From Gautieria morchelliformis (Eukaryota; Basidiomycota; Agaricomycetes; Gomphales; Gomphaceae): a DNA stretch of 64,000 nt. The stretch covers positions 54,740 to 118,739 of the forward strand of contig WHVA01000364.1 of the NCBI GenBank assembly GCA_015179125.1, written 5' to 3'. The translations under genes were made by a program, and so were the position numbers. Below, one piece after another: positions 1 through 64,000 of this stretch. The notes below the pieces were generated by a model that saw only the letters and a list, made by a program, of their open reading frames with translations, was not told where the DNA came from and ran no database searches. Position 1 is the stretch's first letter; each line of letters begins with the position of its first letter.

Positions 1-123
1 CGACGTCGACGGCTGTTTACCATCGAACATCATCCAGTAGGCCCCCTACTGTCGACTGCGAGCGTGATGATTCCACACAGTTGAAGAAGGACACGAGCCT
101 CTAGCTCGCGGACAACCCCCCAG

Positions 124-1634
124 GTGCAGCCTAGCGACACAACGGCTGACGCTACCCTGAACCAAGAGTCCAGGATGCCAGAAGATGGGGAGATCGTAGA
201 TCTCACCGCGCTCGTCCCCCCACTCGAGGACCAGCAAGGACCCCACCACATGTCACCTAGCGTGGCCGAAGAGGGGACACCGAGAGACAACAATCTGGCA
301 TCCCCGCCCCACTCCCCCTGGCCCCGGAACAAGGGCAAGGGTAGAGACGTCTCACGGTCATCCGATGGCAGAGCCTCAAGAGAAGGGCATGCTTCGATAC
401 GATCTCGAAGCAGGAACTCAGCCCACCGCTCACAGAGTCGAGCAACAACCATCGTCCCTGAAGGGGCATGACAACCCAAAAATCGAGCGCCCAACAATGA
501 TGGGCAAGCCTCGGAATACTCGAGCTCAAGTTGCAAAAGCTCGAGAAAGCACAGCATCGATGACGAGACGGTGGACGCGATGGCCAAGCAAGTACAAGAC
601 GTGCTGCACCGAAACATGCTCACAGGCCATAAGCATGAGAACATATCGTCGTGTCTCAACGATATCGCGACGTCCCTCATGCAGCTCAGTAAGGAACTCC
701 ACCAAACAGAGGAGATCCGAAAAAGGGACGCGGTGTCACTAGAAGATGTGCAAAAAGGCCTTCGCTCACACGAAGAGCCCATAGCGTCCGTCAGGAGCGC
801 AGCCCGTGCCGTGGCGAGAAAACAGGCTCACCCCCCGATGACCAACGACAACAGGAGCAGGACCAACAATGCATGCCACGGCTGGCCGCCCCTGTTAAAC
901 AAGACATACGATTCAGAAGTGAATCACACGCAGAGCCAGCTGCACCAACAAGCAGCCACAAGACGATCCAACAGATCGTCAGAGAACAGGTTGTCTCAGA
1001 GCCTGACTCTGAGACCACGATGGAGAGCCTAGAACTCGAGGCCGCGCACTGGCAAAGGAAAGAAGCCAGCGTGGCACATCACCACACACGGGCTCTCGAG
1101 CTGTTAGCGCAGAACGCTGCAGCCGCCATGGCACAAGGCCACACTGACCGGCAGCCTGACGAGCTGCTCAGGCGCTCCATACAGGATGCACGACAAGTGC
1201 GTGCAGCCTACAATAGCAGGCTGCGCCTGTGCAATGCAGGACTGATGGGTGACATGCGTCATGCACCCCTTCCAGATACCCACGCACCTGAGGCGCCTGG
1301 TCAAGAGCCAGACCCGGCCCCGGTCCCGGTCAGAGCCTACACTGACATGGCCCATGTGATGTCACAGCCGCACGACCAGTCCATCGCCCCAACTGAGGGC
1401 CAGGGCATACCGGACCAGCCGGAAAGCACACAAGAGCCATACGACGGTATCACACAGATGATATGCGTCGCGATGGCCGACGCCATAGACACGGACCCTG
1501 AAAAGTCCACGCTGGCAAAGGCCGGTGTAAGGCTGGCCCATCCCGAGCCATACGCTGGAGGGTCAGACCTCGAAGAGTTTGAGGTCTTCGTCCCGGCTAT
1601 CTTGAGATGGCTCAAGATGAATTGGAGAGAATAA
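124..1634 (+). pseudogene. Decayed gag-like gene, retroelement family A (copy 1)
   Basis: Three open stretches (124-471, 571-1032, 873-1634) read as one damaged gag-like protein. The C-terminal end, around the residues PEPYAGGSDLEEFE and ending RWLKMN, resembles the start of the conserved gag core of fungal LTR retroelements; the N-terminal part is polar and low in complexity. No zinc knuckle remains because similarity to other gag proteins stops near 1620. Damage: the initiator corresponding to the ATG in copy 2 (10170) reads ACG here, there is an in-frame TGA at 469-471, and a frameshift near 880. Related pieces lie at 10050-10248 and 47904-48124. No pol or LTR of this family is visible. 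The gag assignment rests on motif resemblance only. Confidence 0.6.
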
Positions 1635-1849
1635 GGAAAAGGTCGAGACACATGCAGGGTCGTCGCGTCCCTTGATCGGATCATGTGCACATGTGAGGTG
1701 TAGCATGTGGGAAAATACTTGCTGTAGGTTATGGTAAACAAACAGTGAATTGTACCTAGTGTAGAGACATGCCGTGTCTCTGACCTGCTGGTCTCCTGGC
1801 AACACATGTAGTAAGTTAACAATCCAGCATAGCAGAAGTTGCAATGTCT

Positions 1850-2239
1850 CACCTGGCATAATGGTGACATCCTCATATAGGTTCTGGAGTGATCTAGGTG
1901 TGGTTTGAATATCAAAAGAGCTGTCATAACAGGCTGATGCATGGTGAGTACAGCGGTAGAGTTGACATATTTAACATACTTACTTGAAGTTTGTGAATCC
2001 AAGGATGTTTGCAATTTTGCAATTCTAATTGGTTCGAAGGTGGCATTTCTGACTTGGGTGGTGCAGGTCCATTTGTAGTTGGTGCTGTAGATGTCATCAA
2101 CAGAAGGGGAAGGTGCAGTAGAGCAAACAGTAACTTGGAACTCATGTGTCACTCTGGAAGGTGAATGTAAAGTGCCCACTGAAGGAATAGGAAGCTGTGA
2201 GAGGGTTAACTGGGAACTTGCGATACTGGAAGGAAACAT
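1850..2239 (-). other. Spliced-looking coding fragment, unrecognised
   Basis: On the minus strand a 5' segment (about 2239 down to 1992) ends at a GTAAGT donor, and after an AG acceptor near 1929 a second segment stays open to about 1860, where another donor-like GTGAG follows. The peptide has no motif I recognise. It may be a remnant of a host or transposon gene. The long minus-strand ORF that continues to 1337 runs antisense through gag A and is not believed. Confidence 0.25.
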
Positions 2240-2436
2240 GGTTCCGGAGTGACAACAAATGGGCCATCATTACTTGCTGGATGAAGTGTTGCATATTTCT
2301 TAATTCCGGACTTGGATGCTGACTTTCCTGTTACATTTGTGACTGAAAGCAATGACCAGTAGGTTTAAAAGTACAAATTCCCTGGTCTGTACTTACTGCC
2401 ACCAAACCCTCGTCGCTTATTTATTGCAGAGCGGTA

Positions 2437-2926
2437 TGTGTTAGCAACTAGGGGTTATGGCAGGGAAGGTTTGGTAGAGTTCTTAGAAAGCTAGAATCAA
2501 ATACACTCTCTCAGTGAATTTATTGTCACTATTATATTAATAGAATACCTAGAATCAAATACACTACATGATTTTCAGTCAACATGCTATGTAAATATGA
2601 AGAACACTACTCGCCTCTCTCAGTGAATTTATTGTCACTGGGAGAGGAGTACTACTCTGTCTCAGAATGCATATACGTGCACCCGGCCCTTTAGCGCCCA
2701 AGGGCTCACGTGTCGAAGTCATTTCAAACTCCGCTGGGTGCAGCTGCTTGTGAAAATAGAAATAACAGAATGAAATGGAGAGGTAGAGAGTGACTGGAAA
2801 ATTTCGAAAATAATCAGAGAAGTGAATGCATGGTACAAGAACAATGTGAGAAAGGATTGAAACACCATACAATAAATCGAACATATTATGCTTGATTTTG
2901 GTGCAGGAGCATAAATGCACCCAACA
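2437..2926 (-). mobile_element. Solo LTR, Copia-I family (diverged copy)
   Basis: This sequence matches the LTRs at 20465-20962 and 41120-41733 over its whole length, including the end GCACCCAACA, the segment with CCGGCCCTTTAGCGCCCAAG, and two copies of a CTCTCTCAGTGAATTT motif. It begins TG and ends CA. The flanks share GAGCGGTA (2429-2436 and 2927-2934), which is 8 bp rather than the 5 bp seen around the other elements here. Orientation follows the minus-strand coding direction of Copia-I at 18904-20462. It is the most diverged of the three copies, hence probably the oldest. Confidence 0.85.
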
Positions 2927-2934
2927 GAGCGGTA

Positions 2935-3966
2935 TGGTGGTGGTGGTGTCACATCACCATGCGCATTAGTGCTTTTACTTGTGTAACAGCGATTTTTTCC
3001 ATTAGAGTTCCTTGTTAGAAGCGCACCAATACATCTCAGCGATGTAAACGAGGAGGGATGAAAAGACGTACCAGACTGAGCTGATCATATAGTCTACTAG
3101 CATAGTGCGATTTGGAGGAGGCAAGTGTATTCTCACTCAATGCATTACAGCCCTGCTGGTTTTGTGTGCATCCAGCTGCTACTTTGCCTTGATATGGTCC
3201 TGACTGGACAACCCAAATGTGGTAGTAGTAAGTCATCACCGGATCGATCTCTTGCGTCGCACATGGGCATTGAGGGAGCTCAATATGTGATTTTTCAAAA
3301 GCCTCTGGGAGTTCATACTCGGTGTATAAATGGCCGTCAGCACGAGTAGGCAGGCCTATGCACTACTGGTAAGTACACGATGCAAGAAACAATCATAAAA
3401 TTTCAAAATATCACCAATTGAATATCTGCTCACTGAGTGTGGTCCATGTCAACATCACTCTTGCAGTCCGGATACGTTCTCTGTAGGGGGAGAAGGTTTC
3501 GAGTCGCAGCGAGACCTCCTGATCTAAAAATGATCTAAAAAAAATGGTGAGGACACAGGCGAAGGACAAGAGAAATTGAATGCAGTGCTTGGAACTCGAC
3601 ATGCACTCGGAGATGGGGTAGAATTATCGGCGAATGGTACTGAAGCCTGGTACTGCGATGGCAGCGGCGGTGGGCCAGGTGGCACGGTGCACAGAATATT
3701 GCGTTCAGCTGGTATGCAAGCCAGACGTTTATACTGATTCACTTGAAGAAAAAAAATCCTTTTAGTTCAATTCAACAAATAAAAAACAATTCATGCATGA
3801 ATAAATGCACAAATGGAGTAAATAAGAATACTTGCTTGCTTTTGAAGGGTTATAAAGCCTCCATCATTGGTCGGACTGGAGGCGACGCACGCGATGTCAG
3901 CCGAGATGGACAGCGTTTAAGTTCATGGCCAAGCTGATGGGTCACCCGATGCTGCAGCGTAATCCG
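2935..3966. other. No gene recognised
   Basis: Only short overlapping ORFs without recognisable motifs are present. The sequence is AT-richer than the retroelements, and nothing in it repeats elsewhere in the window that I can see. Confidence 0.5.
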
Positions 3967-3968
3967 TA

Positions 3969-4379
3969 TGGTGCCGCTCACTTAGACACCGCTACTTTTG
4001 TGCAATCACAATTCCAGGTGAAAAAAACCAAAATTTCTTATTCCTCTATACAAAGTGCTTATTTAGGTCAGATCTATCGATTGTATAGAGCGATTGATCT
4101 AATTTGTAAAACTGAGGGTGTTATTTTTTTTTTGTCATGTCAATTTGGCGGCACTTCCATATATGGATGTAATTACCATATATAGCGCTGACAAATCAAG
4201 CAACAAACGATGGGACGAGATGTTAAAATGCCATAACAGGCATTTCTACAGCTTTTACAACAAAATATCATCAAAAATACACCCTATTTCAGTCAAAAAG
4301 GGGTTCACTATCAGAAAAATTTTCGTTGGACCAATTTGGCGGTTGCACAAAAGTAGCGGTGTCTAAGTGAGCGGCACCA
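3969..4379. mobile_element. 411-bp MITE with 37-bp perfect inverted repeats
   Basis: The first 37 bases (3969-4005) and last 37 bases (4343-4379) are exact reverse complements, beginning TGGTGCCGCTCACTTAGACA. The flanking dinucleotide is TA on both sides (3967-3968 and 4380-4381), consistent with a TA target duplication as in Tc1/mariner-type transposition. The interior is AT-rich, contains CCATATATGG-like palindromes and has no credible coding frame, so this is a non-autonomous element. It ends 164 bp before the preferred start codon of the M16 protease gene, that is in its promoter region. No second copy or transposase source is visible in the window. Confidence 0.85.
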
Positions 4380-4543
4380 TAGGTGACCAAGAATCTTGTT
4401 CGGGCTTAGCCAGGTTTGAACTTGTCACGCGTTCCTTATGTAGGTTCAACCGTACACGAACGCGAGTCACGTGATCGTGTGCATTTATGAAGTTCCAGCA
4501 CGTGACAACGCGTCACGCTTGTAACTCTTCACGCTTTCTCAAG

Positions 4544-7500
4544 ATGACCTGGCAGATTTCTTCGGGTTCTAACAGTGAACCGTATTCTGTGAATACTGGT
4601 TTCATTAGACAAGGGGAGACAGACCATAGGCAACTGCGGCTCATTCGCCTTCAGAATGAAATGCAGGTTTTGCTCGTCCATGATGTAAACTCCCCTATAG
4701 CCGCAGTGAGCTTATGCTTATCCGTGGGGTCCCTTCATGACCCGGTACGTCCCGCTTTTCTGCATCTTCATGGTAATGCCATAGCGTGTATCAAGGTAGA
4801 CCGCCCCGGGCTTGCCCATTTTTGTGAGCATGTGGTCTGTGAGGTATATTATAGCCTATTCTACTGTTGCAACTCAATATAATGACGCTGAATATTTTAG
4901 CGAGAGGAATACCTCAATAGCGATAAAGTCCTTTTCTCTGGCTCTTCGCAAACTCTGCCATTAATACCTGTGCTTAGTATCCCACGGGTCGCATAGGTAG
5001 CGACGAGGCCGCCACCGACTTCCGAGAGACAAGCTACGAGTCTACCATTGATCACAATGCATTGGAGGACAAAATTCAGCGATTCGCTTCTTTCCTTTCA
5101 CATCCTGTTTTCCATAAGAACGTGCTATTCGAGCAGGTACTTTGCGTCCAATCAGAATTTCAAAATTACCTCCAGGACGACGAAAGGCGAATCGGTGATT
5201 TGGATAAATATCTTAGCAAGCGGGGTGATCCCTGGAGGGCATTTGATATTGGGAACTGGGAAACGTTGACCACCTCGGGCAAGGTTCCTCCGTCCCCTGC
5301 CAGTGGAAAAGGCGACGAGAATGGAGAGTGGATTGATACGCTGCGTTCCAAGCTACAGGAATGGTACACTACGTACTACTGTGGCAATCGCATGCACCTA
5401 GTCATCATTGGTTCCCGTACGTCTAACATACATGTTAATATTTGCAATACTTACGTTGCCAGATCCAATCGACGAGCTGACATCCCTGGCCACCAAATAC
5501 TTTTCTCCCGTGACCGCGGGCACGGTTGGTTCACAGGCACCAGCTATCACATTCGAGTCACCATGGAGTGCTGATGAGGAAGGGGCAAGTAAATTTTTTT
5601 CAACTGCGCTTGCTTCTTTTCAACCTGTGGCGTTCTCTAGACGGTGGTTTTAGTGAAAACAGTGAAAGAACTGCGAGAAATTGAAGTGCGATGGATTATG
5701 CCATCTCAAACGCTCCTCTACCGTGTCAAACCTCTTAACTACTTAACCCGTTTCTTGCATCACCAAGGAGAGGGATCTCTTTACCGCATCCTTCGTCGCC
5801 GTGGGTGGATTGACAGGCTCTGGGCATCTCGGTGCGAAGGGGATCGCGAGCGTGGATTTGAGACATACCATGTGGCATTCACGGTCACTGAATCTGGGTG
5901 GCGTAAGTAACACGCTTCTTTTAGTATCGCTCGTACTTACACATTTTAACGCCTAGACGCCTGGGAAGCAGTCGTGGCGGCTTTGCACAAGTATATTTCC
6001 TTGGTGCGGGAATCTGTGATCAAGGATCCCGAGTTTGCTCGGTCTGTGCAACAAGAGCTCTGTTTATTGTCGGAATTGCACTTTCGGTTCCGAGAAACGT
6101 TAAAGCCTCACGTCGAGGCAAACCTTTTGAGCAGCAACCTGGCAAAGGGCATTCCTCCAGCCGACCTAATAATCGGACCATATGTCACTGAGGCTTGGGA
6201 TGCCCCTCTCGTCTCCACAACGTTGGCGATGCTTACACCATGTAAAGCCCGGGTGACGTTGAAGGGTCGAGAAATTTTGAAAGACGTGGAGCTACGTGGC
6301 ACACGCGTCGCGATTGACGGCGCCGCGTGGTCGCAAACCCCATGGTTCAACACTGAACACATCGTTCTACGTTATGCAGGGTCCAACTGGCCTACCTACA
6401 GCTCCGATGACGCAGCCGTCGAAGGATTACATTTATTTGGTCCGAATCCGTACGTGCCCGAAGACTTTACTGTCGTTGGTGGCAAGAAGGACGGTGTAAA
6501 GGTAAGAATATTGAGATATCCGAGACTGTCGTCGCTGATATACTCATCGTCAAGCCAATCCTTGCACCACGGAAAATCGTTGAAACGTCACTCGCAGAGC
6601 TATGGTATAAGCTTGATGACCGTTTTGGTGAATCCAAAGCCAGTGTTACCTTTGACATCAAGTCGTACGTGCGATCCTAATTACATAATCATTCGAGGAT
6701 CCCATCCCTTGTTCATAGTGATCTAGAGGATACACCACGTGGAGAACTGTTCGATCGGTGAGTTTGCGCCTTGCTTTCCTAACCTGGAGCTAATTCAAGG
6801 TTGGATTAGAATCTTGGACAAGTTGCTCAACGATCACATCTCTGAGGATGTTGCAAACGCTGCGCAATGCTTTCTTAAATGCTCCTTCTATTGTCAAGCA
6901 GGTGGACTCTTTGTGACGATATCCGGGTTCAGTGACAAAATTCCGGTTCTGCTCAGAGTTGTGATAAACAAGGTTGCCAATTTCGTAGTCTCCCCTGATT
7001 CGTTACAACTTGCACAGGACTATGTGGGTAGTTTGCACGCCATTTTGTGTTTCCATGTCCTCACCATTTGCAGGTCCGTCGAAGATTGCAGAATGCGTTC
7101 CTTAGTTCACCTGTAGACACTGCGGAGGGGACACTCAACTATTTACTCGAGGAGGATGCCACGGCATCGGTAACCGAGAAGCTTGGTGAAATGGACGGTT
7201 GATGTCTTCCCTTCTCCCCTGTTTGCTTGTACTCACTATACACCGGTCAGCGGTCAATGTTTCAGCTATTCAGAAGCACTTGTCGGATATAGTCAAACAG
7301 GTGTACATCCTTGGGCTTGTACATGGTAACTTAACGGAAAAGGTATGTGGGCTACAGTCAAAATGTATGACATGGGGCCACTTCATGGCTCATAACTTTT
7401 ACAGTGTGCGAGGGATATGCTGCAGTTGGTCCAAGATGTCCTTCGGTGTGGTAACCTTAGCCCGACGGCCTCAGAGGACATTTCACGACGGAATTATCTT

Positions 7501-8333
7501 CTGCCTGAAGGTATGCGCTGATTTCCGCTGTGTCTTAACCGTTTCTGACAAGTTTAAATTGAATGTTAGGCTGTAATCTTGTTTACGATGCACCGGTTAA
7601 CAATAAGGCAGACGAGAATTCAGGGCTGGCATGGGTATGCCAAATCGGGGAGAAAACATCCGCACCACTGCGAGCGCGACTTACTCTCTTCGCGAGGATC
7701 GCGAGGACTTTACTCTCTGGTCAATTACAGATGGCAGAGGCTCTTGGGTACACTTTCAAAATCAAAGTCCACGGGGGATCAACAACCGCATTTCGTATCT
7801 CGATTCAAAGCAGTACACATAGTCCTGCCTACCTGGAGCAACGCCTTGAGGCATGCCTCACCGAACAAGTGCGCCAGCGGCTATTAGAGATACAAGAGCA
7901 TGAATTTGAACGCAACTTCAAGCTACCGCTTGCTCGAGGTTTGCGCCCACAACCTGCTAATGTACATCGAGAAGCGAACATGTTTTGGAAATGTATTTCT
8001 GCTCGAGATACCAAGTTTAATCTTGGTGAGGCCCGTCCCATCTAACGTGGCATATACTTACTTGAAATCTGATCGAATCTTCTAGACGAGCTTGTGGCGC
8101 AGAGCATTGAATCGTTAAAACCGGTCGATGTGCTTCAGTTTTTCGACGAATACATTGATCCACGATCAATTACTCGCCGCAAGCTCTCAGTCCACTTGCG
8201 ATCTGCGATCCATGCACCTCCTGTAACACCTTCGCTGGATTTGCGGGCTTTCAGATCCACTTTGTTCCCAAATAATACCCTTTCCAAGGGGCATGTCACA
8301 GACTCAGACAAATGTTTGACAGTAGAGTACTAG
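4544..8333 (+). CDS. M16 family metalloprotease (insulinase / STE23-like), 15 exons
   Basis: Zinc protease related to insulin-degrading enzyme and yeast Ste23, which cleave short peptides in a closed chamber. Exons: 4544-4744, 4796-4843, 4901-4927, 4978-5416, 5463-5588, 5654-5902, 5957-6501, 6555-6664, 6719-6757, 6810-7023, 7074-7197, 7251-7342, 7405-7510, 7570-8025, 8086-8333. They sum to 3024 nt, one frame of 1007 residues, the usual family length. The inverted zinc motif HFCEH is at residues 75-79 (nt 4817-4831), and the third ligand is probably the E of VQSEF (about residue 152). Later segments match the family: PGLAHF, LWYKLDDRF, DKIPVLL and the C-terminal RRKLSVH. Introns are 46-65 nt with GT..AG ends. 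An upstream in-frame ATG at 4487 would add 19 residues; 4544 fits the family N-terminus better. The region after the zinc motif (residues 80-120) is diverged, and exons 3-4 are the least certain. This is the only intact host gene seen. Confidence 0.9.
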
Positions 8334-9328
8334 TGGTATAAGTGCTCCACCTGTATGGATGGAAGTAGCTGGGTCCTATTAGAGTGTTTATGTTACCACG
8401 AATCCTTGGGCCCGAGCCAGGTCGGCTTAGAGCGAGATATAGTGTGCCGGCGCCTAGCGAGGTTGCCACGGCAGATAAGGTTTTGAGAGACGTGTATGGT
8501 ACAAGTATATAAGGAAAAAGGGGAAGGTGAGTAGTACACGGGGAGGAAGGGAGAAAAAACCTGACGGCGGCAGATGGCAGTAAAAAACCCGGTGGGAAAA
8601 AGCCTAAGAGCCGCGCAGGGATACGAACGAGGAGAGAGGGAGGGAGGGAGGGAGAGCGAAAAAACTGCAAACAGACTGCGCGGCGTTCGAGCGAGCGAGC
8701 CAAAGGAAGGTTTTTTTACCTGTGCGAGGCAGCGTGATGCGCGCGCGGGCACCAGAAAACCGGGCGAGGCCGCTAAATAAGATAGAATGGTCACACGTAT
8801 GACGGCTCTCCGACGAGTGTCTGACGTGAGCACGGATGCACTCAGCGGGATTATATCACAAGATACCTTTATGTACAAGACAAGACGGGAAAGAGAGAGG
8901 GAGGTTGACGCTAAGAAACTGGGAGCGTAGGAGCGACACGTGCGACGATGAAGCCGCAAGCTCGGCAAGGGATTCGTCTGGTGTAAGTGCGTTCCTACTT
9001 AAACCCTGAATAAATATTATCTCGGAATATTCCGGCATTGCTAATAATGATTATGTAACCCCACTCCAGAGAAGTGCACACCGTATTGCCTCATCCTCCT
9101 CTCAAATTGGATGGAACACCTTGTGACTCATGCCAGTAGCAAAAAAATCTAAAATGCTGCTTTGGTAATGGCACGTCCTTCCACTTTGAGTGCTTTGACC
9201 TCATCTGTCAAGGATGCCACCACGGAGGACATGTAAGTGCTGAGGTCTGTGTTCCAACACTTAACACAAGTTGGACAATTGGTAGTATATCATCTACAAA
9301 GCCAGGATGAAAAAATAAATCAAAAGTA
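8334..9328. other. Intergenic, no gene recognised
   Basis: Downstream of the protease gene. Overlapping ORFs on both strands are arginine/serine-rich low-complexity translations and not credible. It contains the G-rich repeat listed separately. Confidence 0.5.
8638..8654 (+). repeat. GGGA repeat, G-quadruplex candidate
   Basis: Four GGG runs separated by single A bases (8638-8640, 8642-8644, 8646-8648, 8650-8652) sit in a purine-rich stretch (8620-8665). This satisfies the simple four-run quadruplex pattern with one-base loops. It lies about 300 bp past the protease stop codon. Confidence 0.6.
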
Positions 9329-9562
9329 TCATAATGATGTTTTACTCAGTGGGTCATTGTCGAAAATTCCAGAATAGCTACACACCATGTCCGCAAAAAT
9401 CTTGTGGTCCAGTTTATCCAAATCTGTGACATTCTTGGACTGCTTCACGATCACTGTGATGCTGCCAGTGACCAATTCCTTGCCCTTGTAGTAGACAGGG
9501 ACAATTGCATCAATTCCAAGTTGATAATTGGCACAAAGGATCCTGGCCCTGCATGCCATCAT
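9329..9562 (-). pseudogene. Fragment of an expanded fungal hypothetical protein family (tentative)
   Basis: A 77-residue minus-strand frame with the pattern [11 protein letters not shown]...IVPVYYKG...SITVIVKQSKN. It resembles, from memory, a hypothetical protein family common in Agaricomycete genomes with an ILCANNQ..ID..IPV...VTAI.IQVKN signature. No start, no end and no neighbours of that family are present, so it is a remnant. Function unknown. Confidence 0.3.
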
Positions 9563-9627
9563 TCACATTAAGAATTTACACCTGCAAGGTTACCTCAGAA
9601 TGTGAACTGATGCAACACAATTCAGGC

Positions 9628-9732
9628 TCACTCATTGATGTTGTCACTGACCATAAAAACTTGGAGTATTTTTCCACCACAAAGTTGCTAACCCAGCAAC
9701 AAGCCTGCTGGTCCAAGTTCCTCTCGCAATTT
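9628..9732 (+). pseudogene. Ty3 RNase H fragment
   Basis: About 35 residues contain [17 protein letters not shown] followed by a degenerate WSKFLSQF. They match the RNase H segment of elements C (about 40540-40640) and E (about 14970-15060), where the same DHKNLEYF motif is followed by TRRQ.RWSEYLS.F. Only this fragment of the element survives. Confidence 0.75.
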
Positions 9733-10049
9733 GTAAATATAGATATTTACCTGTGTTGCCGCGAGGCAACACATAATAGCTGGTAGCTTCAGTAATGCCA
9801 GTGGGTCCTTGCAGACCCACTGTATAGTTCTTGCGTGGGATTCCCCAGCTTAATCTTACCTGTAATCACTACATCGTATTAGAATCACCACAGTCTGGTC
9901 GAGTTCTGCTACCTTGTGACAACACAAGTAATAAGCCACCCATCTTACACCTTTTTGAACTTCCAATGACTGTTTGCCTGGAAAACAGTTGAAGAGTGGT
10001 CCCTGCAGCATCTTAGACAGGATTGCTGTGCTGACGATTGAAAAATCAT
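9733..10049. other. No gene recognised
   Basis: Short uncharacterised sequence between the RNase H fragment and gag A copy 2. A small perfect hairpin, CAGTGGGTC...GACCCACTG, lies near 9798-9822. Confidence 0.4.
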
Positions 10050-10248
10050 CAGAAAACAAATGTAGTACAACATACTACAATCAACTGTGCACCTGCGATG
10101 TACCCGCTCAGTTGAACAATGCAATCTAGCAGTTCACCCAACAAAACCCCGGTGCAGCCTAGCGACACCATGGCTGATGCTACCTTGGGCTCAAGGCCCA
10201 AGGAAGTAGAAGACGGCGAAGTCATAGACCTTGCCACACCTGTCCTAG
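10050..10248 (+). pseudogene. Leader and N-terminus of gag A (copy 2), cut by LTR D
   Basis: Matches the start of the window: the shared stretch GGTGCAGCCTAGCGACAC precedes an ATG at 10170 and the reading MADATLGSRPKEVEDGEVID, parallel to residues of copy 1 that begin TADATLNQ. The frame runs into the D LTR at 10249 and is lost. The upstream part (10050-10169) resembles the copy-1 leader more loosely. This copy keeps the initiator ATG that copy 1 has lost. Confidence 0.65.
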
Positions 10249-10886
10249 TGTCAAGATTGGTTTTCAGGCGTTAATATCGTGTATTAGTGAACACAGCGAA
10301 TGCCCGAATAACTTGTGCGAATAAGTATGCCGTTCGGCAAATAGGTGAACCAACAAATGTTCACAAGATAAGAGGACTGCCCGAACGGAGCTCACCCTAT
10401 CTACAGTCATAGCGAAATAGCCCGTGGCACTTGACGATGTAACGTGCAAGGTGTCACGGAAAGGTTGTCTAAGTAGCGACAATCCCTTTGCCAGCGAAGG
10501 TGCTCCTTCAGAGCCCTTCACCAACAGCACAGAAAATAGTTCGAAGGCTAAGGTAACGAAGATGAAGTATGAGAACTCACCAGTGATGCCTAAGTCCTCT
10601 TCTGGTCAAAGATAGAAATCTCCAGGAGAAGGCTCAAGACGATGATCACAGTGAGGTCAAGTTTGCACAAGATGAACGACATATGACAATTGAACTGAGG
10701 AATGTACATGTGAATGCAAACTACTTATATCGAATGCTCGTAAGGTATCAGCGAATAGGAAAGAGGCCGTCGTGAGTCAGGGTTGGATAGGGGTGCGCAG
10801 TCATGATACTAAGTAGATGGAATAAACATACAATAGAGTGAGGGAAGAGTGTGAACATGAAACGACGGAGAGTAAAGGTGGCGAAG
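10249..10886. mobile_element. LTR D, copy 1, truncated by element E
   Basis: Begins TGTCAAGATTGG like the complete D LTRs at 25646 and 51190 and follows them base by base, but stops after GGCGAAG at 10886 where the E LTR begins. The remaining roughly 400-640 bp of a D LTR is absent from the other side of E (18904 onward is Copia-I), so the far end was lost, not simply displaced. Confidence 0.85.
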
Positions 10887-11576
10887 TGTTACGACCGTTC
10901 ATTTCCGACTTCCGACCCTCAGTTCCGCCACTCCTTCGGCCCCTCCAATAGTTCCGCACAACGTTCCGCCCCTCCGACATTTCCGACATTCCGCCCCTTG
11001 TACACTTCCCTTGTTCTTTCGACGCTATTACTCGGACCCACCGGACCCACCTCGCCATCCATCAAAACCATATATCCGGTCACCCTTGTAGTTCGTTGTC
11101 AGATATGTTTTCCCGACCCCTTGTTCTTTGCCATTGTTCTACCCTACCCTGAACACCCCTTGTAGTCCCATTGTTCCCAATTAGTTAGTTCCCACACATT
11201 GTACTCGACTTCCGCTTCCTCCGGAATTTGCTTAGTACAACACCATTACTTGTTGCTCTGCGCTTTGTATAAAACCCCCTCATGTATGTCTGTTATTCTG
11301 CAATCAGATAATCACCTTCGATACTTGATTTCCTTCGCTCCATCTCCTGTTCTTAGCACAGCGAGTCTAGCAAGATCTCAGTCTCTCCGTCTTCCGCTTT
11401 CCGCCCAGTTCCGCCTCAGGTTCCGACCAAACCTTTGGCTCAGTACTTTCCGGCTTCCGACTCATTTCCAAAATACCTAGGACGATAGTTCATTGGGGGC
11501 GCAACCTATAAGTTGAAGCCGCCGTCCTTTCCAGTTCCGACTTAGTGGAAATCTCGATACGTAACAGTATTATCTG
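10887..11576 (+). repeat. 5' LTR of E copy 1
   Basis: 690 bp, TGTTACGACC...CGATACGTAACA, with a TATAAAA box at 11268. It contains 16 occurrences of TTCCG or its complement, roughly twelve times the number expected for a random 5-mer on two strands. Matching LTRs are at 18212, 39335, 56007 and 59178. Confidence 0.92.
11268..11274 (+). promoter_or_regulatory. TATA box of LTR E
   Basis: TATAAAA at 11268-11274 in the middle of the LTR, conserved in the other E LTRs, defines the likely U3/R boundary about 30 bp downstream. Transcripts would read through R-U5 into gag at 11600. Confidence 0.7.
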
Positions 11577-11599
11577 ATTCCCACCCGATAACTATCACT

Positions 11600-13039
11600 A
11601 TGCCTCCTCGTACCACAGCTACTTCAGCTCGAGCAGGAGCTGTCGAAGCTCTCTCTTATTTTGGCAATCTTAGATCCGCAGCACCAAGGCACGCGGAACC
11701 CTCCAGCAGCTCTCGTGCCGACGATGAGCTTTCCGATGCTTTTCCGCAACGTTTCGAAGAAGTTCCCGACGCTAATCCCGACGACAATCCCGACTACGAC
11801 GGGAATTCGACGAGTAGCAGCGGCGAACAAACAGCAGCGTCATACCGACGCCCAGCTCCACCACCACCACCTCCACCAGGACCACCTCCAGGCGGCCCTC
11901 CAGGCGGCCCTCATGGCGGCCCACCCGGCGGTCCCCCAGGCGGTCCTCCCGGCGGTCCTCCACCTCCAATTCCACCTCAGATTCCCGCCAACCCAGTTCC
12001 GCCCGCGCCAGTTCCGGATCTTGCACAAGCCATCGCCATGCTAGCCGGACAACTCCAGCGCCCGGCCCAAGCACCACCACGACCCAAGACTAAGGTCCGC
12101 GAACCAGATCAGTTCGACGGTTCCGATCCCAAGAAGCTCCAGCCATTTCTGGTTCAGCTTCAACTCAATTTCCGTGATCGTCCCGACGCCTTTCCCAACG
12201 ACGAACGAAAGGTCAATTATGCCCTTTCCTATCTCCGAGGCACGGCGCTCGACTATTTCGAACCCGCCCTCATGGATCCGTTCGCTCTCGTCGACTGGGC
12301 CGACGATTACCCCAATTTCATTTCCGAACTCCGCAGCAACTTCGGACCATTTGATATGGAAGCCGATGCGGAAAATGAACTCGATAAGCTTCGCATGAAA
12401 GACACTCATAAGATAGCTAAATATATCGTCACGTTTCAGCAGCTCGCTCCTCGAGTCCAATGGGGAGAAGCCGCACTCCGACGCCAGTTTTACATGGGCT
12501 TGCCATCCCGCATCAAGGATGAAATTGCCCGCGTCGGAAAACCCGCCACCCTTACCGACCTCCGCAACCTCGCCCAATCCATCGATTCGCGCTACTGGGA
12601 AAGACACTCCGAGATTGCTCGTGAAACCTCCGCCCAGAGCAAGAACGACAAGTCTTCCGACAAGAAGTCTGATAAAGACAAGAAGAAGACCAATTCCGGA
12701 AACACCAACTCCGGAAACAACAACAACAACAGTTCCGGATCCAACTCCGGCAACCGGAACAACAACAACACCCCTCGGAACAACCAGGCCTCTGGTTCTA
12801 ACACCAACGCCCGGAAGAGCACCCCGGATCTTTCCGACAAACTTGGGAAAGACGGAAAACTAACCCCTGTAGAACGCCAGCGTCGCATGGACAACAACCT
12901 TTGCCTCTTCTGCGGCAAAGGAGGTCACGTCGCTCGCGACTGCACTCGCGCTTCCGCCTCCGCTGCTAAGGCCAAGGGCCGCGCAGCAAAGACAGAAGAG
13001 AAATCCGAAGCGGTTCCCGCTGCGGATTCAAAAAAATAG
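11600..13039 (+). CDS. Gag of element E (479 aa), intact
   Basis: Structural capsid/nucleocapsid precursor. The ATG at 11600 lies 23 nt after the 5' LTR. N-terminal acidic/serine region, then a Pro/Gly-rich low-complexity block (about residues 90-130) of repeated GGPP units, then a Ty3-type capsid core (about residues 160-330, including FLVQLQLNFRDRP and LNFRDRP..F..DERKVNYALSYL). An Asn/Ser-rich linker follows, then a CCHC zinc knuckle, CLFCGKGGHVARDC. It ends TAG at 13037-13039 immediately after a run of seven A. The homologous gag in E copy 2 has fewer GGPP units. Intact, unlike the pol that follows. Confidence 0.92.
   Translation: MPPRTTATSARAGAVEALSYFGNLRSAAPRHAEPSSSSRADDELSDAFPQRFEEVPDANPDDNPDYDGNSTSSSGEQTAASYRRPAPPPPPPPGPPPGGPPGGPHGGPPGGPPGGPPGGPPPPIPPQIPANPVPPAPVPDLAQAIAMLAGQLQRPAQAPPRPKTKVREPDQFDGSDPKKLQPFLVQLQLNFRDRPDAFPNDERKVNYALSYLRGTALDYFEPALMDPFALVDWADDYPNFISELRSNFGPFDMEADAENELDKLRMKDTHKIAKYIVTFQQLAPRVQWGEAALRRQFYMGLPSRIKDEIARVGKPATLTDLRNLAQSIDSRYWERHSEIARETSAQSKNDKSSDKKSDKDKKKTNSGNTNSGNNNNNSSGSNSGNRNNNNTPRNNQASGSNTNARKSTPDLSDKLGKDGKLTPVERQRRMDNNLCLFCGKGGHVARDCTRASASAAKAKGRAAKTEEKSEAVPAADSKK
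13030..13036 (+). promoter_or_regulatory. Probable -1 frameshift site at the gag stop of E
   Basis: In the gag frame the last codons read TCA AAA AAA TAG, giving the slippery heptamer A-AAA-AAA directly before the stop. The pol frame is -1 relative to gag and is open across this point, continuing into the protease without a stop. Element C has the same arrangement at 37914-37920. Any downstream stimulatory structure was not determined. Confidence 0.7.
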
Positions 13040-16000
13040 TCAGCAGTCCTCCGGCCTCCGCACGAGCTGAGGGCTGTGTTGACCCCATTCGTGCGACAAA
13101 CGAGGTTAAACTCAACGCATCCGCTCTTTCGTCCTCCGACTCTCTCTCTGTTCCGCTCACTTCCGACGCAATTTCCGCACCCCCGTTTACAGCATTGGTC
13201 GACTCCGGTTCGACTCATTGTTTCCTCGATTCCGACTTTGTTTTGAAACATAAACTTCCGACCCGCAACATTCCGACTATTCCGCTCCGCCTTTTCGACG
13301 GGTCTTCCAACACGGGAATTTCCCAAGTTGTGGATCTGTCTATCCGTTTCGCTACTGGGGACAACCATGAAGTTACGTTTTACGTTACTCCGCTAGATGC
13401 TAGCTGTTCCGTTGTACTAGGACACAATTGGCTCACCCGATATAATCCGTCGATTAACTGGGCATTGGGTCAAATACAGTTCCGTACCCCGGATCAACTT
13501 CCGTCTATTCCGACGTCTTCTGCAAAGATGGTTCAGGCCTCTTCTGCAACTCCGCTCGTGGATTCAGTTCCGCACTCCGGTCCCGCTTTAGCACCTCCGC
13601 CCCTTGAAGCTCCTCGAATTGCGCTCGTTTCCGCCACCGCTTTCCGCGTATTGCAACGGCAAGATGATACGACCGTTTTCCAGCTTCACCTCTCCGATTC
13701 GGCTTCAGTCAAGGCTCGTTCCGCCTCGACTTCCGCTCCGGTCGACATGAGCTCAGTTCCGGAAGAATATCGTGACTTCCCGGACGTGTTCAATAAGGCC
13801 AAAGCCGACAAACCTGCTGAACATCACCTTACGACTTGAAGATAGATCTGGAAGAAGGAGCATCTCCGCCCCTTGGACCGATCTACTCTCTTTCGCAAAG
13901 TGAACTCCTAACTCTCCGAGAGTTCGTCGATGAACATCTCAACATGGGCTTTATCCGCCCTTCGCTGTCTCCGCACGGCGCTCCGGTCCTCTTCGTCAAG
14001 AAGAAGGATGGATCTCTCCGCCTCTGCGTCGATTTCCGCGGACTCAATGCCCTCACTAAAAAGGACAAATATCCGCTTCCGCGCATTTCCGACTTACTCG
14101 ACACTCCCCGCAGGGCGAAGATCTACACCAAAATTGACCTCCGGCACGCTTATCACCTTGTCCGCATCCGGGAAGGTGACGAGTGGAAAACCACCTTCCG
14201 CACCCGCTACGGTGCCTTTGAGTGGACTGTCATGCCTTTTGGTCTAACCAATGCTCCCGCCGCTTTTCAGCGATTCATGAACGACGTATTTTCCGACCTC
14301 CTCGACGTATGCGTTCTAGTCTACATTGACGACATCCTCATCTATTCCGACACACCGGAAAAACATCGGAACATGTCCGCGAAGTACTCCGCCGTCTACG
14401 CAAACACCATCTCTACGCAAAAGCAGAGAAATGCGAATGGCATCGCGACACGGTCGAATACCTCGGCTACATCCTCTCTCCAACAGGTCTTACCATGGCA
14501 GAGGACAAGGTCAAGGCAATTCAAGAATGGCCGGAACCCCGACGTGTTAAGGATGTGCAGTCTTTCCTTGGCTTCGCCAACTTTTACCGGCGTTTCATTT
14601 ATAATTTTTCCGACATTACTGTTCCGCTCACGCGTCTCACCAGGAAGGGTGCCCCATGGAATTTCACACCGGAATGCCGTTCCGCATTTGAAGCTCTCAA
14701 ATCGGCCTTCACCACGGCTCCCATACTCGGTTTCTGGATTCCTGATGCCCAACTTGTACTCGAAACCGACGCTTCTGACTACGCGCTAGCCGCCATTCTT
14801 TCCATCATTTCACCCGACGACGGAGAAATTCATCCGATCGCCTTTCATTCCCGCACCTTTTCCGCCCCGGAACTCAACTACGACGTCCACGATAAGGAAC
14901 TACTTGCGATTTTCGAAGCCTTCAAAATCTGGAGACATTACCTCGAAGGTCCAACTTATCCGATCGACGTTGTAACGGATCATAAGAACCTTGAGTATTT
15001 TGCAACCACTAAGATTTTGACTCGCCGTCAAGTCCGCTGGTCTGAATATCTCTCACAGTTCAACATGGTGATCCGTTTCCGCCCCGGAAAGCTCGGAGCA
15101 AAACCCGACGCGCTCACTAGACGTTGGGACGTCTACCCAAAAGAGGGAAGTAGCGACTATGCCAGCGTTAATCCGCACAATTTCCGCCCAGTATTCTCCA
15201 CTGAGCAACTGGCATCGTCCCTGCGTGCCACAGCATTGCAGTTTCCACTACTCCGCGCCTCAATTATTATGGACACCGAGTCTCTCCTTCCGACATCCGT
15301 TCCGCACTCCGTTCCGACCCCACCTCCGCAGCCCACCTCGATGACCGCACCAGTCCTGGATGGTCCCTCGATTCCGACGGATTTCTCCGGTACAAGTCCC
15401 GGATTTACGTTCCGGACACCAACGATCTACGACTTCGCGTGCTCCAGCAAAGCCACGATCATCCGCTCTCAGGACACCAAGGCCAGAACAAGACCCTCGA
15501 CATAATCCACGCACCTATACTTGGCCTCTCCTCCGCACGATGGTCCAAGACTACTGCAAGTCATGCACCACCTGTATGCGAGCCAAGCCTCAACGTCACA
15601 AACCCTACGGCCTCCTGAAGCAACTTCCGATCCCGGAACAACCCTGGAATTCGATATCCATGGATTTCATTGAGAAACTTCCTAAGTCATCCGGCTATGA
15701 TACCATTCTAGTGATCGTTGACCGCCTTACAAAGCAGTCCATCTTTATTCCGACCTACGACACCATAACTTCCGCCCAGCTCGCACAGCTCTTTGTGCTC
15801 CACGTCTTTTCCAAGCACGGAATACCTTCCCATGTCACTTCCGACCGTGGATCCGAATTCGTGTCATCCTTTTTCCGCACCCTCGGAAAGGCTCTCGACT
15901 GAAGCTCCACTTCACTTCCGGTTATCACCCGAAGGAGACGGACAAACGGAACGTACTAATCAGACCCTTGAGCAGTATCTCCACGTCTATTGCAACTACC

Positions 16001-16732
16001 AACATAGCAATTGGTCCGACCTTCTTCCGCTCGCGGAATTTGCCTACAACAACGCGCCTTCCGCTACCACCGGAATTTCACCCTTTTATGCCAACAAGGG
16101 CTACCACCCGAATCTCGCCATCCACCCTGAACGCGACCTCGCCTCTGCAAGAGCCCGAGATTTCGTTGTGGAACTTGACGACCCAGCACCTCCGAGAGAA
16201 CATTACCGCTGCCCAGAAGAGATACCAAACTTCCGCCGATCGGAAACGCCTTCCGCAACCGGCATTCGAGATAGGCGACAAAGCCTTTGTCAAAGCGGAA
16301 AACTTCCGCACCACTCGCCCCTCGAAGAAGCTCTCTGAGAAATACCTCGGTCCTTACGAGATCATCGCTAAGGCCGGCAGTCGTTCTTTCACCCTCAGAC
16401 TTCCTGACAATATGCGCGCAGTACATCCGGTATTCCATGTCTCCATGCTTGAACCCGCAGTTCCGAATACAATTCCGAATCGAGAACAACCTCCGCCTCC
16501 GCCAGTCGTCATCGACGGAGAACCGGAATATGAGATTTCGGAAATTCTCAACTCCAAGCTCGACAGAAGATACCGCTGCCAACTCCAGTACCTAGTCAAG
16601 TGGGCAGGCTATGAAAACACTGACGAAGAGACTTCGTGGATTTCCGCCATGGAACTTGACCACGCCTCTGACCTCGTCTCTGATTTCCACAAGTCATATC
16701 CTGACAAGCCTGGCCCCATTTCCACGCCCTAG
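13037..16732 (+). pseudogene. Pol of element E: PR-RT-RNaseH-IN-chromodomain, frameshifted
   Basis: Reads in the -1 frame from gag. Protease: DSGSTH at about 13201. [21 protein letters not shown], then the catalytic YIDD at 14322-14333. RNase [14 protein letters not shown] near 14765 and TDHKNLEYF near 14980. Integrase: zinc-finger HPLSGH..CKSCTTC, catalytic segments MDFIEKLP (about 15660) and SDRGSEF (about 15840). A chromodomain (about 16520-16690, with QYLVKWAGYENTDEETSW) identifies it as a chromovirus. Single-base losses break the frame near 13825, 14366, 15293, 15505, 15901 and 15930; each is placed by comparison with element C. All catalytic residues I can see are kept, so damage is recent or partly sequencing error. 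Stop at 16730-16732. Confidence 0.88.
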
Positions 16733-16861
16733 TCATTTCCGACCTCATTTCCGACGCCCATTGATTCTTACAGTTCTCAAGTCATTTGTCAAAATCCGAT
16801 TAATTTCCCGTTACTCTATTTTCCGACACTTCAAGAAATTATCTACAAGTCCTTGATACCC

Positions 16862-18089
16862 CTACTCCTCCCCCATTGTCTCCGCCTCGACCTCTTTTTC
16901 CGCTTCCGGCTCTTTTTCCGCCTCCCCTACCTCGACACTCACCAACTCCATTTCCACCCATTCCCTCGTTTCCGCCCCACCGCTCGAACCCGTTTCCGCC
17001 CCAACTCCCTGCTCCCGCAGCCGCGCATCCATTCGGTCCCGGACCAAATCATTCCGCCACCTCATTTCCCGCGTCAACTGCTGTAGCACTGTGGACATAA
17101 CAGTCATCTGGTTCTGAATCGACAGAACCTGATGCTGTTGAACCTCGGCCATATCGATCATGATATCCCGGATTTCGCGTTGCTGTTCCCGCATGGCCCT
17201 CAGCGACCCGGCGATGTCGAGGAGCGGAGAAGCCATGGTGAACCGGTTCAACACCGCCTGTGCCGACTTTCCGGTCACCGGAAAAGATTCCTCGGCCCTC
17301 CCTCCGCTCGGTCCCGGTTCCGCCTTCGGATTTGACTCCTCAACCTTCTGTTTCTTTCGCTCCAGCCTCGAAGCGCACCCGTCCACGACGCAGCGCCTTT
17401 TCCTGTCACGGCACTGGTCGCACGACGTTTCCCGTGGATTGCTCGACCACGTGCAATCCACCCCCTTAGACTCGCATGGGTCACAAGGGGCCTTTTCCTC
17501 ATCGCCGTCCCGAGTTTTCCGCTTCTTAGTCGCGGGATTTTCCGGCCCCAGTTCACGGAGTTCTAACATCCGACTCAACTTCTCCTTTCGAGCCTTCTGG
17601 AATGCGTCCGCTCGAGTTTTCCGTTCCGCCACAAGGTTCACCGGGGTCGCAATCTCCTTTTGCTTCCCTTTTCCTTCCGGAGTCGGTGTACTTTCCGCCG
17701 AACCTTCCGAGTCTGACTCTGACTCGTCCTGAACATGATTCTGGAAGAACTCTAGTTAATTTCAAGATCATTTCCGCCGGACATTTCCGACTCACCTGAT
17801 CCCTTTCCGCTTTCTCCGCAGCCGCTTTCTCTGCAGCAGCCTTGTCCGCAGCAGCCTTCCGTGCCGCGTTCCGTTTCCGTTTCTCTTCACGGACGCGCTC
17901 CTCCTCCTCGCGGCGTTCGCGCTCTTTCCTCTCCTGCTCCTTCCGCTCCTTCTCCCGACGTTCTTTCTCTTTCCGCGCAGCTTCCTCAGCCTCGCGTTTC
18001 TCGGCCATTTCCTTTTGCGCGAGCATATCAGCGAAGTGCTGTTTCATCTCCGCGCTGGACATCTTAGAGAAATCTACTGGGGCACTCAT
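16862..18089 (-). CDS. Antisense Zn2Cys6 / charged-helix protein carried by element E
   Basis: Encoded opposite to gag-pol between pol and the 3' LTR. ATG at 18089, exon 1 18089-17796, intron 17795-17729 (GTGAGT...TTCAG, 67 nt, phase 0), exon 2 17728-16862: 386 residues. Residues about 15-98 are an Arg/Lys/Glu-rich helix typical of long single helices or coiled coils. Residues 180-211 hold cysteines spaced C-X2-C-X6-C-X10-C-X2-C-X6-C, exactly the fungal GAL4-type Zn2Cys6 pattern, next to basic clusters (KKRK, RDRKRR). A helical segment with MREQQREIRDIM and an acidic Glu/Val tail follow. It has its own TATA-like box and converges on pol (130 bp between stop codons). A gene of the same layout lies at 44128-45243 in element C. 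A DNA-binding regulator is the likely role; this is inference from the motif. Confidence 0.8.
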
Positions 18090-18123
18090 GATGGAATAGA
18101 GAGAAGACGCGTTTGTCTTTCAG

Positions 18124-18132
18124 CCTATATTT
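18124..18132 (-). promoter_or_regulatory. TATA-like box of the antisense gene of E
   Basis: On the minus strand AAATATAGG lies about 35-45 bp upstream of the ATG at 18089. A CACGTG palindrome (about 18159-18164) lies further upstream. The whole promoter fits between the ATG and the polypurine tract at 18199. Confidence 0.45.
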
Positions 18133-18198
18133 CAAACTCCGACGCGTTTGTTCACAGGTCACGTGATTCCGACTTGTGGTCTCGCGGGGCTCGACCTT

Positions 18199-18211
18199 AG
18201 AAGGGAGATAC
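18199..18211 (+). other. Polypurine tract of element E
   Basis: AGAAGGGAGATAC immediately before the 3' LTR, the position of the plus-strand primer in LTR retrotransposons. Element C has AAGGAGGGGATAC in the same place. Confidence 0.75.
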
Positions 18212-18903
18212 TGTTACGACCGTTCATTTCCGACTTCCGACCCTCAGTTCCGCCATACATTCCGCCTCTCCAATAGTTCCGCCACACGTTCCGCCCCTCC
18301 GACATTTCCGCCATTCCGCCCCTTGTACATTTCCCTTGTTCTTTCGACTCTATTACTCGGACCCACCGGATCTACCTCGCCATTCATCAAAACCATATAT
18401 CCGGTCACCCTTGTAGTTCGTTGTCAGATATGTTTTCCCACCCCTTGTTCTTTGCCATTGTTCTACCTTACCCTGAACCCCCCTTGTAGTCCCATTGTTC
18501 CCAATTAGTTAGTTCCCACACATTGTACTCGACTTCCGCTTCCTCCGGAATTTGCTTAGTACAACACCATTACTTGTTGCTCTGCGCTTTGTATAAAACC
18601 CCCCTCATGTATGTCTGTTATTCTGCAATCAGATAATCACCTTCGATACTTGATTTCCTTCGCTCCATCTCCTGTTCTTAGCACAGCGAGTCTAGCAAGA
18701 TCTCAGTCTCTCTCTCAGCCTTCCGTCTTCCGCCTTCCGCCTCAGTTCCGACTCAAGTTCCGACCAAACCTCTGGTCCAGTACTTTCCGACTTCCGGCTC
18801 ATTTCCGAAATACCTAGGACGATAGTTCATTGGGGGCGCAACCTATAAGTTGAAGCCGCTGTCCTTTCCAGTTCCGACTTAGTGGAAATCTCGATACGTA
18901 ACA
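18212..18903 (+). repeat. 3' LTR of E copy 1
   Basis: 692 bp, very similar to the 5' LTR but with a small length difference in the TTCCG-rich block near 18720. The next base belongs to a truncated Copia-I integrase, with no target duplication matching the left side. Confidence 0.92.
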
Positions 18904-20462
18904 CCGAATTTTGATGTACGGTCTCTGGGTTCTCGAGGAAGAGGTTTGTGTGCAATCTTGGCCTGAATACACGCATCACAGACAATTCTATCGCCTGTGG
19001 AGCTCAGTTCAATGCCCAATATCATGCCATGGTTTAATAGATGTTGTAGGGACTTCTGTGAGATGTGCCCCATTTTCTGATGAATTTCCATGGCAGACAA
19101 ACACATATGGGCTTGAGCACTTGGTGACTGGAGGTCTAGTCGATATAAACCATTGACCTTCGGTGCTTGCATCAATACCTTTCCAGCAGCGTTAGATATT
19201 GTGCATTTCTGGCCACCGAGTCGAATGTCGTAGCCAGCATCATCGCACCGACCGATTGAGACGAGGGTAGCAGCAATTTTTGGGGCATAATACATATCTT
19301 GCAACGTGACTTCTACTGTTTTATCTCCAACCTTAATGGATAATACAAGCAGTCCTGAACCGAAGGCATCAAAAGTGCCTTTGTTGGCTGCTCGGATAGT
19401 CCTCGGCTGTGAGAATTGACAGTAGTTCCTCAATAAATTTTTGTGAGGAGTCATATGCGATGTCGTTCCGGTGTCGAGTATAACTATAACTCCTGAGGAT
19501 GTGCTCAGATTGAAATTAGAGCACTCGTCAAAATTGGTGAAGGCAAGATGCCCATCACCACTTTCCTCAGAAGAGGACTCTTCTTCGGCAACATTCGCTT
19601 TTGCTTTACCCTTCTTCTTTTTCTTGCCTTTGGCTTTTTTCTTCTGACGTGGTCCTTGACCTTCTTTACCACCTCCTTTAGCCTAGCAATTTTCGATGGA
19701 ATGTCCAGGCTTTCTACAGTTGGTGCATATATGCGCCTTCTGCCCCTTTTGGTCCTTCTTAGTAGATGAACCAATAAACACCTGCTCTTCTTGCGGGAGT
19801 GTTTTCTTCCTGTCATACTGAGCCTTTAGTACCCTAATAATATTATCGGGGACTAATGGCATCCCGCATTCTTCAAGCGAAGTGGTGAGGGCATTCATGA
19901 CTGCCTCATAGGATGGTGGAAGTGACGCAAGGATGATGTCCATGAATTCTTCTTCAGAAACTCTAGCTCCCATCTCATTAAGACGAGCATATAGGTCTTG
20001 GGCCTTGTCCAAATGATCTCTCAGGTCTCCATCCTCAGGACATCTCATACTGCGGAGTTGTCTCTGCAGGCTGGTGAGGACCATCTTGGGCTTTTTGGTC
20101 ATCTCATTGACCAGTGCATCCCAAGTCTCTTTTGCTGTCTTCTGCTTCTGTAGCATCAGGGCTAATGACTCTGACACTGAGACGATGATTTGGGTCTTGG
20201 CTTGTCCTTCTCTAGCAAGGTATCTCTCCAGCTTCTCCTCGGCCTTATCCATCTGAGTTTCCTCAGCTTCTGTAAGAATATGGCCTGGGGGCATAACTGG
20301 AGGATCAGGAGGTCGAGTGACTCTCCCTTCTACATGCTTGAGTAGATTTTTGGACTCGAAATAGCTGATGAGAGTGGCTCGCCACAATGGCCAATTACTT
20401 CCATCAGTAGCAAGCTTCTCAACACCCAATAGCTTCTCAGAAGTGTCTCCGGGGCCCATAAC
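18904..20462 (-). pseudogene. Copia-I gag-protease-integrase, 3' part lost
   Basis: Minus-strand Ty1/copia polyprotein starting near 20459, directly inside its 5' LTR. Gag of the UBN2 type (DGSNWPLWRATLISYFESK, about residues 19-37), then a CCHC knuckle, CTNCRKPGHSIENC. An in-frame TAG follows at once where most relatives have Trp; downstream the same frame stays open. Protease has DTGTTSHM; the integrase zinc motif has HQKMGHIS...CDACIQAK. The frame ends at 18904 inside the start of the integrase core (after RTSKFG), where the E LTR begins; RT and RNase H are missing. The stop could be a suppression site or a mutation; a single copy cannot decide. Confidence 0.88.
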
Positions 20463-20464
20463 CC

Positions 20465-20962
20465 TGTAGTAGACAGGAATTATAGGCAGTAGGTATGGAC
20501 TTGTTGCTCAAAAGAATAGACTAGAAAACAATTCACTCTCTCAGTGAATTTAGTTGTCACTATAAATATATTATACACTACCTAGAAAACAATTCACTAC
20601 AGAGGATTTCTAGGTTAATAAATCGAAAGAATGCTAGACTAATTTACTTGCCTCTCTCAGTGAATTTAGTTGTCACTGAGAGAGGGGGAAAACTGTTTCA
20701 CTGCGCATGTACTACTACCCGGCCCTTTAGCGCCCAAGAGCTCGCGCGTCGAAGTCATTTCAGACTCCGCTGGGTGCAGCCGCTTGTGAAAGTAGGAATA
20801 ACAAGATGAAATGGAGAGATAAGGAGTGAGTGGAAAATTTCGAAAATAACCAGAGAAATGGATGCATGATAAAAGAACAATATGAGAAGAAATTGAGAAA
20901 CCACACAACAAATTGGATATATTATGCTTGATTTTGGTGCAGGAGCATAAATGCACCCAACA
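20465..20962 (-). repeat. 5' LTR of Copia-I
   Basis: 498 bp, TGTAGTAGAC...CCCAACA on the plus strand, upstream of the gag start. It contains two copies of the CTCTCTCAGTGAATTT motif; the second forms a hairpin with TCACTGAGAGAG (about 20666-20688). A solo copy with a proven 5-bp target duplication lies at 41120. Confidence 0.88.
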
Positions 20963-21607
20963 CATGTCAACCCCTTTGACACATTGGCGTCCTTCGATGG
21001 CGGCAGGCGTGAGTGTGATTCATCGTTAATTTATTAATACACCTCATCCATATGTGCCATTCATTCATGACATTTGACAGGAAGCCTGTCCCGGGCCCAC
21101 CATGACAAGCAACTTGGGAGTCAGCCTCGAGGATATGCGCAAGGGTGCGCAGATCGATGTAGGTTCCATACATCCTCTTTGCATGACTTCCGCTCTGACG
21201 CGTATGCTCGATGCCCATTCCGATCCTCCACAAAGTTTCACTTGTACCCCATGTAAGTCTATAATGACTCTTCGATGCCACACAATATATACTTATTATA
21301 TTTACAGGTCCTTGAGGAATGCCCGGGGCTAAATCAATTCGAACGCGTATGGCTGATCAAAGCGCTGATCCAACAGTTCCTCAAATAGCTCGGAGATCAA
21401 ACGTGCGTCTGCAAGGCGGCGAGAGGAACGATTGGCCTGCCTGCGACATGAGCAGCCTCAAGTTCCCTGTGTCTGTCTTGTACCAGTTCATATCCGCTGG
21501 CTAGGCCATAATATATTTACTTAAAAATTAGTTCTGAATGTAATTTTGATTGGTGCTAAACTAGCTAGAATTAAGGTCTCTTTGAGCTAAAAAACAGTAC
21601 ATGAACA
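20963..21607 (+). other. Unassigned sequence with one spliced-looking fragment
   Basis: Near 21254 a GTAAGT donor and a TTTACAG acceptor (21308) bracket a 55-nt AT-rich stretch. The following frame (VLEECPGLNQFERVWLIKAL...) is open to about 21390. I do not recognise the peptide. The region may hold the 3' end of the KDZ element, but no terminal repeat was identified. Confidence 0.25.
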
Positions 21608-24600
21608 CTATTCCATGCTGGCTGATATGGCCAGTCTTTGTCTTTTCAGACGGTTCCATATGGAAATGAAGACATGGGTATATACAATTGCATGTGATTG
21701 GGACATGTAGCTCACAGACTTCCGTAACCAGTGCAATCCACTATTGCCACACTCTGCAGCACTCGTGTTGATCTTGGCAAGACGTGGATCCAGACCGGCA
21801 TAAGTGGATAAAAAGGAAGCAGGAGAACATTTGGTGTGTCCCCGGGCATGAAAGTCATCAATGGCGAACAGAGTGTCTGCAAAGAATTCTGGTTCACAGG
21901 TGAGACAGTATGGCCCCAGGGCATAGGCAAAATCATATACAACCAATTTGGGGGCTACAGGCCAGCGGGTGAGAATTGCTGAAAAGACGTCGTTACGGCC
22001 TTCTTCATGGGGGATGCAGTGGAAGCCGTAACAGATGCTGTGAGTACACCAACAGCACATAATACCGCCTGTGAGCCCCTGTGTCTTGTAAGTGGAGTAG
22101 TATTTGGAGCACTGGCCACCACGTTCCTCTGGTGGTTCAGGTCTGGTGTCATGGGGCAGGCGTGGATATGAGGGAAGTATGCGGATGGGTGGTTGGGTGT
22201 AAAAACACCCCGTCTGCATGACCATTCAGGTTTTATCAGGTTCCAAGCTTCAATGTGTCAGAGTGGTCAACGCACCTCCTGCCAATCTGCATCCAAGTTC
22301 CCCCACGCTACATCCGACAGGCTTGAGCCCCCTTCAAGCAAGCAGGCAAGTGTCTGATGGGCTCGGCCCAGGAGCCATTTGATGACATCAATGACAGCCA
22401 GTGGGTATGGGTCATCAAGCATTGCATAATTCTCAACAAGAGAGTAAACACATGGCACCGAAACCAATAGGGTGCACGTGGTTTCATTAGGTGTTGTGAC
22501 GAAGCGTAGGAGGTCATTTTGAGCTCGCCAGTTGACGACCTGGAGGACTGATTCCTCGGCAGACATCTGTGGCAGACATGTGAGCGCCCAGGAAGCAGAC
22601 ACACACACGTGGGAGAGTGTAAGCCCTACCTGCATGAAGAACGCCATAATGGGAGGAACATCTATGAAGTCCGGATAGTCAAGTTCTGAGCCTGTGGACA
22701 CTTCTAGCCGGTTGACACCAAAGCCGGCATGGAACAGGGTTTTAAGTGCAGGACTCAGCTCAACAAGCGCCAATTCGATAAAGGCCACAGAGGGGGCAAG
22801 TTCTTCTTCCAGATGCATACGTTCCAGACCACGCATGCGCACACCTGAGGAGGACAAGTGGGCGGTGGCTGGGGAGGCTTGCATGTGCCCTCGGAGGTCG
22901 ATGAAGTGTCTCAGGGCTGAGCAGACATGCTTGTCTGGGATGCACTGTTGTTGTGAAACATGTCGCATCTCAGTACGTGATATGGTCTCGGGTGGGCTAA
23001 GCGTGGGTGGTGTCAGGGAAGGGAGGAGGTGCTTTTGATTGAAGGCAAGGGTGACGCCATCCCAAATGGTGTCTGCTGGAAAGGGACCCCACAGAGGGCA
23101 GTCGCCTGGGCATGAGTAATCCTGCAGGGACACAAAGGCAAACCAAACACGGCGAAAGGTGTCATCAGACATGAACGGGTGTGGAGACCTGTATGTGGTG
23201 TAATGGCGGGATACGCCTTGGGTCCATGCTGTAAATGGTGTCTCGGACAGGGTGTAGGCACTCGTATACTCATCAAGGAGGTCGTGACTGATGAGGATGC
23301 GGTTGTTGAAGTTGAAGAGGCCATGGTCCTGCGCATCGGGCCCAATATGGTGCCGGGCTTGCGGTGGGCAGGCAGGGCAGGCCTGCACCTCAAGCTCATG
23401 GGTTTGCGCACATGTGAGCATGAAGACAGTGCACGAAATGGATTTGGAACTCATGAGGGGGTCATAAAACTTCCGGGGTGTGTGGTATCCGCAAGATGCT
23501 GACGGCATGAGTGGAATCGTGTGTGGAGGGAATGCAGGAGGGAGCGAGGTCGCATGGGGTGGTGCCTCACCTGGAAGCAACGCCCATCGGGGAATAGCGA
23601 TGGGCAAGTGTGACACTGAGGGTGGCAGCTGAGGTGGACATCTAGGAGACATCGTGCTGTCAATGGTTGCCAAACCATCAGCAGCATCCGGACTCTGACC
23701 CTCGGGCCCCACATCCATGTTGTCACTTGCAGGGCTCACGTCTCCGTCTGGGGGTGGTGACCTAGCGTGCTCAGCTTGCATTTGCAAGCAGGCCTGTAGA
23801 TGCGTACAAGCGGCCATCACATGCACACATGGGTCCCCAGCGTTACGAGAACAATTCCACTGGCCCTCTCCACCATCCAGGCCATGGTACGTGACGAATA
23901 CGTGGTGCTTGATGCCACGCGTTCCACCCGTTCCTACAGAAAACTGGGAGACATGGGGCTCTTGGTGGGTCTCACGCTGAAACAGGACAACTGGTTTAGT
24001 GGCAGCAAATGGGGTGTCAGCCTGGGCCAGAAGTAGGGCAATATAATGACTCACCTTGAGAACCACTGCCTACCGCGGGCGGGGTGGCCAGCGCAGTGTC
24101 CGGATGCGCGATCAGGAATCGTGCATGAACGCATGCACGTTGCCTGCCATACGGACACTGGCAGATGAAAACCTGGTCTGGTCCAATGCGTTGCTCCTGC
24201 AGGTGATACCAAGTGTCCTAAAGGGGGTTTATGTCACTTCGGAGTCAGTGGGAGACCGACCACGAACCTTGCCCGTAAGTCTCAATTCGTCCCACCCTTG
24301 TACCACATAGCCGCGTGCGCTGCAGGGCTTACTGAGGAGCCGATATCTGCACCAGGAGCAGATGGCCACTTGCTGGCCGCAGGTGAGTGAGAGCCTGTAT
24401 GCCACCGAGCATGGCGACCACCCCCGTCTGTCCGGGGCCACTTTTGAGGGGAAGTGAGTATGGGGCCCGGTTCTCGTCGCAGGTGCACTCTCGGTTCTGA
24501 GCCGTGATTGCAGCCAGGGTGCTCAGACAAGTCCACACCGAGTCCGTGCAAGTCAGGACGGCTCAGTCGAACCTCACGCGTTGGTTCGAAGCAGGACATA
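21608..24600 (-). CDS. KDZ-type transposase (cysteine-cluster-associated)
   Basis: Minus strand. Main exon 24066-22276, 62-nt intron 22275-22214 (GTGCGT...GCAG, phase 0), last exon 22213-21608. It reads as the core of fungal KDZ transposases: CPACPPQARHHIGPD, DHGLFNFNNRILISHDLLDEY, TIWDGVTLAFNQKHLLPSL, SAEESVLQVVNW. The last exon has the catalytic part: LTGGIM, then D in VVYDFAYALGPYC, D in AIDDFHARGHTKC, and E in SAAECGNSGL, fitting a DDE nuclease, ending ...IWNRLKRQR. No stop or frameshift was seen in these exons. The Cys-rich N-terminus probably lies in small exons up to about 24600 (CTCDENRAPYS near 24460-24500, further cysteines near 24400), but these joints are unresolved. Possibly still functional. 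Confidence 0.82.
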
Positions 24601-25645
24601 GGGACAAAGAACCCAGCGATGGTGTGGGAACTCCGACGTTACACTGCAGAAAGCGCCAAAACCTATTCGAAACTAGTCTATTTCAATGAGGTTGACCTGG
24701 CTATCGCCTTGGGTCATGCAATTTTTGTCATACTCAATAGACCCTCCCAGCCAGGCAAGTCCACCTACTACCCAAAAGGTTTGTGTTTCCGTGGATAATA
24801 TCCATGGAAATACGAACCTTTTGGGTTACACGTCTCAATATCCATGTGGATTTATCCGTCAGGAAGGCCCTGCGACGGTGAAAGTTGACGTCACGTATGA
24901 CAAGTGACGGGTCAGTGAACATCCTTACGGAACCGGCATCCCTGCCCTGTCTCCTCCCGTACGACCGCCACGTCGTCGTCGTTGATGTCATCAGCTGCTC
25001 AGCGCCGGCCCGGCCGCGTGCCCCGGGGACGCTTTGCATGCGCTCCAACTGCGCCACCTCCCTGCATGTGCGCTTGTTCTCCAACTGGAGGCTCTTGAGC
25101 GAGTACTGCCAGCTGGTTTCTGAGAGCGCAGCCGTCGGCGACGGCAAGGACATCGAGGCGGGGGCGGAGGCGGATGCCGGTGTGCAGAGCGGGGATGCGG
25201 GGGAGGAGGGGAAGGATGCGGGAGACGGGGGAAGGGCGTGGGTAAGGACAGCATATCAAGCTTGGCAAAAATGTTACCCCATGAGGGGTGGGCGTTCATG
25301 AGCGGGTGTGGGTGTGCTGGGGCGAGTCGGCGGATCGGGATGGCAGTGCTGCCGATGGCGGCGAACCCAGCGAGGTTTGGTGACGGTGCGTATCTGCGCC
25401 TGCATCTCCCCTGGCAGCGCCCTCGCCCAACAGAAGCATCTGGAACACCATCTTGCCCGGGACTGCCGGGGCGCGCCAGGCCTCTTCCTCGCTCATGACG
25501 CCCTGTTCTCTGTCCCGGGGCTGGGAGATGAACCAGAGTTCGACGGGAATCGGGCGAGGCACCACCACCCCTGCACCCATACCGGACACGGATACGTCTC
25601 CTGTCCCGTCGTGCTGCACGTCCCCACCCCCCTGTCTCTGCCTGT
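24600..25645. other. GC-rich region, possible spliced gene fragments, unrecognised
   Basis: Both strands stay open for long stretches because of high GC. On the minus strand a Leu/Glu-rich segment (YSLKSLQLENKRTCREVAQL, about 25110-25050) could be a coiled coil, and another frame (25619-25296) looks protein-like. A pair of inverted CCAAAAGGTTTGTGTTTCC-like segments around 24773-24830 forms a hairpin. No product can be named. Confidence 0.25.
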
Positions 25646-26678
25646 TGTCAAGATTGGTTTTTAGGCGTTAATATCGTGTATTAGTGAACACAGCGAATGC
25701 CCGAATAACTTGTGCGAATAAGTATGCCGTTCAGCGAATAAGTGAACCGATGAATGTTCACGAAGCAAAGGGGTTGCCCGAACGGGGCTCGCCCTATCTA
25801 CAGTCGTAGCGAAACAGCTCACAGCACTTGACGACGTAACGTGCAAGATATCGCAGAAGGGCTGTCTTAAGTTTCGATGGTCCCTTCGCTGGCGAAGGTG
25901 CTCCTTTGGAGCCCTTCGCCAACAGCACAGAAAGTAGTTCGAAGGCTAAGGTAACGAAGACGAAGTATGAGAACTCACCAGTGATGCCTAAGTCCTTGGC
26001 TGGTTGAAGATAGAAATCTTCAAGGAGAGGCTCAAGACGATGATCACAGCAAGGTCAAGTTTGCACAAGATGGACGACGTATGATAATTGAACTGGGGAA
26101 TATACATGCGAATGTAAACTACTTATATCGAATGCTCGTAAGGTATCAGCGAATAGGAAAGAGGCCGTCACAAGTCAGGGTTGGATAGGGGTGCGCAGTC
26201 ATGATACTAAGGAGATGGAATAAACATACAATAAAGTGAGGAAAGAATGCGAACATGAAACGACGGAGAGTAAAAGGGGGGGAAGGCACTTATGGACAAA
26301 ACCATGTCTTGGGACCCGCATACATGTTACCCTGCACGGACTCTTCGTTTACTGGGTTGATCCCGCACGACCTATGGAAGGAACGCCCTGCGAACGCACT
26401 TTGGCCATATGAACACCCAATGGGGTTGGATTAAGAAGATGATGGGGCTAATGATGAACCATCATGCCGGGTGATTGGTATCGATCATATTTGATGGCGT
26501 GCCTGCTGGCGAAATGCGCGAGTAGCGAATAGCGGTTCGGAGGATGGAGCGAACAGCGAGTAGGGTAGACGTAGAGGAGGAGTGGTCGGTAGGTGCGGCG
26601 AACTCTGACAAAGATGCTAGGGAGTGACGAGGGGGAACATGGAGGTAGCGCGGTAGGAGAAATAAACCGGTGATGACA
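25646..26678. mobile_element. Solo LTR D, short form (copy 2)
   Basis: 1033 bp, TGTCAAGATT...GATGACA, flanked by the exact 5-bp duplication CCTGT (25641-25645 and 26679-26683). Fourteen GCGAA/TTCGC occurrences, about seven times random expectation. No internal region of family D is present in the window. Confidence 0.92.
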
Positions 26679-26683
26679 CCTGT

Positions 26684-27640
26684 CTCCAATTGCACTCTCC
26701 ATCCCCTCCGTGACATGTGATCCTAGCTTGCTTCTTAAGACTTCTGATTCACGCTGCCGAAATGTGTTAGCATAGGGGCCCGGGTAGACTGTATTACTAC
26801 AACGAATGGCTTGTTCTTGACTCGTTTACACCATCCTCCTTCAGGTAAATGCCATGAATCTAACAACAAAACATCAAGAACCTGTATGATATGAAAGACA
26901 CGTCCTCACTGAGCAGCATGTAAACCAGCCAGCGTGCGCATGGATAATAAATCTGCTTCGAGCTTCGTAAACAGATTTCGCGTCTCGCCCACTTTTTCTG
27001 AAAACTTCTTCAACTCGGAAGTGAGCTTTTGATAGTGGCAGGTCTTTGCTCAACCAGCGGTGTCCAAGTGGTCTGGGTTCATGGATACGTGACGCGTACA
27101 CATGACCTCATAGTTACAAATAACACCATGGCGGTACGTTGGATATTATTATTGGGCACCCAGTAAGCGTACAGTCTCACAGGCATACCTTTCATAATAT
27201 AATATATGTAAAACACGGGGTGCGAGTATGTAACTTTGCTGCAGTCTAGGTATGTAACTTTGCTGCAGTTGTTTGCTGGCCCTCTGGAGACGAAGTTCGA
27301 GGAAGGCATTGGTCAACGAGAAAGAATGCTGGAGCGTGAACGAGGAGAGTATGGGTGAGTTGATGTTTGAGTTGAAATTTTATGTGTGTTCAATTCGTAT
27401 AATACTATTTTTTGTATTGCCATTGTACGTTCCAAATAGACGTCGTGTTAGATTTAAACCTGAAAAAAGTAGTTGTGAATCTCCTGCAACAAGGGCTGTG
27501 GGATGTCGAGGTAGAGGAGCGGAATTCACCAGTGCCACCGTTTTTGTTCATAGTATAATACACATACTATGGCCGCAGCTACGACGAGGCGAGTCAAGGG
27601 GCTGACCGTGGTGGCGGTGGAGATGGCACCAGCAAAGGAT
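26684..27640. other. No gene recognised
   Basis: Moderate-GC sequence with a 20-bp tandem duplication (TATGTAACTTTGCTGCAGT twice, about 27226-27269). Short ORFs only. Confidence 0.4.
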
Positions 27641-27739
27641 GAAGAGCCGCTATATGCCTAAGTTGAGCGAGTAAATCAGTATGCCGTCGCAAAATGCTTG
27701 ATGTCTGCAGACCGGGGAAAGACGCACAAATAAATGTGT

Positions 27740-29047
27740 CATTCTACTCACTCTCCCCAGGGGGGCCGGGAAGGTTCCCATACCGAGTCTGGTATTCCTG
27801 CAAAAGGGCCGACTGACGGGCACGCTCATGCAGGAGCACGTCCTTCTCCTTCTCGAGGAGGGCGGCATGTTTGACCAACTCCAACGCGTCTTCACGGCGT
27901 GAGCGGTACAATGCGTTGGCAAGGGTGACCTACAAATTCGCCAGCTGCTCGGCGCCATCGAGATCCTCGTCCATGAGCTTGGGAGAGGTGTAATGGATAG
28001 CTGGGGAAGTTGCCCCGGGATGCTGGGCACCCATGAAAAACCAACAACCTGTTTCGTTGGCAATGTTCTCGCACTAAGTTAAGGGCACGAGCCAGGATCA
28101 GCCTGCTCTCGGAAATGCCGTGGACCCTTAGCAATTTGAACACTCACTCGCCAGGCTAAATCCTCCATGAGGCAGGCAAAATGTGCGGCTCGCTTGCGTC
28201 AATCTCCTTCGGGCGGTTTTAAAGCCCGGACCGCCGCAGTGCTGTGCCGCCCCCGGGAAGACGACGTCAGCTGTCATAGGAAGGAAAGGAAAGTGGCGGC
28301 CTCACTCCATGGTTCCGTGCCACGCATAACACCTTCAACATGACCCCAGATGGTGTTTGAACTTGTGACCCTACATCTCGCTGGGGTTCGAGCGTCGTCA
28401 CCGTGGGATCGTGCTGGCGCCATGGTACGCATGATCTCTGGCTCATTGACGCTCGGTCCGCATTGATGTGGAGGTTCGGCCCTTTCAGCCTCCTCCTCCG
28501 CCTGAGGAGCGGACGTCGGCTCGTCACCAATGCGGTGCGACGCTCAGGCTGGGGTTAGTCAGGGGGAGGGGGTGCCAGGAACGGGGTACCCGGCGGCGTC
28601 ATCGGGACGCCTTGTGGGGCGTGGTGCTCGACGGAGACTGTATGGCGATGCTCTGGGAGTCCCAGGACCTCCAGGGGACATGAGAGAACTGATAGGGGTT
28701 CCAGGCATGCGCGGCAGGGTATATGGCACTGGACACCGGAGAGGGTGGGAGTTGGTTCTAGACCATCGCGGCCCAATCTCGACTCCATTTGCAGGGGCAG
28801 CTGACAGGACAAGGTTAGGCTGCATCCTGGGTGACCATGGCTGACTCACCGGGTGTGATTTACGCTGCGCTTTCGAGTGAGCACACTCAAGGAGCAGAGG
28901 TGCTCCTTCACATCGCTGACAGTGCCGCGGCATGGCTTGACGTTTCTGAGCGCAAGCACGCGGGTTATAGGCAGAGTCCGCCCTATATATGATACCTCTG
29001 GTGTGGTGGAGTCGGCGTAGTGGGCCTGGGGTGCCCGTGCGCACCAC
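27740..29047 (-). pseudogene. Unrecognised spliced gene, helical C-terminus
   Basis: Several minus-strand segments look coding. One runs 29047-28559 with a short Cys/His stretch (CQRCEGAPLLLEC) followed by a Pro/Ser-rich region; a second is at about 28500-28280; the last is a helical tail (LELVKHAALLEKEKDVLLHE, about 27860-27800) ending in a stop near 27752. An in-frame TAG near 27928 interrupts the last segment unless splicing removes it. Splice joints could not be fixed. No family recognised; it could be a decayed host gene or transposon-associated gene. Confidence 0.3.
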
Positions 29048-29173
29048 AGGAATCCGTGCCTCCGATGGTGCTCAACGCCGAAAAACGAGTGCTGGAGGTT
29101 CGAAGGTGTCTCATTTATATACCCTTCATAGTAAATGTGTAACGCAATGTTATAAAGGTTGGATGAATATGGC

Positions 29174-29332
29174 GGATCGGATGCCAACGAAAGGAACGGA
29201 TGACAACGTCGAACTTACCTTGATGACCGTGTTGGAAACCATGCAGTTGCAGAGTCCGTTGACCCCAGTACGCAGCTGGGTCGTCTGCCAAAATTAATCG
29301 ATAAAAGTTGGAATAAGTGCGTGCAGGAAGGT
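29174..29332. repeat. Direct repeat, copy 1 (about 160 bp)
   Basis: Shares the order GATCGGATG.CAACGAAAGGA ... GACCGTGTTGGAAACCATGC ... AATTAATCGATAAAAGTTGG with 29449-29606 at high identity. On the minus strand both copies contain a short open stretch followed by a GTAAGT donor, so a duplicated exon is possible. Confidence 0.75.
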
Positions 29333-29448
29333 GTTTGCTGCGTGTGCGTGTGACATATGGAGTCAACAAAGACATGTTACAGGGCAAAGGGCCATGCTCA
29401 CCAGGATGTTAAAGATAACAATGTGAAAGTTCTTCGACAAGGAATGAA

Positions 29449-29606
29449 GGATCGGATGTCAACGAAAGGATCGGATCACAACGTCGAACTTACCTTGATG
29501 ACCGTGTTGGAAACCATGCAGTTGCGGAGTCCGTCGACCTCAGTACACAGGTGGGTCGTCTGCCAAAATTAATCGATAAAAGTTGGAATAAGTGCGTGCA
29601 GGAAGG
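29449..29606. repeat. Direct repeat, copy 2 (about 160 bp)
   Basis: Second copy of the repeat at 29174-29332; ends within 10 bp of the B LTR at 29614. On the minus strand this copy has a stop where copy 1 has Trp. Confidence 0.75.
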
Positions 29607-29613
29607 AGATTGC

Positions 29614-29748
29614 TGTAAGGGCAACCCTGGATAGTTGTGGAGATCACACTACCACACAACTGACAAGGGGAAATCCAAAGAGAAAAGTCTAAGGACCCCC
29701 AATGTCAGCGAGCCTGTATTATACTACGCTGCGCAGCCAGGGACAACA
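29614..29748 (-). repeat. 3' LTR of element B, copy 1
   Basis: 135 bp. It is the reverse complement of the LTR at 61062-61259 apart from a segment present only there. Begins TGTAAGGGCAACC and ends GGGACAACA on the plus strand. It is followed at 29749-29804 by the 3' end of the B internal region, then by insertion G. The short length is unusual for a Ty3 LTR. Confidence 0.82.
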
Positions 29749-30116
29749 CTTGGCACCCGCCATCAACCCTGCATCCCCCTGACCTCCCTGACCCTTGATC
29801 AACCTGTATGGGATCCTGCTTTGCCGGTCAAATAGGAGAAATTCCATGTATTTTCGAAATAGTGACCTTAAAATATAGCATACTGGTATTGCTATCATTG
29901 GGGATGAACTATTTAAACTTCCTCTAATATCCTACCATTTTTTCGCCATTTCTAATGAAGTCTTTGGCTCAAAACACTTCTATTCTGTTGCAGCAGAGTT
30001 ATGAATCCACATGTATCCACAACTCTGCTTATTCAAACTCCGACGCGGGCGAGCCCGAACTTGAGCCTGTGGACACTCTACCGGTTCGGACTCAGCACTC
30101 TGGAAATGGCAATTTA

Positions 30117-31192
30117 TGTTGTGATAAACGCAATTATTTCACTCCAAATCATTTATATATAAAGGGAAACTAATAGAAAAAGAAAAGAAAAAAAAATCAA
30201 AAGAAAAATCAAAAGAAACAGAAATTATATTCACGATAGACGTCGGCGCAGACGACGATCACACGAAATTTATGTCATGCTATATTACTCACAGATCGAG
30301 TGATATACAGGATTTCGAGCGTCGACCACGTGCGGTCGATCAGGGACGGCGCGCCTATCGAGTGATGGCATCGGCCATGACGTCGACAGGCGCCAGGCCA
30401 TAGGCACCGAGGGGTGCAGGCACCAAACGCCGCAGAAAATAATAGACTGCGCAGAGATACAGGGTGCTGTGGAGTGACCTGAGAAAGTCACCTGCAGTAT
30501 ACAATATTCAACCAGCTGCCCCACAGGAAAGGCACAGAGACAGTGGCCCCATCTCCAAGCCCAGCATATATGCTGGGCAGGGTAAACTCAGATCCATTTT
30601 CTATTTGAATCCCATGACACGTCTGACTGATTACTATCTTAACAACATGTGGACAGGGGCTTTGTATACTAGGTACAGATCTCTATTCCAAGGCCCAGAC
30701 AATCCTAACACCATCCCCATCACCCCATGACTTTATGACTATAAAATAGTCACTCCGTAGTTACAAAGTAGTTTTTCGACCCATCCATCCAATATCTTGA
30801 ACACTAGTAGTTACTATCAATATAGTATAAATAGCTAGTACAAATGTATGAATGAAATTATCCAGAATTGATTTTTCTGCCTCCTGAAATCACTGTAGTC
30901 TTGTTTGATAGCTACAGAGCTCAGTTCTTGACAGTTTATTCCAAATCTTTGTTGAGAGTCCACTATCATTGTTTACTCTATACTACCTTAAAAGCGAACG
31001 CTTTTGATTTGACTATCCCTTGGGTCGACACTGTTCTTCTGTCGACGCGGTCACGTGACCCTCATTCATCAGTGTTGGACGCGCCTCGAAGGGCTTAGTC
31101 AGCACACAGAAGAGAGGCGAACACAGTGGTTTCAACCACTGAGCAATAGATTTCACTTGTCAAAAGGCACTAATTGATATCTTAATCTAAAA
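30117..31192. mobile_element. Element F, copy 1 (1076 bp, TG...AA ends)
   Basis: Nearly identical to 42185-43255. Starts TGTTGTGATAAAC and ends CTTAATCTAAAA, with the 5-bp duplication ATTTA (30112-30116 and 31193-31197). There are no terminal inverted repeats and no CA end. TATA-like boxes (CTATAAAATA, about 30738; AGTATAAATAG, about 30825) and an A-rich block near 30175-30220 are present. The 5-bp duplication and single promoter-like unit suggest a solo LTR with a non-canonical end; a non-autonomous unit of another class is possible. Confidence 0.8.
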
Positions 31193-31359
31193 ATTTATTC
31201 CCAAGCCTCCACAACACAGTTTGTGCAATACAAACTCTGCCCAGCCTATGCTACCATAGCAACAAGGCTATGTTAGGCTGTGCTGTGCCATAGCTACACT
31301 CACATTGGGTCCACAAGATACAACAATCTCTTGATAGTTTAGCTAAGAATCCCCCATGG

Positions 31360-31547
31360 TCACATGACTATCACATGACCTCAAAAACAGCTCAAAGTCA
31401 CCTGATCATCCACAGTCACCTGACAATCACCTGACCTCAAAGTCACTTGATTATCTACGGTCACCTGACAATCACATGACACAGTCACATGACCTCAATC
31501 CAGCATGAAGTCACATGACTTTCCTTCGTCACATGATAATCACATGA
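31360..31547. promoter_or_regulatory. Array of 12 TCACNTGA motifs in LTR G
   Basis: Twelve copies of TCACATGA, TCACCTGA or TCACTTGA in 188 bp, several flanked by G/A on the left and C/T on the right. All contain a CANNTG core, the target class of bHLH transcription factors. Spacing is irregular (6-20 bp), so it is not a simple tandem repeat. Confidence 0.7.
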
Positions 31548-31620
31548 GCGTGGGAGTTTCTTACATACTCTTAGCTTTACTGTCACAGAGCTGTGACTTT
31601 AACCCAATATAGCAATAGAA

Positions 31621-31756
31621 CCTTCCACAACCTTCCAATAGTTTCCAAACCTTTCCTGAAGCTTCTCTAAGCTTCCACAAGGTTCTTCACAGTAGTAGAA
31701 GCTTCTACAAGGTTCCTAGCAGTAGTTACATAAGCTAGATAGATGCAGTATAAATA
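31621..31756 (+). promoter_or_regulatory. Heat-shock-like motifs and TATA box of LTR G
   Basis: 31621-31735 holds repeated TTCCA/AAGCTTC/GAAGCTTC blocks, including GTAGAAGCTTCTAC, which fit inverted nGAAn units of heat-shock elements. TATAAATA follows at 31749-31756. The order motif array, then GAA/TTC units, then TATA, is that of an inducible promoter. Confidence 0.5.
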
Positions 31757-32413
31757 GCCTGCAGTTTTAGCAGTGAATCAGCCAATACATCATCATCTAC
31801 TATCCACGGACCTCGTGTGACTTGCCAAGCTTGCACAGGTTACTAAGCTGCTAACCCCAGCTAGGGTTATTACACTTACTTAGTGTATTAATTCTCAGTT
31901 AAGTAGTTGCATTTCTACTTAGCCACCCGGACTAACACTCCAGGTGAAATTCTGCAGAGTGAGTCTGACAATCGATTTCCTTATCAATTAGCTCTGCAAT
32001 ACCCGAGACGAACTGATCAGTGACTTTCCTGTTCAGTGACTTTCACAAGTCACTTCTTAAAACCCTAGTCGCTCGTTTATTGCAGTGCATTGACGTTAAT
32101 CGGGTCAGTCCACTTACAAACTCTCCTGTGAAGCCATTCCTATCTTTTTGGAATACTTGGACCCCGATAGTCGTCCTCGAACCTACAGACTTTTAGTTTA
32201 TTGTTCAGTGCTGCTAAGAAACGTATTGCCTTCCATCCGTATTAACTTGGACTAGTTTTTACGCGGATTGCAACCAAGGTACAAATATTAAATTATTTCC
32301 GGAGTTGTGCTGCAGCATTGTTTAATATTCTTTGAGTTTCGTATACGACATGTTCTGATAGACCAAAGTGTTAGCTCTGACACCAAAGTCTTGAAGGGTT
32401 CCAAAACACAACC

Positions 32414-35400
32414 CTTGATGCCACCCATTACGCGAGTCGCTTGATTTCCGACACTGTTCCGAGAGTGGAAGTCAGAAATTGGAGTGGAACTGGCAAGGCA
32501 AACAGAACTGGTGGAAGTTCTCCCAGGAGCGGAATCATTTCTGAAAGTGGAGGCGGGGATGGAATCGGAACCGGAACCGGAGTCGGAAATGGAGTTGGAA
32601 CTGGGTGTGGTGTCGGAACTGGAAATGGAAAACAGGGTGTCCCCTGACATCACCCCCCCTCTAGCATGCTGCGTCCTCGAAGCACGGGACACAAGGGATT
32701 GAAATGCCAGTGAGCGGATTCGGCGAGGGGCACCAGGGTGTGTCCTATAGAACTCGCGGAGTTTGTCTGGAGCGGAGACATCTTGCTCCGGGACCCACAA
32801 ATTCTCCTCATACCCATACCCTTCCCATTTCACAAGGAATTGGAGTCGTCCTCGCACAAACCGGCTGTCCAGGATCCATTCCACCACATAGTGCTCTTCC
32901 CCATCTACAATTTCTGGTGGAGGTTGCGTACGAGCCTTCCGACCTGGAATTGGGTCCTCAAGAGTAGGGAGTAACTTCACCACATTGAAGACAGGGTGGA
33001 GGCGGGACATGGACATCGGAAGTCGGAGGCGGTATGCATTCCGTCCAACCCTCCGCATCACTGTGAAGGGCCCAAGGTAGCGGTGGGCAAGCTTCTGCGA
33101 AGGGCGCGTGGTGCGGATGTCACTTGCATCTAGATACACCTTGTCTCCAACTTGGTACTCTGGGGCAGGAACCCGGCATTGGTTGTAGTACCTTGCCATG
33201 TCATCCTTGGCCTTCGCAAGGGCCGACTTGGCTTCCGAAAGGGTGGAGTCCATGCGGTCTCGGAACTCATTGACTGTCTCGAGTCAGGACTCTGCCTGGC
33301 GTGGCTCGAAGCCCATCCGCGGGTGTCTTCTGGAGTCAAGCATGAAGGGAGTCTGTTGTGTGGCGGAATGTACATGGTTGTTGTATTGGAATTCCGCCAG
33401 TGGAAGTAACTCATCCCAGTCATCCTGCCTCTCATTGACAAAGAGGTGGAGATATTGCTCCAACTCCTGATTGACCTGTTCCGTCTGTCCGTCGCCCTGC
33501 GGATGGTATGCTGTGGTGGTAGCCAGCTTTATGCCAAGCAGGCAGTAGAGTTCCCGAGTCAGTTCCGCGACAAACTGCGGACCTCGGTCGGAAACGACTT
33601 GCTTCGGGAGCCCATGCAACTTCCAGACATGTGCAAGGAACAGGCGGGCCGCTCCGAGGGCTGTGATCGTCGTGTGCGTCGGAAGGAAGTGGGACACCTT
33701 GCTTACCGAGTCCATGATGTTCACGATCGCATCGTAGCCATGAGACTCTGGGAGTTCAACGATGAAGTCGACACTGATGGTGTCCCAGTGGGATTCTGGA
33801 ATCGGGAGTGGAACAAGTTCTCCGACGGGTGGATATCGTTGCGCTTTGGTTCGGAGACAAAGGTCACATGTCTTCACGTACTGTCCAATGTAGCGGGACA
33901 TCTGAGGCCACCAGTAATTCCGAGCCACTAACTCCAGCGTCTTCCACCTGCCAGCATGCCCAGCGACCCATGTGTCATGGTGCTGGGACACGATGCGGCG
34001 GTGGAGGTCTGCCCCACTTGGAAGATAGACCTTGCCTCTGAAGTGGAGCAGCCCATCATGTTCCGACCATTCCGCTGCCCGTACAGACCGTGAGTGCCCT
34101 TTCCGAAGTTCCTCCACCGCCTTCACCACCGACTCCTCCTTCTCTCCATTCCGGCACTGCCTCCGGATGTCCCGGAGCATTTCCGCTTCCGCCCCAACTG
34201 CAGTCACTCCTTCGAGGGCGCGGATTGCAAAGAGACTTGGGCGGAGTAGTGTCATATCAGCATTGTCTCCACTTCTGCTTCCATGATCCGCACGGCGGGA
34301 TAGGGCATCGGGCTTGCCCATGGTGCGGCCGGGGCGGTGGTGGAGCATGAAGTCGAACCGGGACAGGTGTAGGGACCACCGTGCTTGTCGTCGGTTCAAC
34401 TTCTTAGACGTGCGGAAGTACTCAAGGTTCTTGTGATCTGTCCAGATCTCAAATGGGCATAGAGCACCCTCGAGGAAGTGTTGCCACTCCTCCAGTGCTC
34501 GGATGATTGCCAGCATCTCCTTGTCGTGGATCTCATAGTTCCGCTCGACCGGACTGAGGCTCTTAGAGAAGAAGGCAATCGGATGCCACCCCCACCATCT
34601 TCCGATGACTGTTGCGACAAGACCGCTCCGGTAGCTGTGTCGGAAGAATCCGCCTCGACTCGGTAAGGGTGAGAGTCGTCGGGAAAGATCAGGACCGGGG
34701 CGGAAGTGATCAGCTCTTTGAGTTTGTTGAAGGAGCCTGTTCCAGCTCTCCCCACCGCCACCCAACCTCCTTCTTGGTGAGGTCGAAGAGGGCATGGGCA
34801 TGGCAGGAGAAGTCCTTGATGAACTGCTGGTAGAAATTGACAAACCCAATGAAGGACTGGACCTCCTTGTTCCGCAGCACAGGCCAATCCGATACACCAG
34901 AAACTTTGACCGGGTCCATTTCCACCTTTCCCTCCAACACAATCACCCCAAGATACTCTATCCGCGTCCGCTCAAATTCGCACTTTTCCGGCTTGAGACA
35001 CAGGTTGTACTCCCGGAGTCGTTCCAGCACTCTCCGCACGACTTCCCGATGTTCGGACATTGTTTTTGTGAAGATGAGGATGTCATTGAGGTAGACACAG
35101 ACAACCCCTTCTGCTATCATGTCATGGAAGATGTCATTCATCATCGTCTGGAACGTGGCGGGACTGTTGGTGAGGCCAAAGAACATGACCTGTGGCTCAA
35201 AGAGTCCTCGGTTGGTGCAGAATGCGGCCTTCGACTCGTCCCCTCCCGGATCCGAACATTATTGAAGCCCCAGCGGACATCCAGCTTAGTGAAGTACCTT
35301 GCCCCACGGAGTTGTGTGATCAGTTTGGAAATGAGTGGAATGCGGTACTGGTTCTTGATCGTGATCGCATTCAAGGCCCGGTAATCCTGCACAAGTCTGA

Positions 35401-36086
35401 GCGAGCCGTCCTTCTTCTTGATGAAGAACACCGGAGACGCCATGGGTGACTTGGAGGGGCGGATCCTCCCTGTACGGAGGTTTTCTGCAAGGAATGCATC
35501 GAGCTCTACCTGCTCCTTGGGTGACAGTGGGTAGACCTTGCAGTTGGTGGGCTTTGACCCAGGCTCCAACTCGATGGCATGGTCCCACAGCTTTCATGGA
35601 GGCAGGGCATCAAATGACTCCTTGGAAAAGACACCCTCGAACTCCTGCAGGTACTCCAGAATGTCCACCTCCGCTTTATCATGCTTCTTGGAGGCTTCAG
35701 CAAGGCGTTGTGAAATGTTTCCGGTGGCGCGGATGTGTTCCGCTTCCAGTGGAAGGTTTACATACAGCAAGCGCTCCCCTCTGCCAGAGTCTCTTCCGGG
35801 CTGAGTCAGATGACGTCTGAGTCGGAATCGGAATTGGAATTGGAAGTGGGATCCGGTTCAAATTCCGCTTCCGAGTCTTCTTCTGCAAGCAGTGGATGGG
35901 GGCCAGAACGACATGTCCTTATGAGCCTTTCGGTCTTCCGCTGCTCCTGGCGCTCCTTCCACACTTCCGACCCGCACATGTGACACTTGGCTGGGCATCA
36001 ACTCATCAGTACCTTCCGAGTCTGCCAATTGATCTCCGGGTTGTGCTCCTGAAGCCAGGTAAACCCGAGGATGATGTCTTGCTTCC
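32414..36086 (-). pseudogene. Pol of element B, copy 1 (RT-RNaseH-IN-chromodomain), decayed
   Basis: Minus strand, from the protease side (36086) to a low-complexity Ser/Asp tail (about 32440-32660). [21 protein letters not shown] (about 35440-35385); the catalytic box reads YLND (N at 35085-35087) instead of YLDD, which should abolish polymerase activity. RNase [10 protein letters not shown] (about 34420). Integrase: SVDFIVELP (about 33760), SDRGPQF (about 33580), then YHPQGDGQTEQ. Chromodomain with LQFLVKWEGYGYEENLW (about 32850-32790). Damage: frameshift near 35230, a break near 34700, TGA at 33284-33286. Interrupted at 36086 by element C; the protease continues at 45985. Confidence 0.88.
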
Positions 36087-36649
36087 TGTAAGAACCCAGC
36101 CTTTGGCCGGTTACTTACCGGTAAAACCTTTCTTCCGAGCCCGAGCCTTGTGATATTCGTGCCCGAGTACATATGATCCTTATCCGCGCCCGAGCCTGAG
36201 CCTGAGCTTGAGCTCATATCCGACCTCGATCCCATGACCGTATCCCCTTAGTTACTGATTCTGTTCCATCACGCATCATTCGTATATTACCTCGCCCTGA
36301 CCTCAGCCTCCTGACCTCACCCTGACCTCCACTAATATGTTCGCCCCTGACTCGTACCCTCGCTCGTATATAACCCCCCTTGTATGCATTCCTACTCCTC
36401 AGTCTGAAAATCAACTATCGTATCCCTTCGATCCTTAGCTAGTTTCTAAGCCTCGCCTCTTAAGCCAAACCTCGCCTCTTATTCGCTTACCTCCGAAGTT
36501 GGGACTCGTGCGTAGGGTTGGCGCAGCACATAAGCTGAAGCCAAGTCCCTCTCTGACTTCCCCATCCAAACCTCGTCCCGTAACCTCGGACCTCGCCTCG
36601 GGTTTCGTCCCCGACCTAGGTCAACCTTACAACTGATCGTACCGTAACA
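36087..36649 (+). repeat. 5' LTR of element C
   Basis: 563 bp, TGTAAGAACC...CGTACCGTAACA, TATATAA box at 36367-36373. Eight CCTCG and six CCGAG/CTCGG occurrences; each 5-mer would be expected about once. The next bases, GTATT, are shared with the corresponding position in element E. Confidence 0.93.
36367..36373 (+). promoter_or_regulatory. TATA box of LTR C
   Basis: TATATAA, present at the same position in the 3' LTR (about 45697) and in the solo C LTR (about 47164). Confidence 0.65.
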
Positions 36650-36693
36650 GTATTTTCAGACTGCTTACACCCTACGTATCCCTCTTTTTCACT

Positions 36694-37923
36694 ATGTCCA
36701 TGATAACTTGTTCTCGCACCCTTCGGGGTATCTCAGAACAACGACGTTTCTCGGAAGCCCCCGATGACTCACCCCCGTCCCCGGGGATACCCCTCGCAGA
36801 CCCCGCCGAGCCTAGTAACAAAGGCAAAGGTAGGGCTAACCCCGGTGATCCTTCAGGTGATCCAGGTGATGGCTCTGGAAGTTCTGACAACGATCAGGAC
36901 CTCCCCAACCTACCACCCGAGGACCTCGGTGACCTCGAGGACAACGAGCTTATGCATCGAGTGTTCATCAAACTCGCTAAACCTTGCGAGTCCGAAGCAC
37001 GAGCCAAGGTCAAGGAACCAGATAGTTATGACGGTACTGACCAGGCCAAGCTTCGCACCTTCTTCCTTCAATGCGTACTCAACTTCCGAGATCGTCCCAC
37101 AGCGTTCAAGACTGGGGCCTCGAAGGTGCAGTATGCTATTTCTTACCTGTCCGGCTCAGCTCTACAGTATTTCGAGCTGGCGATCCTCGGCGAAGTCCAA
37201 CCCGAGCCAGATTGGCTCGGGGACTGGGACAGCTTCAAGGCCGAGCTCGAGCTCAACTTCGGCCCATACGACAACGCGGCCCAAGCCGAGATTGACCTCG
37301 AGAAGATCGTTATGAAAGAGCACCACAAGGCCGCGTGATTCTTTATCGACTTCGCCCGAGCTTCGACTCGGACTCAGTGGAACAACGCGGCCCTCCGACA
37401 CTTCGCCTACAAGGGCTTCGCCAAACGAATCAAGGACAACTTACTTCACTTCCCTCGATTCTGCAGCCTTGCCGAGCTTAGGAACTTCGCGCTGGAATGC
37501 GACAGCCGTTACTGGGAGCATAAGGAATATGATGCCATGATCAATGGTCGTAACTCCCAGCCTGCACGCGCCACTAATCAGTCCAGCAGCAATGCCACTA
37601 ACAACAACCAGTCTTCCAGCGGTTTCAACAACAATAAGAACCGCAACAAGACTAACAACAACGGCAAGGGTTCCAACAACAACTCTTCTAACAACAAGGG
37701 TCAGCCCGACATTTCGAGCAAGCTCGGGAAGGATGGCAAACTACTTCCCGAGGAGTGCCAACGTCGGGTCGACCAAGGCCTTTGTCTGCTTTGTGGCACC
37801 AAAGGCCACATCGTCAAGGACTGCCCGAAGAACAAGTCTACCAACGGTAGCGGTTCTAAAGGTCGGGCAGCGAAGACCCCTAACGAGGGGACTTCGGCCT
37901 CCATTACGGAGGTGAAAAAATAG
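36694..37923 (+). pseudogene. Gag of element C, one in-frame stop
   Basis: About 409 codons in one frame. Capsid core with FLQCVLNFRDRP, then an Asn/Ser-rich linker (about 37560-37700), then a CCHC zinc knuckle, CLLCGTKGHIVKDC. Architecture matches Gag of element E but lacks the Pro/Gly block. TGA at 37336-37338 interrupts it. The final codons read GTG AAA AAA TAG, with the -1 pol frame open across the stop. Confidence 0.88.
37914..37920 (+). promoter_or_regulatory. Probable -1 frameshift site at the gag stop of C
   Basis: G-AAA-AAA immediately before TAG (37921-37923). The -1 frame reads on into protease with LVDCGSSDC and no stop. Same arrangement as element E at 13030-13036. Confidence 0.68.
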
Positions 37924-39334
37924 GTAGCAACCTCGGAACCACACGATCCGAGGATTGTGGTAGCCTCACCCATGTGCTCAGACTCAGCGCCGCTTCTCAT
38001 TCATTGTCCAAATATTCCCTTAATGTAGATCTAACCTCGCCTTCGCTCCCCAACGTCGCTTTTGTTGCATTAGTTGACTGCGGGTCCTCAGATTGTTTTA
38101 TTGAATCCAGATTTGTCCAGAAGTACTCTATGCCTGCTTATCCTGTCTCTCCTATACCCTTGAAACTATTTGACGGTAGTACTAACACTACCATTACCCA
38201 AGCTCTAGACCTCTGCATTTGCTTTCCGACTGGCGAACAACAATGGGTTACCTTCTACGTAACCTCGCTCGACTCGAGTTGCTCGGTGGTACTTGGCCAC
38301 AACTGGCTCACCCGCTACAATCCGTCAATTGACTGGGTATTGGGCAGTATTACTTTCAAGACCATCGACCTAACAACGACTCCAGTGACCACGGCGACAT
38401 CAGCCCGATCAGCTTCGGCTACGACTTCGACCTCGCCTACGGCATCTTCGCCCCCACCTCCGACCTTGCCTCCGAAGTTGCAAGCACCCCTCGTTTCCCT
38501 AATCAATGCACCCGCTTTCATGCGCGCATCTAGATTGGAAGGGTCCGAAGTGTTTCAGCTCAATCTGGCTTCGCCTGAGCTCCTCGCCAGAGGGGCAACA
38601 TCGGGAGAAAGTTCTTCCGAGCTTTCTGAGAACGTTAAGAAACATGTTCGCGAAGTATATCACGAATTTGCAGATGTGTTCAGCAAAGCATGCATTGACA
38701 CTCTAGCTCCCCACCGACCCCACGATATCAAAATCAACCTCGAAGAAGGGACCTCGCCACCTATCGGTCCCATCTACTCTTTCTCAGCTTCCGAACTCAA
38801 AGCACTTCACGAGTTCATCGACGAGCATTTGAACATCGGTTTCATCTGACCTTCACGCTCACCTCATGGTGCACCAGTATTGTTTGTTCGCAAAAAAGAT
38901 GGCTCACTTCGGTTGTGTGTTGACTTCCGAGGTTTAAACAAGATCTTGAAAAAAGATCGGTATCCATTGCCATTGATTGCTGACTTACTTGATGCTCCAA
39001 AGAATGCTCGTATCTATACGAAGATAGACCTTCGTCACGCTTACCACCTCGTACGGGTGGCCGAGGGTGACGAATGGAAAACCGCCTTCAGGACTCGCTA
39101 TGGGTCTTTTGAATGGTTGGTTATGCCATTTGGTCTCACTAACGGCCCTGCTACTTTCCAGAGATTCATGAACGAGATTTTCGCCGACCTTTTGGACGTT
39201 TGTGTGGTGGTATACTTGGATGACATTCTAATCTACTCCAGTGACCCCTCCAAACATGTTGAACATGTCAAGGAAGTCTTGCGACGACTGCGACTCAACA
39301 ACCTCTTCGCCAAAGAAGACAAATGTGAGTTTCA

Positions 39335-40015
39335 TGTTACGACCGTTCATTTCCGACTTCCGACCCTCAGTTCCGCCATGCATTCCGCCCCTCCGATACT
39401 TCCGTCACACGTTCCGCCCCTCCGACATTTCCGACATTCCGCCCCTTGTACATTTCCCTTGTTCCTTCGACTCTATTACTCGGACCCACCGGACCCACCT
39501 CGCCATCCATCAAAACCATATATCCGGTCACCCTTGTAGTTCGTTGTCAGATATGTTTTCCCGACCCCTTGTTCTTTGCCATTGTTCTACCTTACCCTGA
39601 ACCCCCCTTGTAGTCCCATTGTTCCCAATTAGTTAGTTCCCACACATTGTACTCGACTTCCGCTTCCTCCGGAATTTGTTTAGTACAACACCATTACTTG
39701 TTGCTCTGCGCTTTGTATAAAACCCCCTCATGTATGTCTGTTATTCTGCAATCAGATAATCACCTTCGATACTTGATTTCCTTCGCTCCATCTCCTGTTC
39801 TTAGCACAGCGAGTCTAGCAAGATCTCAGTCTCTCCGTCTTCTGCCTTCCGCCTCAGTTCCGACTCAAGTTCCGACCAAATCTTTGGCTCAGTACTTTCT
39901 GACTTCCGACTCAGTTCCGAAATACTTAGGACGATAGTTCATCGGGGGCGCAACCTATAAGTTGAAGCCGCCGTCCTTTCCAGTTCCGACTTAGTGGAAA
40001 TCTCGATACGTAACA
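39335..40015 (+). mobile_element. Solo LTR E inside RT of element C
   Basis: 681 bp, TGTTACGACC...CGATACGTAACA, with target duplication TTTCA (39330-39334 and 40016-40020). The host reading KCEFH...CDSVEFLGYIL is restored when it is removed. Confidence 0.93.
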
Positions 40016-41119
40016 TTTCACTGCGACTCGGTTGAATTCCTCGGCTACATACTCTCTCCCGAGGGCCTCACTATGGCGGACGACAAGGTAAAGGTCATTC
40101 AAGACTGGCCTGAACCTTGCAAAGTTTGCGACATCCAATCCTTCCTCGGCTTCGCCAACTTCTACCGACGTTTCATTCACAACTACTCCGACATCACCAT
40201 TCCCCTCACCCGACTCACCCGCAAGGGTACCCCTTGGAACTTTTCCGAGGATTGTCGGCAGGCTTTCAAACTGCTGAAGAGGGTGTTCACTACCGCTCCT
40301 ATCCTTACCCACTGGATTCCTGACATTCCACTAATCGTAGAGACTGATGCTTCAGATTATGCCTTAGCGGCAATCTTATCACTGCGAACCTCGGAAGGCG
40401 AACTTCATCCCGTCGCTTTCCACTCCCGCACATTCACCTCTACCGAGCTCAACTACGATGTTCACGACAAGGAGCTCCTCGCAATTTTTGAAGCTTTTCA
40501 ACGCTGGCGACACTACCTAGAGGGCTCTGGCGACCCTGTCGACGTTATCACCGACCACAAAAACCTCGAATACTTTTCAACAACGAAGCTCTTGACCCGT
40601 CGACAAGCTCGGTGGTCAGAATACCTTTCCCGGTTCAACCTCGCCATTCACTTCCGACCTGGTCGCCTTGGAACGAAGCCTGACTCTCTCACTAGACGAT
40701 GGGACGTCTACCTTAAAGAGGGGAATAGCGACTATGCCACCATAAACCCACAGAACCTACGGCCAGTGTTCACCCAACACCAGCTGGCATCGTCCCTTAG
40801 AGCTACTAACCTCGCTCCCGTCGTACTCCGAGCCGCTTCACTGCTTGATACCGAGCAGATCCGAGCTGACATACTAGCAAACCTCCCCTCGGACCCCATA
40901 GCCAAGTCGCACCTCGGCTTGGTTAATGACCCGAGGTGGACCACAGACCCCAAGGGTTTTCTCAAGCTTGACAACTGAACCTATGTTCCAGCGGCCCAAG
41001 ACCTTCGACTTCGCATCCTGCAATACAAGCATGACCACATTCTCTCAGGACACTTCGGGGTCAACAAGACCTTGGAGCTGATCCGACGAGACTACACTTG
41101 GCCAGGGATTAGATCCTTT

Positions 41120-41733
41120 TGTAGTAGACAGGAATTATAGGCAGTAGGTATGGACTTGTTGCTCAAAAGAATAGACTAGAAAGCAATTCACTCTCTCAGT
41201 GAATTTAGTTGTCACTGTAAATATATTATACACTACCTAGAAAACAATTCACTACAGAGGATTTCTAGGTTAATAAATCGAAAGAATACTAGACTAATTT
41301 ACTTGCCTCTCTCAGTGAATTTAGTTGTCACTGTAAATATATTATACACTACCTAGAAAACAATTCACTACAGAGGATTTCTAGGTTAATAAATCGAAAG
41401 AATACTAGACTAATTTACTTGCCTCTCTCAGTGAATTTAGTTGTCACTGAGAGAGGGGGAAAACTGTTTCACTGCGCATGTACTACTACCCGGCCCTTTA
41501 GCACCCAAGAGCTCGCGCGTCGAAGTCATTTCAGACTCCGCTGGGTGCAGCCGCTTGTGAAAGTAGGAATAACAAGATGAAATGGAGAGATAAGGAGTGA
41601 GTGGAAAATTTCGAAAATAACCAGAGAAATGGATGCATGATAAAAGAACAATATGAGAAGAAATTGAGAAACCACACAACAAATTGGATATATTATGCTT
41701 GATTTTGGTGCAGGAGCATAAATGCACCCAACA
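41120..41733 (-). mobile_element. Solo LTR of Copia-I inside integrase of element C
   Basis: 614 bp, with target duplication CCTTT (41115-41119 and 41734-41738). The integrase reading WPGIRSF...VKEYCKTC resumes across it. It is 116 bp longer than the LTR at 20465 because a segment containing one CTCTCTCAGTGAATTT motif is tandemly duplicated (about 41190-41425), giving three motif copies. Confidence 0.93.
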
Positions 41734-42184
41734 CCTTTGTCAAGGAGTATTGCAAGACATGTACCACTTGCATGTGAAGCAAGCCGCAACGTCACAAGCC
41801 CTATGGTCTTCTCAAACAACTCCCCGTTCCCGAGAAGCCATGGAATTCCATCTCTATGGATTTCATTGAGCAGCTTCCCCCTTCATCCAAGTTCACCTCC
41901 ATCCTAGTGATTGTTGACCGCTTCACTAAGCAGGTTATCTTCATTCCAACCACAGACAAGATAACCTTGCAAGAGCTCGCTCATCTCTTCGTCCTTCATG
42001 TCTTTTCCAAGCATGGAGTCCCCTCGCACGTCACCTCGGACAGGGGTTCTGAGTTCGTCTCGCACTTCTGGCGTTCCCTAGGGAAAGCCTTGGACATGCG
42101 GTTGCATTTCACCTCGGGATATCATCCCGAGGGTGACCGTCAAACCGAGCGTGCTAACCAGACCTTGGAACAGTACCTCAGGAT

Positions 42185-43255
42185 TGTTGTGATAAACACA
42201 ATTACTTCACTTCAAATCATTTATATATAAAAGGAAACTAATAGAGAAAGAAAAGAAAATCAAAAGAAAAATCAAAAGAAACAGAAATTATATTCACGAT
42301 AGACGTCGGCGCAGACGACGATCACATGAAATTTATGTCATGCTATATTACTCACAGATCGAGTGATATACAGGAGTTCGAGCGTCAACCACGTGCGGTC
42401 GATCAGGGACGGCGCGCCTATCGAGTGATGGCATCGGCCATGACGTCGACAGGCGCCAGGCCATAGGCACCGAGGGGTGCGGGCACCAAACGCCGCAGAG
42501 GATAATAGACTGCGCAGAGATACAGGGTGCTGTGGAGCAACCTGAGAAAGTCACCTGCAGTATACAATATTCAACCAGCTGCCCCACAGGAAAGGCACAG
42601 AGACAGCGGCCCCATCTCCAAGCCCAGCATATATTCTGGGCAGGGTAAACTCAGATCCATTTTCTATTTGAATCCCATGACACGTCTGACTGATTACTAT
42701 CTTAACAACATGTGGACAGGGGCTTTGTATACTAGGTACAGATCTCTATTCCAAGGCCCAGACAATCCTAACACCATCCCCATCACCCCATGACTTTATG
42801 ACTATAAAATAGTCACTCCGTAGTTACAAAGTAGTTTTTCGACCCATCCATCCAATATCTTGAACACTAGTAGTTACTATCAATATAGTATAAATAGCTA
42901 ATACAAATGTATGAACGAAATCATCCAGAATCGATTTTTCTGCCTCCTGAAATCACTGTAGTCTTGTTTGATAGCTACAGAGCTCAGTTCTTGATAGTTT
43001 ATTCCAAATCTTCGTTGAGAGTCTACTATCACTGTTTACTCTATACTACCTTAAAAGCAAACGCTTTTGATTTGACTATCCCTTGGATCGACACTGTTCT
43101 TCTGTCGACGCGGTCACGTGACCCTCATTCATCAGTGTTGGACGCGCCTCGAAGGGCTTAGTCAGCACACAGAAGAGAGGCGAACACAGTGGTTTCAACC
43201 ACTGAGCAATAGATTTCACTTGTTAAAAGGCACTAATTAATATCTTAATCTAAAA
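42185..43255. mobile_element. Element F, copy 2 (1071 bp)
   Basis: Same ends as copy 1 (TGTTGTGATAAAC...TTAATCTAAAA), target duplication AGGAT (42180-42184 and 43256-43260). The integrase reading EQYLRIYCNYQQ of element C resumes exactly across the insert, which fixes both ends. Confidence 0.88.
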
Positions 43256-44127
43256 AGGATATATTGCAACTATCAGCAGTCCAATTGGGCTTCACTCCTT
43301 CCCCTAGCCGAGTTCGCCTACAACAATGCGCCTAGCACAACCACCGGCATCTCCCCATTCTTTGCTAATAAGGGTTACCATCTGAACCTCGCAGTTCACC
43401 CCGAGCGCGACCTTGCCTCGGCATGAGCCCGAGACTTCGTGGTTGACCTGGACGAGCTTCACCAAGAACTTCGCCGCGCCATCCTCGAGGCTCAGAAGAC
43501 CTACCAAGCCTCGGCCGATGTTCGCCGCAAGCCCGCTCCTGATTTTCAAGTAGGATCCCTCGCCTTTGTGAAGGCACAGTACTTCAGAACGACTCGCCCT
43601 ACCAAAAAGCTCGCCAAGAAGTTCTTGGGTCCTTTTGAGATCATTTCCCGAGCGGGTACTCACTCCTTCACCCTTCGACTTCCAGAACACATGCATTCAG
43701 TCCATCCAGTATTCCATGTATCTATGCTTGAACCAGCCTCGCCCAACACCATCCCGAACTGAGTTCAGCCGCCTCCGCCCCCAGTCGTTATCGACGGCGA
43801 ACCCGAGTTCGAGGTTTCCGAAATCCTCAACTCAAAGATCGATAATAGATGCATGAGCTGCAAGTTACTCTATCTTGTTAGGTGGACTGGTTACGAAGGT
43901 ACCGACGAAGAAACCTCATGGATCCTCGCTTCCGAGCTTGATCATGCCTTGGAGCTGGTCACCGATTTCCACGAGTCGTATCCGGGCAAGCCGGGACCTT
44001 TGACTGCTCTATGATCGTTTCCTTGTTTAACCCCCATGAACCCAGTAGCTAGATAACAAAATCCCCTCACAACCGAACAACAAAAAAAATCGATAAAATC
44101 CAAGAAATTCCATTATTCTCTTAGTTG

Positions 44128-45243
44128 TTACTCCACCATCCTCATATCCTCTCCCTCGCTCTCCTCGCTACCCTCGCCTGACTCCTCCTCATTACTACTG
44201 CTACTTCGCTCCACCAGACCCCCATGTCCTCCATAATCTGCCAAGTCCCTCGCCCCCTGCATCCGCTTCAAATAATTTCGCCTCCTCCTTATCCTCATAA
44301 ACTCCACATCCGCCCGATTCATCCTATCATTCGCCGCCCTAAACTCCCCCAACAACTCACACACGTTTTCCCCAACCTCGCCAACCTTCTGTCCCACGTC
44401 CCTCACCGCCGCTATCAACTCCCTCATCTCCGCACTTCGCTCTGACCTTTTCACCTTCTTGTCTTTCTTCGCCCTCCAACCTTCCACCTCGGTTTCCTCC
44501 ACCTCGGTTTCCTTCCCCTCACTATGCCTTGCTCCCTCTGACCCCTTACCCTTCTCCTCGCTCAACCTCGCTTCCATCCGCTCCACCCTCGTCTCCAGGT
44601 TCCTCTCGACCCAGTCGCTTGAGTCGTCATCCTCTGCGACCTCATCCCGAACCTTGGCCTCTTTCCTCGGCCTCGGTCCATCCTCGGCCTCCTCGCTCGC
44701 TTCTTGCCCACGGCACCCGCCTGACCTTTTCCTGAGGTCGCCTTGCTGCGGCGACCTTGGGCTATGCTACAGCCCAAGGAGCGTGTCCTGCACCACACGC
44801 AGGCACCCTGGTCGGCGAGGCTGAAGTTGAGACTAACGGCCCGAAGGCACGTATAGTCGCGCTCTTCGCAGCGTGCGCACCTCACCTGGGCCTTGGTCGC
44901 GAGTTGCCACTCACGAGGTCCCCCGTCGGCGAGCTTGTACCCGTATAGGGACAAGTCGGTCGGGTGGTACAAGAATAACATGTGTTTATACTGTACGAAT
45001 CAGCAGCGTCCATGACCAGCCAACAACGGTACTCACCTTTTTGCCACTCAGCCCTTCCTGCCACGGCTGCCGCATGTCAATGGCCCCCGTCTCATCAATT
45101 GGCAGTACGCCAACTTCGGGTTGATCCTCGGGAATAACCTCGCCCGAGGCGCCGTTCTCCTCAGACAGTAGTGTCTGGTCGAATGTGTTTGTCGCGCTGT
45201 TCTCGTCAACGGCTAAGTTAAAGAGGGCTTGAGGGCGCACCAT
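44128..45243 (-). CDS. Antisense Zn2Cys6-like protein carried by element C
   Basis: Opposite to gag-pol, between pol stop (44014) and 3' LTR. ATG at 45243, exon 1 45243-45037 (69 residues, acidic), intron 45036-44991 (GTGAGT...TACAG, 46 nt, phase 0), exon 2 from 44990. Cysteines at residues 107-143 are spaced C-X2-C-X6-C-X15-C-X2-C-X6-C (nt 44879-44769), the Zn2Cys6 layout found in the element E antisense gene but with a longer middle loop. A Lys/Arg-rich stretch and then a helical segment (MRELIAAVRDVGQKVGEV) lead to an acidic tail ending at 44128. One frameshift near 44.70 kb separates the cysteine cluster from the helical part, so this copy is probably damaged. Upstream of the ATG on the minus strand is a TATA-like GATAAAAGG (about 45285). 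Role unknown; DNA binding inferred. Confidence 0.72.
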
Positions 45244-45403
45244 AATTTGTTGGCACTTGGGTTCGCTGCCTCCTACCCACCCTTTTATCTAACCTCGGCT
45301 ACGATTTAAGCTTCACCTTTCCGGCTACTTAACATCGGGCTGGGATCTAGATTCGAGGATAGGCGAACCTTGTTCATATTACGGCCTCGAGGGTCTCAGC
45401 CAT

Positions 45404-45416
45404 AAGGAGGGGATAC
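45404..45416 (+). other. Polypurine tract of element C
   Basis: AAGGAGGGGATAC directly before the 3' LTR at 45417, matching the position and pattern of the tract in element E. Confidence 0.75.
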
Positions 45417-45979
45417 TGTAAGAACCCAGCCTTTGGCCGGTTACTTACTGGTAAAACCTTTCTTCCGAGCCCGAGCCTTGTTATATTCGTGCCCGAGTAC
45501 ATATGATCCTTATCCGCGCCCGAGCCTGAGCCCGAGCTTGAGCTCATATCCGACCTCGATCCCATGACCATATCCCCTTAGTTACTGATTCTGTTCCATC
45601 ACGCATCATTCGTATATTACCTCGCCCTGACCTCGGCCTCCTGACCTCACCCTGACCTCCACTAATATGTTCGCCCCTGACTCGTACCCTCGCTCGTATA
45701 TAACCCCCCTTGTATGCATTCCTACTCCTCAGTCTGAAAATCAACTATCGTATCCCTTCGATCCTTAGCTAGTTTCTAAGCCTCGCCTCTTAAGCCAAAC
45801 CTCGCCTTTTATTCGTTTACCTCCAAAGTTGGGACTCGTGCGTAGGGTTGGCTCAGCACATAAGCTGAAGCCAAGTCCCTCTCCGACTTCCCCATCCAAA
45901 CCTCGTCCCATAACCTCGGACCTCGCCTCGGGTTTCGTCCCCGACCTAGGTCAACCTTACGACGGATCGTACCGTAACA
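45417..45979 (+). repeat. 3' LTR of element C
   Basis: 563 bp, the same length as the 5' LTR with only scattered substitutions. Followed by the CTTCC target duplication and the rest of the B protease. Confidence 0.93.
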
Positions 45980-45984
45980 CTTCC

Positions 45985-46091
45985 CCAGGCTGGTGACTGC
46001 AAAGATAGTGCGTTCTGTGTGTCCGTCGTAGTGGAGAATTGTGTCTACTATCTCCGTGATGGACCCTGACTCATTGGGGCTTCCATCCACA
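45985..46091 (-). pseudogene. Protease fragment of element B, copy 1
   Basis: Reads [21 protein letters not shown]...VTSLGK, the same segment as 62980-63100 in B copy 2. It is the continuation of the B pol split by element C at 36086. It ends at an LTR D junction that lacks the first two bases of the LTR. Confidence 0.88.
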
Positions 46092-47903
46092 TCAAGATTG
46101 GTTTTTAGGCGTTAATATCGTGTATTAGTGAACACAGCGAATGCCCGAATAACTTGTGCGAATAAGTATGCCGTTCAGCGAATAAGTGAACCAATGAATG
46201 TTCACGAAACAAGAGGGTTGCCCGAATGGGACTCACCCTGTCTACAGTCGTAGCGTAATAGCTCGCAGCACTTGACGATGCAACGTGCAAGATATCGCGG
46301 AAGGGCTGTCTAAGCTTCGACGGTCCCTTCGCTGGCGAAGGTGCTCCTTCGGAGCCCTTCGCCAACAGCACAGAAAGTAGTTCGAAGGCTAAGGTAATGA
46401 AGATGAAGTATGAGAACTCACCAGTGATGCCTAAGTCCTTGGCTGGTTGAAGATAGAAATCTTCAAGGGGAGGCTCAAGACGATGATCACAGCGAGGTCA
46501 AGTTTGCACAAGATGGACGACATATGATAATTGAACTGGGGAATATACATGCGAATGTAAACTACTTATATCGAATGCTCATACGGTATCAGCGAATAGG
46601 AAAGAGGCCATCACGAGCCAGGGTTGGATAGGGGTGCACAGTCATGATACTAAGGAGATGGAATAAACATACAATAGAGTGAGGGAGGGGTGCGAACATG
46701 AAATGACGGAGAGTAAAGGTGGCGAAGGTACTTATGTACAAAACCATGTCTTGGGACCCGCATACATGTCACCCTGCACGGACTCTTCATCCACTGGGTC
46801 GATCCCACATGACCTATGGAAGGAACGCTCCACGAACATACTTTAGCCATACGAAAACCCAAAGGGGTTGGATTTAAGAAGATGATGGGGTTAGTGATGA
46901 ATCATCACGCCTGTAAGGACCCGGCCTTTGGCCGGCTACTTACCGGTAGAACCTTCTTCCGAGCCCGAGCCTTGTGATATTCATGCCCGAGTACATATGA
47001 TACTTATCCGTGCCCGAGCCCGATCTCGAGCTTGAACTCATATCCGACCTTGATCCTATGCCCGTATCCCCTTAGTTACTGATTCCGCTCCATCACGCAT
47101 CATTCGTATATTACCTCGCCCTGACCTCCACTAATCTGTTCGCCCCTGACTTGCACCTCGTCCGTATATAACCCCCTTGTATGCATTCCTACTCCTCAGT
47201 CTGAAAATCAACTATCGTGTCCCTTCGATCCCTAGCTAGTTTCTACGCCTCGCCTCTTAAGCCAGAACCTCGCCTCTTATTCGTTTACCTCCGAAATTGG
47301 GACTCGTGCGTAGGGTCGGCGCAGCACATAAGCTGAAGCCAAGTCCCTCTCCGACTTCCCCATCCAAACCTCGCCCCGTAACCTCGGACCTTGCCTCGGG
47401 TTTCGTCCCCGACCTCGGTCAACCTTACGACGGATCGTACCGTAACAACGCCGGGTAAATGGTATCGATCGTATTTGATGGCTTGCCTTGTTGGCGAAAT
47501 GTGCGAGCAGCGAATAGCAGTTCAGCGAAATGTGGCGAAGGGTGAACGGAGAGAACATAGAGGAGGCGTGGCCGAAGGGAGGGGCGAAGCCGAGCGAACA
47601 CGCAGGAGGAGTAGCGAACGAGGGAATGGGGGTATCAGGGTGCAGGAAATACATAGGTCATGACAATCCGATTGTCAGAACACCATCGGAAGAGGGCCGA
47701 GCAGAGGAGGTGATAGGCCCAACAATGACTGCTAAGTTAGTCCGCAGACGTCGATCGCTTGTTGACGGCATAGCCCTGGTCATTGTTGCGAACAGTGAGA
47801 ATTGGTTGCCGAACATGACGATGGCGATCGGAACGAACACGGAGATGGAGTGACAAATGGTAGGGCAGAGCACCTGAATATGAGAAATAAACGCGTCATG
47901 ACA
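46092..47903. mobile_element. LTR D, copy 3, long form, carrying a solo C LTR
   Basis: Matches the long-form D LTR at 51190-52465 after removing the C LTR (46912-47447). It starts at TCAAGATTGG, missing the initial TG, and ends CATGACA. Left flank is B protease and right flank is gag A on the other strand; no matching target duplication exists. It is therefore a junction made by recombination or deletion. Confidence 0.85.
46912..47447 (+). mobile_element. Solo LTR C inside LTR D
   Basis: 536 bp, TGTAAGGACC...CGTACCGTAACA, target duplication ACGCC (46907-46911 and 47448-47452). It is more diverged from the LTRs of the complete element C than those are from each other, so it is an older insertion. 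It lacks a short block present in the 563-bp LTRs (near 36300). Confidence 0.92.
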
Positions 47904-48124
47904 CATCTCAAGATGCCAGCTATGAATCCCTCAAATTCTTCGAGGTCCAAACCTCCCGCATACGGCTCGGGGTGTGCCAGCTTTACACCGGCCTTCACAA
48001 GCATGGACTTTTCTGAGTCCATGTCTGTGGCATCCGCAAGCGCTACACAGATCATCCATGTGACGCCATCATATGGCTCCTGCAGGGCTTCGATCTGGTC
48101 TGGGATGCCTTGACCTTTAGTCAA
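47904..48124 (-). pseudogene. gag A fragment (copy 3)
   Basis: Reads GQGIPDQIEALQEPYDGVTW...HPEPYAGGLDLEEFEGF, parallel to the end of copy 1 (1390-1620). It is cut at 47904 by LTR D and has no counterpart beyond about 48124. Confidence 0.7.
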
Positions 48125-48327
48125 GGCAACGGACCTTTCGCGCAGCTGCGTGTGGCATGGCAGTATCTATCTGCTCACTGCTTCGCGGGGATTGATGTTG
48201 GGTATCCCCTGTCAATCCTGCATTCTGGACCCATAGTCTGCTCGAGAGAGCGGAGTGTGTCTGTCTGGCTTCCTGCACAACATGTTCCTGCTGTTTGTTT
48301 GGCAGCTGGGTGGCCTGTGCTCAATTA

Positions 48328-49027
48328 TTTATGAGTTCAGAATTTCAACACACATTGGGAGGGCGTCAGATGGCCGATACGTATGCTGGTCTGTAGTGAA
48401 TATTGTCTAGTCTTGATTTTTTGATCTGAGTAATGTTTGTTAGACATCGGATTTGGTTCAGAGGTTTCCATTCGGCATTGGAACACACAAGGTGGATATC
48501 TTCATTCACACACACACAACTATCCTGGTGGAAGCAATCGCGAGCGATTTCTTTGTCACCCTCACCCTCCCGCATTCTCATATACTGTCAGAGAAACAAA
48601 TTACCCTGTACCCCCACCATGACATGAACAACAACTGGCTCATTGTGAATGCTACCGAAGGGGGAACCAGCTTCTCAGTTGACTTCTCAAATGTTCCTTT
48701 TGAACCTGTTACAGCTGGGATGCACATTCGCCTGCACCATATAATGACGGAGAAGCAGCTACACTCGCATGATGTCCACCCGCCCATTTCTGAAGTTGAT
48801 TTTCAAAATGAAGTATCAGCCTATGGATTTTTGGGATTCATGGGTGATGCCAATGACGATTGGTTGTTGATATCGATGAAGGAGACAAGCGTGACTGGGA
48901 GAGTACAGTGTCAGACGCTCAAAACCGACCACTCGGTCATAGGCGCCACGCGGATTGTATCTCCTCCTTGGATATTTAACTTAGTCACTCCAAAAGTGGT
49001 GGAATCGACTGTGATTGAGTTTAGCTA
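48328..49027 (+). pseudogene. Protein O-mannosyltransferase (PMT) MIR-domain fragment
   Basis: Exon 48328-48388, intron 48389-48443 (GTCTGT...TTAG, 55 nt), then FGSEVSIRHWNTQGGYLHSH, KQITLYPHHDMNNNWLIVNA and KQLHSHDVHPPISEVDFQNE...GDANDDW. This is the ER-luminal MIR region of fungal dolichyl-phosphate-mannose protein mannosyltransferases, closest in pattern to the PMT2 type. The N-terminal membrane segments are missing (gag A and LTR D lie upstream) and the expected C-terminal FRLRH...CYLFSH region is unrecognisable. A second splice near 48528-48590 is needed and may use a GC donor. A truncated gene copy; the complete gene must be elsewhere. Confidence 0.8.
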
Positions 49028-49374
49028 GAAGTGTATCTGATTAATTTTTCAAGATTCCAATGTTTTACCCAAGGACCCCATCCAAAATTTGGACTTTGAG
49101 TGGAGATGACCATACAGTATTTTCTTAGATTGTACGCCACAAATCTGACCCTGCCCGTGAATCCGCGATGCCTGTGTGAGTGCATGGAGGGCACAATGGC
49201 CGAAGCCATCATGCCCATCACCTCTTGATGCCGAAACGACTTTCCAGCTCATGGCAACCGTCGGAACCCCTAGCCGCTGCGCACTTTCTGCCTGCACCCC
49301 CTGTCCAGATGGCCACATTATCCGGTGAGCATGTGGCGTTCCCCCCACCATGCCCTTGACTGACAGCTTGCTCT

Positions 49375-50721
49375 GTGACCCCAGAAGCGCAGGGGCATAT
49401 CACTGGACTGGAAGCCCAAGTCCGAGCTGCCCAGGCTGCTCTGGAAGCCCTCCAAGAGCACAAGCGCAAGTGGAGGCGTGGTGCGACGAAAGGTTCGTCT
49501 CCCCTACGCCCTATTCCCGCCTTCTTGCCCATTCCCACACCTCATGACCGCTGCAGCGGCCATCCACACCGTGGATCTTGTGTTGGAACAAGCCAAGGGC
49601 TGCCACATGGCCGCCCTTGAAGATGCCAAACCACTCGAAGTCGCGCGCAAGTGAGGACCTCTTAGACCAGAGTCCTCAGCCAGGTGAGTTGGGCTGTCAG
49701 GTTACTGCCATGGTCCCTCACCTGCGTCGGGAAGCCCCCAAGAGGAGACAGCCCGACTCAGACGATGCTGATCCATCATCGGACTCGGATGATGGCTCGG
49801 CATCATCTGACTCTTCGAGTCATGAGGACCCCCGCCGCAAACGAGGTGAGTTCATAGCTTGTTTGAGGGATCATATCTCACCTCCAACCAATCTCAGGGC
49901 TGGGGCCCGCACATGCCATTGTAATACCGGAGCTGGAAGGAGATCGCAAGGATCTAGCCACCTGGAGCAGTGGGTTACTCAGATGCCTAGCCCACCTGAT
50001 GCCAGCTGACCTGTCATATGCCATCTCTAGTTAAAGGGTGCCTCGTGATCCGCAAGCTTGTGGCGGACGCAAACACCCCGAGACATGTGGAGTGCGCATA
50101 CCCGCCAAAATCAAGCAGATGGCCTGTACCATCCAAGGTTTCCTACCTGAGGCCATGCTCACGAGCCGCGAGGTGTCCAGGGCCTTTCTAACCACCAGGC
50201 ACAGAAATCTGATGTGCCAGCTCCATGGCAAATTTGCCAAGAAGCGGGTCAACATCCCTGAGGGATCCCGGGGCTATTGGATCACCGGGATGGACATCAA
50301 CGGACAGTCCGTGGGGAAGACCAGCAAACAGGCTGTACCACGTGGCGAGGGGTTCTACCATTGCGGCTGCGACGAGGACGTCGTCCTGTTTGAATTCGCC
50401 ATGTGGAAACGGTGGCGCGTCTTGGTGCCAGGCGATGCCCCAGGTGCCTACCTGGCCGAGTCCCTATGAGGTCAGGTGATGGATCCCCGATTGCGCGTAT
50501 TTGTCAAGGCTGCGTATGAGCGGGACACAGGCCTGGGACTGAGTAACTGGTGGGCAGAATCACAGAGCCAACGCGAGGCTGCTCGTGCCCAGTATGAGAA
50601 GGCCATCCGACACTTCCAGGAGAAGCTGAGGACCCTGGAGGAGACCCGGGATGGGGACTTTGTGGTAAGCCAACGCTCCTGTAGTTCATTATCCATGGCA
50701 CTCATGGATACGGCTTCCTGA
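49375..50721 (+). CDS. Unrecognised spliced gene with helical and acidic segments
   Basis: Several consecutive plus-strand segments look coding. They are: an Ala/Glu-rich helix (GLEAQVRAAQAALEALQEHK, about 49400); AIHTVDLVLEQAKGCHMAAL (about 49560-49650); an acidic serine stretch (about 49740-49840); GPAHAIVIPELEGDRKDLAT (about 49903-49970); a 100-residue block (50100-50470, with PEGSRGYWITGMDINGQS and YHCGCDEDVVLFEFAMWKRW); and a helix (AARAQYEKAIRHFQEKLRTL). Good GTGAGT donors occur at about 49849 and 49681. The frame after 50470 differs, so introns or damage remain unresolved. No family recognised. Its composition differs from the neighbouring retroelements. Confidence 0.4.
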
Positions 50722-51189
50722 CCCCTTAACGCCTCGCTATAGTGTGCGGACGGATGATAGATGATAGCTACAATTATAGATGATAGCTACAATTAGAATA
50801 ACAGCGGACAAAGTACAACCAAGAGACTGTAAGAATTTGGAACAATCAGTGGAAATCCTTAGTCCGGACAACTGAACCTGAGCTGACCGAAGACGAGGAA
50901 GACAAACGAACGACCTAAGATGTGAGATAGTCTGGAGAACTGAACCCGTGACCTAAGATGTTTCCAGTGGAGATGGTCCTCAGCGACGCACCTCATAAGT
51001 TCCACCAGTCTGTCTGATAACATTACAATGACTATCCACGTTGCATACCTGGTCACTTCGTTCTTCAGGGCACGTGACATACCCATGACGCGGTGATCCA
51101 TGTCGTCACATGACGTGCCCACGACGCACGTTGGGTGTTTGTTGCTTCTCCCACAACAACTTTGAGCTTTCACGGCGATCCCGTCAACT
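50722..51189. other. No gene recognised
   Basis: Contains a short tandem duplication (AGATGATAGCTACAATTA twice, about 50760-50796) and otherwise unique sequence up to the D LTR. Confidence 0.4.
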
Positions 51190-52465
51190 TGTCAAGATTG
51201 GTTTTTAGGCGTTAATATCGTGTATTAGTGAACACAGCGAATGCCCAAACAACTTGTGCGAATAAGTATACCGTTTGGCGAATAGGTGAACCGATGAATG
51301 TTCACGAAACAAGAGGGTTGCCCGAACAGGGCTCGCCCTACCTACAGTCGTAGCGTAATAGCTCGCAGCTCTTGATGATGTAACGTGCAAGATATCGCAG
51401 AAGGGCTGTCTTAAGTTTCGATGGTCCCTTCGCTGGCGAAGGTGCTCCTTTGGAGCCCTTCGCCAACAGCACAGAAAGTAGTTCGAAGGCTAAGGTAACG
51501 AAGACGAAGTATGAGAACTCACCAGTGATGCCTAAGTCCTTGGCTGGTTGAAGATAGAAATCTTCAAGGAGAGGCTCAAGACGATGATCACAGCAAGGTC
51601 AAGTTTGCACAAGATGGACGACGTATGATAATTGAACTGGGGAATGTACATGCAAATGTAAACTACTTATATCGAATGCTCGTAAGGTATCAGCGAATAG
51701 GAAAGAGGCCGTCACGAGTCAGGGTTGGATAGGGGTGCGCAGTCATGATACAACGTAGAAGAAATAAACATACAATAGAATGTAAGAAGAGGGAAAACAT
51801 GAAACGACAGAGAGTAGAGGCGGCGAAGGCATTTATGGACAAAACCATGTCTTGGGACCCATGTACATGCTACCCTGCATGGACTCTTGGTCTACTGGGT
51901 TGATTCCGCACGGCCTATGGAGGGGATGTCCTGCAAACATACTCTGACCATACGAACACCCAATGGGGTTGGATTTAAGAAGACGATGGGGTTAATGATG
52001 GACCATCATGCCGAGTGAATGGTATTGATCATTTTTGATGGTGTGCCTGCTGGCGAATGATGCGAGCAGCAAATAGCCGTTCAGCGAAATGCAAGGGAGG
52101 GCGAACAGAGGTGACATAGGGTAGGAGAGGCCGAGGAGGAGGGCGAAGCCGAGCGAACACTGAGGAGGAGTGGCGAAAGGGAAAATGGGGATACCACGGT
52201 GCAGGATCTGCACAGGTCATGACAACCCAACTATTCGGACACCATCGGAAGAGGGTCGAGCAGAAGAGGTGGTAGGCCCAGTGATGACTGCCGAGTCAGT
52301 CTCAGGACGTCGATAGTGCGTTTTGACGGCGTGGCTATGGTAGTTGGCGCAAACAGCGAGAGTTGGTTGCCGAACATAACAATGGTGATCAGAACGAACA
52401 CGAAGGTGGGGTGAAAAAATAGGAAAACTGAGCTTCTAAGTATGGGAGATAAACACGTCATGACA
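51190..52465. mobile_element. Solo LTR D, long form (copy 4)
   Basis: 1276 bp, TGTCAAGATT...CATGACA, exact target duplication CAACT (51185-51189 and 52466-52470). It is about 240 bp longer than the forms at 25646 and 54422. The extra 3' segment (about 52215-52460) is shared with copy 3. Confidence 0.92.
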
Positions 52466-52579
52466 CAACTCAGCGGCAGTCGCCTATGAATGCTTGAGAC
52501 GCCGTTGTCGATATTTTCCAGTAAGCTAGTGTCTATGCTGATGGTAGTTGCTGCCCAAACTCAAAGGAACTGCTTCAGC

Positions 52580-53123
52580 GGTTATGACGGTGCGTATGAA
52601 CCGTACGTGGAGCCGGCGTACGGTTGCTGTGCACACGTACGGCACATACGATGGATACGACGGACAGTGCTTGGGAACCGTATGAGGGGCCGGTCTGCAG
52701 CGTACGGCACATACGACCGACGGTTCACCTGCACCGTCCGCCGTGTGTGGGTACGGACGACAGACGGTGCTTGGGAACCATACGAGGGTCTGCAGCGTAC
52801 GGCACATACGACCGCGACGGTTCACCTGCACCATACGGTGCGTGTGAACCGTATGCACACAACCGTACGGCGCACATGGCGGATGGTGCAGGTGAACCGC
52901 TGACGGTACGTGTGGACCGTACGGCGCAGCCGGCGGACGGTACGTGTGAACCGTATGGCGCACACGGCGGGTGGTGCAGGTGAACCATATGCACGCGTCG
53001 TATGGTGCAGGTGAACCATACGGCACACACGGCGGGTGGTGCAGGTGAACCGCAGTGCAGGTAAACCGTACAGTGCACGCAGCGGACGGTGCAGGTGAAC
53101 CGTAGGGCGCACACGGCGGGTGG
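52580..53123. repeat. GC-rich degenerate minisatellite
   Basis: About 540 bp of imperfect repeats built from GGTGCAGGTGAACC, GTACGGCGCAC and CACGGCGG.. blocks with units of roughly 30-45 bp. Unit order varies, so it is a higher-order mixture. It abuts the Copia-H LTR at 53124. Both strands translate as low-complexity peptides, which are not real genes. Confidence 0.85.
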
Positions 53124-53428
53124 TGTAGCGGTTATGCGCAGTAGCTAGATATAGAAGCTCAGTGAACGAGGTAGTTCACTGAGTGTGTATTAGTACTGTA
53201 CCTAGATATAGAAGCTATCAGCATAGTGAGTAACTCTATATCTAGACGTCGATAGAAAAGAGTACACACCTCAGTGAACGAGGTAGTTCACTGAGGTGCC
53301 GCTAACTACGGTGTTGCACTATATACGGCCTCGGGCATATGCCCGAGGCTGCTGACTCGAAACAATACCCTGCCCGACCTCCCCTCTACCCTGACTGCGT
53401 TCTAGCTTATCCCCGATAACCCCAACAC
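53124..53428 (-). repeat. 3' LTR of Copia-H
   Basis: 305 bp, TGTAGCGGTT...CCCCAACA on the plus strand. It contains two perfect hairpins with CTCAGTGAAC...GTTCACTGAG arms (about 53159-53185 and 53271-53297). A minus-strand purine tract, CTTAAGGGGGAG, adjoins it on the coding side. Confidence 0.85.
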
Positions 53429-54421
53429 TCCCCCTTAAGTGGAATGCATCCCTACCAGCGCATTCAGGTACTCTACCTTGTGCCGGGCTAGGGGTTTGGT
53501 GAACATGTCCGCCGCCATGTCAGCGGTAGGGATGTAGTTGACCTGTATGAGCTTCCTGCGAACGGCGTCCCGTATGAAGTGGTAGCGAATGTCAATATGT
53601 TTGGTACGGGGGTGGTACGCGTCATTCTTCGTGATAGAGATGGCAGAAATATTGTCTAAGTGAATGGTGATGGGCTCCTTGAGTGGTCGCGCTATTTCCA
53701 CAATAAAAGTCCGAATCCAAAGAGCCTCCTTCACAGCGTGCGTCGCCGCGATGTACTCAGCCTCCGTCGTCGAGAGTGTGACGATAGGCTGCTTCTTCGA
53801 GCTCCAGGAGACCGCTCCTCCGTCGATCGTGAACACGTAACCAGAAATAGAGTGTTTGTGTTCTTGTGAGGCCCAATCTGCGTCTGAGACACCCTCTAGG
53901 CCTTGTCCCATCCCTCCAATGACGAGGCACATGTCTTTCGTTCCCTTCAGGTAACGAAAGACTCTTTTTACCGCCTCCCAATGTGCCCTCTCCGGATTCT
54001 GCATGAACTGCGTGAGGAAGGAGACGGCAAATGATATGTCTGGGCGTGTGCCCAGCGCCGCGTACATCAGGGAGCCGATGGCCTGCCTGTAGGGGACATT
54101 GCGCATGTCGGCGTATTGTCGAGGTGTGGACGGGGATTGTGATAGGGACAGCTTATGGTGGGGATCGAGTGGCGTGGTCAAGGGATTGGTGTCCTGTAGG
54201 CTGAACCGCTCGAGGATCCTCTCGATGTAAGCTCGCTGTGAGAGAGAGAGCGTGCGCTGCTTACGGTCCCGTTTGACTTCTATCCCTAGTAACCAATGTA
54301 AATCCCCCATATCCTTGATTTTGAGGACGGTGCGCAACTCATCCTTGAATCTTTGGATCGCGGCCTTCGAGTTGCCTGCCATGGTGAGGTCGTCGACATC
54401 AACAGCGACGATGAGCGCATC

Positions 54422-55457
54422 TGTCAGGATTGGTTTGTAGGCGTTAATATCGTGTATTAGTGAACACAGCGAATGCCCAAATAACTTGTGCGAATAAGTA
54501 TGCCGTTCGGCGAATAAGTGAACCGATGGACGTTTCACGAAACAAAAGGGGTTGCCCGAATGGGGCTCGCCCTGTCTACAGTCGTAGCGAAACAGCTCGC
54601 CGTACTTGACGATGCAACGTGCAAGATACTGTGGAAGGGCTGTCTAAGTTTCGACAGTCCCTTCGCTGGCGAAGGGACTCCTGAGGAGCCCTTCGCCAAC
54701 AGCGCAGAGAGTAGTTCGAAGGCTAAGGTAACGAAGATGAAGTATGAGAACTCACCAGTGATGCCTAAGTCCTTGGCTGGTCGAAGATAGAAATCTTCAA
54801 GGAAGGGCTCAAGACGATAATCACAGCGAGGTCAAGGTTGCACAAGATGGACGACGTATGATAATTGAACTGGGGAATATACATGCGAATGTAAACTACT
54901 TATATCGAATGCTCGTACGGTATCAGCGAATAGGAAAGAGGCCGTCACAAGTCAGGGTTGGATAGGGGTGCGCAGTCATGATACTAAGGAGGTGGAATAA
55001 ACATACAATAGAGTGAGGGAAGAATGCAAACATGAAACGACGGAGAGTAAAAAGGGGGCGAAAGCACTTATGGACAATACCATGTCTTGGAACCCGCATA
55101 TACGCCACCCTGCACGGTCTCTTCGTTTACTGGGTTGATCCCGCACGACCTATAGAAGGAACGTCCTGCGAACACACTTTAGCCATACGAACACCCAATG
55201 GGGTTGGATTAAGAAGGTGATGGGGTTAATGATGAACCCTCATGCCGGGTGACTGGTATCGATCATATTTTGATGGCGTGCCTGTTGGCGAAATGCGCGA
55301 GCAGCGAATAGCGGTTCGGAAGATGGAGCGAACGAGGAGTAGAGTGGATGTAGAGGAGGAGTGGTCGGTAGGTGCGGCGAACTCTGACGAAGATGCTAGG
55401 GAGTGACGAGGGGGAACATGAAGGTAACGCGGTAGGCGAAATAAACCGGTCATGACA
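54422..55457. mobile_element. Solo LTR D, short form, inside Copia-H RT
   Basis: 1036 bp, TGTCAGGATT...CATGACA, target duplication GCATC (54417-54421 and 55458-55462). Removing it joins the RT halves in frame (...YADQDA / LIVAVDVDDL). Confidence 0.93.
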
Positions 55458-56006
55458 GCATCCTGGTCAGCATATCGGTGGAACACAGCGTGTTCCGCCT
55501 CACATCGTGTGAAACCGAACCTGTACATGATTCCACACAACATGTCGTACCATTCCCTCCCCGACTGCTTTAACCCGTAGATCGCACGGTTAAGGCGGCA
55601 GACGTGGTTTTCCCTGCCAGCGACTTCATAACCCTTGGGTTGACGCATGTAAACTGTGTCGGTGATCAGTGCGTTGAGGTATGCGCCGTCGATATCAGTT
55701 TGCTCCAGCTCCCAGTCGTTCCTGACTGCTATGGCGGCTATAATACGGATGGCGGAGAGTTTGGCGGTGGGGGAAAAGGTCTCGTTGTAATCAATCCCTT
55801 CGGTTTGTGAGAACCCTTGCGTGACAAGTCTGGTCTTGTGTGCCACAACCTGACCGCTCGCGTCGTGCTTATAGTGGAAAACAAGCCTACTCCCCACGAT
55901 GCTCGCGCCATCCGGCGGTTCCACCAGGTCCCAAGTGCCTAGATCCGCGTGCTGGCGCAGCTCGCGCTTGATCGATGCGTCCCACAGCGGCCAGTCGTCG
56001 CGGGAA

Positions 56007-56673
56007 TGTTACGACCGTTCATTTCCAATTTCCGACCCTCAGTTCCGCAACACATTCCGCCCCTCCGATATTTCCAACATTCCGCCCCTTGTACATTTTC
56101 CTTGTTCTTTCGACTCTATTACTCAGACCCACCGGACCCACCTCACCGTCCATCAAGACCATATGTCCGGCCCTCCTTGTGTTTCGTTGTCAGATATGTT
56201 TTCCCGACCCCTTGTTCTTTGCCATTGTTCTACCTTACCCTGAACCCCCCTTGTAGTCCCATTGTTCCCAATAGTTAGTTCCCACACATTGTACTCGACT
56301 TCCGCTTCCTCCGGAATTTGCTTAGTACCATATCATTACCTGTTGTCTCAGCTCTTGTATAAAAGCCTGTCATGTATGTCTCTCTTTCTGCAATCAGATA
56401 ATCACCTTCGATACTTGATTTCCTTCGCTCCATCTCCTGTTCTTAGCACAGCGAGTCTAGCAAGATCTCAGTCTCTCTCCGCCTTCCGTCTTCCGCCTTC
56501 CGCCTTCCACCTCAGTTCCGATCCAAGTTCCAACCAAACCTTTGGCTCAGTACTTTCCAACTTCCGACTCAGTTCCGAAATACTTAGGACGATAGTTCAT
56601 TGGGGGTGCAACCTATAAGTTGAAGCCGCTGTCCTTTCCAGTTCCGACTTAGTGGAAACCTCGATACGTAACA
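56007..56673 (+). mobile_element. Solo LTR E inside Copia-H
   Basis: 667 bp, target duplication GGGAA (56002-56006 and 56674-56678). More diverged from the other E LTRs, so an older insertion. Confidence 0.92.
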
Positions 56674-59177
56674 GGGAACACGCGTCAGCCACGCTGATCG
56701 GGTCGTCCCCTATGTCACGTGCCGCTGCTGCCATTGAGTACTTGAGGGGGCGGCACGTCCCCCCCTCAGGCTCGGCGGCGATGCGACTGTCCAGCTCTGC
56801 CAGAGAAGCCAATGCCATGCCGTCCGTGGGTAGTGGCAATCCTTGCAGGTAGGCAGGCGCGTTTGCGTGGCCCGTACTGCTGCCTGCACCGTCCACGATC
56901 CCTCACACGTACGCAGAGGGTTTTCGTGTGCGCTGGCCCCTACCCTGCGGCGGGTCTGGCGGTGCGTCCGCCCTCTTGAACCCCTCGAGCGGGTCGATCC
57001 GCACAGTCTGTTCTGGTGGTGCTGGCGGTAGTGGCGGTGGTCTTTGGGCCTGATGGATGCTGCTGGCGCCCTGGCTGCCCTGAGGGTCAGACTCCCCCTC
57101 AGCCAGTGCGTCAGCAGGAGTCACAAGGATAGGGGCGTCGAATGTGACATTACGTTCGACCGTGACATGGCGTTTTCCGGGCCAGTAAACCCTGTGCCTT
57201 TACTCTTGTCGCTGTACCCCATCCACCTGCCCTCATCAGACTTTGCATCCAGCTTGCTGGAGTGTTCTTTCAGCACAAAGGCTGTTGTGCCCCACTCAGG
57301 TAGGTCCATGAGATCGGGCTTCGCGCCGTGTACCAGCTCATATGGCGTTTTGCCATTGAGGGCGCCCGTTGAGGTACAATTTTTTAACCAGACCGCGTGT
57401 TGCACTGACTCAGTCCACAGGAACTTGGGCAAGTCCACTGTCAGGAGCATGGCTCGCGCGCGCTCTAACAGCGTTCTGTTCAGACGTTCCGACACCCCGT
57501 TCTCCTCTGGCGTGTCATGTACGGTAAGACTCCGTACCGTCCCCTTTGACTTAAGGTGCATGGTAAATTCCTGCGAAAGATACTCACCGCCGCAATCCAT
57601 TTGCAGGTGTTTTATTTTCATGCCGTGCTGGGTCTCAACCCACGCCTCGTATTGCCTATAGCAGCCGAACGCTTCGGCCTTCCTTGCCATGGGGACGAGG
57701 TAAGTCCACCTATTGTGGTCATCAGTAAAACTGACAAAATATTCCTTGCCATCGTAGCTCTGGGGGTTCGCCGGCCCCCAGACATCCGAGTGGACCTTTT
57801 CACCAAAAGTGGAGGCTCACGGTCCATCCCACGCCTGCAGGACCAGCTTGTGCGTAGGCTTAGCTTGCGTGCATGCCTTACAAAAGCTCGGCTGACTTGA
57901 AGCATCCAAGTCTAGCCCTGTTATGGTACCATCCCGGACGAGTTTCCGGGCGATCAGCGGGGATATGTGGCCCATGCGCCGGTGCAGCTTGTCGATGGTG
58001 AGCATTTTCCTTACTGCATTTGCCGGTGCAGCCACGGACTTATGCTCTACCTTGTAGAGCCCGTTCGAGAGTGGGACCTGCCCCAGCAGTGCCCCTCTCG
58101 AGTCTCGGATCAGACATTGTCGGTCCTTCAGGAGGACTGAGTAACCGGCCGTGTCGCAGCACGTGAGGGATATCAACGTGAATGCCAGATCCGGGCAATA
58201 CAACACGTCTCGCAAGGTAACGTGCGTCGTTGTTTTCCCGTTGGGGATGCCTATCCTCATGTTCCCTATCCCAGTAGCGTGGAATATCGTCTTGTCCACG
58301 GCGTTGATCGCGCGCGGCGCGATCTCTTTGAAGGTAATGAACCGGTGCCGGTCTGGTGACATGTGCCCTGACGCTCCTGAGTCATAGACGTCGACCTCGC
58401 GGCCTGTTATCGGACTCGTTCCTAGAGCAAGTGCGGTCCCGGCGAACGTCGTTGTGAAGGCGAATTCCTCGCCTCCCGTCGCTGTGTTCGCCGAGTCGGT
58501 GCCCTTCTTGTCAGTGTCACCCTCTTTTTTGTCCTTCTTCTTGGCCTTAGAACGGCAATCTGCCTTCTTATGCCCCTTTTTTCTGCAGTTCCAACATTCA
58601 ACGTCAGTCTTAGCGCTGCTCGAGGTACTGCTGCGTGGCTGTGGTTTTCCACGGCCCTTCGCTGCTACAAGTGCATTCTCGCCGGCCTTGAGTTGACGTT
58701 CTTTGATGGTAAGTCGTTCGAACTCATCAATCAGCGTTTCCACCACCTGATCAGGTTCCAATCTGGCCTTCATGTGCGTTGCAGACATCGTGAGGGCGTT
58801 TATCAGTGGGTGGTAGGACTTCGGGAGCAAGCCAAGGATGATGGTTACTAGATCATCGTCGGTGAGTGCCGCGTTCATGCTCGCAAGTTGTTCGTGCATT
58901 TTCATGAGCGACTCTAGGTGAGTGCGGACATTTGAGTCATCCTCACATTTCATTTCGTACATGCGTCGGCGCATGTTGACTTTGACGGTGAGGGCCTTCG
59001 CCTTGTGCTTCGCGCACACAGTGTCCCAGACCTCCTTCGCAGTGTCCAGGTTCCGTACCTCTATGAGGACGCTGTCGGGCACAGTAGTGAAAATCTGCAC
59101 CTTGATAGTCGCCTCGCGCTGATGATAGTCGTCCCAGCATTTTTCCAGCTCTTCTAACTCCTCCTCTTCCTTCTATG

Positions 59178-59870
59178 TGTTACGACCGTTCATTTCCGAC
59201 TTCCGACCCTCAGTTCCGCCATACATTCCGCCTCTCCAATAGTTCCGCCACACGTTCCGCCCCTCCGACATTTCCGCCATTCCGCCCCTTGTACATTTCC
59301 CTTGTTATTTCGACTCTATTACTCGGACCCACCGGACCCACCTCGCCATTCATCAAAACCATATATCCGGTCACCCTTGTAGTTCGTTGTCAGATATGTT
59401 TTCCCGACCCCTTGTTCTTTGCCATTGTTCTACCTTACCCTGAACCCCCCTTGTAGTCCCATTGTTCCCAATTAGTTAGTTCCCACACATTGTACTCGAC
59501 TTCCGCTTCCTCCGGAATTTGTTTAGTACAACACCATTACTTGTTGCTCTGCGCTTTGTATAAAACCCCCCTCATGTATGTCTGTTAATCTGCAATCAGA
59601 TAATCACCTTCGATACTTGATTTCCTTCGCTCCATCTCCTGTTCTTAGCACAGCGAGTCTAGCAAGATCTCAGTCTCTCTCTCAGCCTTCCGTCTTCCGC
59701 CTTCCGCCTCAGTTCCGACTCAAGTTCCGACCAAACCCCTGGTCCAGTACTTTCCGACTTCCGGCTCATTTCCGAAATACCTAGGACGATAGTTCATTGG
59801 GGGCGCAACCTATAAGTTGAAGCCGCTGTCCTTTCCAGTTCCGACTTAGTGGAAATCTCGATACGTAACA
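59178..59870 (+). repeat. 5' LTR of E copy 2
   Basis: Close to identical to the 3' LTR of copy 1 (18212-18903), including the CTCTCTCAGCC variant, so the two copies are recent and closely related. Confidence 0.92.
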
Positions 59871-59903
59871 GTATTATCTGATTCCCACCCGATAACTATC
59901 ACT

Positions 59904-60779
59904 ATGCCTCCTTGTACCACAGCAACTTCAGCTCGAGCAGGAGCTGTCGAAGCTCTCTCTTATTTTGGCAATCTTAGATCCGCAGCACCAAGGCACGCGG
60001 AACCCTCCAGCAGCTCTCGTGCCGACGATGAGCTTTCCGATGCTTTTCCGCAACGTTTCGAAGAAGTTCCCGACGCTAATCCCGACGACAATCCCGACTA
60101 CGACGGGAATTCGACGAGTAGCAGCGGCGAACAAACAGCAGTGTCATTCCGACGCCCAGCTCCACCACCACCACCTCCACCAGGACCACCTCCAGGCGGC
60201 CCTCATGGCGGCCCACCCGGCGGTCCCCCAGGCGGTCCTCCACCTCCAGCTCCACCTCAGATTCCCGCCAACCCAGTTCCGCCCGCGCCAGTTCCGGATC
60301 TTGCACAAGCCATCGCCATGCTAGCCGGACAACTCCAGCGCCCGGCCCAAGCACCACCACGACCCAAGACTAAGGTCCGCGAACCAGATCAGTTCGACGG
60401 TTCCGACCCCAAGAAGCTCCAGCCATTTCTGGTCCAGCTTCAACTCAACTTCCGCGATCGTCCTGACGCCTTTCCCGACGACGAACGAAAGGTCAACTAT
60501 GCCCTTTCCTATCTCCGAGGCACGGCTCTCGACTACTTCGAGCCCGCCCTCATGGATCCGTTCGCTCTCGTCGACTGGGCCGACGATTACCCCAATTTCA
60601 TTTCCGAACTCCGCAGCAACTTCGGACCATTTGACATGGAAGCCGATGCGGAAAATGAACTCGATAAGCTTCGCATGAAAGACACTCATAAGATAGCTAA
60701 ATATATCGTCTCGTTTCAGCAGCTCGCTCCTCAAGTCCAATGGGGAGAAGCCGCACTCCGACGCCAGTTTTACATGGGC
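59904..60779 (+). pseudogene. Gag of E copy 2, 3'-truncated
   Basis: Starts at the same ATG as copy 1 and matches it closely through the capsid core. The Pro/Gly block is shorter by several GGPP units. It stops at the B junction near 60779, before the Asn-rich linker and zinc knuckle. The frame continues into unrelated B sequence to 60893, an accidental fusion. Confidence 0.88.
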
Positions 60780-61061
60780 TTTGTCAGGGGACACCCTGTT
60801 TTCCATTTCCAGTTCCGACTCTTCCAGTTCCGACTCCATTTCCGACTCCGCTTCCGATTCCAATTCCATCTCCGCCTCCGCTCTCGGAAATGATTCCGCT
60901 TCTGGGAGAACTTCCACCAGTTCTGTTCGCCTTCCCAGTTCCACTCCAATTTCCGAGTTCCACCCTCAGAACAGTGTCGGAAATCAAGCGACTCGCGTAA
61001 TAGGTGACATCAAGGGTCGATCAAGGGTCAGGGAGGTGCAGGGTTGATGGCGGGTGCCAAG
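60780..61061 (+). pseudogene. C-terminal tail of element B pol
   Basis: Reads MSGDTLFSISSSDSSSSDSI...HPQNSVGNQATRV, parallel to the end of B copy 1 (32660-32420, minus). It is the low-complexity extension after the chromodomain and runs up to the B LTR at 61062. It belongs to a different B copy from the gag that follows the LTR, or to a tandem arrangement. Confidence 0.82.
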
Positions 61062-61259
61062 TGTTGTCCCTGGCTGCGCAGCGTAGTATAATACGGGCTG
61101 GCTGACATTGGGGGTCCTTAGACTTTTCTCTTTGGATTTCCCCTTGTCAGGTGAGAATCCCCTCTCTTGTATGCTCTGTTCATTTATACAGACTTTGGAT
61201 TTCCCCTTGTCAGTTGTGTGGTAGTGTGATCTCCACAACTAGCCAGGGTTGCCCTTACA
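61062..61259 (+). repeat. LTR of element B between pol tail and gag
   Basis: 198 bp, TGTTGTCCCTGGC...GCCCTTACA. Compared with the 135-bp copy at 29614 it has an internal duplication of TTTGGATTTCCCCTTGTCAG separated by about 40 bp. The pol tail lies on its left and gag on its right, so it serves as 3' LTR of one unit and 5' LTR of the next. Confidence 0.82.
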
Positions 61260-61446
61260 GCAGAAAAGTCTCTCCCATAGAGGACCGGCGGTCGTACTGC
61301 GTGTCGCAGCCGCCATAGGTGCGTTCGGAATCGGAGACAGCGACTCGGAGATCGCAACCTCTTCCGCACACACAGCGTACGACAGCCCTTCTTCTTACGT
61401 CGAGCTCCCAACCCCGGAAATCCCGTCCCACATTTCTCCTTCCGAC

Positions 61447-62471
61447 ATGGATCCGGACGATCGTCTTCGGAATATGGAGGAGGAATTGACGCGGAACCGG
61501 ATGAAGACCGACGCGATTGAAACAGCCTTACAAGCGATTTTGGCTAAGTTAGATATTCCACAAGGTGGTGGAAATGAAATGTTGGATGATCCGGATTTCG
61601 GAAAAGCGGAACTAGCGGAGGAGAGAAAGTCCGCGAAGTTAGCAAAGGTCAAACCCGCAACTCCGGCGGACTTTGACGGAGATCGGGAGAAGGGACGCGC
61701 ATTCTTCAACACATGCAGCATCTACTTCGCAATTGTCGGAGACCTCTTTCCGAACGACCAGGCTCGGATTCACTGGGCATTGTCCTTTTTCAAGTCGGAC
61801 CGCGCATCCCGTTTTGCAAACAAGGTGATCCGACATGAAGCAAAGGGCAAGGGGAACTACTTCCGAGACTGGGACGCCTTCGAGAAAACATTTTCCGACC
61901 AGTTCTGCCCAAAAAATGAGCAGCTCACAGCCTTACGAAGCTCGAGGGGACCAGCTGGTACCAGGCCAAGGATCCGGTCGATGACTATATCGATCGCTTC
62001 CAGGAGCTCATCGACCTTGCGGAGTATGATGACGACAAGACGATCGTCATCAAATTCCGACGAGGACTCGATCCGACACTCCAGAACCAAGTTGCGCTGC
62101 TTGGGGATGGAGCTCCGGACTTTGATGACCCGGAAGGGTGGTACCAAGCTGCACAGAGGGTGTCCCGGAACAGGGAAGCAAATGAGGCCTTCGTGGAGAC
62201 GAGCCGGAATATGACGCGCAGTTCCACTCGTCCTACTCCACCTGTGCCAAAATCCGGAAGCGCATTCATTCCCATGCGGAAAGTATTTCCGACGCTTTCT
62301 CTGCCCGCTCCTATTAGGAACCATAGCCCTCCTCCCTCGAAGAGTGGCCCTGCCCCGATGGATGTTGACCGCATGCGCGGAAAAGGCCGCGGAACTATCA
62401 CCTGCTTCCGATGTCAACAACCAGGCCACTATGCCCGCGAGTGCCCCAAGCATTTGACATCCGGCTTATGA
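61447..62471 (+). pseudogene. Gag of element B, copy 2, one frameshift
   Basis: The first credible ATG is 61447 (MDPDDRLRNMEEELTRNRMK, coiled coil). The capsid core follows: TPADFDGDREKGRAFFNTC, HWALSFFKSDRASRFANK, FSDQFCPKNEQ. A 1-nt loss near 61938 shifts the frame; the rest continues as a Pro/Ser-rich linker and a CCHC knuckle, CFRCQQPGHYARECP (about 62403-62447). The open frame from the LTR to 61447 may be leader. Confidence 0.85.
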
Positions 62472-64000
62472 CCACAGAGGAGAAACTCGAGCTCCTTCCA
62501 GAGTTCCTCGCACTTGCGGACATAAGCGGAGTGCCTACTGCGGAAGGAGTTTCCGAAAATGCGGAACATGGCGCATCGGAAGCGGAAGATGCGTCGGATT
62601 TTGTGACGCGCAGCGGGTGAGATGTGTGCCCTGCTGCCTGTACATAACCGGTTTGCCTGTCTTGAAGTAGAGAATGAAAAGCCCCGACTCCCCTCACTTC
62701 ATACAGACCCACCGGATAAAGTCACACAAAAGCCAAATCCGACACCCGTCTATCCCGCATCCGCCCTTGGGAGAGACGCCTTCCGAAGCGCTATGTCGTT
62801 GCTGCCACCCCTGGCCCCAAGTCACTAGTCATTAAGGTAGAGATCCAGACGACAGATACGGCGGAAGTCAAATCCGGACCCGCCCTTGTCGATTGCGGGG
62901 CCACTGGTCAGTTTATGGACCGGGACTATGTGGAACAGAACCGACTGACGACGCGGAAGTTGCAACGTGCAATCCCGGTGTTCAATGTGGATGGAAGCCC
63001 CAATGAGGCAGGGTCCATCACGGAGATAGTGGACACAATTCTCCGCTACGATGGACACTCGGAACGCACTTCCTTCGCTGTCACCAGCCTGGGGAAGCAA
63101 GACATCATCCTTGGGTTTACCTGGCTTCAAGAGCACAACCCGGAGATCAATTGGCAGACTCGGAAGGTACTGATGAGTCGATGTCCAGCCAAGTGTCACA
63201 TGTGCCGGTCGGAAGTGCGGAAGGAGCACCAGGAGCAGCGGAAGACCGAACGGCTCATACAGACATGTCGTTCCGGCCCCCATCCACTGCTTGCAGAAGA
63301 AGACTCGGAAGCGGAATTTGACCCGGATCCCCCTTCCAATTCCGATTCCGACGTCATCCGACTCGGCCTGGAAGACGCTCTGACGGAAGGGGAGCGCTTG
63401 CTGTACGTAAACCTTCCGCCGGAGGCGGAACACATCCGCGCCACCGGAAATATTTCGCAACGCCTTGCTGAAGCCTCTAAGAGGTATGATAGAGTGGAGG
63501 CGGAAATTCCGGAGTACCTGCGGGAGTTTGAGGACGTCTTCTCCAAGGAGTCGTTTGATGCCCTGCCTCCGCGGAAACTGTGGGACCATGCCATCGAGTT
63601 GGAGCCTGGGTCGAAGCCCACCAACTGCAAGGTCTACCCGCTGTCACCCAAGGAGCAGGTAGAGCTCGATGCATTCCTTGCGGAAAATCTCCGTACAGGG
63701 AGGATCCGCCCCTCCAAGTCACCCATGGCATCTCCGGTGTTCTTCATCAAGAAGAAGGACGGCTCGCTCAGACTTGTGCAGGATTACCGGGCCTTGAATG
63801 CGATCACGATCAAGAACCGGTACCCCATTCGCTCATTTCCGAATTGATCACACAACTCCGCGGGGCGAAGTACTTCACTAAGCTGGATGTCCGCTGGGGC
63901 TTCAATAATGTCCGGATCCGGGAGGGAGATGAGTGGAAGGCCGCATTCCGCACCAACCGAGGACTCTTTGAGCCACAGGTCATGTTCTTTGGCCTCACCA
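62472..64000 (+). pseudogene. Pol of element B, copy 2, runs off the window
   Basis: A linker rich in acidic residues (TTEEKLELLPEFLALADISG, about 62468) with frame breaks near 62615 and 62800. Then protease ([13 protein letters not shown], about 62884; [15 protein letters not shown], about 63110), and an acidic spacer with a CPAKCHMC-like segment (63181-63205). The RT start follows ([19 protein letters not shown], about 63744). A 1-nt loss near 63830 breaks the frame; RT continues in another frame to the window end ([21 protein letters not shown]). B copy 1 carries the homologous region, so missing parts can be compared there. Confidence 0.88.

Follow-up and report, generated by a model that had tools for sequence, protein, structure and literature searches.

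This 64,000-nt stretch of a Gautieria morchelliformis contig (the window) contains a chromodomain Ty3 retrotransposon, element E, with a reading frame that runs against the sense genes between pol and the 3' LTR. Its presence there raises two questions: (i) whether the frame is a true gene of the element and (ii) what its product might recognise. The parts of the element are as follows.

10887-18903, plus strand: element E, a chromodomain Ty3 element delimited by its LTRs and domain hits
10887-11566, plus strand: 5' LTR, 680 nt, TGTTACG...CGTAACA, with TTCCG 15 times on the plus strand and once on the minus strand
11600-13039, plus strand: gag, with Ty3_capsid, Retrotrans_gag and a CCHC knuckle (Pfam scan)
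13195-16732, plus strand: pol, with domain hits to protease, RT, RNase H, integrase, SH3_Tf2-1 and chromodomain; the frame is broken in the window copy
16862-17740, minus strand: antisense exon 2, encoding a linker, the cysteine cluster, basic stretches, a long helix and an acidic tail
17018-17263, minus strand: the C-terminal helix of the antisense protein
17390-17485, minus strand: six-cysteine cluster, CDPC-X6-C-X10-CDQC-X6-C
17741-17795, minus strand: antisense intron, best model 55 nt, GTGAGT...TCTTCCAG, phase 0
17796-18089, minus strand: antisense exon 1, start codon and charged N-terminal stretch, 98 codons
18107-18166, minus strand: upstream region and candidate promoter, with a TCACGTGA E-box at 18159-18166 and two ACGCGTC boxes
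18201-18208, plus strand: putative polypurine tract, assigned from its sequence and its position before the 3' LTR
18212-18903, plus strand: 3' LTR, 692 nt, with eight TTCCG inside 18228-18318, next to the candidate antisense promoter region

Element E has the composition of a chromovirus: matches to Ty3_capsid, RVT_1, RT_RNaseH and Chromo (30.8 bits, cut-off 25.1) between LTRs, with an rve match that falls under its cut-off in the broken window copy. The sense coding region ends with the chromodomain ORF, whose stop is at 16732. The two LTRs are 96% identical, yet the flanks (10882-10886 and 18904-18908) show no matching target-site duplication, which suggests recombination between elements.

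Addressing the first question, we found that the frame given in a preliminary description of this DNA, a spliced minus-strand gene from an ATG at 18089 to a stop at 16862, is indeed open and lies between the pol stop and the 3' LTR. Copies were collected by a genome search in which the best 40 of 438 candidates were scored, giving 40 places; 39 were taken and one contig-end fragment was omitted. The concern voiced beforehand, that other full-length copies might lack an open antisense ORF, did not materialise. An uninterrupted spliced frame is found in 27 of the 39, in some with an intron length changed by 1 nt, and the remaining 12 carry frameshifts, stops or truncation; among these, one copy that could be read through only by assuming an implausible intron of 105 nt was scored as broken. 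A 2-kb pol stretch is open less often, in 10 of 33 E copies, but it differs in length from the antisense frame and no excess is claimed. Exonic indels comprise 25 distinct events, only six of them multiples of three, and 18 of the other 19 occur in a single copy, which fits decay after insertion. Two events are common to more than one copy, a 3-nt deletion (nine copies) and a 1-nt deletion (two copies). None of the six intron indel events is a multiple of three.

The claim of a canonical intron stands as to splicing, with the donor GTGAGT present in 39 of 39 copies, but its length has to be revised. The acceptor CAG of the 67-nt intron first proposed (ending at 17729) is replaced by TCAT or TCGT in five of six divergent copies (L041, L042, L044, L045 and L047). 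An acceptor 12 nt upstream is retained; in the four divergent copies whose frame is intact it gives introns of 54-56 nt. We therefore favour the 55-nt intron (17795-17741), which gives a protein of 390 aa, and reject the 67-nt intron as the main form. Upstream of the gene, the TCACGTGA E-box occurs in 37 of 39 copies (the other two are cut off or interrupted there); both ACGCGTC boxes are present in 29 copies, one in six and neither in four. The TATA-like AATATAGG that had been put forward as the gene's own box exists but is variable, being found in 23 of 39 copies.

Selection on the frame was assessed by Nei-Gojobori counts in subfamilies A (32 copies) and B (6 copies). For the antisense gene dN/dS is 0.138 within A, 0.125 between A and B and 0.144 within B. 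The five other frames of the region give 0.23-3.6, leaving the antisense frame lowest of the six, and E pol stretches (0.20-0.33) also lie above it. With the 55-nt intron the values are 0.142 within A (codon bootstrap 0.090-0.222) and 0.134 between A and B (0.097-0.183); bootstrap intervals here and below are approximate, because pairs of copies are not independent. Exon 1 gives 0.094 (A) and 0.109 (A versus B), and constraint is strongest in the C-terminal helix, at 0.046 within A and 0.072 between A and B. A sense ORF at 17160-17732 is open in 27 of 39 copies; we rejected it as a real gene, its dN/dS being 0.24 and 0.20 against 0.125 and 0.118 for the antisense frame there.

Divergence at neutral sites is higher in the antisense gene and its spacer (16733-18089) than in pol or the LTR. 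Between A and B, pS is 0.21 in the antisense gene versus 0.07-0.10 in pol; divergence in the antisense intron is 0.23. Exchange of the antisense module between lineages is possible, and region-wise distances in 13 of the 38 other copies fit it.

A second element in the window, element C, has a gene in the corresponding position.

36087-45979: element C, with target-site duplication CTTCC, interrupted by an E-type LTR near 39335
36087-36649, plus strand: 5' LTR, with CCTCG nine times on the plus strand and never on the minus strand
44128-44990, minus strand: antisense exon 2; the window copy loses the frame after the cluster
44769-44879, minus strand: cysteine cluster, C-X2-C-X6-C-X15-C-X2-C-X6-C
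44991-45036, minus strand: antisense intron, 46 nt, phase 0
45037-45243, minus strand: antisense exon 1, 69 codons
45417-45979, plus strand: 3' LTR, with CCTCG ten times on the plus strand and never on the minus strand

Element C has domain matches to RT, RNase H and rve; the chromodomain match itself is that of E. The two had been described as separate families with clearly diverged gag-pol. Two families they are, but with 66% identity in RNase H (299 aa) and 58% in RT (187 aa) they are sister families. The proposed counterpart gene holds for place, strand and the phase-0 intron of 46 nt, with the qualification that the window copy is frameshifted after the cluster. Scoring the best 40 of 355 candidates gave 41 matches, of which 16 stretches were taken; with the window's own this makes 17 copies. 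The intron has a GTGAGT donor and an AG acceptor in 17 of 17, with lengths of 46-48 nt. Only two of the 17 frames are open end to end, which marks the C copies as more decayed, and a third stays open as far as its extracted stretch reaches. Even so, dN/dS of the C antisense frame is 0.238 (0.189-0.304), again the lowest of six frames (the others 0.37-1.73), and its strongest constraint, 0.094, also lies in a helix-like C-terminal part.

A spliced antisense accessory gene under selection, common to two related families, is thus well supported by these comparisons of copies. The selected gene of the preliminary description stands, and the dN/dS near 1 that would speak against it did not occur: values in both families are far below 1. 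That the frame is a chance antisense ORF, or a functionless relic of a captured host gene, is scarcely credible given that purifying selection is frame-specific and that both families conserve the cysteines and the splice signals; what speaks for it is that relatives outside Gautieria were not found, in searches of limited reach. These covered 5.8 billion protein sequences with the full E protein, E exon 2 and the C protein as queries, and for each the roughly 8000 candidates with the most shared words were scored. Full E and C each returned one match, both of them Gautieria morchelliformis gene models that share a one-exon stretch only, and E exon 2 had no match among the approximately 8000 candidates scored. 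The absence of relatives elsewhere is weak evidence, because low-complexity words probably filled the candidate lists. The Gautieria morchelliformis models in the database fuse the E or C antisense stretch to unrelated coding sequence and are seemingly mis-annotated.

What kind of protein is encoded? When all six frames of the window were scanned for C-X2-C-X6-C...C-X2-C-X6-C clusters, two places were found, the antisense genes of E and C. The exact C-X2-C-X6-C-X10-C-X2-C-X6-C pattern reported for E was borne out: read in a reference frame, all six cysteines are invariant in 39 of 39 E copies, as are those of C in 17 of 17. For the cluster dN/dS is 0.33 within A, 0.10 between A and B and 0.53 in C, values based on few changes. 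The Zn2Cys6 spacing is C-X2-C-X6-C-X5-12-C-X2-C-X6-8-C. The X10 spacer of E falls within this range and the X15 of C outside it, so the statement that C has the same cysteine layout was wrong. The window E cluster scores 14.9-15.4 bits against Pfam Zn_clus (PF00172), under the gathering cut-off of 21 bits. All five E rows match this family, with E-values of 0.014 or worse, and three C rows gave no match. The Zn2Cys6 label therefore survives in part, for the invariant cysteines and the spacing of E, and Zn2Cys6 identity of the antisense protein is only partly supported. Elsewhere in the window, a 599-aa ORF (22267-24066, minus strand) matches, at 148.7 bits, the Pfam model of the CxC4 cysteine cluster, which is associated with KDZ transposases.

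In overall layout the E protein has a charged N-terminus, the cluster, basic stretches, a helix and an acidic tail, and the C protein a different N-terminus, the cluster, a basic stretch, a helix-like C-terminal part and an acidic tail. A single-sequence model of E exon 2 has low confidence (pLDDT 62), with a long helix predicted at residues 157-243 (block means up to 96). Within the cluster the model also places, at low confidence, a short helix on residues 89-92, at the first CxxC, and another across the cluster's second half (105-136); in these and in its cysteine spacing, E resembles fungal Zn2Cys6 regulators. Canonical Zn2Cys6 domains carry basic residues in the first half of the cluster, whereas those of E are in the second (CRDRKRRC); the score below the Pfam cut-off and the X15 spacer of C are further differences. 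A Foldseek search with the model gave one match, which is meaningless, and a PDB sequence search gave none. Alignment of the E protein with the C protein is confined to the cluster and weak even there (hhalign E 0.065, probability 0.9%). With 500 shuffles, P is 0.27 for whole proteins, 0.73 for the N-terminal part, 0.02 for the C-terminal part and 0.01 for the cluster, and homology beyond the cluster was not established. Given the similarity of RNase H and RT, this implies fast divergence of the antisense proteins between families despite constraint within them.

Potentially addressing the second question, each family is filled with its own short word. The sense strand of E contains 120 TTCCG in 8 kb, or 15 per kb, versus 1.2 per kb elsewhere in the window, and C contains 73 CCTCG (7.9 per kb versus 0.9). 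In Markov simulations (200 for each element) the maximum for any pentamer was 61 in E and 47 in C, under both observed counts. The words are strongly oriented in the LTRs, at 33:2 for TTCCG in E and 19:0 for CCTCG in C. LTR counts alone are weak evidence, because only the E 3' LTR exceeds its simulations (18 versus a maximum of 16; E 5' LTR 15 versus 17, C 10 versus 15).

Coding parts of E were compared with 1000 codon-preserving shuffles. TTCCG exceeds all of them in gag (12 versus a mean of 3.1), RT (9 versus 2.2), RNase H (11 versus 3.6) and integrase/chromodomain (8 versus 2.3). In the antisense gene, CGGAA, which has the same genomic orientation, does so too (21 versus 9.9). The opposite orientation, CGGAA, likewise surpasses every shuffle in E gag (9, maximum 8) and integrase/chromodomain (6, maximum 5). 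Enrichment of CCTCG in C is weaker, being seen in one of five coding stretches (gag, 6 versus 1.9) with the word outside the top eight in the other four. Noncoding TTCCG changes more slowly than random placements, at 0.0087 versus 0.0202 in A (P 0.039) and 0.031 versus 0.069 in B (P 0.019); against CG-containing words P is 0.0625 (A) and 0.0035 (B). The conservation is modest, ranking 5th and 3rd of 18 pentamers. The antisense gene shows it as well (P 0.033 and 0.020), and in pol none was detected (P 0.44 and 0.27).

The words sit mainly on the sense strand; they occur in noncoding as well as coding DNA and, within pol stretches, in each of the three frames, a distribution that would also suit signals in the sense RNA. 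The antisense protein would then act on RNA or in the particle, as a chaperone or in packaging or nuclear export. We consider this quite improbable, since the six-cysteine spacing of E is that of DNA-binding clusters and gag already has a CCHC knuckle. Moreover, same-orientation sites are also known for a DNA-binding protein, VANC (PMC5735166).

Words of this kind are found beyond E and C. A more distant chromovirus, element D (RNase H 39-50% identical), is present twice.

32288-36085, minus strand: element D, interrupted by C at 36087
61100-64000, plus strand: a further copy of element D

Against 300 codon shuffles, CGGAA reaches z 4.3-6.8 in four stretches of D, and TTCCG is enriched in two of them. 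A six-frame scan found no six-cysteine cluster beside D within the window. A search for further chromovirus families, scoring the best 150 of 3407 candidates, gave three loci, all of one D-like type; these have no cluster in the 2.4-2.5 kb from the SH3 domain, and the loci are possibly interrupted. In control genes (two copia stretches and one KDZ-type) the best word, a different one each time, reaches z 3.5-4.7, so that one word-rich block proves little. An LTR-like stretch at 31040-31760 is dense in a TCACATGA/TCACCTGA word and contains repeated TCACAT. A five-copy repeat (10248-10770, 25646-26170, 46090-46610, 51190-51710 and 54422-54944) contains repeated GCGAAT, counted in two copies, and some of its copies adjoin copia-type ORFs. 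Since other LTRs in the window carry repeated words of their own, word arrays are not tied to the antisense gene.

The words may accordingly be unrelated to the antisense protein: they would be sites for a host factor, or would arise incidentally from mutation or codon bias, and the protein would serve some other role. The enrichment in D without such a gene found beside it, and the words of the other LTRs, favour this explanation, and the excess over codon shuffling and the different words of sister families with diverged proteins count against it. We regard it as doubtful, though a real contender. With D sharing the word of E, and words in controls and other LTRs, a link between word and protein is a hypothesis built on two families.

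The reading we prefer, with a probability of roughly 0.5, is that the antisense gene encodes a self-recognising regulator, a DNA-binding protein that recognises the word of its own family and thereby activates or de-silences the element. The gene would probably have a promoter of its own, just inside the 3' LTR, and its transcript would be spliced. Its intron is antisense to the genomic RNA, so that splicing of that RNA cannot remove it and the intron survives retrotransposition. The product would be a nuclear protein, with a charged N-terminus (in E), a zinc-cluster-like DNA-binding domain, basic stretches and an acidic tail, and the long helix may serve dimerisation, giving a DNA-binding dimer. 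TTCCG in E and CCTCG in C would be the candidate binding sites, with the LTR array as the main target, where binding would activate the element or prevent its silencing. Binding may also autoregulate the antisense gene, whose candidate promoter region adjoins the densest array. Control of the element by this protein, put forward as an inference from the start, we still infer, and the family-specific arrays make it more concrete.

Activation, anti-silencing and repression are all compatible with the sequence, and the protein could instead be a repressor or copy-number brake that binds the LTR, lowers sense expression and limits damage to the host. The position of the TTCCG array beside the candidate antisense promoter region agrees with a brake, as does an anatomy like that of the retroviral protein HBZ (antisense, spliced, at the 3' end of the element, with a nuclear-type domain). 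HBZ is, however, a bZIP protein and no bZIP family match was found in the antisense proteins, and we think a brake unlikely. Returning to activation or de-silencing, a more specific form would have the protein and its one-orientation word co-diverge between the sisters (TTCCGMC in E, ACCTCG in C), each family de-silencing or activating only its own copies, with D perhaps a cheater that has the word of E without the gene. We offer this tentatively, as a somewhat unlikely elaboration.

Antisense accessory genes of LTR elements are already known in plants and in some retroviruses; the present case is fungal, in a chromovirus, with a different domain and with family words. No such gene in a fungal chromovirus was found among the titles and abstract openings returned by searches of the open-licence PMC literature. 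The nearest known kind is the Retand lineage of plant Ty3 elements, in which the interval from pol to the 3' LTR contains antisense ORFs with a TRP28 domain (PF04195). Maize Grande and rice RIRE2 are also named as such elements, and probable DNA binding and a regulatory role have been suggested for these ORFs (PMC11963269). E and C share with Retand the antisense position between pol and 3' LTR, the probable DNA binding and the lineage-wide presence. Unlike Retand, which is a plant, non-chromovirus lineage with TRP28, they are fungal chromoviruses with a six-cysteine cluster and family words, and their antisense proteins gave no Pfam match to PF04195. Their antisense genes contain an intron, a feature that, like dN/dS, goes unmentioned for Retand in the passages of that source consulted (PMC11963269).

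The function of the plant genes is still open, and the fungal case adds strong coding constraint and a recognisable domain. With that domain, and with one candidate DNA target for E and another for C, binding is testable at once.

HBZ of HTLV-1 is a spliced bZIP protein that opposes sense transcription. The E and C proteins would likewise be antisense-encoded, putative nuclear regulators of an LTR element, but they lack a bZIP match, and HBZ belongs to a vertebrate retrovirus and has a different origin. The same source mentions HBZ as a nuclear protein encoded in antisense (PMC11963269).

A parallel for the words comes from VANDALs. These are Mutator-like DNA transposons. In Arabidopsis, their VANC proteins act as sequence-specific anti-silencing factors with demonstrated binding, and related VANC proteins act on different elements (PMC5735166, PMC10398659). 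The VANC motif is short, dense, in one orientation and variable between related elements, with sites mainly in noncoding DNA (PMC5735166). The one-orientation word arrays of E and C resemble VANC targets, each being a dense, family-specific array paired with a protein encoded by the element, but D shares the word of E. Unlike VANDALs, E and C are LTR retrotransposons, their words fill coding parts too, and binding is proposed here from sequence alone. If the proposal is true, self-recognising regulation of the VANC type exists in retrotransposons too, and fungal genomes are a place to study the joint evolution of a protein and its word.
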